Source of the DNA: Thermoanaerobaculia bacterium
GTDB lineage: Bacteria; Acidobacteriota; Thermoanaerobaculia; Multivoradales; JAHZIX01
Length of the DNA stretch: 64,000 nucleotides
NCBI GenBank assembly: GCA_027069135.1
Contig: JALXFE010000626.1
Location: 1-64,000, forward strand
Direction: 5' to 3'
Each line of letters begins with the position of its first letter. Positions within the stretch are counted from its first letter, which is position 1. The notes beneath the pieces were generated by a model, which worked only from the letters and a program-made list of their open reading frames with translations, was not told where the DNA came from and made no database searches. Both the position numbers and the translations under genes were made by a program. Below, one piece after another: positions 1 to 64,000 of the stretch.

Positions 1-140
1 TTCCCAGAATCTGTCCATACAGCTCTTGATCTTTCATGGGTCTGAGGATACTGACTTGTGCCCCTCAGCGCAGCCCCTTGCCTGGAAGGCCTTTTCCGGG
101 GTTCTGGGCCACGGCTACCCACACAAAGTGGTGAAGCGCC
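1..140 (-). mobile_element. Right end of an upstream ISL3-family IS copy (truncated by the window edge)
   Basis: Bases 1-127 match 1371-1497 base for base by eye, so this is the 5' end of a second copy of the transposase gene (first 12 codons, ATG complement at 35-37) plus its upstream region and right terminal inverted repeat (113-140). The rest of this copy lies left of the window. It is in the same orientation as the complete copy at 146-1510, which makes a head-to-tail pair. A misassembly at the edge of a repeat cannot be excluded from sequence alone. Confidence 0.85.
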
Positions 141-173
141 CAGCCGGCGCTTCACCACTTTGTGTGGGTAACC
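113..173. repeat. Abutted IS ends forming a long palindrome
   Basis: The right inverted repeat of the first IS copy (113-140) and the left inverted repeat of the second (146-173) face each other across only five bases (CAGCC). The two 28-bp arms are complementary at every position but one. This is the structure of an IS tandem junction or a circle-type IRR-IRL junction. No 8-bp target duplication is visible around it. Confidence 0.8.
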
Positions 174-1510
174 ATCATTTCTGAACGCCGGCTGGGTAGA
201 GGTCGAGACCGCCGAGATGGAAGTAGATGGCGGTGCGAAAGCGGTCTCGGTTCCGGTAGCCCCGAGCCATGTACTTGATCCACTGGATTCTGGAGTTCAT
301 GCCCTCCGAACGGGCATTGGTGATGCCCAGGACGATGGCGTTGACGATGCCTCGAAGATGGCGCTTGATCGTCTTGGCTACCTGGCGGATCGGTTCGAGT
401 TGAGAGCGAATCGCCCACTGGTACCATTTTTCCCACGCCTTGGTGGCCCAGCCACGACTGCGGTACTGCCACAGGGTCATGGCCAATTCTTTGATCGCCC
501 AGGCGCGAGCCGTTTTGAGACTGCTCGTACGCAGGGCCTCGAAGCCCTTCCAGCGCTCCGGGCTGAGGTTCTCTGGGTTGAACAGCCACAGATGCTTGGT
601 CCCCTTGAGCTGTTCATCGCCAACAGCGACCAGTCTACGGTTCTCCTCCCGCCGCACCTTGTCGACTGCCTTGCCGAGGTACTGAGCGACATGAAATTTG
701 TCGAAGGCGATCTTGTCGGCTGCGCCGGGGATCTTGGCTGTCACCGAGCCGATGTAAGCGGGCCACATGTCCATGGCGACCGACTCCACCTGGCTCAACT
801 CCTTTGCACTGAAGCTTTCCAAGAAGTCGTCCAGAGTGTCGCGGCCGCGCCCATCGGCAACATGGACCACCGTCCCCTCCTGTTGATCGAGGACCACAGT
901 GACGTACTCATGACGCTTCTGGAAGGAAGTCTCATCGACCCCAAGACGCCGCGGCAGGTGCTGCTTCCGGCGCTCCAGACCCCGACCGACGGCCCGCTCC
1001 AGAATGCCGTAGGTCGCACCCCACGAGAGGTTGATCTGGCGAGCCACAGCAGCGACGCTAGCCTCGTGGAGCCAGCTAATCACCAGGGCCTCGAACAACA
1101 CCGTGAACCGGGACCCCGGCTCGCTCCAGGGCACCTCGACTTGCAGGACACCGTGTTCCTCGCACTCGATCCGCGGCACTTGAGCGACGAGGATCGTGCG
1201 GTATTGGCAAGTGTCCAGGTGGCGCCATCGGCGCGGTCGCGTGTCGTAGCGACCGCACGCCGCGCCGCAGGTCGGGCACGGCAGCCGACTTTCCTTGTTC
1301 TCCACATGCACTCGCACTTCCAACCCGCCCTTGTCGAGCTCGACACGCTCCACTCGCCAGGGGGTCTCGATTCCCAGAATCTGTCCATACAGCTCTTGAT
1401 CTTTCATGGGTCTGAGGATACTGACTTGTGCCCCTCAGCGCAGCCCCTTGCCTGGAAGGCCTTTTCCGGGGTTCTGGGCCACGGCTACCCACACAAACCC
1501 GTGAAGAGCC
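146..1510 (-). mobile_element. Complete ISL3-family insertion sequence, 1365 bp
   Basis: The element is bounded by imperfect 28-bp terminal inverted repeats at 146-173 and 1483-1510. Read inwards, both start GGCKCTTCAC and contain TTTGTGTGGGTA, a pattern seen at ISL3-family ends. It carries one transposase gene that fills most of its length. The flanks (138-145 and 1511-1518) are not duplicated, so the insertion is probably old, recombined, or part of a tandem array with the copy on its left. Confidence 0.85.
175..1407 (-). CDS. ISL3 family transposase
   Basis: This 410-aa protein is a full-length DDE transposase of the ISL3 (IS204/IS1001/IS1096/IS1165) family, which moves the surrounding IS by cut-and-paste. 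The N terminus has a zinc-finger-like region with CPTCG (about residues 44-48) and further Cys residues, then a helix-turn-helix-like stretch. Catalytic candidates are the Asp in GVDETSF, the Asp in AMDMWPAY and the Glu in ARSEGMNS near the C terminus. It lacks frameshifts and ends inside the left inverted repeat zone, so it could be active. The start ATG is shared with the truncated neighbour copy. Confidence 0.93.
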
Positions 1511-1959
1511 GAAAAAAGGTGGCGAAAAGGTGGCAGCCGATTAGGGAGAGTCGAGAACGTGAGGTTTGGAAGGCCATGCGGTGGCCTTGTTTCTCTCCAG
1601 AATCCTTCGAAGAGGTAGCAATTGGCGTCGCAGAAACCGAGGGATGAGCCCGTAACAGGCTGTATTGGGGTTCGATCTTGCAGACTCGGAAGGAAATCTT
1701 GAAGAAATTTGCGGATTTTCCTGCGTCCTGCTTTCTGCTAGATGGATCCTCTTGCCTCAGCTCACGAGAGCGGATGAGCGCATTGCCCGAGAAAAGGCGC
1801 GTGTTCAACGAGGCAGGCTCTGATTCATCGGGTCAGACGATAGAAGGCTGGGTCGCGGGCGTCATGGGTTTGCTCGGCAACTTTACGACGGCTGTAGCGG
1901 AAGGACTCGACCACTTCCACGAGGCGAACAAGCGCCTACCAACCTAGGAGAGGACTCAA
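1511..1959. other. Intergenic stretch after the IS, largely featureless
   Basis: These 449 bases separate the IS right end from the first host gene. A short possible reading frame on the plus strand (ATG at 1774, stop at 1945-1947, 57 aa, ending in a helix-like segment EGWVAGVMGLLGNFTTAVAE) is the only coding candidate. It has a weak ribosome site and no recognisable homology, so I do not call it as a gene. The end of the stretch carries the clear Shine-Dalgarno AGGAGAGGA for the gene at 1960. Confidence 0.5.
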
Positions 1960-3213
1960 ATGTTTATGAAATTCCCTTCGACGGGCGAAACTCTTGCGAC
2001 CGCCAAGGTCGCCTTTTTGGCACTCATCATCTCGGTTTCGATCGCGGCTCCGGCGGCTGGCCAGTTGATCGATCCCACCGACTACTGGTTGATGCCCCAC
2101 GGGCTCGTGGCCAACTTCGAGAACGAGCTGTGGTCGGGGCAGACCGTGAACGGGGAACATTGTTTCTGGCGCGGCACTCGGTGGGGCCGCACCGTCGCAC
2201 TGCAGGGTGCTCCGAGCATGACTCGGTACGATATCTTCGTAGAGTCGGGCTCGAAGCTGGACTATTGGGGAACCTTTCGGGGCACTGGGATTTCGGATCC
2301 GGAGAGCCACACTTTTGATTCGCCCTTCCATTGGATGAACGACCTGATGTTCGTCGGGCAGATCAAGGCGAATACGTTCAAGGTCCGAGCGTTGGATTCT
2401 GAGCTGCGCCGGGAGCTTGTCAACGGTACTGTGACCATGCGCCTCGAGATCAACCAACGCTTCAGAATGTGGACTTTACCCGAGACCGGCGTGGCCTACT
2501 TCGATGTGCTTAAGATCACGTTCTTTTCGGACGCTTCCAATCCGAACTCTGCAGAGGTTTACCATCTGGCAAAGGGGTTGGGGACGATCCGTTTCGAGAG
2601 CTTCAACTCCGGCGAGCCGAGCGGCGTTCGCCTCGCCTGGGCCACTTCCTTCGTCAACAAGACGATCTCGAATCCCACCTATCCGTGGTTCGATCCCTTC
2701 TATACCTCGGGGGGGAGAAAGACCGCGGTTCTCAACGGGTTTATGGAGGATCTGGTTTCGCCGGTCGACGGCGGGTCCGTCACGACCTACTTGAAATCCT
2801 GGTCCGGCCTCTCCAACGACGCCGTGGTCACGACCGATGGCACCGTGCCGGGAAACTCCGGTACGTGGAAAATCGCCCTCAAAGGCTCCGCCGGAGGCGG
2901 CGACGGCAACGCGGACGCTGCTTCCTCGGATTGGATTCCCGTCGAAGGGGGAGGGACCTACCGTCTGAGCGGTTGGATCCGGCGCGGTTCCGGTTCCGAC
3001 AACGTCTACCTGGACTTCAACGACGGGATCGCCATCGGGACGAATTTCAACGACGTCCAGGCGATGTCGACGGGTATCCACACCTGGCAGCTCAAGACGG
3101 CGACGGTCACCGTTCCTTCGGGGACGCAGGAGATCAAAGTGCGCTGCGTGCGGGATGGCTCCAACCAGGGGAATGCCCTCTTCGACGGGATCCTGTTGGA
3201 GAGGATCGACTGA
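1960..3213 (+). CDS. Secreted protein with C-terminal carbohydrate-binding-like jelly-roll
   Basis: A 417-aa protein starting with a Sec signal peptide (hydrophobic segment around residues 15-34, cleavage probably after APAAGQ). Residues about 40-270 contain many Trp and Tyr residues and I do not recognise them. Residues about 280-417 look like a CBM/jelly-roll binding domain of the CBM_4_9 type, with the pattern SDWIPVEGGGTYRLSGWIR, then a measured sugar- or ligand-binding sheet ending FDGILLERID. The start is supported by AGGAGAGGA seven bases or so upstream. It is followed by the decayed cytochrome copy. Function unknown; extracellular binding of a polymer is a guess. Confidence 0.75.
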   Translation: MFMKFPSTGETLATAKVAFLALIISVSIAAPAAGQLIDPTDYWLMPHGLVANFENELWSGQTVNGEHCFWRGTRWGRTVALQGAPSMTRYDIFVESGSKLDYWGTFRGTGISDPESHTFDSPFHWMNDLMFVGQIKANTFKVRALDSELRRELVNGTVTMRLEINQRFRMWTLPETGVAYFDVLKITFFSDASNPNSAEVYHLAKGLGTIRFESFNSGEPSGVRLAWATSFVNKTISNPTYPWFDPFYTSGGRKTAVLNGFMEDLVSPVDGGSVTTYLKSWSGLSNDAVVTTDGTVPGNSGTWKIALKGSAGGGDGNADAASSDWIPVEGGGTYRLSGWIRRGSGSDNVYLDFNDGIAIGTNFNDVQAMSTGIHTWQLKTATVTVPSGTQEIKVRCVRDGSNQGNALFDGILLERID

Positions 3214-3317
3214 GGCCACCTCAGGGAGCTTCGTCAGCGGCGTCAAGGCTGACCCGGAGGCTTTTGGTGGCGGCTTCTCGAGCCGTGTTTTTTCGATTGT
3301 CGGCCTTCGCCCGGCTG

Positions 3318-4446
3318 GCGGTGAGTACGACGCGCAGACCCTGCTGCCGGTAGCCACCGGCACCGAGCACATGGATGCGGCGGTGGCTACGGGCCAAGAC
3401 ATCGATTTCGACGGTCAGGACGACGACTACCCTCTCCCGGATTCGGTGGCGGCGTCTTTGCGGGGCAGATAAGGGTTTATCGTGACCCAAAGCCTCCAGG
3501 GCCTGCTCAATTGGGGTGTTCCGCTTTTCAGGCTGCGGAAGATCAGGCCAACGTGGCCAACGCGTCGGTGGCGGTGGTCGCGCACCTCGCCGGCAGCCCG
3601 GCGGGATTTTGGCTGGATTTCAGCGGTGCTTCCTCCCTCTACCGGGAGGAGCCCGGGGGGGCGACCTTCACCCGAGCCGAGCTCTTGGCGCTGATGACCC
3701 AGAACCGGGACCAGATGACGGTGATTTCGACTCCCCTGGGCAGCGAGCGTCGGGTAGCGGCTCCCAGCGGCGTCGCGACGGTGCCCACGGGGCCGGTGCC
3801 TTCCGGCTTGCAGCTGATGCCCATGGTGCCCAATACCGCCTACACGGATATTCCCGCCCTGACTCTCCTGTGGGAGTTGGGTGGGGATCCGGCCCATAAC
3901 GGCACGCTGGGCCATACGGTACGCCTGTACCAAAACGCCTTACTCACCGACGGGCCCGCCGGCGCCTATGGTCTGTGCTCGATTCGCCATGAGGCCTCCC
4001 GGCGTTTTCGGGTCGCGGGCCAGAATATTCGCCACGGGGCGACCCTGCGGCTCTTCATCCAAAACGATCCCCTGGCCGGGCCCCCGATCACTGCTCTTCC
4101 CATAGATGACCCGGGCCAGGTCGCCACCCTGGAGCTCGAGCTTCCGATCTACCCGACGGACATCGTCCTGGCGAACACGGCGCGGGTCTGGGAGACCGCC
4201 GTGGAGTTGGAGCCGCAGTTTTTCTACCGCCTCATGGCGGGGCGGCCCAATGCCTTCCCGGGGGTCATCGACAAGGTCACGGATCTGGATTTTCTGTTCC
4301 AGATCGTTCCTGAGGCCCAGCCCGTGGGCAGCTGGTCACCGCCGGCTTGGAATAACCATTGGGTGCGGGTGGTCAACGCCGACGGCACCCAGGGGGACGG
4401 CGGCTGGCAGCTCCTGACCCTCGAGCCGGGCCCCGACTGCCCTTGA
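3318..4446 (+). pseudogene. Decayed copy of the beta-propeller/dihaem cytochrome gene
   Basis: Three blocks match the intact paralogues downstream. 3318-3426 encodes GEYDAQTLLPVATGTE and corresponds to about 5061-5169. 3440-3525 encodes KGFIVTQSLQGLLNWGVP once an extra T near 3470 is removed. 3528-4446 corresponds to the C-terminal 305 or so residues. The stretches between blocks, including both haem motifs, are deleted, and the joins shift frame. Block three is closer to the second intact copy (for example AFQAAEDQA and VWETAVELEP) than to the first. The final block still forms an open frame of about 311 aa, but without signal peptide or haem sites it is unlikely to work. Confidence 0.88.
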
Positions 4447-4484
4447 GGCGGGCCCCAAATCCGAGGATTCTTTTCTCCTAGGGC

Positions 4485-4556
4485 GGAAAAGGGCTCTGCC
4501 TACCTACTCCCTCCTTCTATAGCAGAGTCCGTATTAACTGATTGGAGGGAGGCGCC
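4485..4556 (+). promoter_or_regulatory. Conserved leader upstream of cytochrome copy 1
   Basis: The bases CTACTCCCTCC followed by TCTATAGCAGAGTCCGTAT are shared almost exactly with the region before copy 2 (8082-8154) and in weaker form with 11805-11880. The leader ends in a very strong ribosome site, GGAGGGAGG at 4544-4552. TATAGC may be a -10 element, but I see no good -35. It could be a promoter with operator or a common 5' untranslated region; sequence alone does not decide. Confidence 0.55.
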
Positions 4557-7500
4557 ATGCGCAAGGCTGCGTCGTATGTCTTAGGTTTTGTTTTTCTTCT
4601 GCTGTCCGGGGTTTGTGTCCCGGCGGCAGCCCAGGGCCGTACTGATTATTTCAACGTGGAGAGTCCCCAGGTCCACCCCATCGAGGTGGTCCGCATCGCA
4701 GACCACGATTATCTCCTGGTCACCAACACACCGGATAATTCCGTAGAAGTCTGGGACACGGATGAGACCATCCTGCCCGCCGGCAATCGCTTCATCACCC
4801 GCGTACCGGTGGGCTTGGAGCCGGTGTCGGTGCGTTGGGTACCCACTCTTTCCCGCTTTTTCGTCGCCAATTTCCTCGGCGACAGCATCACGGAAGTCTT
4901 CCTCGGCGCCGAGACCGGCCCCGCATCCTTGACGGCCATCGTCATCAAGACGGTCCAGGTGACGGACGAGCCTTTGGATATGACCTTCGTCGCCGCCGGT
5001 GGTGCGCCGGGGATCACCGAACACACCCTCTTCGTTACCCATATGACCCTCGATGCCTATGGCGAGTACAACGCCCAGACCCTGTTGCCGGTGGCCGCTG
5101 GCACCGAGAGGATGGACGCCGTGGTAGCGACGGGGCTCGATATCGACTTCGATACCCAACTGGACGATATCGCCGTCAAGCAGCCCCGGACCCTGGCCTT
5201 GGCCTGCGACAAGCTGTTCATCCTCGGCTTTCTGGGGGGGAATACGATTCGCTACGACTTCGATCTCTACACCCAGGATCTGGCCACGGGCACGACGACG
5301 AGTCTCGGCGGCCTGGGTTCCACGAATTGGAATTTTGAGTTTGTGGACGACAACAACCTCTTCATCACCGGAGCCGAGGCCTTGAACGCGAGCCTGGTCG
5401 GCGAGCCGGCGGTGAAGGGTGCTAAGTCAGGTTTCGTCAAGACCATGTTCTATTGGGTGCAGAACCCCTGCTCCGCCAACCCGACGATCAAGAAGCGGGA
5501 CGTCAACCTGGTGCCCGGTATCTTTCAGATTCCCGGGGATCCTCTTCCCTTACCGATTTCATCTCGGGGCCTGAACGCTGCCGGCCAACGGGCCGTCGCC
5601 GTGCCGGTTCCCGCCACCAAGGCCGTCAATAAGGGCCAGGCGCTGGTGCAGCTCACGGATCTCGAAGCGATGACCGACGACACCGGCACCGTGACCAAGG
5701 TCTATGTTGCCGCCTTCGGTAGCGACCGGGTCGGTATCATTGAGCCCAAGGCGGGTCAGGCCCCCATCAACTGGAAGCGCAGCCGGATCAACATCAATCC
5801 GGTGGGGAGTCCCACGGGGAGCTTCGTCGGGCCTCGGGGTCTGGCCCTCAAGGGGGCTATTCTGGGGAGCGATACCGATCCCGGCGCGCGTCTCTACGTC
5901 GTCAATCGGGGCGAGAATTCGGTCTCCGTCATCGATCCGGGCACGGATGCCGTGGTCGATGGCTTCCTCCTCGACAACAACCCGACCCCGGCCTTCATCA
6001 CTGACGGGCGGAGGTTTCTCTACAGCGCTCGACTCTCCGGCAACGGCTTCGACGCCTGCGGCAGCTGCCATATGGACGCCCGCACGGACGGCCTGGCCTG
6101 GAATCTGAGTGACGGTGTCGACACCACCATCCCGCCGGAGCTCCTTCCCCTGCCGGGCGCCTTCAACGGCGGGTTCTTGAGCGGACAGAAGGGCTTTATC
6201 GTCACCCAATCCCTTCAGGGTCTCCTCAATTGGGGGGTTCCCCGTTCGATCCAGCATCTCTTCAGCAATGCCCCCTACCATTGGCGAGGGGACAAAGAGA
6301 GCTTTCAGAGCTTCAACGGTGCCTTCGCCTCGTTGCTGGGCGGCAACGAGCTCATTACCGCAGATATTGAGGCCTACGAGGAGTTCGTCAATACCGTTCA
6401 CTACCCGCCCAACCCAAAGCAGTCACGGCAGCGGACCCTTTCCGGAGACCTGGGTGATCCGGACGAGAACGACCCCACGGTCACCATCAGCGGCTCCGGG
6501 GCGCTGTTGGGGCTGAAGATCTTCCACACGGTGAACTCCGACGGTTTTTCCTGCGCCGGGTGTCACTCCCTGGCGGAGGGCAGCGACAATGTGTTGACGG
6601 AGTTCATTGCGGGGGTTGACGCCCATCCCCTCCCAACTCCGCCCTTCACCAACGCTCCGGGACAACCCATCGAAACAGCGGCCCTACGAGGTCTCTTCCA
6701 AAAAGAGGCACGCCTCGACCGGGATGGTTTTTCGATCCATGACAACTCGCCCATCACCGGCTACGAGGGGTTGTTCCACACCGGACTGACCTCGCCCCGG
6801 ATTAACGCGTCGTTGGATTTCAACGGCACGGCGACCCTCAACGCCTTCAACGCTCGTTTCTTCTCGTCGACGGTATGTGCCGGGCCGGGACCGGCGATCT
6901 GCGCGAACCTCCAGGCGTTGAATCAATTCCTTCACGAATACGACTTCGGCTCGTCGCCGATGATCGGCCGCAGCCACACCACCACCCGGGCCACTGCCGG
7001 CTCGGCGGCCACAGCAGCGGCCTTCCAGGAGATCGAGGACGAGGCCTTCGTGGCCAACGCCTCGGTGGCGGTGATCGCCCGGTTGAGCGGCAGCGCCACG
7101 GGCTTTTGGTTGGATTTCAGCGGGCCTGCACCCCTATACCGAGAGGAACCCGGTGGCGCTACGTTTACCCGGGCCGGCCTTTTGGCCTTGATGACCAACG
7201 CCCGGGACCAGATGACGGTCATCTCGACGCCCCTGGGTAGCGAGCGGCGGGTGGCGGCTCCCAGCGGTGTAGCTTCGGTCCCGGCAGGGCTTGCCCCCTC
7301 CAATCTGAAGCTGATGCCCATGGTGACCAACACCGCCTATACCGATGTGCCCGCTCTCTCAAAATTTTGGGACAACGGCGCGCCGGGCTTCGGGTTCACC
7401 CGTGCCCACACGGTTCGCCTGTACCAGAACGCCCTGCTCATCGACGGTCCTCCGAGCGGCTTCGGCCTGTGCTCGATTCGCCACCAGGCCCCTCGGCGGA

Positions 7501-7937
7501 TTCGCATCGCCGGCCTGAACATCCGCCACGGAGCGACGTTGAGGCTTTTCATCCACGATGATCCGGGTATCCTGCCTCCCTTCACCAATCTGCGGGTCGA
7601 TGATCCCGGGCAGGTGCAGACTCTGGAGCTCGAGTTGCCGATCCACCCCACGGATATCCTGGTGGGGGAGAATCGGGTTTGGGAGACCCATGTGGAGCTC
7701 GGCCCCAAGATCTATGACCATCTCATGGTGGGACGGCCCAACGGCTTCCCGGGGATCCTCGACAATCCCGAAGATCTGGACTTCCTCTACCAGGGCGTTC
7801 CGGAGGCACTTCCCGTCGGGAGCTGGTCGCCGACGGCCTGGAACAACCATTGGGTGCGGGTGGTCAACGCCGACGGCACTCAAGGGGATGGCGGCTGGCA
7901 GCCGCTGACCATCGAGCCGGGTCCGGATTGTCCCTGA
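4557..7937 (+). CDS. Secreted beta-propeller / dihaem cytochrome c protein, copy 1
   Basis: A 1126-aa exported protein. The ATG at 4557 is chosen over an in-frame TTG at 4542 because GGAGGGAGG lies directly before it. A signal peptide (residues 1-26, ending AAAQG) is followed by a YVTN-like beta-propeller (about 30-500) with repeats such as NTPDNSVEVWDTDETI and NRGENSVSVIDPGTDAVVDG. Two haem c sites follow: CGSCH at 501-505 and CAGCH at 666-670, with LNWGVPRSIQHLFSNAPYHWRGD between them as in dihaem peroxidase-like or MauG-like cytochromes. The last 300 residues are a family-specific domain ending EPGPDCP. Expected role is periplasmic or surface electron transfer or oxidation; the substrate is unknown. 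It is roughly three-quarters identical to copy 2. Confidence 0.88.
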   Translation: MRKAASYVLGFVFLLLSGVCVPAAAQGRTDYFNVESPQVHPIEVVRIADHDYLLVTNTPDNSVEVWDTDETILPAGNRFITRVPVGLEPVSVRWVPTLSRFFVANFLGDSITEVFLGAETGPASLTAIVIKTVQVTDEPLDMTFVAAGGAPGITEHTLFVTHMTLDAYGEYNAQTLLPVAAGTERMDAVVATGLDIDFDTQLDDIAVKQPRTLALACDKLFILGFLGGNTIRYDFDLYTQDLATGTTTSLGGLGSTNWNFEFVDDNNLFITGAEALNASLVGEPAVKGAKSGFVKTMFYWVQNPCSANPTIKKRDVNLVPGIFQIPGDPLPLPISSRGLNAAGQRAVAVPVPATKAVNKGQALVQLTDLEAMTDDTGTVTKVYVAAFGSDRVGIIEPKAGQAPINWKRSRININPVGSPTGSFVGPRGLALKGAILGSDTDPGARLYVVNRGENSVSVIDPGTDAVVDGFLLDNNPTPAFITDGRRFLYSARLSGNGFDACGSCHMDARTDGLAWNLSDGVDTTIPPELLPLPGAFNGGFLSGQKGFIVTQSLQGLLNWGVPRSIQHLFSNAPYHWRGDKESFQSFNGAFASLLGGNELITADIEAYEEFVNTVHYPPNPKQSRQRTLSGDLGDPDENDPTVTISGSGALLGLKIFHTVNSDGFSCAGCHSLAEGSDNVLTEFIAGVDAHPLPTPPFTNAPGQPIETAALRGLFQKEARLDRDGFSIHDNSPITGYEGLFHTGLTSPRINASLDFNGTATLNAFNARFFSSTVCAGPGPAICANLQALNQFLHEYDFGSSPMIGRSHTTTRATAGSAATAAAFQEIEDEAFVANASVAVIARLSGSATGFWLDFSGPAPLYREEPGGATFTRAGLLALMTNARDQMTVISTPLGSERRVAAPSGVASVPAGLAPSNLKLMPMVTNTAYTDVPALSKFWDNGAPGFGFTRAHTVRLYQNALLIDGPPSGFGLCSIRHQAPRRIRIAGLNIRHGATLRLFIHDDPGILPPFTNLRVDDPGQVQTLELELPIHPTDILVGENRVWETHVELGPKIYDHLMVGRPNGFPGILDNPEDLDFLYQGVPEALPVGSWSPTAWNNHWVRVVNADGTQGDGGWQPLTIEPGPDCP

Positions 7938-7972
7938 GGCATCGGGCTCTCTGGATCTAACGCAACAGCGGC

Positions 7973-8003
7973 GGGGTACCCTAGGCAATGCCGGGGGTAC
8001 CCC
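7973..8003 (+). terminator. Hairpin after cytochrome copy 1
   Basis: GGGGTACCC (7973-7981) pairs perfectly with GGGTACCCC (7995-8003), 36 bases after the stop codon. A following T-run is weak (GTTTGCGGTT), so termination efficiency is uncertain. A related hairpin follows copy 2 at 11720-11748, which supports a shared 3' element. Confidence 0.55.
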
Positions 8004-8081
8004 GTTTGCGGTTCTTCGGTTCGATCTTCGTCCCGAGGGCATCCCCTGAAATTCTTTTCGGCGAATCTTTTCTCCCCAAAG

Positions 8082-8154
8082 AGGACAAGCTCGTCCGCTG
8101 CCTACTCCCTCCCTCTATAGCAGAGTCCGTATCAATCTCTTGGAGGGAGTCGCA
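8082..8154 (+). promoter_or_regulatory. Conserved leader upstream of cytochrome copy 2
   Basis: Same element as at 4485-4556: CTACTCCCTCC, then TCTATAGCAGAGTCCGTAT, then GGAGGGAGT before the ATG. Preservation of the middle block, while surrounding bases differ, suggests a functional signal rather than simple recent duplication. Confidence 0.55.
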
Positions 8155-11100
8155 ATGCGCAGAGCCGTGCCGTGTTTCTTGATCTCAGCGTTCTTCTTGC
8201 TGGCCGGGGTCTCACGGCCCGCCGTCGGCCAAGGCCGAACCGACTATTTCAACGTCGAGAGTCCCCAGGTCCACCCTATCGAGATCGCTCGCATCGGAGG
8301 CCATGACTATCTATTGGTGTGCAATACACCGGACAACTCCGTTGAAATCTGGGACACGGACGAGACCATCGTGCCGGCCGCCAACCGCTTCATCACCCGC
8401 GTTCCGGTGGGCTTGGAGCCGGTGTCGGTGCGCTGGGTCGGGAGTCGGTCCCGGTTCTACGTCGCGAATTTCTTGGGCGACAGTATTTCATCCGTCTTCA
8501 TCAGCGTCCCCAGTGGACCCTCGTCCCTGGCAGCCTTCGTCTTGAAGACGGTCTCGGTGACCGACGAACCGTTGGACATCACCTTTGTCGAAGCCGGGGC
8601 CGCTCCCGGGATCACCGTGCCGACCCTCTTTGTCACCCACATGACTCTGGATGCCTACGGCGAGTACCACGCTCTGACCTTAGCGCCCGTCGCGAGCGGG
8701 TCGGAGCGGATGGACGCTCTGGTCGCCACCGGCAAAGACATCGATTTCGATACTCAACTCGACGATATCGCGCTCAAGCAGCCCCGTACCGCGGCTTTGG
8801 CCTGCGACAAGCTTTTCATCCTGGGGTTCCTGGGAGGCAATACCAAACGCTACGACTTTGATCTCTATTCAGAAGATCTGGCATCCGGAACCACCACGGA
8901 TCTGGGGGGGCTCGGATCCACCAACTGGAATATGGAGTTCGTGGACGACAACAACCTCTTCATCACCGGTGCGAAGGCCCTGAACGCGAGCCTGGTGGGA
9001 GAGCCGGCGGTGGCCGGAGCCCCCACGGGTTTCGTCAAGAGCATGTTCTATTGGGTTCAGAACCCTTGTTCGAACGCCCCCACGATCCTGGGCCGGGATG
9101 TGAATCTCATTCCCAACCTTCAGCAGGTACCCGGCGAGACTCTTCCGGCCCCGATCTCGTCTCGGGGCTTCGAGGCTGCGGGGCAGGCGGCGGTGGCCGT
9201 TCCGGTTCCTACCACCAAGCCGGTCAAGAAGGGGCAGGCCTTGGTGCAGCTGACGGATTTGGAAGCGCTCACCGACGACAGCGGCACGCTTCAAAAGGTT
9301 TTCTTTACCGCCTACGGCAGTGATCGGGTGGGAATCATCGTGCCGCAAGCCGGCCAGAGCCCGATCAATTGGCCACGCCGGAAGATCAACATCAATCCGG
9401 TGGCGGCCCCGGCGGGGTCCTTCGTCGGGCCCCGGGGCCTGGCTTTGAAAGGAGCCCTTGCCGGCAGTGACACGGATCCGGGAGATCGCCTCTACGTGGT
9501 CAATCGCGGCGAGAACTCCGTGACCATCATCGACCCGTCCGGCGAGACGGTGGTCGATGGCTTCGTTCTCAACAACCACCCAATTCCGAAATTCCTCGGC
9601 GCCGGTCGGAAATTCCTCTATAGCGCCCGACTCTCCGGCAAGGGTTTCGTCGCCTGCGCCAGCTGCCACATGGACGGCCGCACGGACGGGCTCGCTTGGA
9701 ATTTGAGCGATGGGGTCGATGTGACGATTCCCCCGAAGCTTTTACCCTTCCCGGGATTCGCCGGAGGAAAATACAAGGGACAGAAGGGATTCATCGTCAC
9801 CCAATCTCTGCAAGGGTTGCTCAATTGGGGAGTGCCTCCCTCTATCCAGGGGCTTTTCAGTAACGCTCCTTATCATTGGCGTGGGGATCGGGAGACGTTC
9901 TTAAGCTTCAACGGAGCTTTCGCGTCTCTCTTGAAGGGCAATGAGCTCAGCGATCTGGAGATCGCATCCTACGAAGAGTTCGTCAATACAATTCATTATC
10001 CGCCGAACCCGAAGCAACCTAAACAGAGGCTGCTTTCCGGAGTGTTAGGAGATCCGGACGACAACGATCCCACCCAGGACATCGACGGCTCCGGGGCGCT
10101 CCTGGGGCTCAAGATCTACCACACCGTGGACTCCGACGGCTTCTCCTGCGTCGGCTGCCACGCCCTGCCGGAAGGCAGCGATAACGTATTGACGGAGAAC
10201 ATCGCCGGGGTCAACCCACACCCGGTCATCCATCCGCAATTCTTCGCCAACGCACCGAAGCAACCCATGGAGACGGCGGCTCTACGGGGCCTCTTCCAGA
10301 AGGAAGCGAGATTGGATCGGGACGGCTTCTCGATCCATGACAACTCGCCCATCACCGGCTATGAAGGGATGTTGCATACCGGGCTTTCGATCCCCAGGAC
10401 TCAGGTCTCGCTGGACTTCAACGGCACTGCATCTATGAACGCCTTCAACGCTCGCTTTTTCTCGTCGACGGTGTGCGCGGGACCGACCCAGCCGCCGATG
10501 TGCAACAACTTGCAGGCCCTCAACCAATTCATTCATGAGTTCGATTTCGGTTCCTCTCCCATGATCGGCGAGTCGTTGACGTTCACCCAGACCTCGGCGG
10601 GATCCGCGGCGACGGCGGCGGCGTTTCAGGCGGCGGAGGATCAGGCGAGCTTGGCGAATGCCTCAGTGGCGGTGATCGCGCAGCTCAGCGGAGTCGCGAC
10701 GGGTTTCTGGCTGGATTTCAGCGGTACGACGGCCCTCTATCGACAAGAACCGGGTGGCGGTACTTTCACTCGCAGCGCTCTCCTGGGGTTGATCACCAAC
10801 ATCCGGGACCGGATGACCCTTCTGTCGACGCCCCTGGGCAGTGAGATCCGGGTGGCGGCTCCCAGCGGCGTCCCGACGGTCCCCACCGGGCCCGCTCCGT
10901 CCCGTCTGACGCTCTTGCCCATGGTGCCCAACACCGCCCATACGGATATTCCTTCCCTCTCCCTCTTGTGGGATACGGGATCTCCCGGAACCAACGGCAC
11001 CAACGGTCACACGACGCGCCTCTACCAGAATGCTCTCTTGATCGACGGGCCAGCAGGGGGATTCGGTCTCTGCTCGATCCGTCATGAAGCTCCCCGGCGG

Positions 11101-11541
11101 TTTCGGGTCGCGGGGAGAAATATTCGCCATGGGGCGACGCTGCGCCTCTTCATCCAGAATGATGCCGGCTCCGGTCCTCCCATCACGAGTCTTCGGGTCG
11201 ACGACCCCGGTCAGGTACCGACCCTGGAGTTGGAGCTTCCGATCTATCCGACGGGTATTGTCCTGGATGACCCAACGAGGGTTTGGGAGACGGCAGTAGA
11301 GCTGGAACCCATGCTTCTGTACCGCTTGATGACGGGTCGTCCTAACGGCTTCCCGGGGGTCATCGACAACGTCACGGATCTGGATTTTCTGCTCCAGATC
11401 GTGCCGGAAGCTCAGCCCGTGGGCACCTGGTCACCGCTAGCCTGGAATCACCATTGGGTTCGGGTCGTCAACGCGGACGGCACCCAGGCCGATGGCGGCT
11501 GGCAGGTGTTGAGCCTCGAGCCGGGGCCGGACTGCCCCTGA
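8155..11541 (+). CDS. Secreted beta-propeller / dihaem cytochrome c protein, copy 2
   Basis: A 1128-aa paralogue of the preceding gene with the same order of parts: signal peptide ending AVGQG, YVTN-like propeller (about 30-500), haem motifs CASCH (501-505) and CVGCH (665-669), and the long family-specific C-terminal domain ending EPGPDCP. The start is the ATG at 8155, after GGAGGGAG, rather than the in-frame TTG at 8140. No frameshift or missing haem ligand is visible, so both copies look functional. Its own leader and 3' hairpin suggest it is transcribed separately from copy 1. The last 209 bases are repeated at 16107-16315. Confidence 0.88.
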   Translation: MRRAVPCFLISAFFLLAGVSRPAVGQGRTDYFNVESPQVHPIEIARIGGHDYLLVCNTPDNSVEIWDTDETIVPAANRFITRVPVGLEPVSVRWVGSRSRFYVANFLGDSISSVFISVPSGPSSLAAFVLKTVSVTDEPLDITFVEAGAAPGITVPTLFVTHMTLDAYGEYHALTLAPVASGSERMDALVATGKDIDFDTQLDDIALKQPRTAALACDKLFILGFLGGNTKRYDFDLYSEDLASGTTTDLGGLGSTNWNMEFVDDNNLFITGAKALNASLVGEPAVAGAPTGFVKSMFYWVQNPCSNAPTILGRDVNLIPNLQQVPGETLPAPISSRGFEAAGQAAVAVPVPTTKPVKKGQALVQLTDLEALTDDSGTLQKVFFTAYGSDRVGIIVPQAGQSPINWPRRKININPVAAPAGSFVGPRGLALKGALAGSDTDPGDRLYVVNRGENSVTIIDPSGETVVDGFVLNNHPIPKFLGAGRKFLYSARLSGKGFVACASCHMDGRTDGLAWNLSDGVDVTIPPKLLPFPGFAGGKYKGQKGFIVTQSLQGLLNWGVPPSIQGLFSNAPYHWRGDRETFLSFNGAFASLLKGNELSDLEIASYEEFVNTIHYPPNPKQPKQRLLSGVLGDPDDNDPTQDIDGSGALLGLKIYHTVDSDGFSCVGCHALPEGSDNVLTENIAGVNPHPVIHPQFFANAPKQPMETAALRGLFQKEARLDRDGFSIHDNSPITGYEGMLHTGLSIPRTQVSLDFNGTASMNAFNARFFSSTVCAGPTQPPMCNNLQALNQFIHEFDFGSSPMIGESLTFTQTSAGSAATAAAFQAAEDQASLANASVAVIAQLSGVATGFWLDFSGTTALYRQEPGGGTFTRSALLGLITNIRDRMTLLSTPLGSEIRVAAPSGVPTVPTGPAPSRLTLLPMVPNTAHTDIPSLSLLWDTGSPGTNGTNGHTTRLYQNALLIDGPAGGFGLCSIRHEAPRRFRVAGRNIRHGATLRLFIQNDAGSGPPITSLRVDDPGQVPTLELELPIYPTGIVLDDPTRVWETAVELEPMLLYRLMTGRPNGFPGVIDNVTDLDFLLQIVPEAQPVGTWSPLAWNHHWVRVVNADGTQADGGWQVLSLEPGPDCP

Positions 11542-11550
11542 AGCGTGGCA

Positions 11551-11711
11551 AGTGTCCCGATTGGCTAATTCGCGCGAGAAATAGCGAGGTATTTCGGGAC
11601 TCTGGCAAGGCGTGACGACAAGCAATAGCAGAGCTATTGCGCGAGGGAACAACGCAGCTAGAGCCTGAAAGGACCGCATATTCATGCGATGAATTTGTCA
11701 ATCGGGACACT
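11551..11711. repeat. MITE-like element with 13-bp terminal inverted repeats
   Basis: AGTGTCCCGATTG at 11551-11563 is the exact reverse complement of CAATCGGGACACT at 11699-11711. Between them is a compact sequence with an internal hairpin (GCAATAGC 11622-11629 pairing with GCTATTGC 11633-11640) and no meaningful coding frame. Size, perfect ends and hairpin fit a non-autonomous miniature transposable element or REP-derived repeat. It lies between the stop of copy 2 and its 3' hairpin. I see no clear target-site duplication and no other copy in the window. Confidence 0.75.
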
Positions 11712-11719
11712 AGGAGAAA

Positions 11720-11748
11720 GGTTACCCCTGGCGCTGCCGGGGGTAGCC
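11720..11748 (+). terminator. Hairpin belonging to the 3' region of cytochrome copy 2
   Basis: GGTTACCCC (11720-11728) pairs with GGGGTAGCC (11740-11748) with one G-T pair. Loop sequence and position resemble the hairpin after copy 1. It stands 180 bases from the stop because the MITE-like element intervenes. There is no strong T-run. Confidence 0.45.
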
Positions 11749-11804
11749 TCTTGGAGATTTTCCCCTCGATTTTCTTCCCACCGTCGTCCCTCTAGGACCT
11801 CTCT

Positions 11805-11880
11805 TCGACAATTCTCTTCTCCAGAATCGGAAAGGGCCTCTCGCTGCTGCCTCCCTTCCTCTATAGCCTCAGTCCGGACC
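11805..11880 (+). promoter_or_regulatory. Orphan copy of the cytochrome leader
   Basis: The stretch resembles the leaders at 4485 and 8082: TTCTCTTCTCC, GGAAAGGGCCTCT, then CTCCCTTCCTCTATAGC and CAGTCCG. It then diverges, and no cytochrome coding sequence follows. With the orphan 3' end at 16107-16315, it marks where a further family member probably once stood. Confidence 0.55.
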
Positions 11881-12298
11881 TAAGGCGCCCAGAATGGGTC
11901 CAGGCCCCCCGGCTCACCGTAAAGGACTGTCCAAGTCCTGCGAAGTTCAGACCGAATTGGTCTGGCGGCGAGATTTCTGGTGGGGTTTGAAACGGGTCAT
12001 CGAGCCACTCCTTCAATTCTTAACCGTCGAACCCCCTCCTCGATACACGTAGCTGTGGTAGTATGGGTACCTATGGTTATTGCGAATTTTCATAAAATAC
12101 GCGGGTGGCGATTCTATCTCCTGGTCGGTTCGACCTCCGCATGCATCCAACCCCGAGCGCTTTCGGAGCTCCGGCGGGGAAAAGTCGAAGTCGAGAATTC
12201 ATTCTTGACAGGAGTGTGAAAAATCAAGTCCCACGTACGACTTTCTGGTTGAAGGGTGTTCCAAACGCCCTGAGCTATCGAAACGAAAGGAGAAGCCA
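11881..12298. other. Non-coding stretch before the Cys-rich protein gene
   Basis: I see no supported gene here; short open frames have no ribosome site. The region is relatively AT-rich compared with its neighbours. A TTGACA at about 12206 might be a -35 element, but a matching -10 is unclear. AAAGGAG at 12286-12292 is the ribosome site for the next gene. Confidence 0.4.
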
Positions 12299-12739
12299 AT
12301 GCTTCGATCCCCAAGAAAGGGCAGACTGTTTGTGAGTTCCTGCTGGCTGCTGCTTGTCGCCTTGGTAGTCCTGGTTCAGCCAACGGCGAAGGCCGCAGAA
12401 GCGGTGGACGAGAGCATGGAAAAGTTCGAGGGTGGAGATGAGTCTTCGTTCTACGGCGGCGGGGCTGTGCAAGACTGTACGGACTTGGTCTGTGACACGG
12501 TCGTCTATAGTGGCGAGTCCTGTTCAGATTGCAACGGGTGCGATGGGGCTCACGCGGCTTCCTGGTCAACTACAGATGTTGATTTTGGCAGCGACGGCAA
12601 CTATGTCGAGGGCTTGGTGGGTTGCATGGATTACGGTAGTGCTCGAGAGTTTGGATTCTATAGATGTCAGGCTGACAGCTCGGGGGCCTCGTGCAAAGAC
12701 TGCGGCAGTTGCTGGTGGGTCAATGAGTGGTGCCCATAG
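12299..12739 (+). CDS. Small secreted Cys-rich protein with two CxxCxxC motifs
   Basis: A 146-aa protein with a Sec signal peptide (basic residues, then a hydrophobic segment at about 10-30, cleavage near AKAAEA). The mature part is acidic, Gly/Ser/Asp-rich and holds 11 Cys residues. Two related motifs, SCSDCNGC (about residues 79-86) and SCKDCGSC (about 131-138), lie about 52 residues apart and suggest disulfide or metal binding; neither is a haem CxxCH site. The start has a good ribosome site. It stands 27 bases upstream of the 1110-aa repeat protein gene and is probably cotranscribed. I do not recognise the family. Confidence 0.78.
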   Translation: MLRSPRKGRLFVSSCWLLLVALVVLVQPTAKAAEAVDESMEKFEGGDESSFYGGGAVQDCTDLVCDTVVYSGESCSDCNGCDGAHAASWSTTDVDFGSDGNYVEGLVGCMDYGSAREFGFYRCQADSSGASCKDCGSCWWVNEWCP

Positions 12740-12766
12740 ACGGTTGCCGGGGGGAGAGCTCTCGCC

Positions 12767-15700
12767 ATGAAAAAGGCGCCGGTGAATCTGATTCCTGGCG
12801 GAGGATTCGCCCGGGTAGTTCTGTGCATCCTGGCGGCAGGCCTCTCTTCCGCTAACACCAAGGCAGGAACGTTTCCCCGGGAGGCCGTCTCCATCTCTAT
12901 CCGGGGTCGGGTTCTGAACCAAGACTCTCAACCCCAGCGGGGAGCCGAGGTCCAGCTGAGTGCCCTTCGCAGCTCCTATTCAACCTGGGTGGACGAACCA
13001 TCCCCGGAGCCGGCGGATACCGTCGGCACCGCCGTTGATGGAGGCTTCGAGATCCGGGTTCCAAAGATGGGTCTTTGGCTCGTTCGCGTCCGTGCGGCCG
13101 GTTACCAGGCCCAGACGTTTCTGCTGCTGGCCTTATTGGAGGATCGATCGCTTCCACCCGTGACTCTCCGGAAGGTCAGGGTGGTTCGAGTTCAGGTTCT
13201 GGATCCGAGGGGAATGCCGGTGGACGGGGCCTGGGTGTTGCCGCCGCCGACCGGAGAATCGGCGTCGCGATACGGTCCGGATTCGTGGCGGCCCGAGGAA
13301 CCCCGCCAGCGGACAGATCATCGCGGAGAGGCGTGGGTGCCTGTGCCGAGGGGAAGCGAAACGGGGGCGCTCTGGACCGTGGAGCATCCCGCATTCACGA
13401 CCATGCCCCTCGAATTGGCTGAAGACTTCGTGTCGATCCGACTCACCCCCGAGGTGCAGTCTCCGGGCGAGGTCCAACTCATCACGGGCCCTACCGGGAC
13501 ACCCTGGACTGCTGGTGCCCTCATCATCCAAGTGGGGAGGCGGGTTCCCGTCGCCCTGGTTCCTGAAAGCGGACATGCCAAGATCCCGAACATTGAACGG
13601 GACCGTCCCCAGCTTCAATTCCTCTCCGCCGCCGGCGGGCGGCCAGCGTTGCTGCGCATGGCACCGGGGGAACGAGAAGGGACCTACCGGGCCCAACTCC
13701 CGAAGCCCTCGGCGGTACACGGCCAGGTCGTCGATGCCGAGACAGAAAAGGGAATTCCAGGAGTCTTCGTCTGGCTCGAAGACGACCCCGGTGTCTCTAC
13801 GAGAAGCGATCAGGAGGGTTTTTTTGCTCTCCCGCGACCCCTCGCCTCGCACCTTCGCATCGGTCTGGACTCGGAGGGCTACCAGCCGAGCTTCCAATCC
13901 ATCGTGTCGAGACCGGGCCGGCCTGCGGTGATGAAGCTCCGGCCCGCCGGAAGGCTGATCGTGGCCGTGAAGGATGAGGCCGGGCGGGCGGTATCTGAAA
14001 TCGAACCCCGCCTTCGCCTCCTCCCCTGGGGTGGTCCAGCCGGGCCGGGCGCCCAGCCGCGTTTCCGCTCGAATTTCTCTTCCGACCTCGGGGAGCTCAC
14101 CCTCCGGAAGCTGCTCCCGATGACAAGCCACGAGCTGACCGTCCGAGCTCCGGGGTACACGACCGGGGTGTACCGCTGGACCGCCCAGGCAGGGGCGGGC
14201 CCGCGAGCCGTCTTGACCCTCGAGCCGGAGCACAGGTTGAAGGGAGCTGTCGTGACCCTCAAAGGGGATCCCATCCCCCGGGCAGAGGTTGTCGTGATTC
14301 CATCGGTGGGAGCGGCGCGGCGGCGTAAAGCGGCTCTGGGCACCTCCTTTCCGGCTTCCGTTCTGGCCTCGGAGGAGACCGGGCGCGATGGGGGCTTCGA
14401 GATCGGCGAGCTTCCCCGAGGCCCCTTCGACCTGATCGTCCGGAAGAGAGGCTTTGGCCCTGGAGTGGTGGCCGGGATCTCTTTCGACCCCGGGATTCGG
14501 GGCAGAACCCTCGACTTGATTCACCTCTCCCCGACGATCGAGATGCACGGGCGGGTGGTGAGCGACGCAGGAGATGGTGTCGAAGGGGCCAGGGTCTTCG
14601 TGGTGTACCGGGTGGATCGACCCGGAGGAGGTGGCAGCGAAGTGCCCCGAGGGCGAGGCCGGCCCGCGGACATCACCGACACCGAGGGAGGATTTTCACT
14701 CTCGGACTTGGAGGAGGGTGCCTCGTTCACTCTGGGTGTCTGGAAGGAGGGCTTCGTACCGAAAAAGGTCGAGAGCATGATCCCTTCCTCTGGCGAAACA
14801 CTTCGGGTGCAGCTATCAGCCGGCGCAAAGCTCGAGGGGACAGTCCTCGACCATCTCGGCTCGCCCCTGTCGGGAGCGAAGGTGGAGATCTCCAAGGCAG
14901 GAGGTCTCTCCGGCACGCGATTGGTAACCCTCTACGGTTCGCGCCCTGGGGCCACCACCAGCGCGGACGGGCGGTTCGAGATGTCTGGCCTCCTCTCGGG
15001 ACCGGCCGTCGTCGTGGTACGGGCCAAGGGTCATGGGCGGAAGGTCCTCCGCGACCTGCGCCTGACCGCTGAGCATGGCCTGAACATATCGGTGCAACTT
15101 CGAGCGGGCCTTCAGATCCGAGGAATCGCCCTCGGAGATGACGGGCACCCGGTGGCGGGGGCTGTGGTCCAGAGTGGCGGCGAGCGAACACACACGGATG
15201 TAGAAGGGCGATTCGAACTCGACGGCTTCCCGGAGGGCGGGGCCCGTATCGTGGCCTTGCATCCCACTCATGGAGCCGCACAGAAGTTCGTGAACCCGGG
15301 GGCGGGTGAACGGGACGTAGAGCTGATCTTTCGGCCCTCGGCGTCGGTTGGCGGGGTTGTCCTCGATTACCGCCGCCAACCCGTGGCAGGCGCAGAGGTC
15401 TGGCTTGATACGGGCCTCGGTGCGCCCTCGCGGCAAATTGCGGGTTCCACGGGAGAGTTCTTGTTCGAGAATATCCCGGTGGTCCCTTCCTGGGTGCTGC
15501 GCGCCCGAGGAGCCGATTCCGCCTTCGTCGAGAAGAAGTTCCGACCGGAAACAGGTCCTGGCCTCGAAGTAACCCTCATTCTGGGGGCCACGTGCCGCGT
15601 TCGCGGCAAAGTGTATCCGGTGGGATCCTCGGAGGCGGTGGAGATCTTCGCCAACACCCCTGGCGGCGCGACCCTCGAGGGGATCGTTCTGAACGGTAGT

Positions 15701-16099
15701 GAATATCTCGTCGAAGGACTTAGCGAAGGCACCTGGCTGGTGGTGGCCAGGAGCGAGGGAGGATTGCGAGGAGAGGCGAGAGTCGAGTGCGACGGCAAGA
15801 ACGGTGAGATTCGGAGGGATCTGGAGCTTGGAGAGGGTGAGGCACTCGCCATTGTCGCCCTCTTCCAAGGTGCACCGCTAGCGGGCGCATCCGTGAAGGT
15901 CGAAAACGATGCGGGTTTTGTGGTCGGCGGCGGCCGCACGGATCGACGAGGAACCTTTCTGGCTTCAGGATTGCCTCCCGGGCGTTACCAAGTGAAGGTG
16001 CGATCGCCGGACAGAACCCTCCTGACGGAGTCGGCGACGACTCTGCCCGGGTCCGGGCGGCTCGAGCTGGTGCTTCGCCGAGACCCAGGACCCCGGTAG
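12767..16099 (+). CDS. Secreted protein of repeated carboxypeptidase-regulatory-like domains
   Basis: A 1110-aa exported protein. After a signal peptide (about residues 1-35) it consists of roughly a dozen beta-sandwich repeats of the CarboxypepD_reg type, each with the pattern G.V.D..G.P..GA.V....G....T...G.F....L..G. Examples are VLDHLGSPLSGAKVEIS, ALGDDGHPVAGAVVQSG and VLDYRRQPVAGAEVWLD. No catalytic domain, membrane anchor or sorting tail is evident, so it is likely a surface or extracellular scaffold. Ribosome site GGGGGGAG precedes the ATG. It follows the Cys-rich protein gene closely, and its stop lies 7 bases before the orphan cytochrome 3' end. Confidence 0.85.
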   Translation: MKKAPVNLIPGGGFARVVLCILAAGLSSANTKAGTFPREAVSISIRGRVLNQDSQPQRGAEVQLSALRSSYSTWVDEPSPEPADTVGTAVDGGFEIRVPKMGLWLVRVRAAGYQAQTFLLLALLEDRSLPPVTLRKVRVVRVQVLDPRGMPVDGAWVLPPPTGESASRYGPDSWRPEEPRQRTDHRGEAWVPVPRGSETGALWTVEHPAFTTMPLELAEDFVSIRLTPEVQSPGEVQLITGPTGTPWTAGALIIQVGRRVPVALVPESGHAKIPNIERDRPQLQFLSAAGGRPALLRMAPGEREGTYRAQLPKPSAVHGQVVDAETEKGIPGVFVWLEDDPGVSTRSDQEGFFALPRPLASHLRIGLDSEGYQPSFQSIVSRPGRPAVMKLRPAGRLIVAVKDEAGRAVSEIEPRLRLLPWGGPAGPGAQPRFRSNFSSDLGELTLRKLLPMTSHELTVRAPGYTTGVYRWTAQAGAGPRAVLTLEPEHRLKGAVVTLKGDPIPRAEVVVIPSVGAARRRKAALGTSFPASVLASEETGRDGGFEIGELPRGPFDLIVRKRGFGPGVVAGISFDPGIRGRTLDLIHLSPTIEMHGRVVSDAGDGVEGARVFVVYRVDRPGGGGSEVPRGRGRPADITDTEGGFSLSDLEEGASFTLGVWKEGFVPKKVESMIPSSGETLRVQLSAGAKLEGTVLDHLGSPLSGAKVEISKAGGLSGTRLVTLYGSRPGATTSADGRFEMSGLLSGPAVVVVRAKGHGRKVLRDLRLTAEHGLNISVQLRAGLQIRGIALGDDGHPVAGAVVQSGGERTHTDVEGRFELDGFPEGGARIVALHPTHGAAQKFVNPGAGERDVELIFRPSASVGGVVLDYRRQPVAGAEVWLDTGLGAPSRQIAGSTGEFLFENIPVVPSWVLRARGADSAFVEKKFRPETGPGLEVTLILGATCRVRGKVYPVGSSEAVEIFANTPGGATLEGIVLNGSEYLVEGLSEGTWLVVARSEGGLRGEARVECDGKNGEIRRDLELGEGEALAIVALFQGAPLAGASVKVENDAGFVVGGGRTDRRGTFLASGLPPGRYQVKVRSPDRTLLTESATTLPGSGRLELVLRRDPGPR

Positions 16100-16106
16100 C
16101 GGCCTC

Positions 16107-16315
16107 CGGGTCGTCCGAGCGGCTTCCCGGGGGTCATCGACAACGTCACGGATCTGGATTTTCTGCTCCAGGTCGTGCCGGAAGCTCAGCCCGTGGGCAC
16201 CTGGTCACCGCTGGCCTGGAATCACCATTGGGTTCGGGTCGTCAACGCGGACGGCACCCAGGCCGATGGCGGCTGGCAGGTGTTGAGCCTCGAGTCGGGG
16301 CCGGACTGCCCGTAG
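16107..16315 (+). pseudogene. Orphan 3' end of a cytochrome-family gene
   Basis: These 209 bases match 11333-11541, the last 69 codons of cytochrome copy 2, with about eight differences by eye. The frame is open and ends in a stop (TAG instead of TGA) after GPDCP. It begins seven bases after the stop of the 1110-aa protein gene. No start codon or signal peptide belongs to it. The near identity means it was copied from copy 2, or gene-converted with it, recently compared with the copy 1/copy 2 split. Confidence 0.9.
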
Positions 16316-16340
16316 GTTCCTCGCTCTGAGGATTTTTCTC

Positions 16341-16393
16341 AAACGGCCGGCTACCGGATCTCTTTAAGGATTCGGTAGCCGGCCGTTTTTTTT
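16341..16393 (+). terminator. Strong rho-independent terminator
   Basis: A 16-bp perfect stem (16341-16356 with 16373-16388, starting AAACGGCCGGCTACCG) with a 16-base loop is followed by eight T residues (16386-16393). It sits between the plus-strand orphan cytochrome end and the converging acylase gene, so it can stop transcription from the left. The opposite direction has only three T residues but the same stem, so it may act both ways. Confidence 0.92.
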
Positions 16394-16427
16394 GGTGGGC
16401 CTTGCGTTCCACCAATTCTTCAGTGAC

Positions 16428-19313
16428 TCAGTCTGCCGGAGTAAAGGTTTGTGCCGTTAGTCGGTTGGCCCGCACCGCTTCGGATCTGAGCAGCATCGGA
16501 TGGTAGCTGTTGGTCAACCATAGGTGGAGCTGGTCCGCTTGAAACGGGCTTCCCGGGAAGGCGCTCTGGCCGCCGGGGATCACCTGGAAGGCCTCGGTGG
16601 TGCGATGGTCGATCTGACCGACGAACCGGCGATTGGGGCCGGACCCGAACATGAATCCGTTGACGGTGGAAGCCCGGGTGCTATGGGACGATGCGTCGAC
16701 GACCTGGAATCCGCCGCTGCGAGGAATGCCCGGAAGATCCGGCGACAAGCTCGAGAATCCACCTCCCTCGGGAATGCTAAAGGGGCCGCCCAGAGGGCTG
16801 TCGAAGACGATGCGGTGGAGATACCCCCAGCGGTAGTCGTCCTGATCTGTGGAGCCTCCATAGGCTGGAGCGAAGGTGTCAGAAGCCAGAAGATCGAGGG
16901 TGTCTCGGAGGCTTTGGAGGATGGTGAGATCCCGACCCGCGGCGGGATCTGCGCTATCCGGAGCCAAGGCCAGGAGGCGAGCCCCGGAGGCGCCGACGCC
17001 TTCGTTTTGATCGAAAGCCTGGAGCAGGTGGACAACCGCGGACCAGGACTGGACGCTGCCCGGGGCGAAGTCCCCGAGACCGACCGCTGCGAGAAAGGCG
17101 TCTACCGAGTTGGCGAGCATGCGGCCCCGCCAGGTGCTGTAGATCGTCGCCGCGACGCTCGAGGCGATCTCGGCTGCGTCCGGTTCCAAGAGATTGCTCG
17201 GGTCATCCCCCGGGTCATATCCCTGGGCTAAGCCCGTCGGGGTTGCGTAGTCCCAGCCCCGGAGACGATTCACCGCTTCGGCGATCTCCGGGTCACCGGC
17301 AAAGGCGGACAAGGATCCGGGGGCCCCGGCGGCCGCAGAGTTATCAAAAGCCTGGGTAATGAAGGGGACAACCAACTCGGCGTCCAGCAGCTGGTTATTG
17401 CCCTGGAACCGCTTCATATCGTCCATAGAGATCTTCCCGCCGTCCGTCAACGCGTCTTCGATGAGGCGACGGATGCGGCCGGCTCGGAGGCTGGAGTATC
17501 CGGGACTCAGGTAATAAAGACCTCCTCCGGGCCGAAGTTGATTTAAGGGGTTGTTGTCCAGAGTCGTCCCCACGGGATCGTTGTTGGCGTTGAGGATGTA
17601 GCCGGATTCCGGGTTGACGGATTGAGGCATTTCCGAGAACGGCAGGATCTCGAAATCGAGCGCTTGATGGGGCTGTGGTTGGCTCACCGGCAGCCATTCG
17701 TTGGCGAAGGTCCCGGAGCCGTCTCGAATCAGATAGGGGGGAGTGCCGTCGGGCTGATTGAGATTCTGGAGGTCTTCTCGGATCGGCATTTCGGCGCTGG
17801 TGAAGTAGGCGATATTGCCCGCCACGTCCGCAACGCCCCAATTCTGGGAACCGACATCGAAGTCCTGCAGGGCTTCGGCGAACTCCCGGATATTGGTGGC
17901 CCGCCACCAGCGGCGGAAGCATTCCAATTCACGGGTGCTGCGCCAACCGGTGTATTGGACGGAAAGGGCCGTGACCGTGGGGGCGGCACTGGCATCGATG
18001 GCGACGATGGGGCCGTTGTTGCGCCGGGGCACCACGAAGGTGAGTCCGCCGTCCGCCGGGCCGATATTCGCCGTCGCCAGATTGTCCGCAACGCCATCAC
18101 CGACCTGATTGGTGCGGTATACCTGGGGGATGACGACCAGGGGCTCCGCCTCACCTTTATAGATCGTGTGGGTCGGCAGGCCGGTCGTCGGGTCGACGAC
18201 GAGAATTTCCTGGTAGACGTCGGTGACGTCCATGGGATTGACTGTAGAACCCCAGCAGATCGAGGAGTTGCAGCCCTGGGCCAGGGCCGGAGCTCCGGGA
18301 AAACTGACACCGTTGGCGTTGAGAACCCGATGGCGATCCGGATCGAAGACCAGGATATGCACCTCATAGAAGGTGGATGGGCTATCCAAGGCCAGATGAG
18401 GGTCGTTGGCCAGCATCGGCAGACCGGAGGCTGAGTTGTCACCCCCTACCAACCACCAATTGCTCCCGCGATCGACGTCGCTGGAGTTCAAGGTCCAGGC
18501 GAGACTGGGGATCTGGGCGATGCGATCCCGGTAGCTGCGGGCGAGCTCCAGGGCCTCCGGGCGGATGACCTTCTGTACGCGGCGAGCCGTGGCCAAGAGG
18601 GAGCTCGCAGCCTCGATAGCCTGGGGATCGCCGCCACCGGGCGTTGTGGGAATGGAGACGGTGGGGTCCATGGGCGCAGACCGGAAGAGATCCTCGAAGA
18701 AAAGTGCGGTGCCGTCGAACCCGGCGGCGCCGCCAGCGGTCTGGTAAGCGACCAGAGCGATGGTGCGCTCGATATCGTCTAAATCGAAGGAGAGACCGAA
18801 GGCGAGCCCTTTGCCAGCGACGAGACTGTCCACCGGAGTCCACTTCGGAATCGAGGAGCGGGTCAGCTCGAGGGCGCCATATTGGGGGGGCAGAGGTCGG
18901 GTTTCGAGGTAGGCGTTGACGCCGTCGGCGTAGGCTTGCAGCCAGACGGCGGTCTGTCGCGAAGACGTCGCCCAGGTTTCTTCCGCCGCTCGGCGCAGGC
19001 CGAGGGTCCGCAATTGCACGTCCGTGGGTAGCGCCCCGGGACCGAGGAGCTCCGCGAGCTGACCGCTGAAGAGGCGGCGCAGGCTGTCCATCTGGAAGAG
19101 ACGATCCTGGGCGTGGACGTACCCGATCATGAAGCTGGCGTCGAGATCGTTGCGGGCGTAGATGTGGGGTATTCCTTGGAAATCCCTAACAACCCGGGTC
19201 TCTTCCCGCAGCCCCGCCAAGGAAGCAGCTTCTACGCAGAAGAATGAAGGCTGAGCTGAAGCGACCGCGAAGATGGCGGCGATGATCACAAAGCTACGGC
19301 AGTGCCGGAACAT
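16428..19313 (-). CDS. Penicillin acylase family (Ntn hydrolase) protein, exported
   Basis: A 961-aa member of the S45 penicillin/acyl-homoserine-lactone acylase family, which hydrolyses amides after self-cleavage into two chains. The start at 19313 is preferred because AAGGAGGG precedes it, and the protein then begins with a signal peptide (MFRHCRSFVIIAAIFAVA). The propeptide has TRVVRDFQGIPHIYARN and YVHAQDRLFQMD, both typical of the family. The cleavage site is RG|SNWW, making Ser284 the new N-terminal nucleophile. The beta chain has the expected NDPHL and WGSTVNPMDVTDVY. Substrates may be beta-lactams, acyl-homoserine lactones or other amides; the sequence does not say which. It is transcribed away from the lasso locus. 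Confidence 0.93.
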   Translation of the reverse strand: MFRHCRSFVIIAAIFAVASAQPSFFCVEAASLAGLREETRVVRDFQGIPHIYARNDLDASFMIGYVHAQDRLFQMDSLRRLFSGQLAELLGPGALPTDVQLRTLGLRRAAEETWATSSRQTAVWLQAYADGVNAYLETRPLPPQYGALELTRSSIPKWTPVDSLVAGKGLAFGLSFDLDDIERTIALVAYQTAGGAAGFDGTALFFEDLFRSAPMDPTVSIPTTPGGGDPQAIEAASSLLATARRVQKVIRPEALELARSYRDRIAQIPSLAWTLNSSDVDRGSNWWLVGGDNSASGLPMLANDPHLALDSPSTFYEVHILVFDPDRHRVLNANGVSFPGAPALAQGCNSSICWGSTVNPMDVTDVYQEILVVDPTTGLPTHTIYKGEAEPLVVIPQVYRTNQVGDGVADNLATANIGPADGGLTFVVPRRNNGPIVAIDASAAPTVTALSVQYTGWRSTRELECFRRWWRATNIREFAEALQDFDVGSQNWGVADVAGNIAYFTSAEMPIREDLQNLNQPDGTPPYLIRDGSGTFANEWLPVSQPQPHQALDFEILPFSEMPQSVNPESGYILNANNDPVGTTLDNNPLNQLRPGGGLYYLSPGYSSLRAGRIRRLIEDALTDGGKISMDDMKRFQGNNQLLDAELVVPFITQAFDNSAAAGAPGSLSAFAGDPEIAEAVNRLRGWDYATPTGLAQGYDPGDDPSNLLEPDAAEIASSVAATIYSTWRGRMLANSVDAFLAAVGLGDFAPGSVQSWSAVVHLLQAFDQNEGVGASGARLLALAPDSADPAAGRDLTILQSLRDTLDLLASDTFAPAYGGSTDQDDYRWGYLHRIVFDSPLGGPFSIPEGGGFSSLSPDLPGIPRSGGFQVVDASSHSTRASTVNGFMFGSGPNRRFVGQIDHRTTEAFQVIPGGQSAFPGSPFQADQLHLWLTNSYHPMLLRSEAVRANRLTAQTFTPAD

Positions 19314-19609
19314 CCTGGAACCCTCCTTGTGAAAGCTTGCCGGGTTCACGTTCCCGGCCAGCAATTGAAGATCGATGTCTGTCTAGTGTACATCTTTAGT
19401 TGAAGTACTGAGGGTCCGGCCAGTCTGAGTAGGGGATTCTGTAGGGAGAATCCTGATAAGGATTCAGGCCGGAGACCTACACGAAGCTGAGCTTAAGTCC
19501 GGTTTGAGGTGCCGGTTGGAGCTGTTTATAGTGTCGCCAAGGAGAATTGGAGTTTGGCGAAGGAAGGTCCTCTGCGCGGACATGACGTGAACCGGCCCGG
19601 AGCCTCGCC
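19314..19609. other. Divergent promoter region between acylase and lasso cyclase
   Basis: A 296-base gap between two divergent genes, presumably holding both promoters. I see no convincing -35/-10 pair, operator palindrome or small gene. A missing lasso-pathway gene (RRE or protease) is not hidden here: no frame of suitable length exists. Confidence 0.45.
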
Positions 19610-21514
19610 GTGAGCGGGCTGTGCGCGATCTTGCGCTTGGACGGGGGGAGGGTCGGGGTGACGGACCTCGAGCCCCTGTTGGCTGCTTTGGACCATCGAG
19701 GACCGGATGGGAGCCGCGGGAGGGTCTCCGGGCCCTGCGCGATCGGGCACCTTCACTTCCGAACCACGCCGGAAGAGGCCTCGGAGAATCAGCCCCTGGC
19801 TACCGTAGGAGGGCGCGTGATCCTGGCCTTCGACGGTCGACTCGACAACCGAGGAGACGTCTGGCGAGCTCTACCGCGTTCCCCGGGGCCCCTGGACAGC
19901 CTTTCAGACGCTCGATTGGTTCTCGAAGCCTTTCGGTTTTGGGGCACCGGAGCCTTCTCTCGCCTCCTCGGTCCGTTCGCTGTCGTCCTGTGGGACGAAC
20001 GGGGAGAGACCGGCGAGTTGGTCCTGGCCCGTGACGGTCTCGGGAGTCGGCCCCTCAAGGTCTTTCGAAATCGAAACCTGGTCGTCGCGGCCTCCGAGGA
20101 GGCGGGGATTTTGGCCCACCACCAGGTCACCGCCGAGCTCTGCGAAGAGCGGGTCGCCACCTTCTTCTCTCTCGGGCCGTTGGTGGACGGCAAGACTTTC
20201 TTTGAAGGGATCGAAGACCTCCTTCCGGGCCGTGGCCTCAAGATCAGCCGGGAGGGAAGCCATGAGTTCCGCTGTTGGACCCCGAATCTGAGGAGCAGAA
20301 TTCGGGGCCGCCGGGACGAGGATCTGGCGGATGAGTTCCGAGCTCTCCTGACAGCGAGCGTGCTCCGACGGATGCGGGCCCCGGAACAACCCGCCGTCAT
20401 GATGAGTGGAGGTCTGGACTCGACGCCGGTGGCAGCCTTGGCCTGCCGCCAGGTGAGAGCGGAGGCTCCGCTGCGGACCTTTACCTGGGTCTTTGACGAG
20501 CACCCGGAATGTGACGAGCGTTTCTACGTCGAGGCCTTGAGCCGCCGGCTGCCCTTGGAGGCATGCTATCTCCCCTGTGATGACGCATGGCCCCTGGCCG
20601 GGGGCGAGGCCTGGCCGGTGCATCCTGCGACGCCGGAACAAAATCCTTACCGTCTCTTCCATGAGCGTACCTATCGATCGGCGGCTCAGTCCGGGCATCG
20701 GGTGCTCCTTTCCGGGATGACCGGGGACCAGCTCTACGGCGGCACCGATGGCTGGGCCTACGACTTGCTGGCCGAGGGCAGGTGGCGCGACCTGGGGCAG
20801 GAGATCGCCCACCACAGGCGGGCAGCCTCCTTCGGCTCCTTGGTTCGCGGATTCCTACCCGCGTGGATTCACCGCCAATCTCCCCGAGCTCCGTGGTTGA
20901 AGCCGAGCGCCGCCGCGCATCTGGCCGGTCGCCGGTACGGGCTGCCGGAGGCCCGCCACGCTCGGAGACCTCACCAGGCCCGAAGCCTTCTCGATCCGAT
21001 GAATGGTCACGGCCTCGCCGTCGAGGCCTACTATGCCGGCCGCTGCGGCGTTGAGCTGCGATACCCGCTCAGAGACCGGCACCTTGTAGAATTCATGTTG
21101 GGAATTCCAACCGAAGAGCTGTACCGGCAAGGAACTCGGCGACCGATTCTTCGCCGGGCGCTGGCCGAAGAGCTCCCCGGGGTCATCCTGGAGCGCCAGG
21201 AGAAAACTTCCTTCGCACCGGTGTTTTTCAAGGGGCTGATGCAGAAGGAATCCGGATGGGTACATGAGCTGCTGAATGAGTCCACCGGGGTCTGGACGCA
21301 GTATGTCCGCCCGGATTGGGTACGAAGCGTCAGGAAAGTCGCTTCGATACCTGAAGTCGCATGGGTTGTACTGTGGTTTTGCTTGAGCTTTGAGATATGG
21401 CATCGGTCTTGCAAGGGTGATAGTCTCAGCGGATGTCTTGGAAAAGGAATGGCCCGCCGGATCCGATCCGGGGGAATCTTGGAAGACTCGATGAGGGAAT
21501 CCGTAGGGACATGA
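19610..21514 (+). CDS. Lasso-peptide cyclase (asparagine-synthetase-like, C protein)
   Basis: A 634-aa asparagine-synthetase-like enzyme. The N-terminal part is a class II glutamine amidotransferase fold (HRGPDG at about 29-34), but it starts MSGLCAI instead of MCGI, so the catalytic Cys2 is replaced by Ser. Loss of that Cys is usual in lasso macrolactam synthetases, which need no ammonia. The ATP-pyrophosphatase loop SGGLDS lies at 266-271, and the C-terminal part ends with VVLWFCLSFEIWHR as in lasso cyclases. It should adenylate an acidic side chain of the core peptide and close the ring. Start is GTG with GGAG upstream. Its stop overlaps the precursor start (ATGA), which makes the pairing firm. 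Plain asparagine synthetase is the less likely alternative. Confidence 0.85.
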   Translation: MSGLCAILRLDGGRVGVTDLEPLLAALDHRGPDGSRGRVSGPCAIGHLHFRTTPEEASENQPLATVGGRVILAFDGRLDNRGDVWRALPRSPGPLDSLSDARLVLEAFRFWGTGAFSRLLGPFAVVLWDERGETGELVLARDGLGSRPLKVFRNRNLVVAASEEAGILAHHQVTAELCEERVATFFSLGPLVDGKTFFEGIEDLLPGRGLKISREGSHEFRCWTPNLRSRIRGRRDEDLADEFRALLTASVLRRMRAPEQPAVMMSGGLDSTPVAALACRQVRAEAPLRTFTWVFDEHPECDERFYVEALSRRLPLEACYLPCDDAWPLAGGEAWPVHPATPEQNPYRLFHERTYRSAAQSGHRVLLSGMTGDQLYGGTDGWAYDLLAEGRWRDLGQEIAHHRRAASFGSLVRGFLPAWIHRQSPRAPWLKPSAAAHLAGRRYGLPEARHARRPHQARSLLDPMNGHGLAVEAYYAGRCGVELRYPLRDRHLVEFMLGIPTEELYRQGTRRPILRRALAEELPGVILERQEKTSFAPVFFKGLMQKESGWVHELLNESTGVWTQYVRPDWVRSVRKVASIPEVAWVVLWFCLSFEIWHRSCKGDSLSGCLGKGMARRIRSGGILEDSMRESVGT

Positions 21515-21690
21515 AGACCCAAGGACAGCTACCCGCGCCGGAGAATGCGAGCGCGCCGGAAGAGCCTACCTCCCGGCGCCGAGACTACGCACCACCGGTT
21601 CTTCGGGAGTACGGCGACCTCCGGACCTTGACCCTGGGCCCGTCTCCCGGCCTGGGCGAGAGTGGGAATCCCGCAGTGTTCCGGGCTTAA
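21511..21690 (+). CDS. Lasso peptide precursor (A protein)
   Basis: A 59-aa peptide whose ATG overlaps the cyclase stop. The leader has the lasso consensus Y..P.L...G.....T: YAPPVLREYGDLRTLTL at residues 26-42, with Thr41 at the penultimate leader position. Cleavage after Leu42 would release a 17-residue core, GPSPGLGESGNPAVFRA (bases 21637-21687). Gly1 supplies the amine and Glu8 the side-chain acid, giving an eight-residue ring and a nine-residue tail. A longer in-frame start at 21433 lies inside the cyclase gene and is less likely. The order cyclase then precursor is the reverse of the common A-B-C arrangement. Confidence 0.85.
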   Translation: MKTQGQLPAPENASAPEEPTSRRRDYAPPVLREYGDLRTLTLGPSPGLGESGNPAVFRA

Positions 21691-21868
21691 GCCTAAGTTT
21701 CTGACAAGCCATCCGCGTTTCTTACCGCCCCTTGCTTCGAAATCCTGAGATATGATTTCGGTGTTCGATCCAATGTCTCTGGTCTATTCGAGAGCCTGAG
21801 ACTCTCGAGTTGCGGCGACCCCCATGAGCTTCTCGAGGGTCGCTTCTACGGCGTTTGCGGGAGGCCCT

Positions 21869-23428
21869 ATGAAGGTGGTCAGATTGCGTTTTCGGTCTAC
21901 GTTCAGTTGGTCGGCCTTAGGCCTGGCTCTCCTGGGATTTTCGATCGGTTGTGGCTCCACAACCTCTGCGCCGACCTCGCCGGTGACGGCGCCCGTCGGC
22001 CGAGATGCGCCGCCGGTGGTCATTACGATCCTGCATCTGAACGATGTCTATGAGATCGGCCCGGTAGAGGGTGGTCGCCGGGGGGGACTGGCACGGGTGG
22101 CCACCTTGCGGAGCCAGCTCCTGGCTGAGAACCCCAACACCTTTACGCTGCACGCCGGAGATTTGCTGAGCCCTTCCGCCATGGGGACCGCGAAGGTCGA
22201 TGGTAAGCGCCTCGCCGGCCGGCAGATGATCGCCGTCCTCAATTCCCTGGGCCTCGACATCGCGACCTTCGGCAACCACGAGTTCGATCTCGACGAAGAG
22301 TCCTTCCTCAAGCGCCTTCAAGAATCCCAATTCCAGTGGATCTCGGCCAATGTCACGGACGGATCCGGGAAGCCTTTCCCCGGCGCGGCCGGACACACGG
22401 TCCTGCCGGTCGCTGACGGTGCCGGTGGTGAGGTTCGCGTCGGGATCGTCGGTGTCACCATCGAGGATGGCGACAAGCCCTACTTCAAGATCAGTGATCC
22501 CTTCGAGGCCGTTCGACGAGAGGTGGAGGCCTTGGAGGGGCAAGTCGATTTCCTCATCGGCTTGACCCACCTCTCCCTGGCCCAGGATGCTCGGTTGGCC
22601 GAGGTGGTGCCGGAGCTCGACCTGATTCTCGGAGGACATGAGCACGAGAACTACCAGCTGCGAAGGGGTCCGCGGAACACTCCGGTTCTCAAGGGCGACG
22701 CCAACGCCCGCTCGGTGTATATCCACACCCTCACCTGGGATCCGGCGGCCAAGACTTTGGAAACCCGGTCCGAGTTTGTTCCCGTCGACGGCCGATTCGC
22801 CGAAGACGCGGCGACGAAGGCCGAGGTCGACCGCTGGACGAATTTGGCCTACACCGGGTTCAGAGCCAGCGGATTCGAACCGACGGAGGTCGTCGCCCAG
22901 GTGCCGATTCCATTGGACGGCCGGGAATCGAGCGTTCGCAATCGGCCGACGGCTCTGACGGATCTCATCGCCCAGGGGATGCTGCGGGAAGGGAAGGGAA
23001 CCCAGGTAGGGCTCTTTAACAGCGGTTCCATCCGCATCGACGACGTGGTGCCGGCGGGGCCGGTCACGCAATACGACGTCATCCGTGTGTTGCCCTTCGG
23101 CGGCGCGGTGGTGTCGGTGCGCTGCAAGGGGTCTTTGCTGACCCGCGTTCTGTCCCAAGGGGAGTCGAATGTCGGCACCGGCGGCTTTCTTCAATTCGCC
23201 GGAGCCGCTCGCTCGAAGACGACGGGGCTCTTCGAGGTCGGCGGGGAAGCTATCGATCCGGAGGGTTCTTACGTGGTGGTGGTTCCGGACTTTCTCATCA
23301 CCGGGCGAGAGGTGGGGCTCGGGTTCTTCACTCCGGAGAATGAGGGCCTCGATGTCCTCAAGGAAGAACGGGACGTTCGACTCGTCCTGATCGACCAGCT
23401 GCGCCGCACCTACGGCGGGGGATCCTGA
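21869..23428 (+). CDS. 5'-nucleotidase / UshA-like lipoprotein
   Basis: A 519-aa exported phosphoesterase. The start at 21869 has GGGAGG just upstream and gives a lipoprotein signal peptide ending FSIGC. The N-terminal calcineurin-like metallophosphatase domain shows ITILHLNDVYEI, HAGDLLSPS, FGNHEFD, GLTHLSLAQD and LGGHEHEN, which supply the two-metal ligands. The C-terminal 5'-nucleotidase domain has FNSGSIRIDDV and GGFLQFAG. It should hydrolyse nucleotides or related phosphate esters in the periplasm or at the surface. It converges with the substrate-binding protein gene, with only 10 bases between stops. It could alternatively act on UDP-sugars or 2',3'-cyclic nucleotides. Confidence 0.92.
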   Translation: MKVVRLRFRSTFSWSALGLALLGFSIGCGSTTSAPTSPVTAPVGRDAPPVVITILHLNDVYEIGPVEGGRRGGLARVATLRSQLLAENPNTFTLHAGDLLSPSAMGTAKVDGKRLAGRQMIAVLNSLGLDIATFGNHEFDLDEESFLKRLQESQFQWISANVTDGSGKPFPGAAGHTVLPVADGAGGEVRVGIVGVTIEDGDKPYFKISDPFEAVRREVEALEGQVDFLIGLTHLSLAQDARLAEVVPELDLILGGHEHENYQLRRGPRNTPVLKGDANARSVYIHTLTWDPAAKTLETRSEFVPVDGRFAEDAATKAEVDRWTNLAYTGFRASGFEPTEVVAQVPIPLDGRESSVRNRPTALTDLIAQGMLREGKGTQVGLFNSGSIRIDDVVPAGPVTQYDVIRVLPFGGAVVSVRCKGSLLTRVLSQGESNVGTGGFLQFAGAARSKTTGLFEVGGEAIDPEGSYVVVVPDFLITGREVGLGFFTPENEGLDVLKEERDVRLVLIDQLRRTYGGGS

Positions 23429-23438
23429 GACCTTCGAG

Positions 23439-24968
23439 CTAGCGGGTCCGCCGAATTTCGAAGAGATGTAGATTGCCGTCCTTGCGGGCCTCCCACTCCA
23501 AGTCCCTACGGGTGCCGTAGAGATCCAGGGGCCAAAGGAGAGGTATCAGGATCCGTCGAGCGGTCTCTCGCCGGGAGATTTCTTGTAGCAGGGCTTCCCG
23601 GGTGGGGAGGTCCGACTCGGCTCCGGCAGCGCGGATCATCCCGTCCAACTCGGCATCCCGCTGGTCGGTGAAGTTGGCGTTGCCGCGTTTGCCGTCCGGC
23701 GAGTGGACCACCACGTCGAAGAATACGGCGGCATCCGAGCCGTCAAAGCTCCAAACCCCCAACCAGGCCCCGACGTTGCCGACTTCCAAATCCGCGTAGA
23801 GCTCCGGCCACGGCCGAGGGACGATTTCCACCTGGAATCCAGCCTCCTCCAATTGCCTCTTGACCGCCTCGCCGAATTGTAGGTAGGCATCGGTGGTCTC
23901 GATCTTGATAGAGACCGACTCGCCGGGCCGGGCTTGGGCCAGAAGCTGGCGGGCCCGCGTCAGATCTCGTTGGGTGGGCTCCATCTTGGGGTCGTGACCG
24001 AAGATATCCGGTCCCAACATCTGGCTCGCCGGACGGGAGTGGTTGAGGGTGATTCTTTCCATGAGCTCTTGTCGGTCGACGGCCAGATGGACTGCCTGCC
24101 GAACACGCAAATCATTGAAGGGGGGGATTCCCGGGTCGAGCTGCAGGTAAATGATGCTTTGGCTGAGTCGGGATTCGACCCATAGGTCGGGGTTGGACTC
24201 CACTCGATCCACCAAACGAGGAGGAAGGTTTCGGACCAGGTCGAGCTCCCCCTCGTCGAGGAGATCTACCGCCCTCTCAGCATCGGGGACAATGGCGAAT
24301 TCCGCGGCAGCCTCTGCCGACGCTCCCTGCCAGTATCCGTCAAATCCTTCGAGTCGCAGGAGATTTCCGCGCTCGTAGGAGACGAACCGATAGGGGCCCG
24401 TTCCCACAGGGTCGGTGATCTCTTTGGGAGAGCTCGCGGGGATGATCGAGATATACGGCAAGCCCTCTAGAAATAAGGGCTCCGATCGGGTCGTGACGAT
24501 ATCGATACGGCCCGCGGCGGCGTCCCCGGAAACGGATTCCACCGCGCCCAGGAAGCCCACGACTTCGCTTCGAGGGTCGGTGCGGGCACGCTCCAAGCTG
24601 AAGACGACGTCGTCCACGCTCAGCGGCGTTCCGTCGTGGAAGAGGACCTCGGGCCGGAGATAGAAGCTCCAATTCTGAAAATCCGGGCTTTCCCAGCGTT
24701 GCGCCAGACACCCGACAAATTCATTCTCTCGGTCCTGGCAGACGAGAGGTTCGTAGATATTGCGCAGCACCACCGAGCCGATGATGGTTTGGTGATGGTG
24801 GGGGTCGAGGGTCGGGAGGTCTTCGTCGATAGCCACCCGGATCGGTTGTTGAGTCTGCGATCCGTCGGAGGTAGCCGCCCCACGGTGCCCCGGAGGCGTT
24901 GGGGTTTTGCTGCAGGCGCCGGCCAGAAGCAAAGAGCACAACAGTGGCATACCTAGGCTGGTTTTCAT
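23439..24968 (-). CDS. Peptide/nickel-type ABC transporter substrate-binding lipoprotein
   Basis: A 509-aa extracellular solute-binding protein of family 5 (DppA/OppA type). The lipoprotein signal ends LLAGAC. The body starts IRVAIDEDLPTLDPHHHQT and contains LRPEVLFHDGTPLSVDDVVFSLERA, DPVGTGPYRFVSYERG and FNDLRVRQAVHLAVDRQELM, all characteristic. GGAGAAGG lies before the ATG. It should capture oligopeptides or similar ligands, but no permease or ATPase genes adjoin it, so its transporter must be encoded elsewhere. Confidence 0.93.
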   Translation of the reverse strand: MKTSLGMPLLCSLLLAGACSKTPTPPGHRGAATSDGSQTQQPIRVAIDEDLPTLDPHHHQTIIGSVVLRNIYEPLVCQDRENEFVGCLAQRWESPDFQNWSFYLRPEVLFHDGTPLSVDDVVFSLERARTDPRSEVVGFLGAVESVSGDAAAGRIDIVTTRSEPLFLEGLPYISIIPASSPKEITDPVGTGPYRFVSYERGNLLRLEGFDGYWQGASAEAAAEFAIVPDAERAVDLLDEGELDLVRNLPPRLVDRVESNPDLWVESRLSQSIIYLQLDPGIPPFNDLRVRQAVHLAVDRQELMERITLNHSRPASQMLGPDIFGHDPKMEPTQRDLTRARQLLAQARPGESVSIKIETTDAYLQFGEAVKRQLEEAGFQVEIVPRPWPELYADLEVGNVGAWLGVWSFDGSDAAVFFDVVVHSPDGKRGNANFTDQRDAELDGMIRAAGAESDLPTREALLQEISRRETARRILIPLLWPLDLYGTRRDLEWEARKDGNLHLFEIRRTR

Positions 24969-25296
24969 CGTGAGCCGCCTTCTCCAAAGTAATGTGGGTC
25001 GTCCCTACGCGTCGACCCGAGCTTGTCGTTTCAAGGGGGCCTTAGAGTCTAGTCGATGTTGTGCGCCAGCTACAAGATTGAATTATTGTTTCCGGCCGGC
25101 TTCGTTTCGTCAGGGCTTGGGCGGGGGGGAGGCCTCCGGGGACAGATCTCGGGATTTTGGGAGAGTCTCGATGCCATGAAGCGGCGGGAATACGCTTATG
25201 ATGTCCATCCCGCACGGTGGTGACAGGAGCGGTCGTGGTCTCCTATGCCGCCCGCCGCAAGTGATCGAGTGCAACCAACCCATGGAGATTCAAGAT
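24969..25296. other. Intergenic region with no recognised feature
   Basis: This 328-base divergent gap lies between the substrate-binding protein gene and the YceI-like gene. In-frame start codons extend the YceI frame back to 25198, but the extension has no ribosome site and would bury the signal peptide. I see no RNA gene or convincing promoter. Confidence 0.4.
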
Positions 25297-25950
25297 ATGT
25301 CCCTATCCCTGAAGTACCTTCCCTTAGCCGCGCTGGTCGTCCTCGGACTCATCCTGGGCGCTTGCGCCGCGGACCCCACCGCGGACGCTCCGGCGGCCAC
25401 AGTGACGGAGACACCGGCCCCCGAGCCAGAACCTGTTGCCGAGACGGCGGCCACCAGCTTCGGCTTCAGCGACGCGTCCACCATCGGTTTCGTGGGGTCC
25501 AAAGTCACGGGCTCCCACGAGGGGGGCTTCAAGACTTTCGGGGGCGCGATGGAGATTACAGAAGGCGACCTGGGAACCCTCGCCGTCCGTGTCGAAATCG
25601 AGACTGGCTCTCTGTGGGCCGACAACGAGAAACTCACCGGCCATCTGAAGAGTGCCGAATTCTTCGGGGTTGAAGAGCACCCGACGGCGACCTTCGAATC
25701 CACCTCCATCACCGCCCAGGAGGACGGCTCCTACCTGGTGACCGGGAACCTCGATCTCCACGGTGTCACCAAATCCATCAGCTTTCCGGCCACCATCGAA
25801 GCGGCGGCAGCGGGAACCTATACCGTCAAGGCCGAGTTTTCTATCAAGCGCTTCGATTTCGACATCGTCTACCCCGGCAAGGCCGATGATCTGATCCGCG
25901 ACGACGTCCTGATCAAGCTCGACCTCCTAGCAGCCCGAGCGAATACCTAG
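25297..25950 (+). CDS. YceI-like domain lipoprotein
   Basis: A 217-aa lipoprotein; start ATG 25297 is chosen because TGGAG precedes it and the signal peptide then begins at once (lipobox LGAC). After an Ala/Pro/Glu-rich linker, residues about 45-217 form a YceI lipocalin-like domain: STIGFVGSKVTGSHEGGFKTFGG, LTGHLKSAEFFGVEEHPTATFES, GNLDLHGVTKSISFP. This fold binds long-chain isoprenoids or other lipids. The last strand ends DVLIKLDLLA as usual. It stands alone with its own promoter region. Confidence 0.92.
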   Translation: MSLSLKYLPLAALVVLGLILGACAADPTADAPAATVTETPAPEPEPVAETAATSFGFSDASTIGFVGSKVTGSHEGGFKTFGGAMEITEGDLGTLAVRVEIETGSLWADNEKLTGHLKSAEFFGVEEHPTATFESTSITAQEDGSYLVTGNLDLHGVTKSISFPATIEAAAAGTYTVKAEFSIKRFDFDIVYPGKADDLIRDDVLIKLDLLAARANT

Positions 25951-26022
25951 GGCCTCCCTTCTCAAACCACATGTCGCGAAGGCCGATTTCGGCAGGAGGG
26001 CAGCTCTGAGAGGGAGGGTTCT

Positions 26023-26769
26023 ATGCGGATCGCAGCTCTTTACGACATCCACGGCAACCTTCCCGCCCTCGAGGTGGTGCTGGAAGAGGTTCGTAGGGCA
26101 TCGGTGGACGAGGTGGTGGTCGGCGGCGATGTATTTCCGGGCCCGATGTGCGAGGAGGCGCTCGAGCGCCTCCTCGACCTCGACCTGCCGGTACGGTTCA
26201 TCCACGGCAACGGTGATCGCGAAGTCTTGGCCCGGGCTGCGGGCCAGGAGAGCGACCGGGTTCCGGAAGAGTATCGGGCGACCCTGGCCTGGGTCGCTAA
26301 GCAGCTCGATCCAGACCGCCAGCGGAGGATAGCGAGGTGGCCCCTATCCGTTCGTGTCGGGATCGACGGGTTGGGCGAGGTGCTCTTCTGTCATGCGACC
26401 CCGCGCAACGACACGGAGATCTTCGTCCGTTCGACGCCGGAGGAAAATCTCCGGAAGATCTTCGAGAGCCCGAAGGTGTCCCTCGTCGTCTGCGGGCATA
26501 CCCACATGCAATTCGATCGGTGGATCGGCAGCGTCCGGGTTGTGAATGCCGGCAGCGTGGGCATGCCCTTCGGCACTCCCGGTGCCCATTGGCTTCTGTT
26601 GGGCCCCGAGGTGAGGCTACAGCAGACCTCCTACGACCTCACCCAGGCGGCGGAACGCATTCGAGCCACCAGCTATCCGCAAGCCGAGGAATTCGCGGCC
26701 CGCAACGTGTTGGCGCCCCCATCCGAGCAAGAAATGCTGGAGCGGTTTCGACACGTCGAGCTGAAGTGA
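26023..26769 (+). CDS. YfcE/MJ0936-like metallophosphoesterase
   Basis: A 248-aa cytoplasmic protein with no signal peptide. Calcineurin-like motifs are in order: DIHGN (residues 8-12), GGDVFPGP, HGNGDRE, CHATPRND, CGHTHMQFDR and NAGSVGMP. This is the Metallophos_2 family, which hydrolyses phosphodiesters; natural substrates are usually unknown. AGGGAGGG precedes the ATG. No operon partner is evident. Confidence 0.93.
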   Translation: MRIAALYDIHGNLPALEVVLEEVRRASVDEVVVGGDVFPGPMCEEALERLLDLDLPVRFIHGNGDREVLARAAGQESDRVPEEYRATLAWVAKQLDPDRQRRIARWPLSVRVGIDGLGEVLFCHATPRNDTEIFVRSTPEENLRKIFESPKVSLVVCGHTHMQFDRWIGSVRVVNAGSVGMPFGTPGAHWLLLGPEVRLQQTSYDLTQAAERIRATSYPQAEEFAARNVLAPPSEQEMLERFRHVELK

Positions 26770-27062
26770 TCACCACCGATGAGTGGCGGTGGGGAGGCCG
26801 TCCACACTTGGCGGCAGCCGATTGTTGTTTCCGGATTGTCTTGTCCGGGTGGGGCGCTGCCTCGTCTGCTGGGTGTAACGCCGAGCGCTATCGTTCGCCA
26901 GTTTCAGTATCGGTGGAAGTCATCAGGGCGAAGACGCTCCGTCGCTGCGCTCCGCAGCCTCCTTAGCAGGCCATCCTGGCGCCGCTTCGGAGGTGGGCCA
27001 AGCAGCTGACGGAACCTCTTGTCTCGACGTTTCGTGAGACCCTTATATTTTTAGGAGGCGGT

Positions 27063-28280
27063 ATGAAGAAGAGTGAAAGGATCCCATTTGCTTCGATAGC
27101 CATTGCAGGGCTTCTCCTGGGTGTGATGGGATGCGCGACCCCTGGGCCTTCCCCGGATCCGGGCCCGGAAACGGTTCCCGTGCCAGCGGCGGTGGTCGTT
27201 GCGATACCGGCGCAGCCCGGAGCCGTCGATGGGTCGACGCAGAACTCCGACGAGTTCATCTGGAACCTGTTCACCCAATTCACCGCGCCGGTCTCCGAGT
27301 CCAAGCTGTCGCAGGTGGTGTTCGAGACCTGGGCCTCCGATGCGGATACGTTCTCCACCACTCCCCATTGGCCGGACCTGGACGAGCCGAAGAAGCTCCA
27401 GAGGAGTGTGCTCAGCCGGGTGACGAGCCCGCATGTCACGCCGATCGATGTTCCTTGCGCCACACCGGGAAATGCCGCGGTGGGCGGATTTCCCACCACC
27501 GGTCCCCCCACTCCCTGTATCGCTGAGGAGACCAAGCGAAATCGTCCCCAATTCGATTACATCGTCAATAACCATCTGAATACCAAAGCCGGGCTGGCAG
27601 CCGCCTTCTCGAAGTCCTTCGATGTCGTCATGCCCACGGCGGCCCTTGCGGTCAAGGGCGATTGGGTGCCGGTGCAGACGATGCTGCAATGGCTCCCCCA
27701 ACTGGGAAGCGTCGAGGAGATCCGAAAGCTCTACCACACGACCGTCTCCGACTCCGTCGAGTACGCTCTCGTCTCGCTCCACGTGAGCAGTCGGCAGAAC
27801 GCGAATTGGGTCTGGGGGACCTTCGAGCACCAGATGAATCCGGGCCGTTGCGACTACATCGGATGCTTCGACAGCTTCGGTGCCACGATCCCCGCCATTC
27901 CTCCAAATCGGGCCGAGGTCAACACGCAATATGGCGCCTGCGCCAAAACCCAGCCGCTGAAGGACCTGATGGCCGAAGCGAATCTGTCGCCGGTCTGGGA
28001 GAACTACTGCATGAAATCGACCCAGGTGGACTACACCGCCGCCGACGGCACCCCCTATGTGCTGGGAAACTCGGTGATCGAAGGGATCACCGGTAACGGA
28101 ACCATCGCCGCCTCTTCCTGCATCGCCTGCCACGTCTACGCCTCCTTCGGTTCGGACGGCGCACCGAAGGGTAGTGTCACGGCGATGCTTCCCTTCAATC
28201 CGACGGGGAATCCGATCCCCGGCGTGCTCGACGGATCGGTGCAATTCGACTTCATGTGGGGAGTCCTGCTAGCGCCCTGA
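27063..28280 (+). CDS. Monohaem cytochrome c-like lipoprotein
   Basis: A 405-aa protein with a lipoprotein signal (lipobox MGC at about residue 24) and a Pro-rich linker. A single haem c motif, CIACH, lies at 353-357, close to the C terminus. The middle region has VWGTFEHQMNPGRCDYIGC and other paired Cys residues and resembles uncharacterised periplasmic cytochromes that contain TFEH..NP. I infer an electron-transfer or oxidoreductase role. TTAGGAGG precedes the start. A degenerate REP-like hairpin follows the stop. Confidence 0.8.
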   Translation: MKKSERIPFASIAIAGLLLGVMGCATPGPSPDPGPETVPVPAAVVVAIPAQPGAVDGSTQNSDEFIWNLFTQFTAPVSESKLSQVVFETWASDADTFSTTPHWPDLDEPKKLQRSVLSRVTSPHVTPIDVPCATPGNAAVGGFPTTGPPTPCIAEETKRNRPQFDYIVNNHLNTKAGLAAAFSKSFDVVMPTAALAVKGDWVPVQTMLQWLPQLGSVEEIRKLYHTTVSDSVEYALVSLHVSSRQNANWVWGTFEHQMNPGRCDYIGCFDSFGATIPAIPPNRAEVNTQYGACAKTQPLKDLMAEANLSPVWENYCMKSTQVDYTAADGTPYVLGNSVIEGITGNGTIAASSCIACHVYASFGSDGAPKGSVTAMLPFNPTGNPIPGVLDGSVQFDFMWGVLLAP

Positions 28281-28295
28281 CGTTGCAGCGAAGAG

Positions 28296-28323
28296 GTAGG
28301 GGCCAATGATGATCCGTCTCTAC
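28296..28323. repeat. Degenerate copy of the REP-like hairpin
   Basis: Matches the 28-base hairpin at 29322-29349 with four differences, starting GTAGGGGCCAATGATGAT. The stem is weakened, so this is probably an older copy. Confidence 0.65.
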
Positions 28324-28447
28324 CCGGCTTGCCTCGGGGAGTTCATGGGCCGCTCTGGTAGAATCGAGTTCCCAAGGGCGATTCCGGGAGCCTTCCGTCA
28401 ACAGACGCCCGCGCCCAACTCAACGTCGATTTGGAGAAGAAGTTGCC

Positions 28448-29251
28448 ATGAGAACTCTTGCAACGATGGCCCTGGGTCTCCTATTTCTCGCTCCCCAGTT
28501 GGCATCCCAAGTCCATACCCCGGTCGGAGTCAAAAGGCCTGCGGTTGTTGAGCGGTGGGGCAAGCAGTTGAAGGAAAACGAAAAGGCGCTGCAGGCCGGA
28601 GAGTGGAAAAAAGCGAAGAGAGCCACCGACGATCTGCTGGATGAAATGTGCTCTCGAATCGAAGGGGGCCAAGGAGTCGAGTGGCTTCTCGGCAGCGCGG
28701 CCTTCCTCCGCTCCTTAGCGGAAGCAGGACTTGGCAATGAGGCCGCGGCGAACTGGGATTTCAACACCGCTTTGACGATGAGACCGGAGCTCTCAGAGGT
28801 CGATCTTAGCCAGTATGGAGCCGCCGGAAAGATGTTGGAACCCTGGCAGGTACCGTCGCCGGTCACCGAGGTAGCAGGGCTAGAAGTCGGTTCAGAGGAG
28901 ACTTTGAAAGGAGAGGATAGCCCCCCAAGGACCGATTTAGAACCACCCAAGAAAATTCGGGCGCCTCGACCCAAATATCCTTTTGCCAAGCTCAAAGCCT
29001 GCGCCGACGGTCCGATTATCATCCGGGTAGTTCTCGACAAAGAAGGCTTTCCGAGAGACCCGCGGCTGCTCAGTGTCCAGGACCCCATCCTCGGTTTTGC
29101 AGCCTTGGAAGCCTTCAGGAATTGGAGATTTCGGCCCGCCCGGCTCGATGGAGAGCCTGTGCCGGTGTATTACAATCTGACCGTCAATTTCATCGTGCCG
29201 AATTGTACGAATTTCTTTGCGCGATCGAAGCTCGCTAAAGAGAAGGGTTGA
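28448..29251 (+). CDS. Exported protein with TonB C-terminal domain
   Basis: A 267-aa protein with a Sec signal peptide (MRTLATMALGLLFLAPQLASQ). Residues about 30-125 are helical and TPR-like (KQLKENEKALQAGEWKKAK). Residues about 175-257 match the TonB C-terminal domain, with PKYPFAKLKA, IIIRVVLDKEGFPRDP and ALEAFRNWRFRPARLDGEPV. With a cleavable signal rather than an N-terminal anchor, and no Pro-rich spacer of normal length, it is not a standard energy transducer. GGAGAAGAAG precedes the start. Confidence 0.85.
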   Translation: MRTLATMALGLLFLAPQLASQVHTPVGVKRPAVVERWGKQLKENEKALQAGEWKKAKRATDDLLDEMCSRIEGGQGVEWLLGSAAFLRSLAEAGLGNEAAANWDFNTALTMRPELSEVDLSQYGAAGKMLEPWQVPSPVTEVAGLEVGSEETLKGEDSPPRTDLEPPKKIRAPRPKYPFAKLKACADGPIIIRVVLDKEGFPRDPRLLSVQDPILGFAALEAFRNWRFRPARLDGEPVPVYYNLTVNFIVPNCTNFFARSKLAKEKG

Positions 29252-29643
29252 GGGGCAGCCGAATATCAGAATTTGATTTTCGATCTGCTTGCTGACGTTG
29301 AGCCTGTCAGGCTCCGATGGAGTAGGGGCGAATGATGATTCGCCCCTACGGATCGGAAATCGGAAGGGTTGTGGACCGGAGATGGGCCGACGGGCGAATG
29401 ATGATTCGCCCCTACGACCGGTTGATCTCCGTCGGGGTTGGGCCGGTTGCGGGGCGGCCGAATATCAGAATTTGATTTTCGATCTGCTTGCTGACGTTGA
29501 GCCTGTCAGGCTCCGATGGAGTAGGGGCGAATGATGATTCGCCCCTACGGTTCGGAAATCGGAAGGGTTGTGGACCGGAGATGGGCCGACGGGCGAATGA
29601 TGATTCGCCCCTACGACCGGTTGATCTCCGTCGGGGTTGGGCC
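29252..29643. repeat. Tandem 199-bp repeat, two units, carrying REP-like hairpins
   Basis: Unit one (29252-29450) and unit two (29451-29643) differ at only a few bases. Each has a strong palindrome starting GTAGGGGCGAAT with a GATG loop (29322-29349 and 29521-29548), a shorter version (29392-29411 and 29591-29610), and the palindrome GAGCCTGTCAGGCTC. The hairpins resemble widespread intergenic REP-type sequences. No gene is present. Confidence 0.9.
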
Positions 29644-29651
29644 GTACGGAT

Positions 29652-29800
29652 TCAAACCCCCACCACCTCGATTTCTTCCACCGGCGTGCTCAGGTATTCG
29701 CAGCCCTCTTCCGTGACGCAGAGGATGTCCTCGATGCGCACACCGAGCTCGCCGACGAGGTAGATGCCGGGTTCGTTGGAGAAGGTCATGCCGGGGGCTA
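29652..29800 (-). pseudogene. Duplicated 3' end of the M24 aminopeptidase gene
   Basis: These 149 bases repeat 31152-31300 at an offset of exactly 1500 bases with few differences, and include the in-frame stop (TCA on this strand). The remainder of the gene is absent and sequence beyond 29800 is unrelated. It is a dead fragment on the minus strand. Confidence 0.92.
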
Positions 29801-30100
29801 TTTCCGAGGAGTCGCCAAATATTCAGACGATTCGAGGCCCCCAAGAACACAGCTCATGGCCCTTTCTGAGGATGTGCTCCGCTATCTAGTTCTAGGACAC
29901 CAGTGGAGAGCGACGGGGTAGCTGGAGTCGCTGTTTCGGACGGATTCGTTGCGAAATGGAGAATAGGTGGTGATAAGCTTCGGCGAAGATATTGTCTGGA
30001 AATTTTGTCAGATGACTGGGTCGTGGGCCGTTGACGCAGTGGGTGGACCTGAAACCTTTTGTCGGGGAAGTCAAAGGGGATCTGGAATGGGTGACACGAG
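29801..30100. other. Non-coding stretch with no recognised feature
   Basis: These 300 bases between the aminopeptidase fragment and the YiiX-like gene have no supported frame or repeat. They presumably hold the promoter of the gene at 30101. Confidence 0.4.
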
Positions 30101-30751
30101 GTGAACCGAGCGGGACGGCCGCTCGTTGCACTCGGCTTGGCTCTCGCCGTGATACTCCCGGCAGGAAGTCTGGCTTCTTCCCGTTTCTTAGACCGAAAGG
30201 CCGGAGGTGAACAAGCTGAGAATCTCTCCGTGCCGGATCTACTCCTCCCCGGGGATTTGGTCTTCCGGCGGGGCCGGAGCCTCAATAGCCGGGCGGTCTT
30301 GCTCGCAGAATCCGGTTCAGAGTTTTCTCACGTGGGAATTGTCGTTGGAGAGGGTCTCTCTCAACGAGTGATTCACAGCGTACCGCAGAGAGGAGAGTCA
30401 CCCGGTGGAGTTCGCTCAGATCTAATCTCGGAATTTCTGTCAAGAGAAAATGCGGCGTCTTCGGCGGTCTACCGGCTCAGTCCCTATCGGGGAGAGGTCG
30501 CACTTCAAGCTGCTCGACGAGCTGTCGAATTTGAACAAAAAGGGATCCTCTTCGATGATCGATTCGATCTCGAAGAACAAACCAGCCTTTATTGTACGGA
30601 GTTGATTTGGGCGGCCTATTTGGAGGCGGGAGTCGATGTATCAGAAGGACATCGGGAGCATCTGGATTTTCCGCTAATAGAAAAAGGGCTGTACATCCTT
30701 CCGGGAACCCTGGCCCGGAGCCGAATGCTGAAAAGACTACAGAACAACTAG
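30101..30751 (+). CDS. YiiX/NlpC-P60-like permuted papain-fold protein
   Basis: A 216-aa exported protein of the permuted papain-like family (C92 type). Residues 1-27 are a signal peptide. LLLPGDLVFRRG is the typical start of the domain, FSHVGIVVGE holds the candidate His (His77) and LYCTELIWAAY the candidate Cys (Cys165); in this permuted fold His precedes Cys. Members hydrolyse amide or thioester bonds in the envelope, with unknown substrates. Start is GTG with a poor ribosome site. It is 14 bases upstream of the lipoprotein gene. Confidence 0.83.
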   Translation: MNRAGRPLVALGLALAVILPAGSLASSRFLDRKAGGEQAENLSVPDLLLPGDLVFRRGRSLNSRAVLLAESGSEFSHVGIVVGEGLSQRVIHSVPQRGESPGGVRSDLISEFLSRENAASSAVYRLSPYRGEVALQAARRAVEFEQKGILFDDRFDLEEQTSLYCTELIWAAYLEAGVDVSEGHREHLDFPLIEKGLYILPGTLARSRMLKRLQNN

Positions 30752-30765
30752 AAAAGGGAGCTTGA

Positions 30766-31143
30766 ATGAAGAATATAGCAGCAATCCTTGGAGTCGCGTT
30801 GATGCTGGTCGCTTGTGGAGGAGGTAGCCCCCAGGGGACGGTGAAGGATTTCTTTCGGAACGTCGAAGACGGAAAGTTGGAGGAAGCCGCGGGACTGTTC
30901 TCGAAGGCGACCCTCTCCACTGTCGGCCTCGAGAAGTTGAAACAAGGCCTCCAGCAATCGACTCGGGAGATCGACGGTAAAGGGGGAATCTCCAAGATCG
31001 AAGTCTTGGAGCATAAGACCATTGGCGAGGTCGCCGAGGTCAGCATCAAGATTTTCTACGGCAACGGTACAGAAGAAACCGAATCGATGGATTTAATCCT
31101 GGAGAATGGGCAGTGGAAGCTACAACCGTCGGGAGATAAGTAG
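30766..31143 (+). CDS. DUF4878-like small lipoprotein
   Basis: A 125-aa lipoprotein (lipobox LVAC at residue 17). The mature part, with PQGTVKDFFRNVEDGKLEEAAGLFS and ENGQWKL near the end, matches the NTF2-like DUF4878 type. Function is unknown. AAAAGGGAG lies before the ATG. It is probably cotranscribed with the preceding gene and converges on the M24 aminopeptidase, with 8 bases between. Confidence 0.8.
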   Translation: MKNIAAILGVALMLVACGGGSPQGTVKDFFRNVEDGKLEEAAGLFSKATLSTVGLEKLKQGLQQSTREIDGKGGISKIEVLEHKTIGEVAEVSIKIFYGNGTEETESMDLILENGQWKLQPSGDK

Positions 31144-31151
31144 CGGGCTGC

Positions 31152-32450
31152 TCAGCCCCCCACCACCTCGATCTCTTTGATCGGCGTGCTCAGGTATTCG
31201 CAGCCCTCTTCCGTGACGCAGAGGATGTCTTCGATGCGCACGCCGAGCTCGCCGACGAGGTAGATGCCGGGTTCGTTGGAGAAGGTCATGCCGGGGGCTA
31301 AGGGTAGGGGGTTGTCTTGGACGAGGTAGGGCCATTCGTGGCCCTGCATGCCGATCCCGTGGCCAAGACGATGGGTAAGTGCGGTGTAGCCAGCGCCGAA
31401 ACCGGCGGCCTCGATGAAGGCTCGGGCGGTACGGTCGATGTCGCCGGCGGGTACGCCCGGGCGGATCTTTTCAAAGGCGGCCTTCTGGGCGTTGCGAACG
31501 ACGTCCCAGACCCGCCGCTGGCGATCATTGGGAGTTTTTCCGAAGGCGAAGGTGCGAGAGATATCCGATTGGTAGCCGTGGACGTCGGTGCCGCAGTCCA
31601 TGAGCACGAGATCCCCTTCTTTAAGGGTGTAGGCACCGTCGGTACCGTGGGGGTAGGCGGCGTTGGGGCCGAAGAGCACCAGGGCCCAGCCGGGGGCGGC
31701 GCCCTGCGCGACGTGGGCGTCCTGGACGGCTTTCGCCAGCTGCCCTTGGGTCATCCCCGGTTGCAGGAGCGCCGCGGCGTGGGCAATGGCTCTTTGAGTG
31801 ATCTCGTTGGCACGGCGCATCAGGGCCAGCTCCTTGGGAGCTTTGCGACCCCGGCAGTCGTTGATCACGGCGGCGCCTTCCACCACGCTTGCCGTCAACT
31901 CCTTTTGCAGGCCGTCGAAGACGAAGAGTCGGGCCGCCGAGTCGACCGCCAGCTTTCCGCTGCCGAGCCCCCGATCTTTCAAGATCTCTCGAACCCGCCG
32001 GTAGGGGCTTTCGTTTTCCTGCCAGACGCGGATGTCTTCTCCAACCTGGAGGTATTCCCGGGCCCGGCCCTCCTCGAAGGCGGGACAGACGTAGGCGACC
32101 TCTCCTTTTCTCGGAATGACCAGGCCGAAGACCCGTTCGCTGGGCCACCAGGAGATTCCGGAAAAATAGGTTAGGGAGGTCGTGGCGTCGATGAAAAGAG
32201 CCCCGAGCCCGTGCTTGGCAAGGGAGCGACGGGCCTTTTCGATCCGTTCGAGGAAGTCTTTCGAAGCGGGGCCGTCGATGTCGTCGACGCGGTTGCGGAG
32301 GGGGTGTGGGGGCGTCGGCCCGTTCCCGGCGGCGAAGGCCGGTAGGGTAGAGGAAAGGCCGAGTCCCACCGCACCGCCGACCCGTAGGAGGTCTCGGCGA
32401 GTCCACCCCGGACCGGGGGAAGAAGGAATGTGCTGGGTCTCTTGGCTCAC
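31152..32450 (-). CDS. Tat-exported M24 family Xaa-Pro aminopeptidase-like metallopeptidase
   Basis: A 432-aa pita-bread-fold peptidase. The GTG at 32450 is preferred because GAGAGGAG precedes it; a longer ATG start at 32504 has none. A twin-arginine signal (TRRDLLRVGG followed by a hydrophobic stretch) points to folded export. After a creatinase-like N-terminal domain, the catalytic domain has metal ligands Asp285 and Asp296 (MDCGTDVHGYQSDISRTF), the His in HRLGHGIGMQGHE, and Glu in SNEPGIY and VRIED. It should cleave N-terminal residues before proline. Its last 149 bases are repeated at 29652-29800. Confidence 0.93.
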   Translation of the reverse strand: MSQETQHIPSSPGPGWTRRDLLRVGGAVGLGLSSTLPAFAAGNGPTPPHPLRNRVDDIDGPASKDFLERIEKARRSLAKHGLGALFIDATTSLTYFSGISWWPSERVFGLVIPRKGEVAYVCPAFEEGRAREYLQVGEDIRVWQENESPYRRVREILKDRGLGSGKLAVDSAARLFVFDGLQKELTASVVEGAAVINDCRGRKAPKELALMRRANEITQRAIAHAAALLQPGMTQGQLAKAVQDAHVAQGAAPGWALVLFGPNAAYPHGTDGAYTLKEGDLVLMDCGTDVHGYQSDISRTFAFGKTPNDRQRRVWDVVRNAQKAAFEKIRPGVPAGDIDRTARAFIEAAGFGAGYTALTHRLGHGIGMQGHEWPYLVQDNPLPLAPGMTFSNEPGIYLVGELGVRIEDILCVTEEGCEYLSTPIKEIEVVGG

Positions 32451-32630
32451 GTGTTGCTCCTCTCTAAAAACTCTTGGAAGGCCCGTCAAGATCTCTCGCA
32501 GCATACACCCGCCGGCGGGCCAGCCAGGGCCGGACGGTGCCCCTTCCGAATTCCGTGCGCCACGTTTCTACGCCACGTTCCTGTTGCTTGACCGTGAATG
32601 CGGAGGAGTCTATAGTTCCCGGACTCAGAG

Positions 32631-33074
32631 ATGAGAATATCTATATTTCTTTTCGTAGTGGGGGCTCTTTTGGGGCTGCCGTCCAACGCCCAAGGGGCCA
32701 CGGAGGCGGTGTCCGGGGATCTTGCCGCAATGAAGCTGGTGGCCTTGGAGCCCGTAGCTGGTCAGGGCGTCATCCGCCTCCCGGATGGGGAGATGTTGTT
32801 GGTCGCCGAGGGAGAATCTCTACCTGGCACGGAGGCCTTAGTAGAGGAGGTCTTGGAGGATCGCTTGGTACTTCGGGAGGAGCTTGGGGGCGAGCCTCCC
32901 CAATGGCGGCTCATCTGGATGTTCCAGGCGGAGAGTGGGGGAGAGAGCTCTCGTTTTCAGATCCTCGATCCGGTTCCGCCTAAGGAAGAGCCCGTGCTCA
33001 AGCCCCGAGGTAGCGAGGAAGAGGGAGGGGGCGAGGTCAAGCTCCAAGACGAGGCGCAGGATTCGGATGGTTGA
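32631..33074 (+). CDS. Small secreted protein, function unknown
   Basis: A 147-aa protein with a signal peptide (residues 1-23, NAQG) and a compact beta-rich middle part, GVIRLPDGEMLLVAEGESLPG and VLEDRLVLREE, followed by an acidic, Pro/Glu-rich tail. The middle resembles the small domain that GspC-like pilot proteins use, but I do not claim it. It precedes the giant protein by 215 bases and may be an accessory for it. Confidence 0.65.
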   Translation: MRISIFLFVVGALLGLPSNAQGATEAVSGDLAAMKLVALEPVAGQGVIRLPDGEMLLVAEGESLPGTEALVEEVLEDRLVLREELGGEPPQWRLIWMFQAESGGESSRFQILDPVPPKEEPVLKPRGSEEEGGGEVKLQDEAQDSDG

Positions 33075-33289
33075 GCCGAAGCCTTCTTCTGCGAGGTAGT
33101 TCCCCGATTTGAGCTCTCGGCAGTATCGATGCCGCCCGCTCAGACTCCAATAAGAGCTGTTTTTCAAGGGTCAAGACAAGTCTTCGAGGTCCGCTGTGTC
33201 GTTGGCAGCCGTGGCGCAGGTGGATCTCTGCGGGCCGGCGGCGGAGTGCCGGCGGAGGAAGATATGCCTATGGAAAGGTGGTTCCTGCT
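33075..33289. other. Gap before the giant gene
   Basis: A 215-base spacer with no visible terminator or gene. AAAGGTGG at 33274-33281 is the likely ribosome site for the GTG at 33290. Confidence 0.4.
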
Positions 33290-36200
33290 GTGAAACCGAC
33301 GTTCAAGATCGCGAGCGCACGCAAAGCCGAGACCCTCAAGAGGAGGCTTGCGAAAGGTCTCACAGCAGCGATGCTTCCGTGGGTCTTCGCCCTGCCCATG
33401 GTGGGTAGCGCAGGATCGCCTCCGTCTTTAGACGAGCTGCGCCTCGGCAATTTCATCTACCAGCCGCTGACGGTTTCCGGAAATTTTCAGGCCCGATTCT
33501 TAGAGGACCGGAATCACGTCACGGTCATCGAGCTCGCCGGTGGCAGCTACGACCGGGATGCGACGGATGGCAGCTTCAACGCAGAGCCAAGAGCGGTCGT
33601 CGCCCAGGAGTTCTACCTGGACCATCCGGACGAGTACGACTTCCTCATGGTCTTTACGACCTTCGAATTCGACACCGGGGATGCCGTAGCCTTCCACGTC
33701 GGCGCCCAGAATCCGGTGCAAGGGATCGGGCAGCCGGTCTTCGACAACACGGCGTTTTTCGGCAGCGAAGGCAAGCTCCAAGGCTATATCGATATGGCGG
33801 CTCTGACCCGCTATTCGACGGACCCGCTGGATCCGGAGTTCGACTTCGCCCTCGGGGTCATGGCCCACGAGATTCTCCACCAATGGTGCTGCTATGTGGG
33901 CTTCGACGACGCCGGCGCGAGCAGTCAGGCGCTCTTGGGCAAAGATGACGCCCATTGGAGCTTCCTCTTAGATAGTGATGCGTCGGTGATGTACGGCAGC
34001 GATTGGCGGGACAACGCCGACGGCACCTTCACCGCCGCCAACACCCGAACGTTCTACTCGCCTCTGGATCTCTATCTGGCGGGCCTCTTCGGTCCCGAGC
34101 AGGTGCCTCCCTTCGAGTTGATCGAGAATCCTGCCGTCGACAAGACACAGCTCCCGCAACGGGGGGCCACCATCTCCGGCACTTCGCGGCTGGTGAGTGT
34201 CGACGACGTCATCGCCATCGAGGGGCCCCGAATACCGGCAGCGGCTCAGGCCCAAAAAGAGTTCCGTGCGGCCTTCATTCTGCTGACCCGGCCGGGTATC
34301 GAGGTCGAGGCTGCTCAGATTGCCGCTCTCAACAACTTCCGGGAGGGGCTCTTGGCCCGGTTCTCGGCCCTGACCGGTGGCCAGGCATTGATGCAGGTCT
34401 TTCCGGAGGCTCGCTTGGACATCGGCACCGGGACTCCGGATCCGGTCGACGGCGGCGGCATCCGGCCCACCAGCGCCAACCTCGACGAAGCCCTCGCCTG
34501 GCTACGGGGAGAGCAGGTCGTGGACGGTTTTTGGGAAGACACAGCGGCGACCCGACTGCGGGATACGGCCGTGGCCTTGGCGACCCTTTCGGCCCTCGAT
34601 CCCTTGTTCAGCGGCGGCTCGGCGGCTCTCGGCTGGCTCGGCGGGCAGCAGGAGGCCAGCGCCGACTACCGGGCCCGCACGGCGGATGTTTTCGAAGCGG
34701 TCGGGCAGGGTGCGGCGGCCCTCCGCGCCGAGCTGATCGCCTCCCAGAATTCCGACGGTGGCTGGGGCCTGGGCGATCGCTACGACAGCGTGCCTCTCGA
34801 TACGGCTCTGGCGGTCCAAGCTCTGGCGGGGCATCCCGAGGTGCCGGCGGCGGATCTCGCCGCTGCGGTGGGCTATTTGGTGGCCGTCCAGGGCACCGAC
34901 GGCGGCTGGAGTAACACTCCGGTGGGACCGAGTCGTACCGGCGTTACCGCGGAGGTCTTGAAGGCTCTCAAGAGGACCGACGAATCGACTCCGGTGGCCG
35001 CGGCCCTGGCTTTTCTGGCGAGCCGGCAGAATGCCGACGGCGGCTTCGGCGACAGTCCGAGCACGGCTCACGACTCCGCCCGAGCTTTGGAAGCCCTGAT
35101 GAGCTTCGATGCATTGGGCCAGATCGATGCCGGCGGCGCCGCAACCTATCTTTCGAGTCGGCAGACCGTCGTCGGCAGCTGGGAAGGGAGCGTCTATACG
35201 ACCGCCTTGGTGGTCACCGCCCTACGCCGTTTCGCTTTCCCGAATTGGAGCTTCACGTCGGGCCTGATCCCCGATCCGGCCCTGCCCCGAGACGGTGAGC
35301 GGGTCGCCCTGACCGTGGAGGTCACCAATACCGGCAACGCCACGGCGCCGGCTGGGATCGTTCGCTTCTTCGATGGCGATCCCGGATCCGGCGGTGTTCC
35401 CATCGGTGCAGATATCGTGGTCCCCACCTTGGCGGCCCAGCAGTCGGCGACGCTGACGGCGCTGTGGGATACCTTCGATGGAGCGGGGGGGCACACCCTG
35501 GTCGCGGTGGTCGATCCGGACGGAACTCTCGCCGAGCTTTCGGAAGTGGACAACCGAGCAGAGCTTTTGATCGAGGTGGTGCCGGCACCGGTCGAAGCGG
35601 ATCTCGAAGTCCGGGAAGCGGACATCCTCGTCACCCCGTCTCAGCCCAACGAGTTGCCGACGGCTCTGGGCGTTGTCGTGACCTTGCGCAATCTTGGCCT
35701 CACGGACGCCCTCGACGTGCGGGTGGTGCTTACGGTCGGAGAGGGAGCGGACGCCGTCATCGTGGACGAAGTGACCCTGACCGCTCCCCAACGATCCTCG
35801 ACCCCGGTGAACCTCTCCTATCTCCTGGAGACTCCGGGGCTCACCGTTTTGACCGTGGAAGTCGATCCCGACGGCCTGATCCCGGAGGCGGATGAGACCA
35901 ACAACACCGCGGCCCGGTCAGTGTCGACGATCGCCTCCGTGGACCTCGAAGCTCTCGATGCGGGCATCGTGCTCGCCGGTGGAGCCTTCCTGGGCAACGA
36001 TGCAACCTTCGGCGTGACCCTGCGCAACCGGGGAACCGTCGATTCGCCGACCACCCAGGTGCGCTACCGGGTGAGCGACGGCACGACGGTCCGCGAGCTG
36101 GGGATCAACACCATCCAACCCACCGCCGGGGAGACCCTCGAGCAGAGCATCGTCTGGCGAGTAGACCTGTTGGGGGATCTCACCTTCACGGCGGAGCTCG

Positions 36201-39200
36201 ATCCGGATGACCTGGTTCCGGAGACCGACGAGACGAATAACACCGGCACCCGGGCCTTTACCGCCACCGCTGTCACCAACCCGAATCTGACGGTGGATTT
36301 TCAAGACCTGGGCTTCGATCCCAACCCGGGCCTCGAAGGCTCGCCGCTGATTCTTTCGGTGCTGGTCCGTAACGCCGGCGGCACGGCGGCGACGAATGTC
36401 GAGGTCGCCTTCTACGACGGGGATCCGGCCCAGGGGGGCACCCTCTTCGGTGACCTGGTGGTGATTCCCAATCTCGATGCCGGCGCATCTCTCCTCGCCT
36501 CGACGACGGTGGTGGAAGTGCCCGACGCCGCCGATCGGCTGATCTTCGCCGTGGTCGATCCCTCGGATCAGATCGCCGAGTTCGATGAGACCGACAACGA
36601 CGCCTTCAATACCCTCGAAATCCTCAGCCTGCCGGATCTGGCTCTGTCGGTGGCGTCGCTGGATCTCAGTCCTCGCTTCCCACGCCCGGGGGATCCGGTG
36701 ACCCTCACGGTCACGGTGACCAATCTCGGGGAACAGGCGGCCACGGATGTGTTGGTCCGTACTTTCGATGGCGAGCCGGCCATCGACGGGGTGCCGGTCG
36801 GTGGAGATCAGCTGATCCCGACGATTCCAGGGCAGGGAAGCGGCTCGGCAGTCTTCAGCTGGACCTTCGACGGTACCGGCGACTTGCGCCCCATCGTGGT
36901 CTTTGCGGACCCGGACGACACCGTCCGGGAGCAGAGTGAGAGCAACAACCGGGCGGACCTTGACGTCGCCGTCCAAGATGGCAATTTCTTCCTCAGTCGG
37001 CGGTATTTCTCACCGGATGGGGATGGCGTCAAGGACGGGACCTCATTCTTCTTCTTCCTGGGCGCCCCGACCACGGTCCAGGTAGAGGTGGTGGACCGCC
37101 GGGATCAGGTGGTCCGTCACAGCCAGCCCTTCGTCAACGTCAGCGACGGTCAATTCGATTGGGACGGTCTCGATGATCGGGGGCCCGTGGTTCGGGATGG
37201 CGACTACGTCCTGCGGGTCGTCGATACCGCCGGAGTGTCCTTGGGGGAGGCGACGGTCACGGTGGATACCAATCGCTCGTCGCTCATCGAGGCGGTGGGG
37301 ACTCCGTTCGAGCTCTTTACCAATCTGACCTGCGAGCTGCCCTCGGTTTCCCGGCTGACCCTGACCGGCGACGAAGACACCTTCTTCTTCGACATCACCT
37401 CCAACTCCGATCCTCTCTTCGGGCGGGGCATCTACAAGATGGCCAGTAATGGCGGCGATGTCCGCCAGATCGTCCCGGCATTCTGGAGCACTCAGGCCTC
37501 CCTGCGGGAGATGCAGGTGGCCTCGGATGGGAGCCGGGTGGTCTTCTCCCTCCGGGGCCGCATCCTCGCCGGGGGATCCTTCGAGTCCCGTCAATATGTG
37601 GTCAACGGGGATGGGACGGGTCTCCAGCAGCTCGATCCGGCGCCGGGGCTGGGCAGTGGCACCGGGGTCTTCGGCTTCACCGAGGACGGAAATACGGTGC
37701 TCGTGAACCAGAGCGCCAGCTTGGTGGCCATCGACCTGACGGGCTTCGCCCCGCCCTTGGTGATCTTCTCCATCGATACTAGCTTCGGTAGTTTCTCGGC
37801 TGAGCGCTCGCCGGACGAGAAACGGATGGTGATTCCCGTCAGCGGGGATTTCGGGCGGCAGTTGGCGTTGGTGAATCTGGAGACCTTGACCTCGACCTTC
37901 CTGCCGAGCGTGCCCTTCAGCTTCGATAATTATGAGTTCTCCTTCTCACCGGATAGCAGCCGCTTGGCGGTGGCTCGAAGGCAGAGCGGGGACCTGCGCA
38001 TCTTCGACCGCAGCGGCAACCTCCTTCAGGAGAGCCCGCTGCCGGTGGAGCTGCCGCCCTATCCCATCGAAGACGGTGGCGGCGGCGGCGAATTTCTCAC
38101 CAGTGGTGGTCAAGGCCTGACGGTCGGCGGCGATGCCCCTGCCGTCGGTGAAGCCGTAGGCCTCCCGGGTGGGCCCTCGTTGTTCCTGACGAAGGTTGGA
38201 GTTCCCCAGTGGGGACCGTCTTCGACGGAGCTAGCGATATTGGTGACCCAGACTACGGGGTTCAGCGCCGAGTGGCGGCAATTGTTGCGCTACGACCTCC
38301 TGACCGAGCTCTTCGAGAATGTCGCCTGGACTTTGCCGTCTTTCTTCGGCTTGCCGTCGTCGTACCACGTCTCGACTTGGGACGGCTCCACCTGGGTGGA
38401 GCGGGCGGTGCTGCATCACGGCATCTACCTCGAAGAGCAGAAGGTAGATCTCAGCGACTTCCTGCCGGATCCGGACGGTGAGCTCAAGGTACGTATCCGC
38501 CAGGCCGGCCTGGAGGCGGCCCACGTCGAGCACGTTTCGCTCCTGAGCAGCGGTGAGCGTCTGCTGCCGACTTCCGCCGTGCGTCTCGACACCGGTCAGG
38601 AGGCTCTGCTGGAAGTGCGCCATCAGGACAACGTGCTCTTCGATCTGCACGAGGCGGAGATGGAAGTCGGCTGGCCAGCTTGGGAGCCCGGTGGTCCCTT
38701 CGTCCTCGCCCTCGGGGCCCGGGAGGAAGTGCTGTCCACCCGTCGGGTCGTGCCTTTCACCTACCCCCGAACCGGTGCCTACCGGTACACGGTCGGCGAG
38801 GAAGGTCCGATGGTCGTGGATGGCCTCCAGACCTCCGCGGACGATCTGGGCTCGGCCCTCTTCGGCGTCCAGACCCGGCCGGTGACCGGCCACCCGTCGG
38901 CCAAGGTTTTCGGTTGGGTCAAGAGCGACGGCATCGATCTCTACGGTGCCCTCGACTTCACCGTCGACAATACCTTGGACGGCGACCGGGATTGGGCATC
39001 GTTGGAAGTCGAGACGGCTTCCGGATGGCAGGAGATGCGGGTCACCGCGGTCGATCAGACCTATGGGATCGCCGGCTTCACTCGTACCGCCCCGGTACAC
39101 CATGCCCACAAATACTACGAGTTTCGAATTCCTCTGGCTGAGGTAGGCGCTTCGGTGGGGGAGACCCTCTCCCTGCGTTTCCGCGCCTACGGAACCGCCG

Positions 39201-42200
39201 CCGGTTGTGAGATCCCCGGTCGCTGCGATCCGGAGGTCTTCGATGGCTTGAATCTGCTTCCCTTCAGCGGCTACGACCTGTGGGTGCCGAATGAGCGGAC
39301 TCTCTACTACGCCAATTTCACCAGTGGCCGACCGGCGACGGCCATCCTGTTGGACGACGATAACGAGTTTCGTGACCTCTTCGAGGAATGGTTCAACTTC
39401 AGAAACGAGAAGTTTTCACCCTCCGGCCGCCGACTGCTCTATCAGTCCAGCGATCACCGCAACGATCCGGCCAGCGCCTGTTATCAGCGGGGCTTCACGG
39501 ACGACTTTTCCTTCCAGTCGTTGATGAACCTCACGGTCGATCTGCGGCCGCGGCGCTCCTCCGCCAGTGGCGGGATTCTGCTCGAAGGAACCGCCGCGGA
39601 TCTCAATTTCAAGAGTTACCGCCTCGATTACTCGCCGGCTTCGTCGCCGGGCGAGTTCAACCCCATCGTGCCACCGGCGGGGCAGCAGGTCATCGACGAC
39701 CGTTTCACGACCTGGGTACCGCCGGGGCCGGGAACCTATTTCGTGCGCCTGCAGGTGGAGGATCTGGCCGGCAACGTCAAGGAGGCCATCAAGCGGGTTT
39801 CGTCCTCGGATACCCCGAGCATCACGGACATCTACCGGGAACCGGCGGATATCTCTCCCAACGGCGACGGGGTTCAGGACGAGACGCTGATCCATTACCG
39901 GGTCTTGGCGCCGGTCCACCTGGAATTCCAATTCTTTAACGAGATCGGCGACCGGGTCCGCACCATCGAGCGGGATCATTCCACCATCGGGCTGACCTTC
40001 GACCTACCCTGGGACGGGCGGGACGATAGCGGGTTGCCGGTACCGGACGGTATCTATCGCATGTTGGTGCAGAATTTCGAGTTCTTCGTCAACGTCGACT
40101 CGACGCCACCGGAAGTGATGATCAGCCTGAGTGACGCGTTGCAGGCGAGGACTATCGAGGGGCTCTCCTCGCCGGTGGTGGTGGCAGCGCCGGAGCTGCG
40201 ATATTCGGTGCGAGAGGCGAATTTCGCCACCAGCCTCGGTGAGTCCGGCTTTGGGGAAACACCCTTCGAGTGGTTGGAGTTTCCCACCTCGTTGCGCAGG
40301 AGCCGGACCGATCCGGATCTGCTCCTAGGCGGTCGCCCCTTAGATCTCGATCAATTCACCCACCACCGCTTCCGGTTCGAGGCGCAGGATCGGGCCGGTA
40401 ACCGCAGTCTGGTGACCACACCGTTAGGGGCCGAAGAGCTCATCGTTTCGCAGTTCGGCGTCCACGCCGTCACCGACTTCGGTACCTTCGCAGACCTCGA
40501 GCTGGTGCCCTTCCTGGGCCGCCCGAGAATTCGCTTGGCGAACGGCGATGTACGTTTCAAGGTCGCGGAGACGATCGCCGAAGAAATCTTCCAGCTTTCC
40601 GTGCAATTTCGTCCGGAAGGCCAGACGAATTGGAGCGAGACCGTCCTCGATCGGTTCCTGCCTCCCGGGGGCGTCAGCTTCGTCTCTGAGATTCCTCAAC
40701 CGGAGCTCGGGGCGGTGTGGGATATGGTCGGCGTACCCATCGGTATCGAAACTGAGATCCGCCTGCGGGCAGTCGACGTTCTGGCGCAAGAGCACGTGTC
40801 CAATTCTTTCTTCGTGCTCACCGACGGCATCATTTTCGGCGGTCCCCTCGCCCAACCGGATCTGACGACCGGGCCCTACGCGGACCTCCTGAGTTCGCTC
40901 TACGAGACCGCTTTGAACGCGGGCCTGCTCTCGCCGGAGGATGTGATTCTGTGGGGAGTGGAGTTCGTCGGCGCACAGCTGGATGAAGTGATTCTCCAGA
41001 TCAGCAGCTCCGAGGATCCCCGCTACGCGGTTCCGGTACCGCTCGAACCGCTGATCAGCGTCGAAGGTGGGTTCCTCTTTGCGCTCGATCCGGCGACCGC
41101 CTGCCTGTCCTACGAAGGCTTCATCTTGGCCACGACGGCGCCGGAGCCGACCATCCGGACCATCACATCCAACGGCGGCGGCTTTACGCTGCGTTGCCTC
41201 GAGATTGAGACGGAGTTACAACCACCGACCTACGGTGGCTGCGACGAGGCGCCGAGCTCGTCGATGCGGACCATCGATGCCACGCCGGTCAGTCTCAACG
41301 GCGCAGCCCTCGTCCTACTCACCCTGGAACGCACCCTGCCGGATGGCACTCCGGATATTCTGGCCAATATCAACGATCCGGTCAGCCGGCGGAAATACTC
41401 TTTCGATTTTGATACCTCGGGTCTTCCGGAGGGTCTCGAAACCCTGACCGCTCGGCTGTCCAACGGTGAAGGGGAGAGCTTTACCACCAGCATCCGAGTG
41501 GCGGTGGACCGGACCCCGCCCGTACCGGCGATCAACGTTCCCCTCGAAGGGCAGCGCCTGTGCGGTATCCAGCGGTTGGTCGAGGGCGAGATTCGCAACG
41601 TCTTCGATGTCGAGGGGCTGGTCAGCGACAACATCGGTTTCTCCTACCGGATGGAAGTCGAAGTGCCGGGCTCCCCGCCGGTCTTCCACGCTCTCCGGGA
41701 TGACCGTGAAGCCTGCTACGGACCGCCGAACGAAGTGCTCTTCAGCTCCCCATATCCGGCCGATCAATGCGGGTCGGTCCAGGGCCCCTTGGGCACCTGG
41801 GGGGATAGCGACGGCGAAACCGAGTTCAGCGGTGATACCGCGGTCCGGATCCACGCCTTCGACCGGGGTGGCTACCACGTCTGCCAGGAGCGTCAGTTTT
41901 TCTTCGATGGCGAGGTCGAAGGGGCTCAGACGACGATCTCTCCGCGCCTCTTCTCTCCCAATGGGGACGAGAACCTGGATTTGACGGTGCTCAATATCTT
42001 CCTCGAAGAGCCGGCCTCGGTAGATGTCGAGGTCTACGCCGCGGTGGAGACGGATCGAGGCCCGGAGATCAGCGGCGACGTGCTGAGGTTCCTGGAAACG
42101 GGCCTTCAGGTCCTGGATTCGGCTCTGGTGAACTGGGACGGCCAAGACGGCAGCGGCTCGGTTCTGCCGGACGGCGTCTATGGCCTGGTGACCCGTTTCC

Positions 42201-45200
42201 TCGATAGTTGCGGCAACCTGGCGAGCCGTACGGTCTTCGTCGAGCTCGACAATACGCCACCGACGGCGCCGATCCTCTTTCCCGGCCCCAGCGATCCCTT
42301 GCCCATGGTGATCGAGATCCTCGGCACGGTGCAGGATCGCAACATCCAGGCCTGGACCGTCGATTTCGGAGTCGGCCTCGATCCGGATACCTGGTCGCGG
42401 ATCAACCTCGGGGCCGGCGAGATGGACGCGGAAGTCCTGGCGGTGTGGAATACCAACGGTCTGTTCGGCGATTTCACCCTGCGCTTGGTGGCTTTGGACG
42501 AGGCGGGGAATCGCACCGAGACCCTGGTCAGCGTTCTGCTGGGCAACCCGACGTATCTGCTGACCTATTTCGAGATCCTGCCGCGCTTCTTCTCCCCTAA
42601 CGGTGACGGTCGGCGGGAGACCGCCAGTATGCGCTTCGGGTTGGATTTCCCCAGCTTCGTGACCCTCACTGTGGAGACTGATACGGGGACCGTTCTGCGC
42701 ACCCTCCTCGACGGAGTGGCTCTAGGCTCCGGGGCCGTGGTCCGGCCCTGGGATGGTCGCAGTGATGGCGGAACCTTGCTCCCCGACGATGTCTATACGG
42801 TGGTCGTCCGAGCGGTCTTGGCGGCCAATCCCGGGGTCACCCAGGAAGAGACCCTGACGGTGGTCCTCGACAAGACCCCGCCGACCATCGATATCACCAG
42901 CCCGTCCACGGGTTTCATTACCGGCAGCAGCGCCGTCGTCGGCTCCATCGAAGACCTGCATCTGACGGAATACATCGTCGAGCTCACCGACACGCCATCG
43001 GCCCCGGTGTGGAATGAGCTGGCCAGCGGCACCACCAGCCGGGTGAGCACCACCTTCGCCATCCTCGACGATTTGGCGGAGGCGGACTACGCCCTGCGAA
43101 TCCGGGCAGAGGACGAAGGGGAGATCCGCGTCGAGCAGATCCTTCCCTTCACGGTGGACAACACACCGCCAGTGGTGACCTTTACCGAGCCCTTGGCCGG
43201 CAGCATCGTGGGCGCGGTCGGGGGTCCGGTGGACCTCCTGGGCACTGTCGAAGAGGAGCATCTGGAGACCTACCGGGTGGAATTCGGTGCCGGTCCGGCG
43301 CCGGATACATGGACCACCATCGTCCTGGGGACTTCGATCCCGACGACGGATCGGCTGGGGGTCTGGGACGTTTCCGCGGTCGCCGACGGCCTCTACATCC
43401 TGCGCCTGACGGCCCAAGACTTAGCGGGCTTGTCCGCCGAGGTCCGCACCTCCGTGACGGTGGACAACACACCACCGACGGCCATCATCGACGATCCTGC
43501 GGACGGCAGTTTCGTCACCGCCCCGCAGCCGATTCTCGGCACTGCCGACGATGCCAACCTTGCGGAATACGTGCTGGAGGTGGCTCCCGCCGGCAGCCAG
43601 CAATTCCAGGAATTGGTCAAGGGCACCCTGCCGGTGATCGGCGGCAGCCTCTTCTCCTGGGCCGGGCTGCCCCCGGACGGTCAGTACACCCTTCGCCTGT
43701 CCGTGGTCGACGGCGCCGGCAATCAGGCGGTGGTGGCGGCGGGTATCACGGTCGATCTGACCCCACCGGCGGCACCTATCAACCTCGTCGCCACGGTGGT
43801 CAACGATCAGGATGCCCAACTGGATTGGACCGCCAGCCCGGAGCCGGACCTGGCGGGCTATCGGGTCTACCGCGACGGGGTGCAGATCACCCCGAGCCTG
43901 GTGGTCCCGAACACGTACCTCGATCCGGCGCTGCAGGAAGGGCCCCACACCTACACCGTCACCGCCCTCGACCTGGCGGGCAACGAGAGCGATCCCTCGA
44001 ACCCAGCGGACGTCACCGTCGATACCACCCCGCCCACGGTTCGGATCTCGGTTCCCTCCGACGGCGATACGGTGAGCGGTCTGGTGGATGTCACGGGCAC
44101 CGCCTACAGCGCTGACGATTTCCGCGAGTACCGCCTCTACGCCACCGCCACCGCGACCGGAGCTCGGCAGTTGCTGCGGCAATCGCCGGTACCGGTGCAG
44201 GCGGACGTGTTGGGGCAGTGGAATACCTTGGTCCTGCCGGAGGCGGCGGAGTTCGTCCTCCGCCTCGAGGGTGAGGATCTGACCGGCAACATCGGTTTCC
44301 ACGAGGTCACGGTGACCATCGACAATCTGCCTCCGGGCGCCCCCACGGGCTTGACGGCGACGCCCAACGGCTCGGATGTCGACGTGGCATGGAATGCCAA
44401 TACGGAGCCGGATCTGGCCGGTTATATCCTCTTCCGGGATGGTCGCATCGCCAACTCCAGCGGAGTGGTGGTGGGGGATTTGACGCCCTTCATCCTTCGG
44501 ACCACGACCTTCTTGGACTTGGGCTTACCGGACGGTACCTTCACCTACGAGGTCCACGCCATCGACACGGCCGGGAATTTGAGTGACGCCTCCCAGCCGG
44601 CGGATGCCACCATCGACACCCGGGCTCCCCACGCGGTGATCGACCCGCCGGTGGACGGCACCGAATTCGAGAACAACCTCTTCGTTCTCGCCACCACGGT
44701 GGACGAGGATGTGGCCCAGGTACTCTTCCAATTCCGCGCTGCCGGGGATCCCACCTGGATCGACCTGGGCATCGACACGGAGCTTCCCTGGGAAGTGGAT
44801 TTCGACCCGATAGCCTTGACCTTCGGCGACTACCAACTGCAGGCCGTCGCCACCGATCTGGGAGGGAGGACGGATCCGGCGCCGACGCCGGTGACGGTGA
44901 CCTTCACGGACCTGACCCGCCCGCAGCCGGTGGTGGATTTAGCAGCCCGGGTCGTCGGCGGCGAGGTGACCCTGACCTGGACGGCCAATACGGATACCGA
45001 CCTGGCGGGGTACCACGTGGAGCGGACGGATTCTGTCGGTAGCCTCAGCCGCTTGACGGCCAGCCCGATTCCGGAGACGACCTATCTGGATGTGGGTCTT
45101 CCGGACGACACCTACACCTACCAGGTGATCTCCGTCGATCTGGTCGACAACGAGGGGGATCCTTCGGCCCCGGCGGAAGCCCTGGTCTACACCCCGGTAT

Positions 45201-48200
45201 TGGAGCAGCCGCTGACTCCGATCCAGGCCTTGACGATGGAGCTGAGCGGCAGCGGCGGCGCCGATTCGGCGGTCGGCGGGGAGGTTACGAGGCCCTCCGG
45301 GACCGTGGCCCTACCGGCGGCGACCTCCGACGCTGAAGGTCTCTTCTCCTTGATCGGCCTGCCCCTGGAGCGGGGGCTCAACACCCTCGCCGTCCGTCTG
45401 ACGGATGCCGCTGGCAACGTGAGTAAAGACGCTTCCGTGTCGGTGATTTCCGGGTCGGCGCCGTCACCGCCCACGGGTCTTGTGGCGGTGGCTCCGACCT
45501 CCACCCAGGTGGAACTGAGCTGGAACGCCAACCCGGAACCGAATATCGCCGGCTACCGGCCCTTTAGGGACGGCGAGGCCGTGCTCCCGGATTCGACCAT
45601 CACCGGTGTGTCGGCCACGGCTTCGAGCCAGACCCACTCCGGAGTGGCTCCGTCCCGGGCGGTCGACGGCAACGTCGGCACCTATTGGGCCCCGCGGGTC
45701 ATCGCAGGTTTTCAACCCCTGGCCGGCCAGTGGCTTGAGCTCTCCTGGGCCAGCCCGCTGATCGTCAGCCAGGTGAATATCACCTGGTTCTCCTTCGAGA
45801 GTGGCGGCTCCCTGACCAACTATGGAGCCCTGGACTACGACATCGAAGCTTGGGACGGGAGCGCCTGGATTCCCCTGGTCCGGATCCGAGGCAACGATCA
45901 GGTCGTCAACCAGATCGATCTGCCCCAGCCCTATCGTACGGATCGGTTGCGGGTCGTGCTCTTGGCGGGCCTCGTGGCGGAGAATTTCTCCCAGTCCTTG
46001 CGCGTCGCAGAGATCTCCCTGGCGCAGCAGGTTCTGGTCACTGGAACGTCCTATACGGATCCGGTCGGGGATGGTGACTACGTCTACACGGTGACCGCCG
46101 TCAACGACCTGGCTTTCGAGAGCGGCCCGTCGAATCCGGCGTCGGTTGCCGTCGGCGATGTCGATCCGCCAGCACCGGTGGTGCTCACCGCGGTCGCCGC
46201 CGGCTCCGATGTCACCCTCACCTGGACCGCTAGCAGCTCTCCGGACGTGACGTCCTACGAGATCTTCCGGGACGGTGAGCCCATCGCCCTCCACACCGAT
46301 CTGTTGGCTTTGACCCATGTGGATCTCAACTTGCTCAACGGCGATTACGCCTACACCGTGACGGCGATAGACGCCGTGGGCAACTCCAGCGTGCCCTCCA
46401 ACCAGGAGGTGGTGACGGTCTTCGTGGCGCCGCCGCCGACCCCGGTCAATCTGACGGTGACGGCGGTGCCCGGGGGGGGCGCTTTGGATCTCGCCTGGGC
46501 GCCTCAAACCGGATCTACGCCCCTCGGCTATCGGATCTACCGCAGCCTGGTGACCGGCGGTCCCTACGAGGAGATCGCGGTGACGGCGGACACCTTCCTG
46601 CGCGACGAGGGGTTGGTCAACGGGGTGACCTACTTCTACGTGGTGGGCGCCTTGGACGCCCTCGGCAACGAGAGTGCTTTCTCCAACGAGGACAGCGGAA
46701 CACCGGTCGACGAACAGGCGCCCCAGCCGCCGGTGCTGCACTTCCCGGGCTTCCCCGGGGTGCTCTTCGTGACCGCTACGGAACCCGTGGACCTGGCCGG
46801 TACGTCGGAGGCCTCAGCGATCGTGAGCCTGTCGCGGGACGGTGTGCCGATCGGGCAGACCACCGCCACGGCGGATCTCGAAGTCGTGGCCACGAGCTTC
46901 TTCGAGGACGTCGTCGTTTCTCCCGACGGTCGCTACCTATGGGTCAGTGATTTCTTCGGCCCGATCCTTCATGACTACCGCACGAGCTCGGACACCTTCG
47001 TGACCGGTGCCCGGGGCCAGGCCCGATGGTTCGCCGACGGGAGTGCGGTGGCCTTGGCGGATGGTGGACAGATCACCCGGTACCAGGTCTCGGACGGGAC
47101 CTTGGACATCCTGGCGACCCTGGGCTTCGCCCAAATGGCGGTGCCGTCTCCGGATGGCACGCGTCTGGCGGTTCTCGGTGAGCAGTTCTTCGATCCCGGT
47201 TTGTGGATCTACGACATACCTACAGCGACCTGGACGCAGCTGCTGGACGATCCCTATTGGTGGTTCGACGAACAGACTCTGAACTGGTCCCCGGACGGCA
47301 GCCAGCTGGCCTACCGGCGGGGCACTCCGGTGAGTGCTTTTGAATTTGTCGACGTCGCTTCGGGGAGCATCACCGTCGTCAACTCCTTACCTGGAGTCGG
47401 TGGACCGAGCTGGTCCCCGGACGGCGGGTCGCTGGTGTATTCGGCAACCCATCCGACCCTGGGCGGCGACCGAATCCGGAGCTATTCCTTGGCGGATGGC
47501 ACGGAGACCGAGCTCACCTCCGGCGCCGACGATTTCTTCCCGCAGCTCTCGCCGGACGGCCGCCAGCTGGTCTGGATCAACGATTTCAGCGAGGCCAAAC
47601 TGCTGGATCTCGCCAGCGGGCAGATCACCTCGCTCGAACCGGTGGCGGGGTTGGGATCCTATGAGCAGCCCCAATGGTCCAAGAGCGGCCGTCTCCTGTT
47701 GTGGAATTTCGACGATGAGGTCCGCCTGACCTTCCCGGGCCACTTCGAGCTCAGCAATGTTTCTCTCCAGGGTGGAGACAACGCCTTTACCGCCATCGCG
47801 GAAGATCCGGCTGGAAATGTCGGCGCCCGGAGTCTACCCATGGTGGTGACGCTGGCCACCGCCGACCGGCCGGATCTGGTCTTGACGGCGTCGGACGTCG
47901 TGATCTCTCCGCCGGTCGGTCTGATCGGCCAGACCGTTCGGGTCACGGTCACGGTGCGCAACGAATCCGAGAACGCCGCCCCGCCCGCGGATCTCAGCGT
48001 CGTGGTCCTGGGGCCCGGCGGTTTCAATAGGACTCTGGTGAGTGGGGAAGTCCTAGGGGCGATCCCGGCGGGGGGCTCCCAGAGCGTCACGCGGGATCTG
48101 GTGTTGGGTAGTGAGACCGGGATTTACTCCATCACGGCGGCGGTAGATCCCTTCGATCGCCTGGCGGAAATTAGCGAAGACAATAATCTGGCTCAGACCG

Positions 48201-51200
48201 ATCTGCCGGTGGCCGCCGACGGAGCACCGCTGCTCAGCGTGACCACGGATCGAGCCGTCTACTTCGGCGATGACGACGTGTTGGCGAGCCTCGAGGTGAT
48301 CAACGCCGGCACCGCCTTCGACGGCCGGTTGGAAGTGCGTATCGAAGATGCCGCCGGCTTCTTGGTGGAGGAGTTAGCGGCCACGGATATCGTGGACCTA
48401 GGGTTCGGCGCCACCCTGGCCGAGACCCGGACCTGGAATACCGGCACCATCTTCGCCGGGGATTACCGGGTGACGGCCCAGGTGAAGGACTCCGCGGGCA
48501 CGGTAGTGGCCGAGGCCCTGGCGCCTTTCATCATCGGTAGCGCCATCGGCCTTGACAGCCAGGTGACGACGGATCGGGGCACCTATGCGGTGGGTTCCTC
48601 CGTCGGCATCGCCGGCACCATCGACTACGTCAGCGGCAACGACACCTTGAGCGGCGCCATGGCGACCCTCCAAGTGTTGGACGGGGCGGACACCGTCCTG
48701 GCGCAATTCAACCGTCCCCTAGGGGACTTGCTGCCGGGGGATTCGGTCACGGTGAGCGCCGACTGGCCCAGCGCCGGCAACCCACCCGGGACCTATCGGG
48801 TGCAGCTCTTGGTCGAGGCCGGTGGCGCCGTCCAATCGACATCGGAGGCCTTCTTCGACCTGCAGGTGGGGGCCGTGCAACTGGCCGGTGATCTGGTGCT
48901 CTCGGATCGCAACCCGGGCATCGGCGAGGTTCTCTCCGCCGCCTTCACGGTGGACAACCTGGGGGGGACCGGTCTCACCCAGGTGCCGCTCCTGATCCAC
49001 CTGGAAGATCCCGTCCAGGGCGTGATTCTCAGCACTCAATCGGTGCTGGTGGATTTGCCCGCCGGCGGCCAGGTCACCGGAGTGGTGAGCTTCGGCACCA
49101 CCGGTCTGCGCCTCCAGAGCTACCTCATCACCTTGCAGGCGGAGATCCCGGCGGCCGGCGGCGGCACCCAGATCGTGTCCCTGCGGACGACCAGCTTCAC
49201 CACCGCCGACCAGGGGCCGCCGCAGGTGACCATCGTCCGGCCCGTGGAGGGCGGTCTCCTGGGGCAAGACCAGATCGCCCAGGTAGTGGCTTTCGATGAT
49301 CTGACGCTGATCCGCATCGTGGAGGTCCAGGCGGACGGCGGAGCCTGGCAGCAGATCCAGTTGGCGGATGCCGCCGGCAATCGCTACGACGGTCAGCTGG
49401 CCCTGGCGGAAGGGGTCCACACCCTGGTGGCGCGGGCGACGGACAGTAGCGGCAATACGGCCCGCTCCGTGCCGGTGACTTTCACCGTCGACCTGACGGC
49501 GCCGGTGGTGACCATCACCGGGGTGACGGACGGCCAGGACTCCAACGATCCCCTGACACCCGTGATCGAGATCGTCGAAGCGAATCCGGACTTCGAGTCC
49601 ATCACTTTGAACGGCACCCCCTTCGCATCCGGGACGGCGGTGGATGTGGCCGGCGCCTACGTCCTCCAGGTGACGGTGGAAGATGCCGCCGGCAACCGCA
49701 CGGAGGTGACCTTGAGCTTCACCCTGACGGCGGCGCTGGTCATCGGGGACCTCTCCGTCACCGAAGGGGACGCCGCGGCGGTGGATGCGGTCCTACCGTT
49801 GAGCCTCTCCCTGCCGACGGCGGCGGGGGCCTCGGCGACCTTCGCCACGGCGGCGGGTACCGCCACGGCGGACGTCGACTACACCGAGACCACCGGCACC
49901 GTGAGCTTCGCCGCCGGAGAGACGGCCGCGACGCTGGCGGTCCCGGTCTTGGGCGACCTTCTGGACGAGCTGGACGAGACCTTCACCGTCACTCTGGCGG
50001 ATGGGGTGGACCTGGTGCTGGCGGATCCGGAGGCCACGGTCACTATCGTCGACGACGATGCTGTGCCGGATCTCGTCGTCGACGATGTGTCGGTCCTGGA
50101 GACCGACGCGGGCACCGTCGACGCTGTGTTCACAGTGACTCTGTCGGCGGCCAGCGGTCTTGACGTGAGCCTCGATTTCGCCACCTCGGACACGGGGGCG
50201 ACGGCGGGTGCGGATTACACCGCCGCCGCCGGTACCTTGACGATCTCAGCGGGGACAACGACGGCGACGATCTCGGTGGCGATCCTGGACGACGCCCTGG
50301 ACGAGGCGGACGAGACCTTCGCCTTGACTCTCGCCAACGTGGTCAACGCCACGGTGACCGACGGGGAAGGCCAGGGCACGATCCTGGACGACGATCCGGC
50401 ACCGGATCTGTCCATCGGCGATGCCACCGTGACGGAGGGCGACACCGGCACCCTCGATGCCGTCTTCACGGTGACCCTGTCAGCGGCGAGCGGTCTCGAC
50501 GTGAGCTTCGACTACGCGACCGCCGACGGCACGGCGACGGCGGGAGCCGACTACACGGCCTCCTCCGGCACCGTCACCGTCCTCGCCGGGGACACCACCG
50601 CGACGGTCGCCATCGCGGTGCTGGGAGACCTACTGGACGAGGCGGACGAGACTTTCACCTTGACCCTCATCAACGCGGTCAACGGCAACATCGTCGACGG
50701 CGAGGGTCTAGGAACCATCGTCGACAACGACCCGGCGCCGGATCTGGCCATCGGCGACGTCACCGTGACGGAGGGCGACGTGGGCACCGTCAACGCCGAC
50801 TTCCTCGTGACCCTCTCGGCGCCGAGCGGTCAGGACATCACCTTCACGGCCACCACGGTGGACGGTACGGCGACGGCGGGGCTCGATTACACGGCCTCAG
50901 CGGCGCCGGTGACGATGCCCGCGGGAACCACGAGCGCGATCGTGACGGTAGCGGTGTTGGGGGATCTGCAGGACGAGCCCGACGAGACCTTCACGGTCTC
51001 CCTGTCGGCGGTGGTCAATGCGGTGGCCGTGGACGGCGTGGGTCTGGGAACCATCGTCAACGACGACTTCGGCCCCGTCTTCTGTCCTCGAGATCCCGGA
51101 TATTGGAAGCGCCACGTCGAGGATTGGCCGGTGCAGCAGCTCCTTCTCGGCGGCGTGGTCTACGACCAGCCGGGGCTCCTGGCCCTCCTGCGCTCCGGCG

Positions 51201-53236
51201 GCTCCGACGCGGCGACCAAGTTGGCTCGCCAGCTGGTGGCCACCCAGCTGAACCTGGCCAGCGGCTCGGATCGAGTGATCCAGCCGGTGGTGGACGAGGC
51301 CGATGATTTCCTCGCCCTCTTCCCTCCCGGTAGCAGACCGCGGTGTCAGGACAAGGCCCTGGCCGAAGCGCTGAAAGATGAGCTCGAGATCTACAACGAC
51401 GGCGATTGCGACGACGGCGACAGCGATTCGGACGGGGACTCGGGCGGCGATTCCGACGAGGATTCCGGCGGCGATGACCTGGGCGGTGGACAGCAGGAGA
51501 GCGGGGATGACGACTCCGACTCGGATGACGACGACGAGGATTGCCGGGCCATCTCCATCGCCGACACCCGGGTGATCGAAGGGGACGACGGCGATGTGGA
51601 GGCCCAGTTCACGGTCACCCTGTCGGAAAGTCGGGACAGTGCTCTGACCGTAGACTTCGTGACCCTGGAAGGCAGCGCCACCGCCGACGAGGACTACGAG
51701 ACCACCTCCGGGTTCCTCACGATCCCCAAGCATGAGACCACCGGAACGGTTCGAATCAAGGTCTACGGAGATCTCCTCCCGGAGGAGGACGAGACCTTCG
51801 TCGTCGAGCTGCGCAACCCGCAGGAAGGCTTCATCCTTCGAGGGATCGGCGAAGCCGTCATCGAGGATCAGGACGATTGCGCCAGCCCGAACCTGCTCTC
51901 CAACCCCGGGGCGGAAGAGGCCCTGGCGGACGGTGAAATTCCCGGCTGGACCGAGGTCCTTGGCAGCAGCTGGCTGCCGGCCGCAGCGCAACCGGATCCC
52001 GAGAGTGGCGACTCCTACTTCTACGCCGGGGAGAACGCGGCAGCGGAGCTTGCCCAAGGTGTCGATGTCTCCGCCTGGGAGGCGGCCATCGACGGCGGGG
52101 AGGTGACCTTCGCCTTCCGGGGTTTCGTCCGCACCTGGGACGAATCGCCGACGGATACCGCCCGCATCGTCGTCGAGTTCCGCGACGCCGGGGATACGGT
52201 GGTCCTGGAGGCCTACGACTCCGGAGCTCTGGTGAGTCCCAACGAGTGGTTGGAGGTCGCCGACGAGCGGACGCCACCACCGGGTACCGGCCATATTCAC
52301 GTACGCCTGATCAGCACTCGCGGCGCCGACGACGGCAGCGAGAACGGGGGCAGCAACGACGGCTTCTTCGACAGCCTGACCCTGGTGTCCCGAGGCGTAG
52401 CGGTGCTCACCGCCTCGGACGCCGTAGGCGATGAGCCACGGCCCGGTGAGCTCGGTGAGGCTCTCTTCGAAGTGCGCCTCTCCTGCGCCGGTGAATTTCC
52501 CGTCACCGTCGAATTCCACACCGAGGACGGTCTGGCGGAAGCGGGGGCGGATTACACCGCCATCACCGCCGGCTCGGCTGTTCTCGAAGCCGGCGAGCAC
52601 CGGATCCTGATCCCGGTCGAGGTGTTGGGCGATGATGAGGAAGAGGGGGAGGAGGACTTCCTCCTCGTCGTGGACTCGGTAGACGGCGCCCTTCAGCTCT
52701 CGACCGAGGCCCGGGGCCTGATCGTCGAGGCTTCCGTCTTCTGTCCCGAGGATCGCAAATATTGGAGGGACCACGAGGAAGAGTGGCCGGCCCAGGAGCT
52801 GACCCTCGGGGGAGTGTTCTACGACGCCCAAGGCCTGGACGACTTCCTGCACTACAGCGGCGGCGATGCGGCGAGCAAGCTAGCCCGGGAGCTGGTGGCC
52901 ACCCTCTTCAACCTCTTGCGGGGCTCGGATTCGTTGATCGAGGGAGTGGTGGCCGACGCCGACGACTTCCTCGTGGATTTTCCACCGGGGAGCAAGCCGA
53001 AGGGCTCCGACAAACGCCAGGCCGATCGTCTGCGAAAGGACCTGGAAGATTACAACAAAGGCAAAGACGTGCCTTGCGACGATGGCGACCCGGATGACGA
53101 CGAGGATAGCGCCACTTCCGGCGGGGAAGCGGAGGCGAGCCGGAGCGGAGGCGACGGTGGAGGGGATGAGGGAGACCCGGGCTCGGCCTTGGGCTCCATG
53201 ACGGCGGTGACTCGGAACGAGGAGATCGCTCCTTAA
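33290..53236 (+). CDS. Giant secreted multidomain protein, 6648 aa
   Basis: Start GTG 33290 follows GGTGG at a normal distance and gives a signal-like N terminus. Domains in order: a zincin-like region with HEILH at 193-197; alpha/alpha-toroid repeats (QNSDGGWG, QGTDGGWS, QNADGGFG; 390-650); CARDB repeats (650-1230); FlgD-like Ig domains marked by FSPDGDG or SPNGDG (about 1237, 2180, 2882, 3093); a TolB-like propeller (1347-1683); Ig and fibronectin III repeats (3200-4470) with a discoidin domain inside (4103-4245); a second propeller (4527-4820); more CARDB/Ig; Calx-beta repeats (5482-5925, 6085-6197, 6373-6480); and a duplicated FCP...YW module (5930, 6482). Asp-rich tracts suggest calcium binding. 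Likely a surface adhesin or extracellular peptidase. It is 9 bases from the RHS gene. Confidence 0.85.
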   Translation: MKPTFKIASARKAETLKRRLAKGLTAAMLPWVFALPMVGSAGSPPSLDELRLGNFIYQPLTVSGNFQARFLEDRNHVTVIELAGGSYDRDATDGSFNAEPRAVVAQEFYLDHPDEYDFLMVFTTFEFDTGDAVAFHVGAQNPVQGIGQPVFDNTAFFGSEGKLQGYIDMAALTRYSTDPLDPEFDFALGVMAHEILHQWCCYVGFDDAGASSQALLGKDDAHWSFLLDSDASVMYGSDWRDNADGTFTAANTRTFYSPLDLYLAGLFGPEQVPPFELIENPAVDKTQLPQRGATISGTSRLVSVDDVIAIEGPRIPAAAQAQKEFRAAFILLTRPGIEVEAAQIAALNNFREGLLARFSALTGGQALMQVFPEARLDIGTGTPDPVDGGGIRPTSANLDEALAWLRGEQVVDGFWEDTAATRLRDTAVALATLSALDPLFSGGSAALGWLGGQQEASADYRARTADVFEAVGQGAAALRAELIASQNSDGGWGLGDRYDSVPLDTALAVQALAGHPEVPAADLAAAVGYLVAVQGTDGGWSNTPVGPSRTGVTAEVLKALKRTDESTPVAAALAFLASRQNADGGFGDSPSTAHDSARALEALMSFDALGQIDAGGAATYLSSRQTVVGSWEGSVYTTALVVTALRRFAFPNWSFTSGLIPDPALPRDGERVALTVEVTNTGNATAPAGIVRFFDGDPGSGGVPIGADIVVPTLAAQQSATLTALWDTFDGAGGHTLVAVVDPDGTLAELSEVDNRAELLIEVVPAPVEADLEVREADILVTPSQPNELPTALGVVVTLRNLGLTDALDVRVVLTVGEGADAVIVDEVTLTAPQRSSTPVNLSYLLETPGLTVLTVEVDPDGLIPEADETNNTAARSVSTIASVDLEALDAGIVLAGGAFLGNDATFGVTLRNRGTVDSPTTQVRYRVSDGTTVRELGINTIQPTAGETLEQSIVWRVDLLGDLTFTAELDPDDLVPETDETNNTGTRAFTATAVTNPNLTVDFQDLGFDPNPGLEGSPLILSVLVRNAGGTAATNVEVAFYDGDPAQGGTLFGDLVVIPNLDAGASLLASTTVVEVPDAADRLIFAVVDPSDQIAEFDETDNDAFNTLEILSLPDLALSVASLDLSPRFPRPGDPVTLTVTVTNLGEQAATDVLVRTFDGEPAIDGVPVGGDQLIPTIPGQGSGSAVFSWTFDGTGDLRPIVVFADPDDTVREQSESNNRADLDVAVQDGNFFLSRRYFSPDGDGVKDGTSFFFFLGAPTTVQVEVVDRRDQVVRHSQPFVNVSDGQFDWDGLDDRGPVVRDGDYVLRVVDTAGVSLGEATVTVDTNRSSLIEAVGTPFELFTNLTCELPSVSRLTLTGDEDTFFFDITSNSDPLFGRGIYKMASNGGDVRQIVPAFWSTQASLREMQVASDGSRVVFSLRGRILAGGSFESRQYVVNGDGTGLQQLDPAPGLGSGTGVFGFTEDGNTVLVNQSASLVAIDLTGFAPPLVIFSIDTSFGSFSAERSPDEKRMVIPVSGDFGRQLALVNLETLTSTFLPSVPFSFDNYEFSFSPDSSRLAVARRQSGDLRIFDRSGNLLQESPLPVELPPYPIEDGGGGGEFLTSGGQGLTVGGDAPAVGEAVGLPGGPSLFLTKVGVPQWGPSSTELAILVTQTTGFSAEWRQLLRYDLLTELFENVAWTLPSFFGLPSSYHVSTWDGSTWVERAVLHHGIYLEEQKVDLSDFLPDPDGELKVRIRQAGLEAAHVEHVSLLSSGERLLPTSAVRLDTGQEALLEVRHQDNVLFDLHEAEMEVGWPAWEPGGPFVLALGAREEVLSTRRVVPFTYPRTGAYRYTVGEEGPMVVDGLQTSADDLGSALFGVQTRPVTGHPSAKVFGWVKSDGIDLYGALDFTVDNTLDGDRDWASLEVETASGWQEMRVTAVDQTYGIAGFTRTAPVHHAHKYYEFRIPLAEVGASVGETLSLRFRAYGTAAGCEIPGRCDPEVFDGLNLLPFSGYDLWVPNERTLYYANFTSGRPATAILLDDDNEFRDLFEEWFNFRNEKFSPSGRRLLYQSSDHRNDPASACYQRGFTDDFSFQSLMNLTVDLRPRRSSASGGILLEGTAADLNFKSYRLDYSPASSPGEFNPIVPPAGQQVIDDRFTTWVPPGPGTYFVRLQVEDLAGNVKEAIKRVSSSDTPSITDIYREPADISPNGDGVQDETLIHYRVLAPVHLEFQFFNEIGDRVRTIERDHSTIGLTFDLPWDGRDDSGLPVPDGIYRMLVQNFEFFVNVDSTPPEVMISLSDALQARTIEGLSSPVVVAAPELRYSVREANFATSLGESGFGETPFEWLEFPTSLRRSRTDPDLLLGGRPLDLDQFTHHRFRFEAQDRAGNRSLVTTPLGAEELIVSQFGVHAVTDFGTFADLELVPFLGRPRIRLANGDVRFKVAETIAEEIFQLSVQFRPEGQTNWSETVLDRFLPPGGVSFVSEIPQPELGAVWDMVGVPIGIETEIRLRAVDVLAQEHVSNSFFVLTDGIIFGGPLAQPDLTTGPYADLLSSLYETALNAGLLSPEDVILWGVEFVGAQLDEVILQISSSEDPRYAVPVPLEPLISVEGGFLFALDPATACLSYEGFILATTAPEPTIRTITSNGGGFTLRCLEIETELQPPTYGGCDEAPSSSMRTIDATPVSLNGAALVLLTLERTLPDGTPDILANINDPVSRRKYSFDFDTSGLPEGLETLTARLSNGEGESFTTSIRVAVDRTPPVPAINVPLEGQRLCGIQRLVEGEIRNVFDVEGLVSDNIGFSYRMEVEVPGSPPVFHALRDDREACYGPPNEVLFSSPYPADQCGSVQGPLGTWGDSDGETEFSGDTAVRIHAFDRGGYHVCQERQFFFDGEVEGAQTTISPRLFSPNGDENLDLTVLNIFLEEPASVDVEVYAAVETDRGPEISGDVLRFLETGLQVLDSALVNWDGQDGSGSVLPDGVYGLVTRFLDSCGNLASRTVFVELDNTPPTAPILFPGPSDPLPMVIEILGTVQDRNIQAWTVDFGVGLDPDTWSRINLGAGEMDAEVLAVWNTNGLFGDFTLRLVALDEAGNRTETLVSVLLGNPTYLLTYFEILPRFFSPNGDGRRETASMRFGLDFPSFVTLTVETDTGTVLRTLLDGVALGSGAVVRPWDGRSDGGTLLPDDVYTVVVRAVLAANPGVTQEETLTVVLDKTPPTIDITSPSTGFITGSSAVVGSIEDLHLTEYIVELTDTPSAPVWNELASGTTSRVSTTFAILDDLAEADYALRIRAEDEGEIRVEQILPFTVDNTPPVVTFTEPLAGSIVGAVGGPVDLLGTVEEEHLETYRVEFGAGPAPDTWTTIVLGTSIPTTDRLGVWDVSAVADGLYILRLTAQDLAGLSAEVRTSVTVDNTPPTAIIDDPADGSFVTAPQPILGTADDANLAEYVLEVAPAGSQQFQELVKGTLPVIGGSLFSWAGLPPDGQYTLRLSVVDGAGNQAVVAAGITVDLTPPAAPINLVATVVNDQDAQLDWTASPEPDLAGYRVYRDGVQITPSLVVPNTYLDPALQEGPHTYTVTALDLAGNESDPSNPADVTVDTTPPTVRISVPSDGDTVSGLVDVTGTAYSADDFREYRLYATATATGARQLLRQSPVPVQADVLGQWNTLVLPEAAEFVLRLEGEDLTGNIGFHEVTVTIDNLPPGAPTGLTATPNGSDVDVAWNANTEPDLAGYILFRDGRIANSSGVVVGDLTPFILRTTTFLDLGLPDGTFTYEVHAIDTAGNLSDASQPADATIDTRAPHAVIDPPVDGTEFENNLFVLATTVDEDVAQVLFQFRAAGDPTWIDLGIDTELPWEVDFDPIALTFGDYQLQAVATDLGGRTDPAPTPVTVTFTDLTRPQPVVDLAARVVGGEVTLTWTANTDTDLAGYHVERTDSVGSLSRLTASPIPETTYLDVGLPDDTYTYQVISVDLVDNEGDPSAPAEALVYTPVLEQPLTPIQALTMELSGSGGADSAVGGEVTRPSGTVALPAATSDAEGLFSLIGLPLERGLNTLAVRLTDAAGNVSKDASVSVISGSAPSPPTGLVAVAPTSTQVELSWNANPEPNIAGYRPFRDGEAVLPDSTITGVSATASSQTHSGVAPSRAVDGNVGTYWAPRVIAGFQPLAGQWLELSWASPLIVSQVNITWFSFESGGSLTNYGALDYDIEAWDGSAWIPLVRIRGNDQVVNQIDLPQPYRTDRLRVVLLAGLVAENFSQSLRVAEISLAQQVLVTGTSYTDPVGDGDYVYTVTAVNDLAFESGPSNPASVAVGDVDPPAPVVLTAVAAGSDVTLTWTASSSPDVTSYEIFRDGEPIALHTDLLALTHVDLNLLNGDYAYTVTAIDAVGNSSVPSNQEVVTVFVAPPPTPVNLTVTAVPGGGALDLAWAPQTGSTPLGYRIYRSLVTGGPYEEIAVTADTFLRDEGLVNGVTYFYVVGALDALGNESAFSNEDSGTPVDEQAPQPPVLHFPGFPGVLFVTATEPVDLAGTSEASAIVSLSRDGVPIGQTTATADLEVVATSFFEDVVVSPDGRYLWVSDFFGPILHDYRTSSDTFVTGARGQARWFADGSAVALADGGQITRYQVSDGTLDILATLGFAQMAVPSPDGTRLAVLGEQFFDPGLWIYDIPTATWTQLLDDPYWWFDEQTLNWSPDGSQLAYRRGTPVSAFEFVDVASGSITVVNSLPGVGGPSWSPDGGSLVYSATHPTLGGDRIRSYSLADGTETELTSGADDFFPQLSPDGRQLVWINDFSEAKLLDLASGQITSLEPVAGLGSYEQPQWSKSGRLLLWNFDDEVRLTFPGHFELSNVSLQGGDNAFTAIAEDPAGNVGARSLPMVVTLATADRPDLVLTASDVVISPPVGLIGQTVRVTVTVRNESENAAPPADLSVVVLGPGGFNRTLVSGEVLGAIPAGGSQSVTRDLVLGSETGIYSITAAVDPFDRLAEISEDNNLAQTDLPVAADGAPLLSVTTDRAVYFGDDDVLASLEVINAGTAFDGRLEVRIEDAAGFLVEELAATDIVDLGFGATLAETRTWNTGTIFAGDYRVTAQVKDSAGTVVAEALAPFIIGSAIGLDSQVTTDRGTYAVGSSVGIAGTIDYVSGNDTLSGAMATLQVLDGADTVLAQFNRPLGDLLPGDSVTVSADWPSAGNPPGTYRVQLLVEAGGAVQSTSEAFFDLQVGAVQLAGDLVLSDRNPGIGEVLSAAFTVDNLGGTGLTQVPLLIHLEDPVQGVILSTQSVLVDLPAGGQVTGVVSFGTTGLRLQSYLITLQAEIPAAGGGTQIVSLRTTSFTTADQGPPQVTIVRPVEGGLLGQDQIAQVVAFDDLTLIRIVEVQADGGAWQQIQLADAAGNRYDGQLALAEGVHTLVARATDSSGNTARSVPVTFTVDLTAPVVTITGVTDGQDSNDPLTPVIEIVEANPDFESITLNGTPFASGTAVDVAGAYVLQVTVEDAAGNRTEVTLSFTLTAALVIGDLSVTEGDAAAVDAVLPLSLSLPTAAGASATFATAAGTATADVDYTETTGTVSFAAGETAATLAVPVLGDLLDELDETFTVTLADGVDLVLADPEATVTIVDDDAVPDLVVDDVSVLETDAGTVDAVFTVTLSAASGLDVSLDFATSDTGATAGADYTAAAGTLTISAGTTTATISVAILDDALDEADETFALTLANVVNATVTDGEGQGTILDDDPAPDLSIGDATVTEGDTGTLDAVFTVTLSAASGLDVSFDYATADGTATAGADYTASSGTVTVLAGDTTATVAIAVLGDLLDEADETFTLTLINAVNGNIVDGEGLGTIVDNDPAPDLAIGDVTVTEGDVGTVNADFLVTLSAPSGQDITFTATTVDGTATAGLDYTASAAPVTMPAGTTSAIVTVAVLGDLQDEPDETFTVSLSAVVNAVAVDGVGLGTIVNDDFGPVFCPRDPGYWKRHVEDWPVQQLLLGGVVYDQPGLLALLRSGGSDAATKLARQLVATQLNLASGSDRVIQPVVDEADDFLALFPPGSRPRCQDKALAEALKDELEIYNDGDCDDGDSDSDGDSGGDSDEDSGGDDLGGGQQESGDDDSDSDDDDEDCRAISIADTRVIEGDDGDVEAQFTVTLSESRDSALTVDFVTLEGSATADEDYETTSGFLTIPKHETTGTVRIKVYGDLLPEEDETFVVELRNPQEGFILRGIGEAVIEDQDDCASPNLLSNPGAEEALADGEIPGWTEVLGSSWLPAAAQPDPESGDSYFYAGENAAAELAQGVDVSAWEAAIDGGEVTFAFRGFVRTWDESPTDTARIVVEFRDAGDTVVLEAYDSGALVSPNEWLEVADERTPPPGTGHIHVRLISTRGADDGSENGGSNDGFFDSLTLVSRGVAVLTASDAVGDEPRPGELGEALFEVRLSCAGEFPVTVEFHTEDGLAEAGADYTAITAGSAVLEAGEHRILIPVEVLGDDEEEGEEDFLLVVDSVDGALQLSTEARGLIVEASVFCPEDRKYWRDHEEEWPAQELTLGGVFYDAQGLDDFLHYSGGDAASKLARELVATLFNLLRGSDSLIEGVVADADDFLVDFPPGSKPKGSDKRQADRLRKDLEDYNKGKDVPCDDGDPDDDEDSATSGGEAEASRSGGDGGGDEGDPGSALGSMTAVTRNEEIAP
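49735..51067 (+). repeat. Four tandem Calx-beta repeats of about 333 bp inside the giant gene
   Basis: Units at about 49735-50063, 50064-50396, 50397-50732 and 50733-51067 each encode VTEGD...FTVTLS...DY...D..DE.DETF.LTL...V.....G.I.DDD. Similarity at DNA level is clear in ACGGAGGGCGAC and GACGAGACCTTC blocks. Two more divergent copies lie at about 51545-51880 and 52410-52730. Such repeats often bind calcium between domains. Confidence 0.85.
51080..51400 (+). repeat. FCP...YW module 1 of 2 in the giant protein
   Basis: Encodes a compact module: FCPRDPGYWKRHVEDWP, then LLLGGVVYDQPGLLALL, DAATKLARQLVATQLNL and DADDFLALFPPGS-like text. The second copy is at 52736-53060 (FCPEDRKYWRDHEEEWP), with the same order but only about half the residues identical. 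Both are followed by Asp-rich tracts, at 51400-51540 and in the C-terminal tail. Confidence 0.8.
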
Positions 53237-53245
53237 GGAGGCGCC

Positions 53246-56200
53246 ATGAAGGGCACGAGGATGAGTTTGGAGACAACTGGGAGCGACGATTTCATGGGCA
53301 AGAGAATGTTGCCGGCGCGGATTTGGCCCGCCTGGACTGGACCCGCGCGGACCTGGTTGGGCCTGGTTTGCTGTGTTCTGGTCTTGAGCGGGACGGCCAT
53401 GGCTGTAGAGGCCTCAAAGCCTGAGCCCTCGAGGGCCCAGGCGGAGGCCCAGGTTCTCCGCGGTATGGCTCTGGGACAGGACGTCTCCACGACCGTCACC
53501 CGCCTCGTTGAGGGAACCTCCTCCGCCAGCCATGCCATGCCCCCCCGGAGCCGGGCTGCAGCGCAGTTAGGAGCGACTTTCGAGCGCTTGGCGGCGGCGA
53601 CCGCTGGAACCCCGAATCCGGAGAGTCTCTCCTACGCCTTCGAGGCCTTCGAAGCCCAGGATCTATTGGTACGCCGCGAGATGGAGACGGCCCGGGCGAC
53701 CCTCGAGGGCCTCGGTATCGGGGGGGAAGTTCTTTCCCGCATGGAGGCGGCCCAATCCCGCTACCTGGAGGCCAGCGATCGTCTCCACGAATCCCTCGGC
53801 GCTCCCTTGGCGCAATGGCGGCAGGCCCGCAGCGGCGGGCGATCCCCGGATGGCGGCGAGGCCAAGGGTGGGGCGAGCCTCGTCTCCGCGCGGGCCGCTG
53901 TCGCCCAGGGGGCCGCCCAGGTGCGGGATCTTCTAGCCCAACAACGGCCTCCGGAGCCGGTGAGCCTGCTGCGGGCGGCCCCGCTGCCCTATCGGCGCTC
54001 AGAGCTGGGCCCGCGAACACTCCAGATTCCCCAAACCATCCAGCCTTCCTATCTGGACCCCCTGGCGGCGCAACCCCTGGCGGAAGATCTCGCGCCGACG
54101 GTGGAGGCTCCCCTGTCGGAGGCCATCCTGAGCCAGGCCCTGACCCTGGGCTACGACGCCGTGGCGATCTTCGAGTTCGTTCGCAATTCCATTGCCCCGG
54201 AGCTCTATGCCGGCGGTATGAAAGGGGCGGAGGGAACCCTACGTCAGGGCTCCGGCAACGACGTCGACCAGGCGAGCCTGCTCATCGCCCTGCTGCGGGC
54301 GAGTCGGGTGCCGGCCCGCTACGTTCGCGGCGTGGTGGAGCTCAGTGTGGAGCAGATGGCGTCGGAGCTAGGCCTGGTGGATCCTCAAAGTGTGCCCTCG
54401 GCCTTGGGGAAAGCGGGCTTGGCTTTTCGGCCGGTGATTCGCGGAGGCCGGGTGGCCGCGGTGGAGATGGAGCAGACCTGGGTGGCGGCCTTCGTGCCCT
54501 ACACCAACTATCGCGGTGCGGTGGTGGATTTCTCCGGCCGCACCTGGGTGCCGCTGGCGCCAGCCCTCAAGTTGACGGCACGGCTTGAGGCGACGGGGAT
54601 CCTGGCCCAGATGGGCTTCAGCGCCGCGAGCTTCGAGACCGCCTATCTAGGGTCGGCTCAGCGAAACTCTCCCTTGGCTCAAATCCGTGTGCAGGTAGAG
54701 GACTACCTGCTGCAGGAGGCCCCGGGCGAAACCTACGCCGGCCAGTTGGGAAGCCGTTCCGTGGTGACGGAGGAATTGGGCCTGCTGCCGAGCTCTCTGC
54801 CCATGAAGGTGGTGGCGGTGACGGAGGAGTCGGCGGCCTTGAGGCCGGAAGAGGTGACCCGGGCGAGGATCATCGCCCGCACCGGCGCCAGCGCGTCGTC
54901 GCCCGTGGGCCTCGATATAGAGCGCCCCCTCTCAGAATTCCTCGGCGAGCGGGTGACGCTCTCCTACACACCGGCAGAGGTGGAAGACCACCGGACGGTG
55001 AACGCCTACGGCGGCCTTTACGCGGTGCCGGTATATCTGATCCGCCTGCGCCCACAGCTCAAGATCGCCGGCCGGCCGGTGGACGTCGGCGAGGGTGTCC
55101 TCGACATGGGGATCGCCCACCGAATCGAGGTCCAGCTGACCGGTCCCTGGGGCACGGAAACCATTTCCCAGACGGTCCTCTCGGGGTCGTACCACGCCCT
55201 GGCCTTGGGTTCCCAGAAATCCCTGCGACCGGACGAAACGGTGGAGGATCCGGGGGATACGGAGCATCTGGGAGCACAGCTGCTGAGCCAGATCGCCCAC
55301 GGCTACGGCGAGGATTGGGATGCCGGGGAAGAGGAGCTTGCGGGACTCCTCAACGTGGAGGTTCTGCGGCCCTTGCCGAGTGTCGCGATGGCGAGTCTCT
55401 CCCTGCGGGTGGAGGAGCTCTTGGGGTTGCCCTACGGGATTGAATTCCAGGGGGTGACTTTGGACGCCGCCCTGCGGGTGGCGGAACCCTTGAGCCGGGT
55501 AGGGGAGGCGGCGACCCCTCGGGATTGGATGAAGCTCTCCGCTCTTCACGGCTCTGCCCTCGAGAATCTGATCTTCGCCGAGCAGTTCCAGGTAGAGAGT
55601 ATCTCGGCGGATAAGGGCCTGGGATTGGCTCGGGATCTAGGGATAGAGGTTCTGCGCCTGAATTCGACAAATTTGCCCTCGGTGCTTCCGACCTTGGCTC
55701 ATCCGCAGGTGGTCAAGGACGACATCGCCAATTGGGTGCGATTGGGGCTCACCGTCGAGGTACCCCGCAGCGTGCTCACCCTCAACGCCTGGACCGGCTC
55801 GGTCTGGCGGGCGGAGGAGGCCTCGACGGGCTCCTCCGGCTTCTTCATCGCCGGACGCCTCGCCGGGGGCTCGACCAGCGAGCCGCCGGCCAATTGGGTG
55901 CTCGACTTCCTGGCCGACGCCCTGGCCTCGCCTTACTCAGCAGAACCCAATACGGATCCCTTGTCGGCGGTCGAGCTGGTCAAGATTCCCGCCGGTGATG
56001 GCCAGGAGGGTGAGGTCGGACAGGAATTCGACGTACCCTTGGCGGCCTTTGCTCGGGATGTCGACGGCCGTCCGGTGGTGGGCGCCGCGGTGACCTTCAT
56101 CGCTCTCCAGGGGGGCGGTACGTTGATCGACGAGGAAGGCCTCGAGGGCGGAAGCCTGGTGGTCCTGACCAACGCCCTGGGCATCGCCGAAGTGACGCTG

Positions 56201-59200
56201 CGCTCCGGAGAGCAGACCAGCGCCAACCCTTGGTATGTGCGGCGCAACGGAGGGGACCGTTTCAGCACCCAGGCGTTGATGAACTTCGTAGAAGTGGTGG
56301 CGAACAGCTCGAGGGGTGCCCTCAGTATCCGTGAGCCCTTCGCCGAGCTGGCCTTCCCCGGCGATCCGGCGAGCCTACGCCGCACCGATACCCCGAGCAC
56401 CCAGGGTGTGCCCGGGACCTGGTCGGATTCCGCCATCGTGTCGGTGGAAGACAGCTTCGGCAATTCCATCTCGAATATCCCGGTGACCTTCTCCGTGGGC
56501 ACACCGACCGATCTCTGCGATCCACCGGCGGCCAATCCTCAAAACGGTGCGGTCTTCGACAACACCTCCGCCGAAGGGGGTGGCTTTAGAAGCTGCGGCT
56601 TTCGTAGCCCGTTGTTGGGAGAGTGTGGCAGCGGCAGCTACACGGAGGATACCTCCCGGCTCGGGACCTTCGCCGGGTTCATTCTGGGCAACGCCAGTCA
56701 GACCATGTATCGCTACGACATCTCGGCTCCCGGTGTACCGCCTCTATCCTTCGAGATTCTCGGATCGGGCTCCTGCCATGACGGTCCGCGTCTGCGCACC
56801 GCGTTCTCCACCATCGTCAACCGCCAAGGACAGAACATCAACGCCGCCAAGCCCGGGGAGGTTTCCCGCTCTCGGGTACCGGTGACGATCTTCTATTCCG
56901 AGCCAGACTTCGAGGTGGCCGTCGGTTCCGACGGCAAGTGTTTCCTGGACTTCAAGCCGACGCGCACCTGGGTCCGGACCACGGCGACGGTGAATTTCGA
57001 CGTCAGCAACGGCGGCTCTGCCGGCGGCATCACCCGCCAAGGCGACGGTTCCTACGAAGGCTCTATCCGAACCGGATTGACCCCCGGCGTCAACGAAGTC
57101 ACCCTCGATGCGACCGATGTACGGGTCGTGATTCCGAAGGTGGACCGGAACACCTGTGTGGAGTTCACGGAGGAGGGTTTGTTCAGCGTGACCGGCTCTC
57201 TATCCCCAGTCTTCGGGTTGAAACCGACAGTCGAGAGGGTGACCCCGGATCCGGTCGTGCTCCTGGCCGACGGCCGGAGCAAGCTTCCGCTGATCATTTC
57301 CTATTTGTTGAATCCCGCCAGCTATCCCAGCGAGAGCGTCGAGGTGGACCTCTTCGAAGACGGCTCGCCATTGGGTACCGTGATCGGTGACAGCCTCTCC
57401 GGGCCCGGCAACGCCCTGATTTCCCGAGGCGTGCATTTCGATATTGCGAAGACCTACGAGGCGGAGCCCGTCGTCAACCGAGGCTCCCTTGTGGAGGTGC
57501 GGGGAGATCGGTTCGAGCTGCCCCTTTTCCAGCGACTCTTCCAGCGAGTACCCAAGAAAGCACGGGTGTCCCAAGAGGTCGACTTGCTGAACCAGCGAGT
57601 TTGTGCCATCGGCAGCGCTTTCGATTTCACCATCACCCAGGATGCCCGGCTGACGCTGAAATTCATCAAGATCAACGCCATGGATACCAACGGCGATCCG
57701 GTCCTGGGCTCGGAGACCATTCTTATCGACAATGAGCTTTTCCCCGAGGGGAGCCACAGTCGGTCGATCCGCCCGACGGAGCTGCTCCCCGGAGATTATA
57801 TTTTCGAGTTCAGCGGCATTTCCGAGGTGGACGGCCATTCAGAGACCGTCCAGGGCAAAGGTAGCTCCGAGTTTACCGTACGGGATTCCCTCCCCGTGGG
57901 CCATGCCATGTACCAGGACGTCGACCTTTTCGACGGCCACCTTTCTTTCAGTCGTCTGGATCTGGAGATCGAAGGACGCGGGGTCCATCTACGACTGCTG
58001 CGAAGCTACTCCAGCAACTCCAGCGGCGAACCCGGGCCGTTGGGGGTGGGTTGGAGCCACAACTACGATTCCAAGATCGTCGTCAACCCCTGCGGAGAGG
58101 TCATTGTCGTGGGTGCGGCCGGGGCGGGGATGCGATTCGTGGATGATGGCGCCGGAGGCCTGAAGCCCCTGAAGGGCTTCCATGGCAGTCTGGTAGCCAA
58201 TCCGGCGGACGGGAGTTTCGATTTCTTTACCAAGAATGGTACTCGCTATCACTACGAGTTTGATCGCCAGCAACGGTGGTCTCTGGAGTTCATAGAAGAC
58301 CCCAACGGAAATCAGACGATCCTCACCTACGACGTCAATCCCAGTGGCCGCAAACTTATCAGCGTGGCCGATGCCGGCGGGAGGACGTTGAGCTTCACCT
58401 ACGAGGAGAAGTTCTTTCTCTTCCAAGCACCCACAGACGTGGTGGTGGGGATCACCGGCCCGTCAGGCCTGTCCATGACCTACGAGTATGACGATTTTGG
58501 CAATCTGATCCGGGCAAGTCGGGAGGGCGGCATTCAAGCGGAGGAGTACAGTTACGACGTAGCTCCAACCAGCCCCTTGAGCCTGCGCAACAAGCTCATC
58601 GAACGAAGAGATGGGGTAACCCAGGCGGTGACCACCACGGCCTGGATGGAAGACGTCATCCGAACACCCGACGGGGGGAGCAATGTCATCACCGTTCCCT
58701 CGGTTTTCGTCATCTCGACCACCCTACCGGAGGGGGGCACCTCGAGCTTCACCTTCGACTTGGGGGGCCTAACCAACCGAGGTCAGCCGGAGCTCATCAC
58801 GCAGGTGCAGGACCCTCGCAACAACGAGCACATCTACACCCTGAATCAATATGGCAGCCCTCTTTCGATCCGCGATCCCCTGGGCAATACCACGACCATG
58901 ACTTGGGCACCGGATGACGTGGTGATGACTTCCAAGACGAACCCCAATGGCACCACTACGACCTTTATCCACGACGAGCACGCCAATGTGCTAAGCGAGG
59001 CCGTCGACGTGACGGATGCCGGCGGTACGCAGCATACCTACACTATCGAGAGGTCCTATTTCGCACCAGAGACTTTCGACCCACCCCATATCAAGAACAA
59101 GGTCCGCACCTTCACCGACCGCAACGGGAATGAGACCCGAATGGCCTACGATCTTCACGGCAATTTGGTACGCGACGCAATCACGGTCAGCACCGTCGAC

Positions 59201-62200
59201 GGTGGCAGCGCGACCCTCTCCCGGTCCCACACCTATTCCGGAACGGGCGACCGGGTCGCGACAGTGGACCGTCGGGGTTTCGCCAGCTTCTTCACCTACG
59301 ATCCCTTTGGAAATCAGGCCTCGACGACCAACCCGGAGGGAGGCATCACCCGGCGTACCTACGATGATTTGAGTTTCCTCACCTCGGTGACGGATCCCAA
59401 TGGCAACACCACGAGCTTTGAGAACGACAGTCTCGGTCGACGAACAGTCACCGACTTCCCGTCACCAGCGGGGGCTTCGGGGCCTTCCCGGGAGACCACT
59501 GTCTGGGACGACGCCAATCGCCAACGCCGGGAGACCGATGCCGAAGGTCGTACCACGCAAATGTTCTTCGATGGCGAGCGCCGCCTGATCCGCACCGTCG
59601 ATGCCGCCGGTGCTCAGCAGATCATCGAGTACGATCCTGCCGGTAACCGGAGCCTGGTGACCAATTTTTTCGATGCCCAGACCCCTCGGCGGGATACGGT
59701 CCTGGTCTCCGATGCAGGGGGACGGCTGGTCAGCCGTATTGAAGCAGAGGGCAAGGTCCTGACCTTCGAATACGATCCCGTGGGCAATCAGATCCGGGAA
59801 ACCCTCACCGGCGGCACCGGCTTCTTGCCACGGGTCACGGAACGGCGTTACGACGAGCTCAATCGTCGCGTCGAGGTGACGCGTATCGTCGATGGGCAAC
59901 GCCTGACTACCCGCTTCTTCCTGGACGGTCAGGGCAATCAGATCCGTTTCGAGGACACTCTCGGGCGTCAGACGTCCTATACCTACGACGAGCTGAATCG
60001 CCTCATCGAGACGGTCGAACCGGAGTACGCACCGGGTAAACGGAAGATCAGCTCACTGCTGCTGGATGGTGAAGGCAAGATCCTCCGCCAGACGGAAACC
60101 AACGAACCACTGGACCGGATCATGGTCAACGCCTACGATGCTGCGGGCCGTCTCGTCCGCCACACCGACGCTGAAGAAGGCAATCGTCTCTACGAGTACG
60201 ACGCCGCCGGCAACTTGGTGCGGGAATTGGATCCGAGGCTCAACGTCCGGGAGTTCGAGTACGATGCCCGTAACAACCGCATCACGGAGCGGGTCCAGCT
60301 GCGCCGGGTGACGGTACCTGCAAGGGACATCGAGACCTCCTATCGCTATGACCGGGTTGGCAACCAGACCGAGATCCATCAGTCCAACGGCAACCTCCTT
60401 CGGGTCACCTACGATGGCCGCAACCGAATCCTGAGCCGCACGGATTCACTCGGACTCCTGGTCTCCTATACCTATGATGGCGATGGGAACCGGATTCAGG
60501 AAACGAACGCCAACGGCGATGTCACCGCCAGGATATTCGACGGTCTCGCCCGGGAGATCGAGATTCACCGGCCAGCCGGTCGCAGCACCTTCTTCACCTA
60601 CGATGTGGCTGGAAACAAGGTCTCCGAGACAGATGCCAGAGGCCATAGGACGACCTTTGAGTATGACGCTCTCGACCGTCTGACTCGGATCACCGCGCCT
60701 GCGCCGTTTTCCTACACCTCGTCTTTCACCTACGACGCGGCCGGCAACAAGCTTACGGAGACAGACCGTCGGGGAAATACCACGGCCTTCCAGTACAGCG
60801 ATCAGAATCGAGTGGTAAAGAGGACCGGCCCGGCCCCTTTCAACTACATCGAGGAAACCACCTATGATTCCCAGGGTAACGTCCTGACGGAGACGGATCG
60901 CCGGGGCATCGTCACAGAATTCAGATATGACCGGGAGAGCCATCTGATCCTGGTTCGCCGAGGGGGCCTCGTCCAACGCACCAAGGAATACGATCCCAAC
61001 GGCAATTTGCGCTTCGACACGGATGCCAACGGTAATATCACCGGTTTCGAGTACGACGAACGGGACCAGAGAATCGCCGAGAATCTCTCCCTGGCGGCCA
61101 TCACTCGTTTCACTCGCGACGACCTGGGGAATGTCATCCGTGAGCGGGATCCGGAAGGTCGGATCTTGGAACGGACCTACGACGTTCGGCAACGCCTGAC
61201 CTCTGAATCCAATGGTGCCGGTGAGACCGCCTTCTTTTCCTATGACGGCAACGGCAACCGTCGCACCACGACGGATCCAAGTGGTGAGGTTTGGGAGGAG
61301 ATTTACGATGCCGCAGACCGCCTGATCCAATCCGTCGACCCTCTCGGAGACGTCACCCGCTTCGAGTTCGACGCCGCCGACAACCGCACTCTCCAGGTGG
61401 ATAGCAACGGCGGGACGACTTCCTTCGAGTACGACGAAGTGAACCGCCGCACTGCGATGGTGTACCCCGGCGGGGCCCGGGAGGAGTACAGCTACGACGC
61501 CAACGGCAATCGCACCCAACTTCGCGATGCCCGGGGGCAGATTGTGGACAGCCTTTACGACAGCATGAATCGGTTGCAGTCAGTGAGCTATTCGTCCCTC
61601 GCGGATCCCAGTGGGGACGATCTGATCCGTATCGACTATGCCTATGACGGCAACGGTCATCTGACTCAGGCGACGGAGACCCATAGCGGCATTACACCTC
61701 CCCTCCTCACGGTACTGAGCTTCGACGACTTTGATCGTCTTCTGGCAACGACCGATGGTTTTGGCCGCACTATTGCCGCTACCTATGACGGGGTCGGCAA
61801 CCGTGTCACCCTCACGGATCCGGACGGACGGGTGACCCGCTACTCCTACGATGCTCTCAACCGGGTGGCGGGAGTCACCCTGGCCCAGGTGGGCGTCACC
61901 CAATACTCCTACTTCCGAGATAGCCGGTTGCGGTCCATCGCTTACCCCAACGGTAGTGTCGCTCGCTATACCTATGATGCCGGGGCTCGCCTGGAGCGGG
62001 TAGAGAACCTCCAGGGAACGGCGCCCATCTCGACCTTCGAATATGCTTACGATGCCAAGGGCAATCGCAGCCAGCTGACCGAGACCAACGGCGGCGCACC
62101 GGAGGTAACAACCTATACCTACGACACCGCAGACCGTTTGACAGAGGTGGTCTACCCGGATTCCACGGTGACCACCAGCTACGACGGTACCGGCAACCGG

Positions 62201-63994
62201 ATTTCCGAGCAGGTGCGGGACGTAGGCGGAGTGCTGACCGCAGACCGGCTCTACACCTACGACCTGCGGAATCGTCTGGAGGGCCTCACCGATTCGGTGG
62301 ATCCCTCCCAGGACGTTACCTACGTCTACGACGCCAACGGGAATCAGAGCTCAAAGACTCAGAGCGGCGTCACCACGATCTTTCGTCACGACGGACGGGA
62401 CCGGTTGGTGGCGGTGGAGTCCGGTGGCAGCCCGATCGCGACCTTCGGCTACGACTACCGGGGCCGCCGGGTGCGAAAGGAAGGCAGCTCCGGTCCCCAG
62501 CGTTTTATCTACGATGGGGATGATCTGCTGATCGAAGCGGATGGTGGCGGCGCCTCTCAAGTCAAATACGACTACGGTCCTGGGCATCTGCTCACCCGGG
62601 GCCATGCCACCGAGCAGCGGGTCTTCTATCTCTTTGACGGCCTGGGCTCCGTGGTCAACCTGAGCCAGCCGGACGGTTCCCTGGCAGCGCGTTACCACTG
62701 GGACGCCTGGGGAGTCTTGCGCTCGACTTCCGGCGCCAGCACCAATCCCTTCGGTTTCACCGGTCTCCAGCAGGACGAGGAGACGGGCCTCTACTACGCC
62801 CTCAACCGTTATTATGATCCGACCCTCGGCCGATTCCTGAGAGAAGATCCGGCGGAGGATGTGGACGGCCCCAATCTTTTCCTTTATACCCGTTCCAACC
62901 CGCAGCGGTGGCAGGATCCGGAAGGTCTGGCCCTCTACGCCTTTGATGGTACTTGGAATAACAAGGACAACCTGGCTGCGGACGAGCAGGCCACCAATGT
63001 CGCCAAGCTCTACGATGCCTTCGACGACACCCAGGCGGATAAGAAGTACTACGTCGGAGTCGGCACCGGTGGTGGCTTCGACCGCTTGGCCGGCGGGGCT
63101 ACTGGTTGGGGAGCCCGCAAGCGCATCGTCGCAGCCTACAAGGATCTGATCCAGGTTTACAACGGTGATCCCGCCACCGGCCGCAAACCGGATCGGAACA
63201 TCGATATCGTGGGCTTCAGCCGCGGATCGGCAGAGGCCAGAGAATTCGCCAACATGATCCACGATTACGGAATTCCGGATCTGTCTACCGCCCATACCGT
63301 CGGTCGGGGACGCAATCAAAGGGTGGTCTACGATCGCTACTTCAAGTCGCCGGAGATTCGTTTCATGGGAATCTTCGACACCGTGGCATCCATGGGCATC
63401 GCAGGAAACGCTACCAACCTCACCTACGAGCTGGCGATTCCGCCCAATGTCCAGAACGTGCGCCACGCCGTGGCCTCGGATGAATTCCGTTCCCTATTCC
63501 CCTTGGCCAGTGCTGTCGATCCATTCAACCCGGATGATCCACGGGTCATCGAGAGGGTCTTCCGGGGAGCTCATTCGGATCTCGGCGGCGGCTATAAAGA
63601 GATCAACGGGGATCGGGGAGACCAGCTCTCTCTGGCGCCCCTGCAGTGGATCTGGAAAGAGGGTAGGGACCTAGGGGTTCCCTTCGGTGACCTCACAGAG
63701 GCGGACCAGCGTGTACCCGATGAAGATGTGGAACCTCATGATTCCCGATACGCGTTGGACAAGATCCGGCAATTCCTACCGCGTCTGATCCTTGGTGACA
63801 AATACAAGCCGCCACGCAAGGTACACCGGTATTACCGACCCTTCGGATTCGATGCGGTCTTCTCCGACAATTGGGAGGTCCTGGAGCCGGAGCGCACGGA
63901 AGGAGAGACTATGCCGGATCTCATAGTGGAGGACGAGGATGAAGACGATGTTGACATCGAGGACATTGAGGAAGACCCGGATGATGGTCCGTAG
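53246..63994 (+). CDS. RHS protein with C-terminal Tle1-like (DUF2235) phospholipase domain
   Basis: A 3582-aa polymorphic-toxin-type protein; AAGGAGG before the ATG supports the start. Parts in order: a hydrophobic export segment (about 36-54, ending TAMAVEA); a transglutaminase-like region (290-450) with GSGNDVDQASLLIALLRA, where the catalytic Cys position is not Cys; Ig-like regions (about 915-1075); YD/RHS repeats (1600-3100) with an initial DUF6531-like block; and the RHS core ending YDPTLGRFLREDP and DPEGL (3224-3228), where self-cleavage would release a 354-aa tip. The tip has FDGTWN, GFSRGS (Ser3325), FDTV (Asp3378) and HSDLGGGY (His3443), the DUF2235/Tle1 lipase pattern. No PAAR domain is seen. 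It is expected to attack phospholipids of target cells. The stop is 6 bases from the window end. Confidence 0.88.
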   Translation: MKGTRMSLETTGSDDFMGKRMLPARIWPAWTGPARTWLGLVCCVLVLSGTAMAVEASKPEPSRAQAEAQVLRGMALGQDVSTTVTRLVEGTSSASHAMPPRSRAAAQLGATFERLAAATAGTPNPESLSYAFEAFEAQDLLVRREMETARATLEGLGIGGEVLSRMEAAQSRYLEASDRLHESLGAPLAQWRQARSGGRSPDGGEAKGGASLVSARAAVAQGAAQVRDLLAQQRPPEPVSLLRAAPLPYRRSELGPRTLQIPQTIQPSYLDPLAAQPLAEDLAPTVEAPLSEAILSQALTLGYDAVAIFEFVRNSIAPELYAGGMKGAEGTLRQGSGNDVDQASLLIALLRASRVPARYVRGVVELSVEQMASELGLVDPQSVPSALGKAGLAFRPVIRGGRVAAVEMEQTWVAAFVPYTNYRGAVVDFSGRTWVPLAPALKLTARLEATGILAQMGFSAASFETAYLGSAQRNSPLAQIRVQVEDYLLQEAPGETYAGQLGSRSVVTEELGLLPSSLPMKVVAVTEESAALRPEEVTRARIIARTGASASSPVGLDIERPLSEFLGERVTLSYTPAEVEDHRTVNAYGGLYAVPVYLIRLRPQLKIAGRPVDVGEGVLDMGIAHRIEVQLTGPWGTETISQTVLSGSYHALALGSQKSLRPDETVEDPGDTEHLGAQLLSQIAHGYGEDWDAGEEELAGLLNVEVLRPLPSVAMASLSLRVEELLGLPYGIEFQGVTLDAALRVAEPLSRVGEAATPRDWMKLSALHGSALENLIFAEQFQVESISADKGLGLARDLGIEVLRLNSTNLPSVLPTLAHPQVVKDDIANWVRLGLTVEVPRSVLTLNAWTGSVWRAEEASTGSSGFFIAGRLAGGSTSEPPANWVLDFLADALASPYSAEPNTDPLSAVELVKIPAGDGQEGEVGQEFDVPLAAFARDVDGRPVVGAAVTFIALQGGGTLIDEEGLEGGSLVVLTNALGIAEVTLRSGEQTSANPWYVRRNGGDRFSTQALMNFVEVVANSSRGALSIREPFAELAFPGDPASLRRTDTPSTQGVPGTWSDSAIVSVEDSFGNSISNIPVTFSVGTPTDLCDPPAANPQNGAVFDNTSAEGGGFRSCGFRSPLLGECGSGSYTEDTSRLGTFAGFILGNASQTMYRYDISAPGVPPLSFEILGSGSCHDGPRLRTAFSTIVNRQGQNINAAKPGEVSRSRVPVTIFYSEPDFEVAVGSDGKCFLDFKPTRTWVRTTATVNFDVSNGGSAGGITRQGDGSYEGSIRTGLTPGVNEVTLDATDVRVVIPKVDRNTCVEFTEEGLFSVTGSLSPVFGLKPTVERVTPDPVVLLADGRSKLPLIISYLLNPASYPSESVEVDLFEDGSPLGTVIGDSLSGPGNALISRGVHFDIAKTYEAEPVVNRGSLVEVRGDRFELPLFQRLFQRVPKKARVSQEVDLLNQRVCAIGSAFDFTITQDARLTLKFIKINAMDTNGDPVLGSETILIDNELFPEGSHSRSIRPTELLPGDYIFEFSGISEVDGHSETVQGKGSSEFTVRDSLPVGHAMYQDVDLFDGHLSFSRLDLEIEGRGVHLRLLRSYSSNSSGEPGPLGVGWSHNYDSKIVVNPCGEVIVVGAAGAGMRFVDDGAGGLKPLKGFHGSLVANPADGSFDFFTKNGTRYHYEFDRQQRWSLEFIEDPNGNQTILTYDVNPSGRKLISVADAGGRTLSFTYEEKFFLFQAPTDVVVGITGPSGLSMTYEYDDFGNLIRASREGGIQAEEYSYDVAPTSPLSLRNKLIERRDGVTQAVTTTAWMEDVIRTPDGGSNVITVPSVFVISTTLPEGGTSSFTFDLGGLTNRGQPELITQVQDPRNNEHIYTLNQYGSPLSIRDPLGNTTTMTWAPDDVVMTSKTNPNGTTTTFIHDEHANVLSEAVDVTDAGGTQHTYTIERSYFAPETFDPPHIKNKVRTFTDRNGNETRMAYDLHGNLVRDAITVSTVDGGSATLSRSHTYSGTGDRVATVDRRGFASFFTYDPFGNQASTTNPEGGITRRTYDDLSFLTSVTDPNGNTTSFENDSLGRRTVTDFPSPAGASGPSRETTVWDDANRQRRETDAEGRTTQMFFDGERRLIRTVDAAGAQQIIEYDPAGNRSLVTNFFDAQTPRRDTVLVSDAGGRLVSRIEAEGKVLTFEYDPVGNQIRETLTGGTGFLPRVTERRYDELNRRVEVTRIVDGQRLTTRFFLDGQGNQIRFEDTLGRQTSYTYDELNRLIETVEPEYAPGKRKISSLLLDGEGKILRQTETNEPLDRIMVNAYDAAGRLVRHTDAEEGNRLYEYDAAGNLVRELDPRLNVREFEYDARNNRITERVQLRRVTVPARDIETSYRYDRVGNQTEIHQSNGNLLRVTYDGRNRILSRTDSLGLLVSYTYDGDGNRIQETNANGDVTARIFDGLAREIEIHRPAGRSTFFTYDVAGNKVSETDARGHRTTFEYDALDRLTRITAPAPFSYTSSFTYDAAGNKLTETDRRGNTTAFQYSDQNRVVKRTGPAPFNYIEETTYDSQGNVLTETDRRGIVTEFRYDRESHLILVRRGGLVQRTKEYDPNGNLRFDTDANGNITGFEYDERDQRIAENLSLAAITRFTRDDLGNVIRERDPEGRILERTYDVRQRLTSESNGAGETAFFSYDGNGNRRTTTDPSGEVWEEIYDAADRLIQSVDPLGDVTRFEFDAADNRTLQVDSNGGTTSFEYDEVNRRTAMVYPGGAREEYSYDANGNRTQLRDARGQIVDSLYDSMNRLQSVSYSSLADPSGDDLIRIDYAYDGNGHLTQATETHSGITPPLLTVLSFDDFDRLLATTDGFGRTIAATYDGVGNRVTLTDPDGRVTRYSYDALNRVAGVTLAQVGVTQYSYFRDSRLRSIAYPNGSVARYTYDAGARLERVENLQGTAPISTFEYAYDAKGNRSQLTETNGGAPEVTTYTYDTADRLTEVVYPDSTVTTSYDGTGNRISEQVRDVGGVLTADRLYTYDLRNRLEGLTDSVDPSQDVTYVYDANGNQSSKTQSGVTTIFRHDGRDRLVAVESGGSPIATFGYDYRGRRVRKEGSSGPQRFIYDGDDLLIEADGGGASQVKYDYGPGHLLTRGHATEQRVFYLFDGLGSVVNLSQPDGSLAARYHWDAWGVLRSTSGASTNPFGFTGLQQDEETGLYYALNRYYDPTLGRFLREDPAEDVDGPNLFLYTRSNPQRWQDPEGLALYAFDGTWNNKDNLAADEQATNVAKLYDAFDDTQADKKYYVGVGTGGGFDRLAGGATGWGARKRIVAAYKDLIQVYNGDPATGRKPDRNIDIVGFSRGSAEAREFANMIHDYGIPDLSTAHTVGRGRNQRVVYDRYFKSPEIRFMGIFDTVASMGIAGNATNLTYELAIPPNVQNVRHAVASDEFRSLFPLASAVDPFNPDDPRVIERVFRGAHSDLGGGYKEINGDRGDQLSLAPLQWIWKEGRDLGVPFGDLTEADQRVPDEDVEPHDSRYALDKIRQFLPRLILGDKYKPPRKVHRYYRPFGFDAVFSDNWEVLEPERTEGETMPDLIVEDEDEDDVDIEDIEEDPDDGP

Positions 63995-64000
63995 GACCCG

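Follow-up and report, generated by a model that had tools for sequence, protein, structure and literature searches.

Tandem paralogues are subject to birth-and-death evolution combined with interlocus gene conversion, which the portion of PMC3924818 cited here treats as a general process. Recombination among related gene copies is also the basis of the silent-cassette systems of antigen variation, namely vlsE, pilE/pilS and Anaplasma msp2, as presented in the cited part of PMC4534519. At the level of the proteins concerned, a further point of comparison is offered by the MauG/MbnH-type di-heme proteins that carry a YVTN-type propeller. In a narrow literature search we found no description of the family or the arrangement reported here, and we make no claim of priority.

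The stretch of DNA analysed, the window, consisted of bases 1-64000 of contig C626 in a draft genome of 7.17 Mb and 626 contigs. A tandem family of long proteins, each combining a beta-propeller part of the YVTN type with two CxxCH motifs, spans positions 3311-16315. A first-pass annotation made on the sequence had proposed that the body of one cytochrome-like member had been replaced by unrelated genes. This proposal was supported, since a leader and the last 69 codons of such a member lie in the expected order on either side of two other genes. It had also suggested that the shared ends served as recombination arms for a cassette, and this second idea fared less well.

Results

The array contained two intact members, both on the forward strand: copy 1 (4542-7937, 1131 aa, with the beta-propeller and two CxxCH motifs), and copy 2 (8140-11541, 1133 aa). 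Their proteins were 76% identical, as were their nucleotides over the last 69 codons (likewise 76%), in agreement with the earlier observation that these two copies are much less alike than the 3' ends described below. The CxxCH heme motifs, C506-C509-H510 and C670-C673-H674, were invariant in all nine members aligned from five genomes, and the YVTN-type propeller repeats (TIGR02276) exceeded the NCBIfam cut-off in the array proteins. The MauG and MbnH models (PF03150, TIGR04039) scored under their cut-offs. Since the MauG model reached just 22.4 bits in copy 1, against a cut-off of 25.6, and gave no match in copy 2, the name cytochrome rests mainly on the CxxCH motifs. A PDB sequence search with copy 2 returned no relative.

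A protein search of the genome revealed a remnant, copy 0 (3311-4446, forward strand), at the array's left edge. It consisted of three pieces matching copy 2 residues 171-218, 536-567 and 824-1133; a 310-residue open C-terminal part was kept, and most of the N-terminal part was gone. Two further family members were present elsewhere in the genome (G000:C5:1546-4794 and G000:C216:16885-20098), the second of them split across two frames. When contigs were scanned with copy 2, a single 42% relative turned up, in a MAG of the Planctomycetota. Outside the array, at the contig edge (positions 1-1510), the window carried an ISL3-family transposase (175-1407) and a direct repeat whose two 140-nt units (1-140 and 1371-1510) are 97% identical.

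Downstream of copy 2 we found a spacer and leader region attributable to a lost copy 3 (11719-11876, forward strand), in which a stable hairpin precedes a promoter-like stretch. The first-pass annotation had placed an orphan leader at 11805-11880; the similarity it noticed is real, and the extent proved to be longer. Against the spacer between copies 1 and 2 (7973-8129) the region gave a local score of 55, where the maximum of 500 dinucleotide shuffles was 24, and against the spacer between copies 0 and 1 a score of 29 with a shuffle maximum of 19. A blastn comparison of the leader region with the array spacer gave 69.5% identity over 151 nt (E about 1e-6). The hairpin had a folding energy of −27.3 kcal/mol, compared with −32.5 kcal/mol in the spacer between copies 1 and 2. 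The promoter-like stretch ends in CTCTATAG and is closely shared by the leaders of copies 1 and 2. It resembled the upstream leader of the array in G001, the sole same-genus genome compared, weakly, with a score reached by 2 of 500 shuffles; no similarity was seen to the other G001 array leader, where 428 of 500 shuffles reached the score. At about 70% identity, the orphan leader is old as judged from its sequence.

The extra length that separates copy 2 from this leader corresponds to a MITE-like repeat element of about 157 bp (11553-11709, no strand assigned), inserted in the spacer. Its ends read TGTCCCGATTG and CAATCGGGACA, and the copy in the window is flanked by CTAG on the right and CAAG on the left; among the 20 aligned copies, CTAG follows the element in every case and precedes it in 17. 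At least 39 other copies of at least 123 nt were counted in the genome (40 of 65 candidates were scored), and none in the G001 stretches compared. A copy was also seen near both the C5 and the C216 family member. The CTAG target would fit an IS5-type parent.

The orphan 3' end (16106-16315, forward strand) comprised the closing 69 codons of a family gene, in which the final codon and the stop are its own. From 16107 to 16311 it matched copy 2 (11333-11537, forward strand) at 200 of 205 positions without a gap (97.6%). Over the 69 codons through the gene end the nucleotide identity was 96.6%, close to the value of about 96% first noted. Identity to copy 0 (4238-4442) was 85% and to copy 1 (7730-7933) 78%. 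At four-fold sites of the last 69 codons, the orphan end and copy 2 differed at 3 of 38 positions; the corresponding counts were 12/32 for copies 0 and 1, 13/33 for copies 0 and 2, 14/30 for copies 1 and 2, 13/32 for the orphan end and copy 0, and 15/29 for the orphan end and copy 1. The contrast between 3/38 and 14/30 excludes protein constraint as the cause of the 97.6% identity and indicates that the likeness is recent. The orphan end and copy 2 share recent descent in this segment. With the leader at about 70% and the 3' end at 97.6%, the two remnants differ in age and do not stem from one recent duplication.

A genome-wide search with the orphan end found, outside the array, a single 48-nt match in a distant paralogue, which ruled out a random, genome-scattered duplicate as its source. 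The last codon and stop read CCG TAG in the orphan end and CCC TGA in copy 2. As both encode Pro-stop and their letters differ, the outermost 3' positions, like the terminator, are probably derived from a separate copy. The chance of meeting a stop right at the end of the homology is about 3/64 (about 1 in 20), a figure that lends support and is not proof. Two terminator-like hairpins, at 16318-16332 and 16341-16388, follow the orphan end (together 16318-16388, forward strand). Detached C-terminal pieces accounted for 2 of 18 C-terminal matches in eight genomes, and these two lay at the two edges of the array in the window. One more C-terminal match, on G003:C633, stood apart from these: it falls in an open frame of 566 aa, and its contig is a fragment.

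Between the leader and the 3' end we confirmed the two unrelated genes reported at first pass, both on the forward strand: one for a protein of 146 aa that contains 12 Cys and has a hydrophobic stretch at the N-terminus (12299-12739), and one for a 1110-aa protein of CarboxypepD_reg repeats according to Pfam (12767-16099). They are preceded by a 5' region of the same unit (11877-12298, forward strand, 53% G+C) in which no similarity to the cytochrome family was found, nor was any found between the two genes and the array cytochromes. The small protein had no match in Pfam or NCBIfam, and a PDB search with a profile of it produced one match at chance level (E 0.14); a PDB sequence search with the large protein gave none. 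From the domain type and the signal-like N-termini, it is plausible that the pair are secreted or surface proteins. Third-position G+C was 0.63 and 0.72 in the pair and 0.70-0.79 in the neighbouring genes. The idea that the pair has a foreign base composition pointing to recent transfer was not supported, since the values of the pair lie near those of the neighbours. The 418 nt before the pair were richer in A+T, as is frequent in upstream regions. Rfam returned 0 matches on window positions 1-26000.

The gene for the Cys-rich protein is single in its own genome, and the protein occurred in 2 of 72 genomes of the order, this genome included, the other one being G001. There, too, the pair consists of adjacent genes, coding for 178 and 1192 aa; the small proteins are 27% identical and the large ones 35-36%. 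The locus of the pair in G001 is a different one, next to a mutase-type gene, and no cytochrome match was present in the 19.9 kb read. The adjacency of the two genes at a place devoid of cytochrome ends identifies the pair as an independent unit. This is half of what the first-pass annotation had named as evidence against its own reading. The possibility that the pair had moved from the place it has in G001 was examined through its neighbours there. The mutase-type neighbour in G001 (1153 aa) has an ortholog of 79-80% identity in the present genome (G000), and a different gene comes after it within the remaining 1.2 kb of contig; the second G001 neighbour was not found in G000. Comparison of the region upstream of the pair in the two genomes gave no match under E 0.18 for a conserved promoter.

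In the order at large, a small secreted-type open reading frame with at least six Cys directly preceded a large CarboxypepD_reg gene at 5 of 20 loci (L038-L057), 3 of the 20 having less than 700 nt of upstream sequence. The five were L038, L039 (which coincides in place with L058:8352-12534), L040, L046 and L053. This frequency indicates that the pairing of a small Cys protein with a large gene recurs in the order, with differing small proteins. In four of the five, the small protein has Cys-Pro at its C-terminus.

The right flank of the array is formed by a penicillin amidase gene (16428-19364, reverse strand), a syntenic anchor shared with G001, where the protein is 66% identical. The amidase of G001 likewise adjoins a tandem pair of family members (about 65% identical). 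The G001 interval between array and amidase, 2.5 kb long, held two genes opposite in direction (L059:10785-12879), for which the names hydrolase-like and iron-sulfur-type were assigned from reading the sequence alone. It contained no third cytochrome, no orphan end and no Cys-rich/repeat pair. The iron-sulfur-type protein had weak partial matches (27-32%) in 5 of 6 other genomes searched and none in one, so the insert in the G001 interval looks G001-specific. In G002, G003 and G008 the amidase lay on contigs with no cytochrome hits. The alignment of the locus across relatives suggested at first pass thus yielded two copies and other genes in G001, with no cytochrome ends around them, and a full third copy at this place in none of the genomes examined. 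The comparison of the slot comprises two same-genus genomes, one per species, and G001, at about 65% identity, is uninformative on the state just before the event. Further downstream, at 19610-21690, an asparagine-synthase-like protein akin to lasso cyclases is followed by an open reading frame with a lasso leader motif (NF033521), possibly a lasso peptide cluster.

Discussion

The survival, in order, of a spacer with leader and of the last 69 codons with their own stop indicates that a full third member, copy 3, very probably stood after copy 2. We propose, as the fairly probable explanation, that the locus is a birth-and-death scar in which the body of copy 3 was lost, a two-gene unit came to lie in its place, and the tail was overwritten by copy 2. 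Copy 3 would have had its own hairpin spacer, promoter and terminator. Loss of its coding body, with the gap filled by an autonomous unit of Cys-rich and CarboxypepD_reg genes, would have preserved the old promoter region ahead of the unit and, behind it, the final 69 codons with the terminator. After the replacement, or just before it, copy 2 would have overwritten the leftover 3' end by homologous recombination, i.e. by gene conversion. The converted tract would be bounded by the newcomer junction at its left end and, at its right end, by the stop codon, past which there is no homology. That the homology stops at the expected gene end, next to a stop of its own, indeed fits a resident copy 3 tail that was rewritten as far as the homology reached. 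Transcription of the pair may now start at the old promoter and finish at the old terminator.

The order of these events, and conversion in preference to a fresh duplication, are what we infer. In the alternative, which we think unlikely, the 205 nt at 16107 would be a recent ectopic copy of the end of copy 2 that arose, through template switching or end-joining, when the pair was placed there; an earlier copy 3 tail would never have been present. The match to copy 2 indeed begins abruptly, 8 nt past the stop of the repeat protein gene, with nothing family-like further left. As no unconverted copy 3 sequence lies left of the orphan end, sequence alone cannot separate conversion from a 205-nt duplication. 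Copying would, however, have had to halt by chance in the last codon and to enter an in-frame Pro end followed by a stop and terminators, and the old leader would still require a third copy.

The interval between array and amidase is filled by unrelated genes in two same-genus genomes, and the 3' end was recently homogenised. Both facts could be expected if the locus were an expression slot, in which a fixed cytochrome promoter on one side and a fixed 3' end with terminator on the other frame unrelated secreted-protein units that are exchanged, conversion from copy 2 keeping the 3' arm alike enough for more exchange. We nevertheless consider such a slot very improbable: the slot genes of G001 are reversed in direction and have no cytochrome ends, nor has the G001 pair at its other locus, the leader and the 3' end are of unequal age, and a single cargo was seen. 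The same inequality of age, together with the lack of a junction match of at least 8 nt and of an integrase gene, also argues against the shared ends as recombination arms, and no donor with the pair between cytochrome ends was found. Indeed, no direct or inverted match of at least 8 nt was present between the junctions 11860-11959 and 16060-16124 (8-12 nt tested), and the insert and the scanned flanking genes contained no integrase or recombinase except the ISL3 transposase at 175-1407. The gene scan and the junction comparison rule out an integrase-type cassette.

There is also little to recommend a single crossover of the circle type, by which a molecule carrying the pair and the 3' end of copy 2 would have integrated, giving the direct repeat at 11333 and 16107 with a spacing of 4774 nt. 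A 205-nt direct repeat at 97.6% does flank the insert, and recombination across it would presumably restore copy 2 beside the terminator. Such a circle would, however, also have to bear the old spacer and leader, ordered as in a resident third copy, and the two genes of the insert include no integrase and no plasmid gene. An assembly artefact, in which a draft of 626 contigs was falsely joined at the repeated 3' end, is likewise very improbable. In their alignment the two ends share exact runs of up to 81 nt, enough to mislead a short-k assembly. Against this, five internal differences and unlike last codons distinguish them, joining the other way would presumably produce a closed circle of 4.8 kb with no second linear path, and the penicillin amidase neighbourhood is consistent with G001.

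On the birth-and-death reading, the array would be a preserved snapshot of the loss of a tandem-family member, in which the promoter region and the tail outlast the body. Unrelated genes could then take a vacated slot, a neighbouring copy could still rewrite the leftover tail, and near-identical gene ends need not signal a recently duplicated gene.

With MauG/MbnH-type di-heme proteins bearing a YVTN-type propeller, the array members share two CxxCH motifs and the propeller repeats; they differ from these proteins in scoring under the model cut-offs, the curated one for the MauG type (PF03150) among them, and in the absence of a PDB relative by sequence. With the silent-cassette systems, as described in the cited part of PMC4534519, the locus shares recombination among related copies. 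In the window, however, the middle is not a homologous allele: it consists of two unrelated genes, unlike the cytochromes, with the Cys-rich gene single in its genome. We found no silent donor library for the locus and no sign of repeated exchange. The likeness to birth-and-death evolution with conversion, as far as the cited portion of PMC3924818 sets it out, is closer in its details: tandem paralogues, decayed edge members and a short near-identical tract in diverged copies. Here, two intact copies are accompanied by copy 0, an orphan leader and an orphan 3' end, and the identity of the tract goes beyond protein constraint, with 3/38 four-fold differences as against 12/32, 13/33 and 14/30 among the other copies. 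In comparison with the cases in that portion, the converted tract of the window is just a 3' stub, and the body has been replaced by unrelated genes. Well supported in its anatomy, the locus is unusual in detail and ordinary in kind, and mostly of local interest as an instance of this general process.

Follow-up and report, generated by a model that had tools for sequence, protein, structure and literature searches.

A lasso peptide cyclase–precursor pair with leader-processing genes probably encoded at an unlinked site

The cyclase and precursor genes

The window, a stretch of 64,000 nucleotides from the genome of a Thermoanaerobaculia bacterium, contains a cyclase gene (C) and a precursor gene (A), both with intact reading frames (Table 1). 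In hmmscan searches, C scored 319 bits against the lasso cyclase model NF033535, under its cut-off of 525, and 185 bits against the asparagine synthase model TIGR01536; the Pfam families GATase and Asn_synthase matched it as well. Since the NF033535 score falls short of the cut-off, the cyclase assignment rests on the tree, the motif and the genomic context. Alignment placed a serine at position 2 (VSGL..) and an intact SGGLDS at residue 266, bearing out the initial annotation, which had described an asparagine-synthetase-like protein with Ser in place of the glutaminase Cys2. In the same alignment, every one of the 14 lasso-type rows showed Ser2, and the three asparagine synthetases all showed Cys2.

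Table 1. Positions of the genes and sequence features discussed in the text
Feature	Location	Strand	Description
C, lasso macrolactam (isopeptide) cyclase	19610..21514	+	634 aa; GTG start; Ser2 for glutaminase Cys2; SGGLDS PPi-loop motif
A, lasso precursor	21511..21690	+	59 aa; ATGA overlap with C; leader YAPPVLREYGDLRTLT(-2)L(-1); 17-aa core
Leader segment matched by NF033521 lasso-leader model	21586..21642	+	RRE-binding Y-x2-P-x-L through T-2
Promoter-like match	19504-19532		weak
Penicillin amidase	16428-19364	opposite to C and A	signal-peptide-like N-terminus
Long open frame	33278-53236	+	6652 aa; CARDB, bacterial Ig-like, fibronectin III, F5/8 type C and Calx-beta domains
Second lasso locus, window's genome	G000:C318, L003 2504-6926		cyclase, precursor, PqqD-fusion protein, HprK-like protein
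C318-type locus, G001	C29, L073 3857-7385		cyclase, precursor, PqqD-fusion protein
Sigma-54 regulator orthologue, window's genome	C431:151-1644		3′ end ~150 bp from contig end facing the B genes
Dispersed repeat copy, window's genome	C297:1-94 (L165)		eight further genome copies, 91-99% identity
RRE-precursor fusion, G017	L058 14318-14749	-	
RRE-precursor fusion, G009	L069 14696-15145	-	
Window-type precursor, G111	L063 5119-5310		upstream of C; Val for Thr at leader -2 (VVLGGSPGLGDS)
Tandem precursor-like peptides, G023	C25, L139 6336-6851		two, near-identical (YETPEIVDLGDARELTLGRPNL..CDDACDCTK)

In a maximum-likelihood tree, C fell within a clade of 18 sequences (support 100/99). The asparagine synthetases, represented by E. 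coli AsnB and the two enzymes of the window's own genome, lay outside it. The initial annotation had held that a place among ordinary asparagine synthetases would speak against a lasso cyclase, and C lies outside them. C is thus an asparagine-synthetase homologue adjoining A that retains the ATP motif and lacks the glutaminase Cys, and it shows neither Cys2 nor the tree placement of an AsnB-type asparagine synthetase. By sequence comparison, it groups with the lasso cyclases and not with the asparagine synthetases. Two further cyclase-like matches, on contigs C42 and C134, were rejected as lasso cyclases because both are Cys2 asparagine synthetases by the tree; the C42 match sits amid polysaccharide-type genes.

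The ATGA overlap of the cyclase gene with a 59-aa peptide, noted initially, was found at 21511, and the full lasso leader with a G1/E8 core described for this peptide also held up, the leader YAPPVLREYGDLRTLT scoring 24.5 bits on NF033521 against a cut-off of 19. This is the sole match above that cut-off in the entire 7.17-Mb genome. The predicted core is GPSPGLGESGNPAVFRA, of 17 aa, with Gly1 and Glu8 as ring positions (G1-P-S-P-G-L-G-E8-SGNPAVFRA). The product would be a threaded lasso, for which, as the core less one water, a monoisotopic [M+H]+ of 1594.80 and an [M+2H]2+ of 797.90 are calculated. A combines a lasso leader (YxxPxL ... T at -2) with a G1/E8 core and is conserved across relatives, and recurrence of the C–A pair and of the core motif in those genomes argues that A is not a chance peptide. 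It is therefore extremely improbable that C is an ordinary asparagine synthetase, or that the locus is a decayed pathway beside a peptide that happens to resemble a leader: the score of C under the curated NF033535 cut-off would fit such a reading, but the tree, Ser2, the conservation of A in many genomes and the intact frames all stand against it.

No RNA elements were found near the locus in Rfam, and one weak promoter-like match was recorded. Elsewhere, the window contains a very long open frame encoding the domain families listed in Table 1.

Leader-processing genes in the window's genome and its closest relatives

In lasso biosynthesis, the leader is bound by B1 and handed to B2 (PMC5067487). 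The genome of the window (G000) is a metagenome assembly of 626 contigs and 7.17 Mb, 97.45% complete. Neither PqqD nor Transglut_core3 matched anywhere on the window's contig, in agreement with the initial statement that no B1 or B2 lies near the locus. The genome-wide profile search for RRE and B2 proteins proposed at that stage returned no lasso B2, and a lineage-specific B2 profile likewise found none in the whole assembly. No discrete B1 was detected either, the only PqqD match, and hence the sole RRE, being part of a fusion protein on contig C318. Taken literally, the absence of B1 and B2 thus holds for the assembly.

Two candidates for a substitute protease were considered and set aside. 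The single match to PF13471 (Transglut_core3) in the genome is a transglutaminase-like protein on contig C617, which was rejected as B2 owing to its length of 511 aa, its hydrophobic N-terminal stretch and the fact that Transglut_core matched it better. The penicillin amidase neighbouring C was rejected as leader protease on account of its N-terminus and strand (Table 1), and none of the relatives read has such a gene next to C.

Examination of three related genomes, one of the same genus (G001) and two of the same family (G002 and G003), revealed a B1–B2 pair on a contig other than that of C–A, with neither C nor A beside it within the stretch read. The B2 proteins score 90-103 bits on NF033537 (lasso_biosyn_B2; cut-off 33), and the B1 proteins are PqqD. 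In G001, C–A lies near 132-134 kb on contig C13 (238,628 bases) and B1–B2 near 228 kb on contig C2 (506,317 bases), positions that place the two at least ~330 kb apart, so that the split in this genome is not an assembly effect. G001 possesses two C–A loci and a single detectable lasso B2, which suggests that one B2 is shared by both. The heading under which the locus had first been annotated, naming the absence of leader-processing proteins as a property of the pathway, is consequently unsupported, as relatives encode B1–B2 at a separate site.

Unlike the flanks of C–A, the B1–B2 site is syntenic. The block in G003 runs sigma-54 regulator, sigma-24 gene, B1, B2, a 309-aa secreted-type protein and FloA, and those of G001 and G002 depart from it only in minor respects (MATE, phosphatase). 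The sigma-54 orthologue of the window's genome, near the end of contig C431, is 81% identical to that of G001, the next best match reaching 47%. Contig C297 begins with 180 bp followed by the orthologue of the G003 protein adjoining B2, and then by MBL and FloA in order. The first bases of C297 are a copy of a dispersed repeat of ~80-115 bp, and a repeat of this kind is an ordinary cause of broken contigs. The sigma-24, MATE and phosphatase genes of the block likewise have no orthologue in the assembly, and the relatives lead to an expected missing stretch of ~3-6 kb. Since both flanks of the syntenic site end at contig ends, B1–B2 most likely lie within an unassembled gap of this size, with C431 and C297 as the candidate pairing. 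Loss of B1–B2 from this genome is possible, given that G013 and G111 are also without a detectable B2.

These observations bear directly on a minimal pathway, in which B1–B2 would be truly absent, an unrelated host protease would remove the leader and C would then cyclise the freed core. The lack of B2 in a 97%-complete assembly is compatible with such a pathway, as are the two C-bearing genomes G013 and G111 (at least 96% complete), where B2 is likewise undetected; in G111 (96% complete), neither B1 nor B2 is detectable. Pseudomycoidin, moreover, is reported to have been synthesised in vivo without leader or leader peptidase (Zyubko 2019). However, the syntenic B1–B2 site coincides with two contig ends, all three same-genus or same-family genomes have B1–B2, and the full RRE-binding leader motif is kept, which would be pointless without B1. 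A minimal pathway is accordingly unlikely, and it was dropped as the main reading because contig ends bracket the B1–B2 site. Among the three readings initially offered, a B system elsewhere has gained support, while a minimal type has not stood as the main one.

C–A units, a second lasso locus and RRE fusions

The search of related genomes for the same C–A pair, advised in the initial annotation, showed that pair and core motif recur. A cyclase match with E <= 1e-40 is present in 33 of 148 related genomes, the window's own counted, and in many of these a precursor adjoins the cyclase, with related cores such as GPSPGVGESGNPTVFRA, GPSPGVGESGAPSMFKP, GASPGIGESGNPALFRA and GASPGIGDSANPALLRP. Pairs with cores of the GxSPGxG(E/D)S type are spread over several families within the order and the class. 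C, A, B1 and B2 lie side by side in one direction in G144 and G108. In G142, G031 and G026, B1–B2 adjoins C, and that contig also carries the precursor; all five belong to the clade of the window's cyclase. Across the 148 genomes, a B2 was detected in 28 of the 33 with this type of C and in 34 of the 115 without (Fisher p = 1.4e-8, uncorrected for phylogeny). No C–A flanks common to the window and its relatives were found in 18 loci, and the nearest cyclase to C on the tree comes from another family. From these two observations the C–A unit appears to be subject to relocation or transfer.

The window's genome carries a second lasso locus, on C318, with a counterpart in G001 (Table 1). Its precursor cores are of the GNILNGTQDGFFSG / GTFNGTQDGFLSG type, and the fusion protein on C318 has 402 aa with a C-terminal PqqD domain; the N-terminal part of this ~400-aa protein contains a phosphoribosyltransferase-like motif (VIVDDCLLSGAR). 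No B2 was seen near the locus in either genome. A complete lasso cluster elsewhere might have explained the window's cyclase away, but C318 carries its own cyclase and precursor and does not do so. That the C318 RRE serves the window's precursor together with some other protease is very unlikely: although its PqqD domain is the sole RRE in the assembly, the locus is also without B2, the domain belongs to a divergent fusion adjoining its own cyclase and precursor, and the same-genus genome has both a C318-type locus and a separate discrete B1–B2.

A different kind of fusion was observed in G009 and G017, where proteins of 143-149 aa unite an N-terminal PqqD/RRE domain with a C-terminal window-type core (GPSAGVGESGNP; GPSAGVGESGNPLxFRS). 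The RRE domain aligned to the B1 profile with an hhalign probability of 95.9% (E 5e-9). Pfam PqqD scored 20.8 bits on the G009 fusion, just below the cut-off, and Pfam gave no match on that of G017. The YxxP motif is degenerate in both, and the fusion genes adjoin an HprK-like kinase gene and lie a few kb from the cyclase. No RRE–precursor fusion was found in the literature searched.

Window-type precursors standing alone, the stretch read containing no cyclase, were also recorded in G024, G018, G013 and G040 (L180-L184, L186). Two are present in G024, on different contigs, and the contigs concerned in G018 are short.

Proposed pathway and relation to known systems

Taken together, the locus is probably the cyclase–precursor half of a split lasso pathway, whose B1–B2 are encoded elsewhere, act in trans and fall in the assembly gap. 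The B1–B2 site would lie between the sigma-54 regulator/sigma-24 block and the block of secreted-protein, MBL and FloA-family genes. The RRE protein B1 is predicted to bind the YxxPxL motif of the leader of A and to present it to B2, a transglutaminase-like cysteine protease, which would cleave after T(-2)L(-1) and free the core. C would then adenylate Glu8 and join it to the alpha-amine of Gly1, yielding the threaded 17-residue lasso. The retained YxxPxL suggests that the leaders still rely on an RRE, and co-occurrence together with gene architecture in relatives points to processing of the window's precursor by B1–B2 acting in trans.

Several features are shared with class II lasso peptides of the paeninodin and streptomonomicin type, namely the YxxPxL leader with T(-2), the Gly1/Glu8 ring, the asparagine-synthetase-like C and, in the window's relatives, discrete PqqD-type B1 and B2. 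The order C then A, at first regarded as uncommon, is a weak distinction, as the padeCAB1B2D construct of paeninodin has the same order (padeC-A-B1-B2-D; PMC5067487). In contrast to class II systems, B1–B2 are unlinked to C–A in the window's genus and family, and the core family GxSPGxG(E/D)S is unmatched to any characterised lasso in the sources searched. Compared with asparagine synthetase B and beta-lactam synthetase (PDB 1CT9, 1JGT), C has by sequence the same two-domain fold and the ATP-PPi motif, but differs in its Ser for Cys2, its separate clade and its RiPP precursor partner. The locus is best regarded as a new lasso family whose processing genes are unlinked rather than as a minimal pathway. 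Lasso pathways with discrete B1 and B2 are already well known, and a split operon has been published: the title of the 2026 report on cebulassopins announces a lasso peptide from one. Judged by that title, the likeness consists in genes outside one operon, the natural product being different.

Mining tools that demand adjacent A, B and C genes would overlook or misannotate such loci, above all where a metagenome assembly is fragmented, and the present case illustrates how an assembly effect combined with an unlinked locus can give the appearance of a minimal pathway. The GxSPGxG(E/D)S peptides constitute a new core family for expression, and with the two loci apart it can be tested whether a single leader protease serves several lasso cyclases. 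A broader proposal, which appears about as likely to be right as wrong, is that a resident B1–B2 pair serves several cyclases while C–A cassettes and solitary precursors move, with the RRE–precursor fusions of G009 and G017 providing recognition in cis.

Two variants of precursor organisation were noted besides. The window-type precursor of G111 is encoded upstream of C and departs from the usual leader at position -2, and in G023 the two tandem precursor-like peptides are located beside B1–B2 and another cyclase (Table 1).
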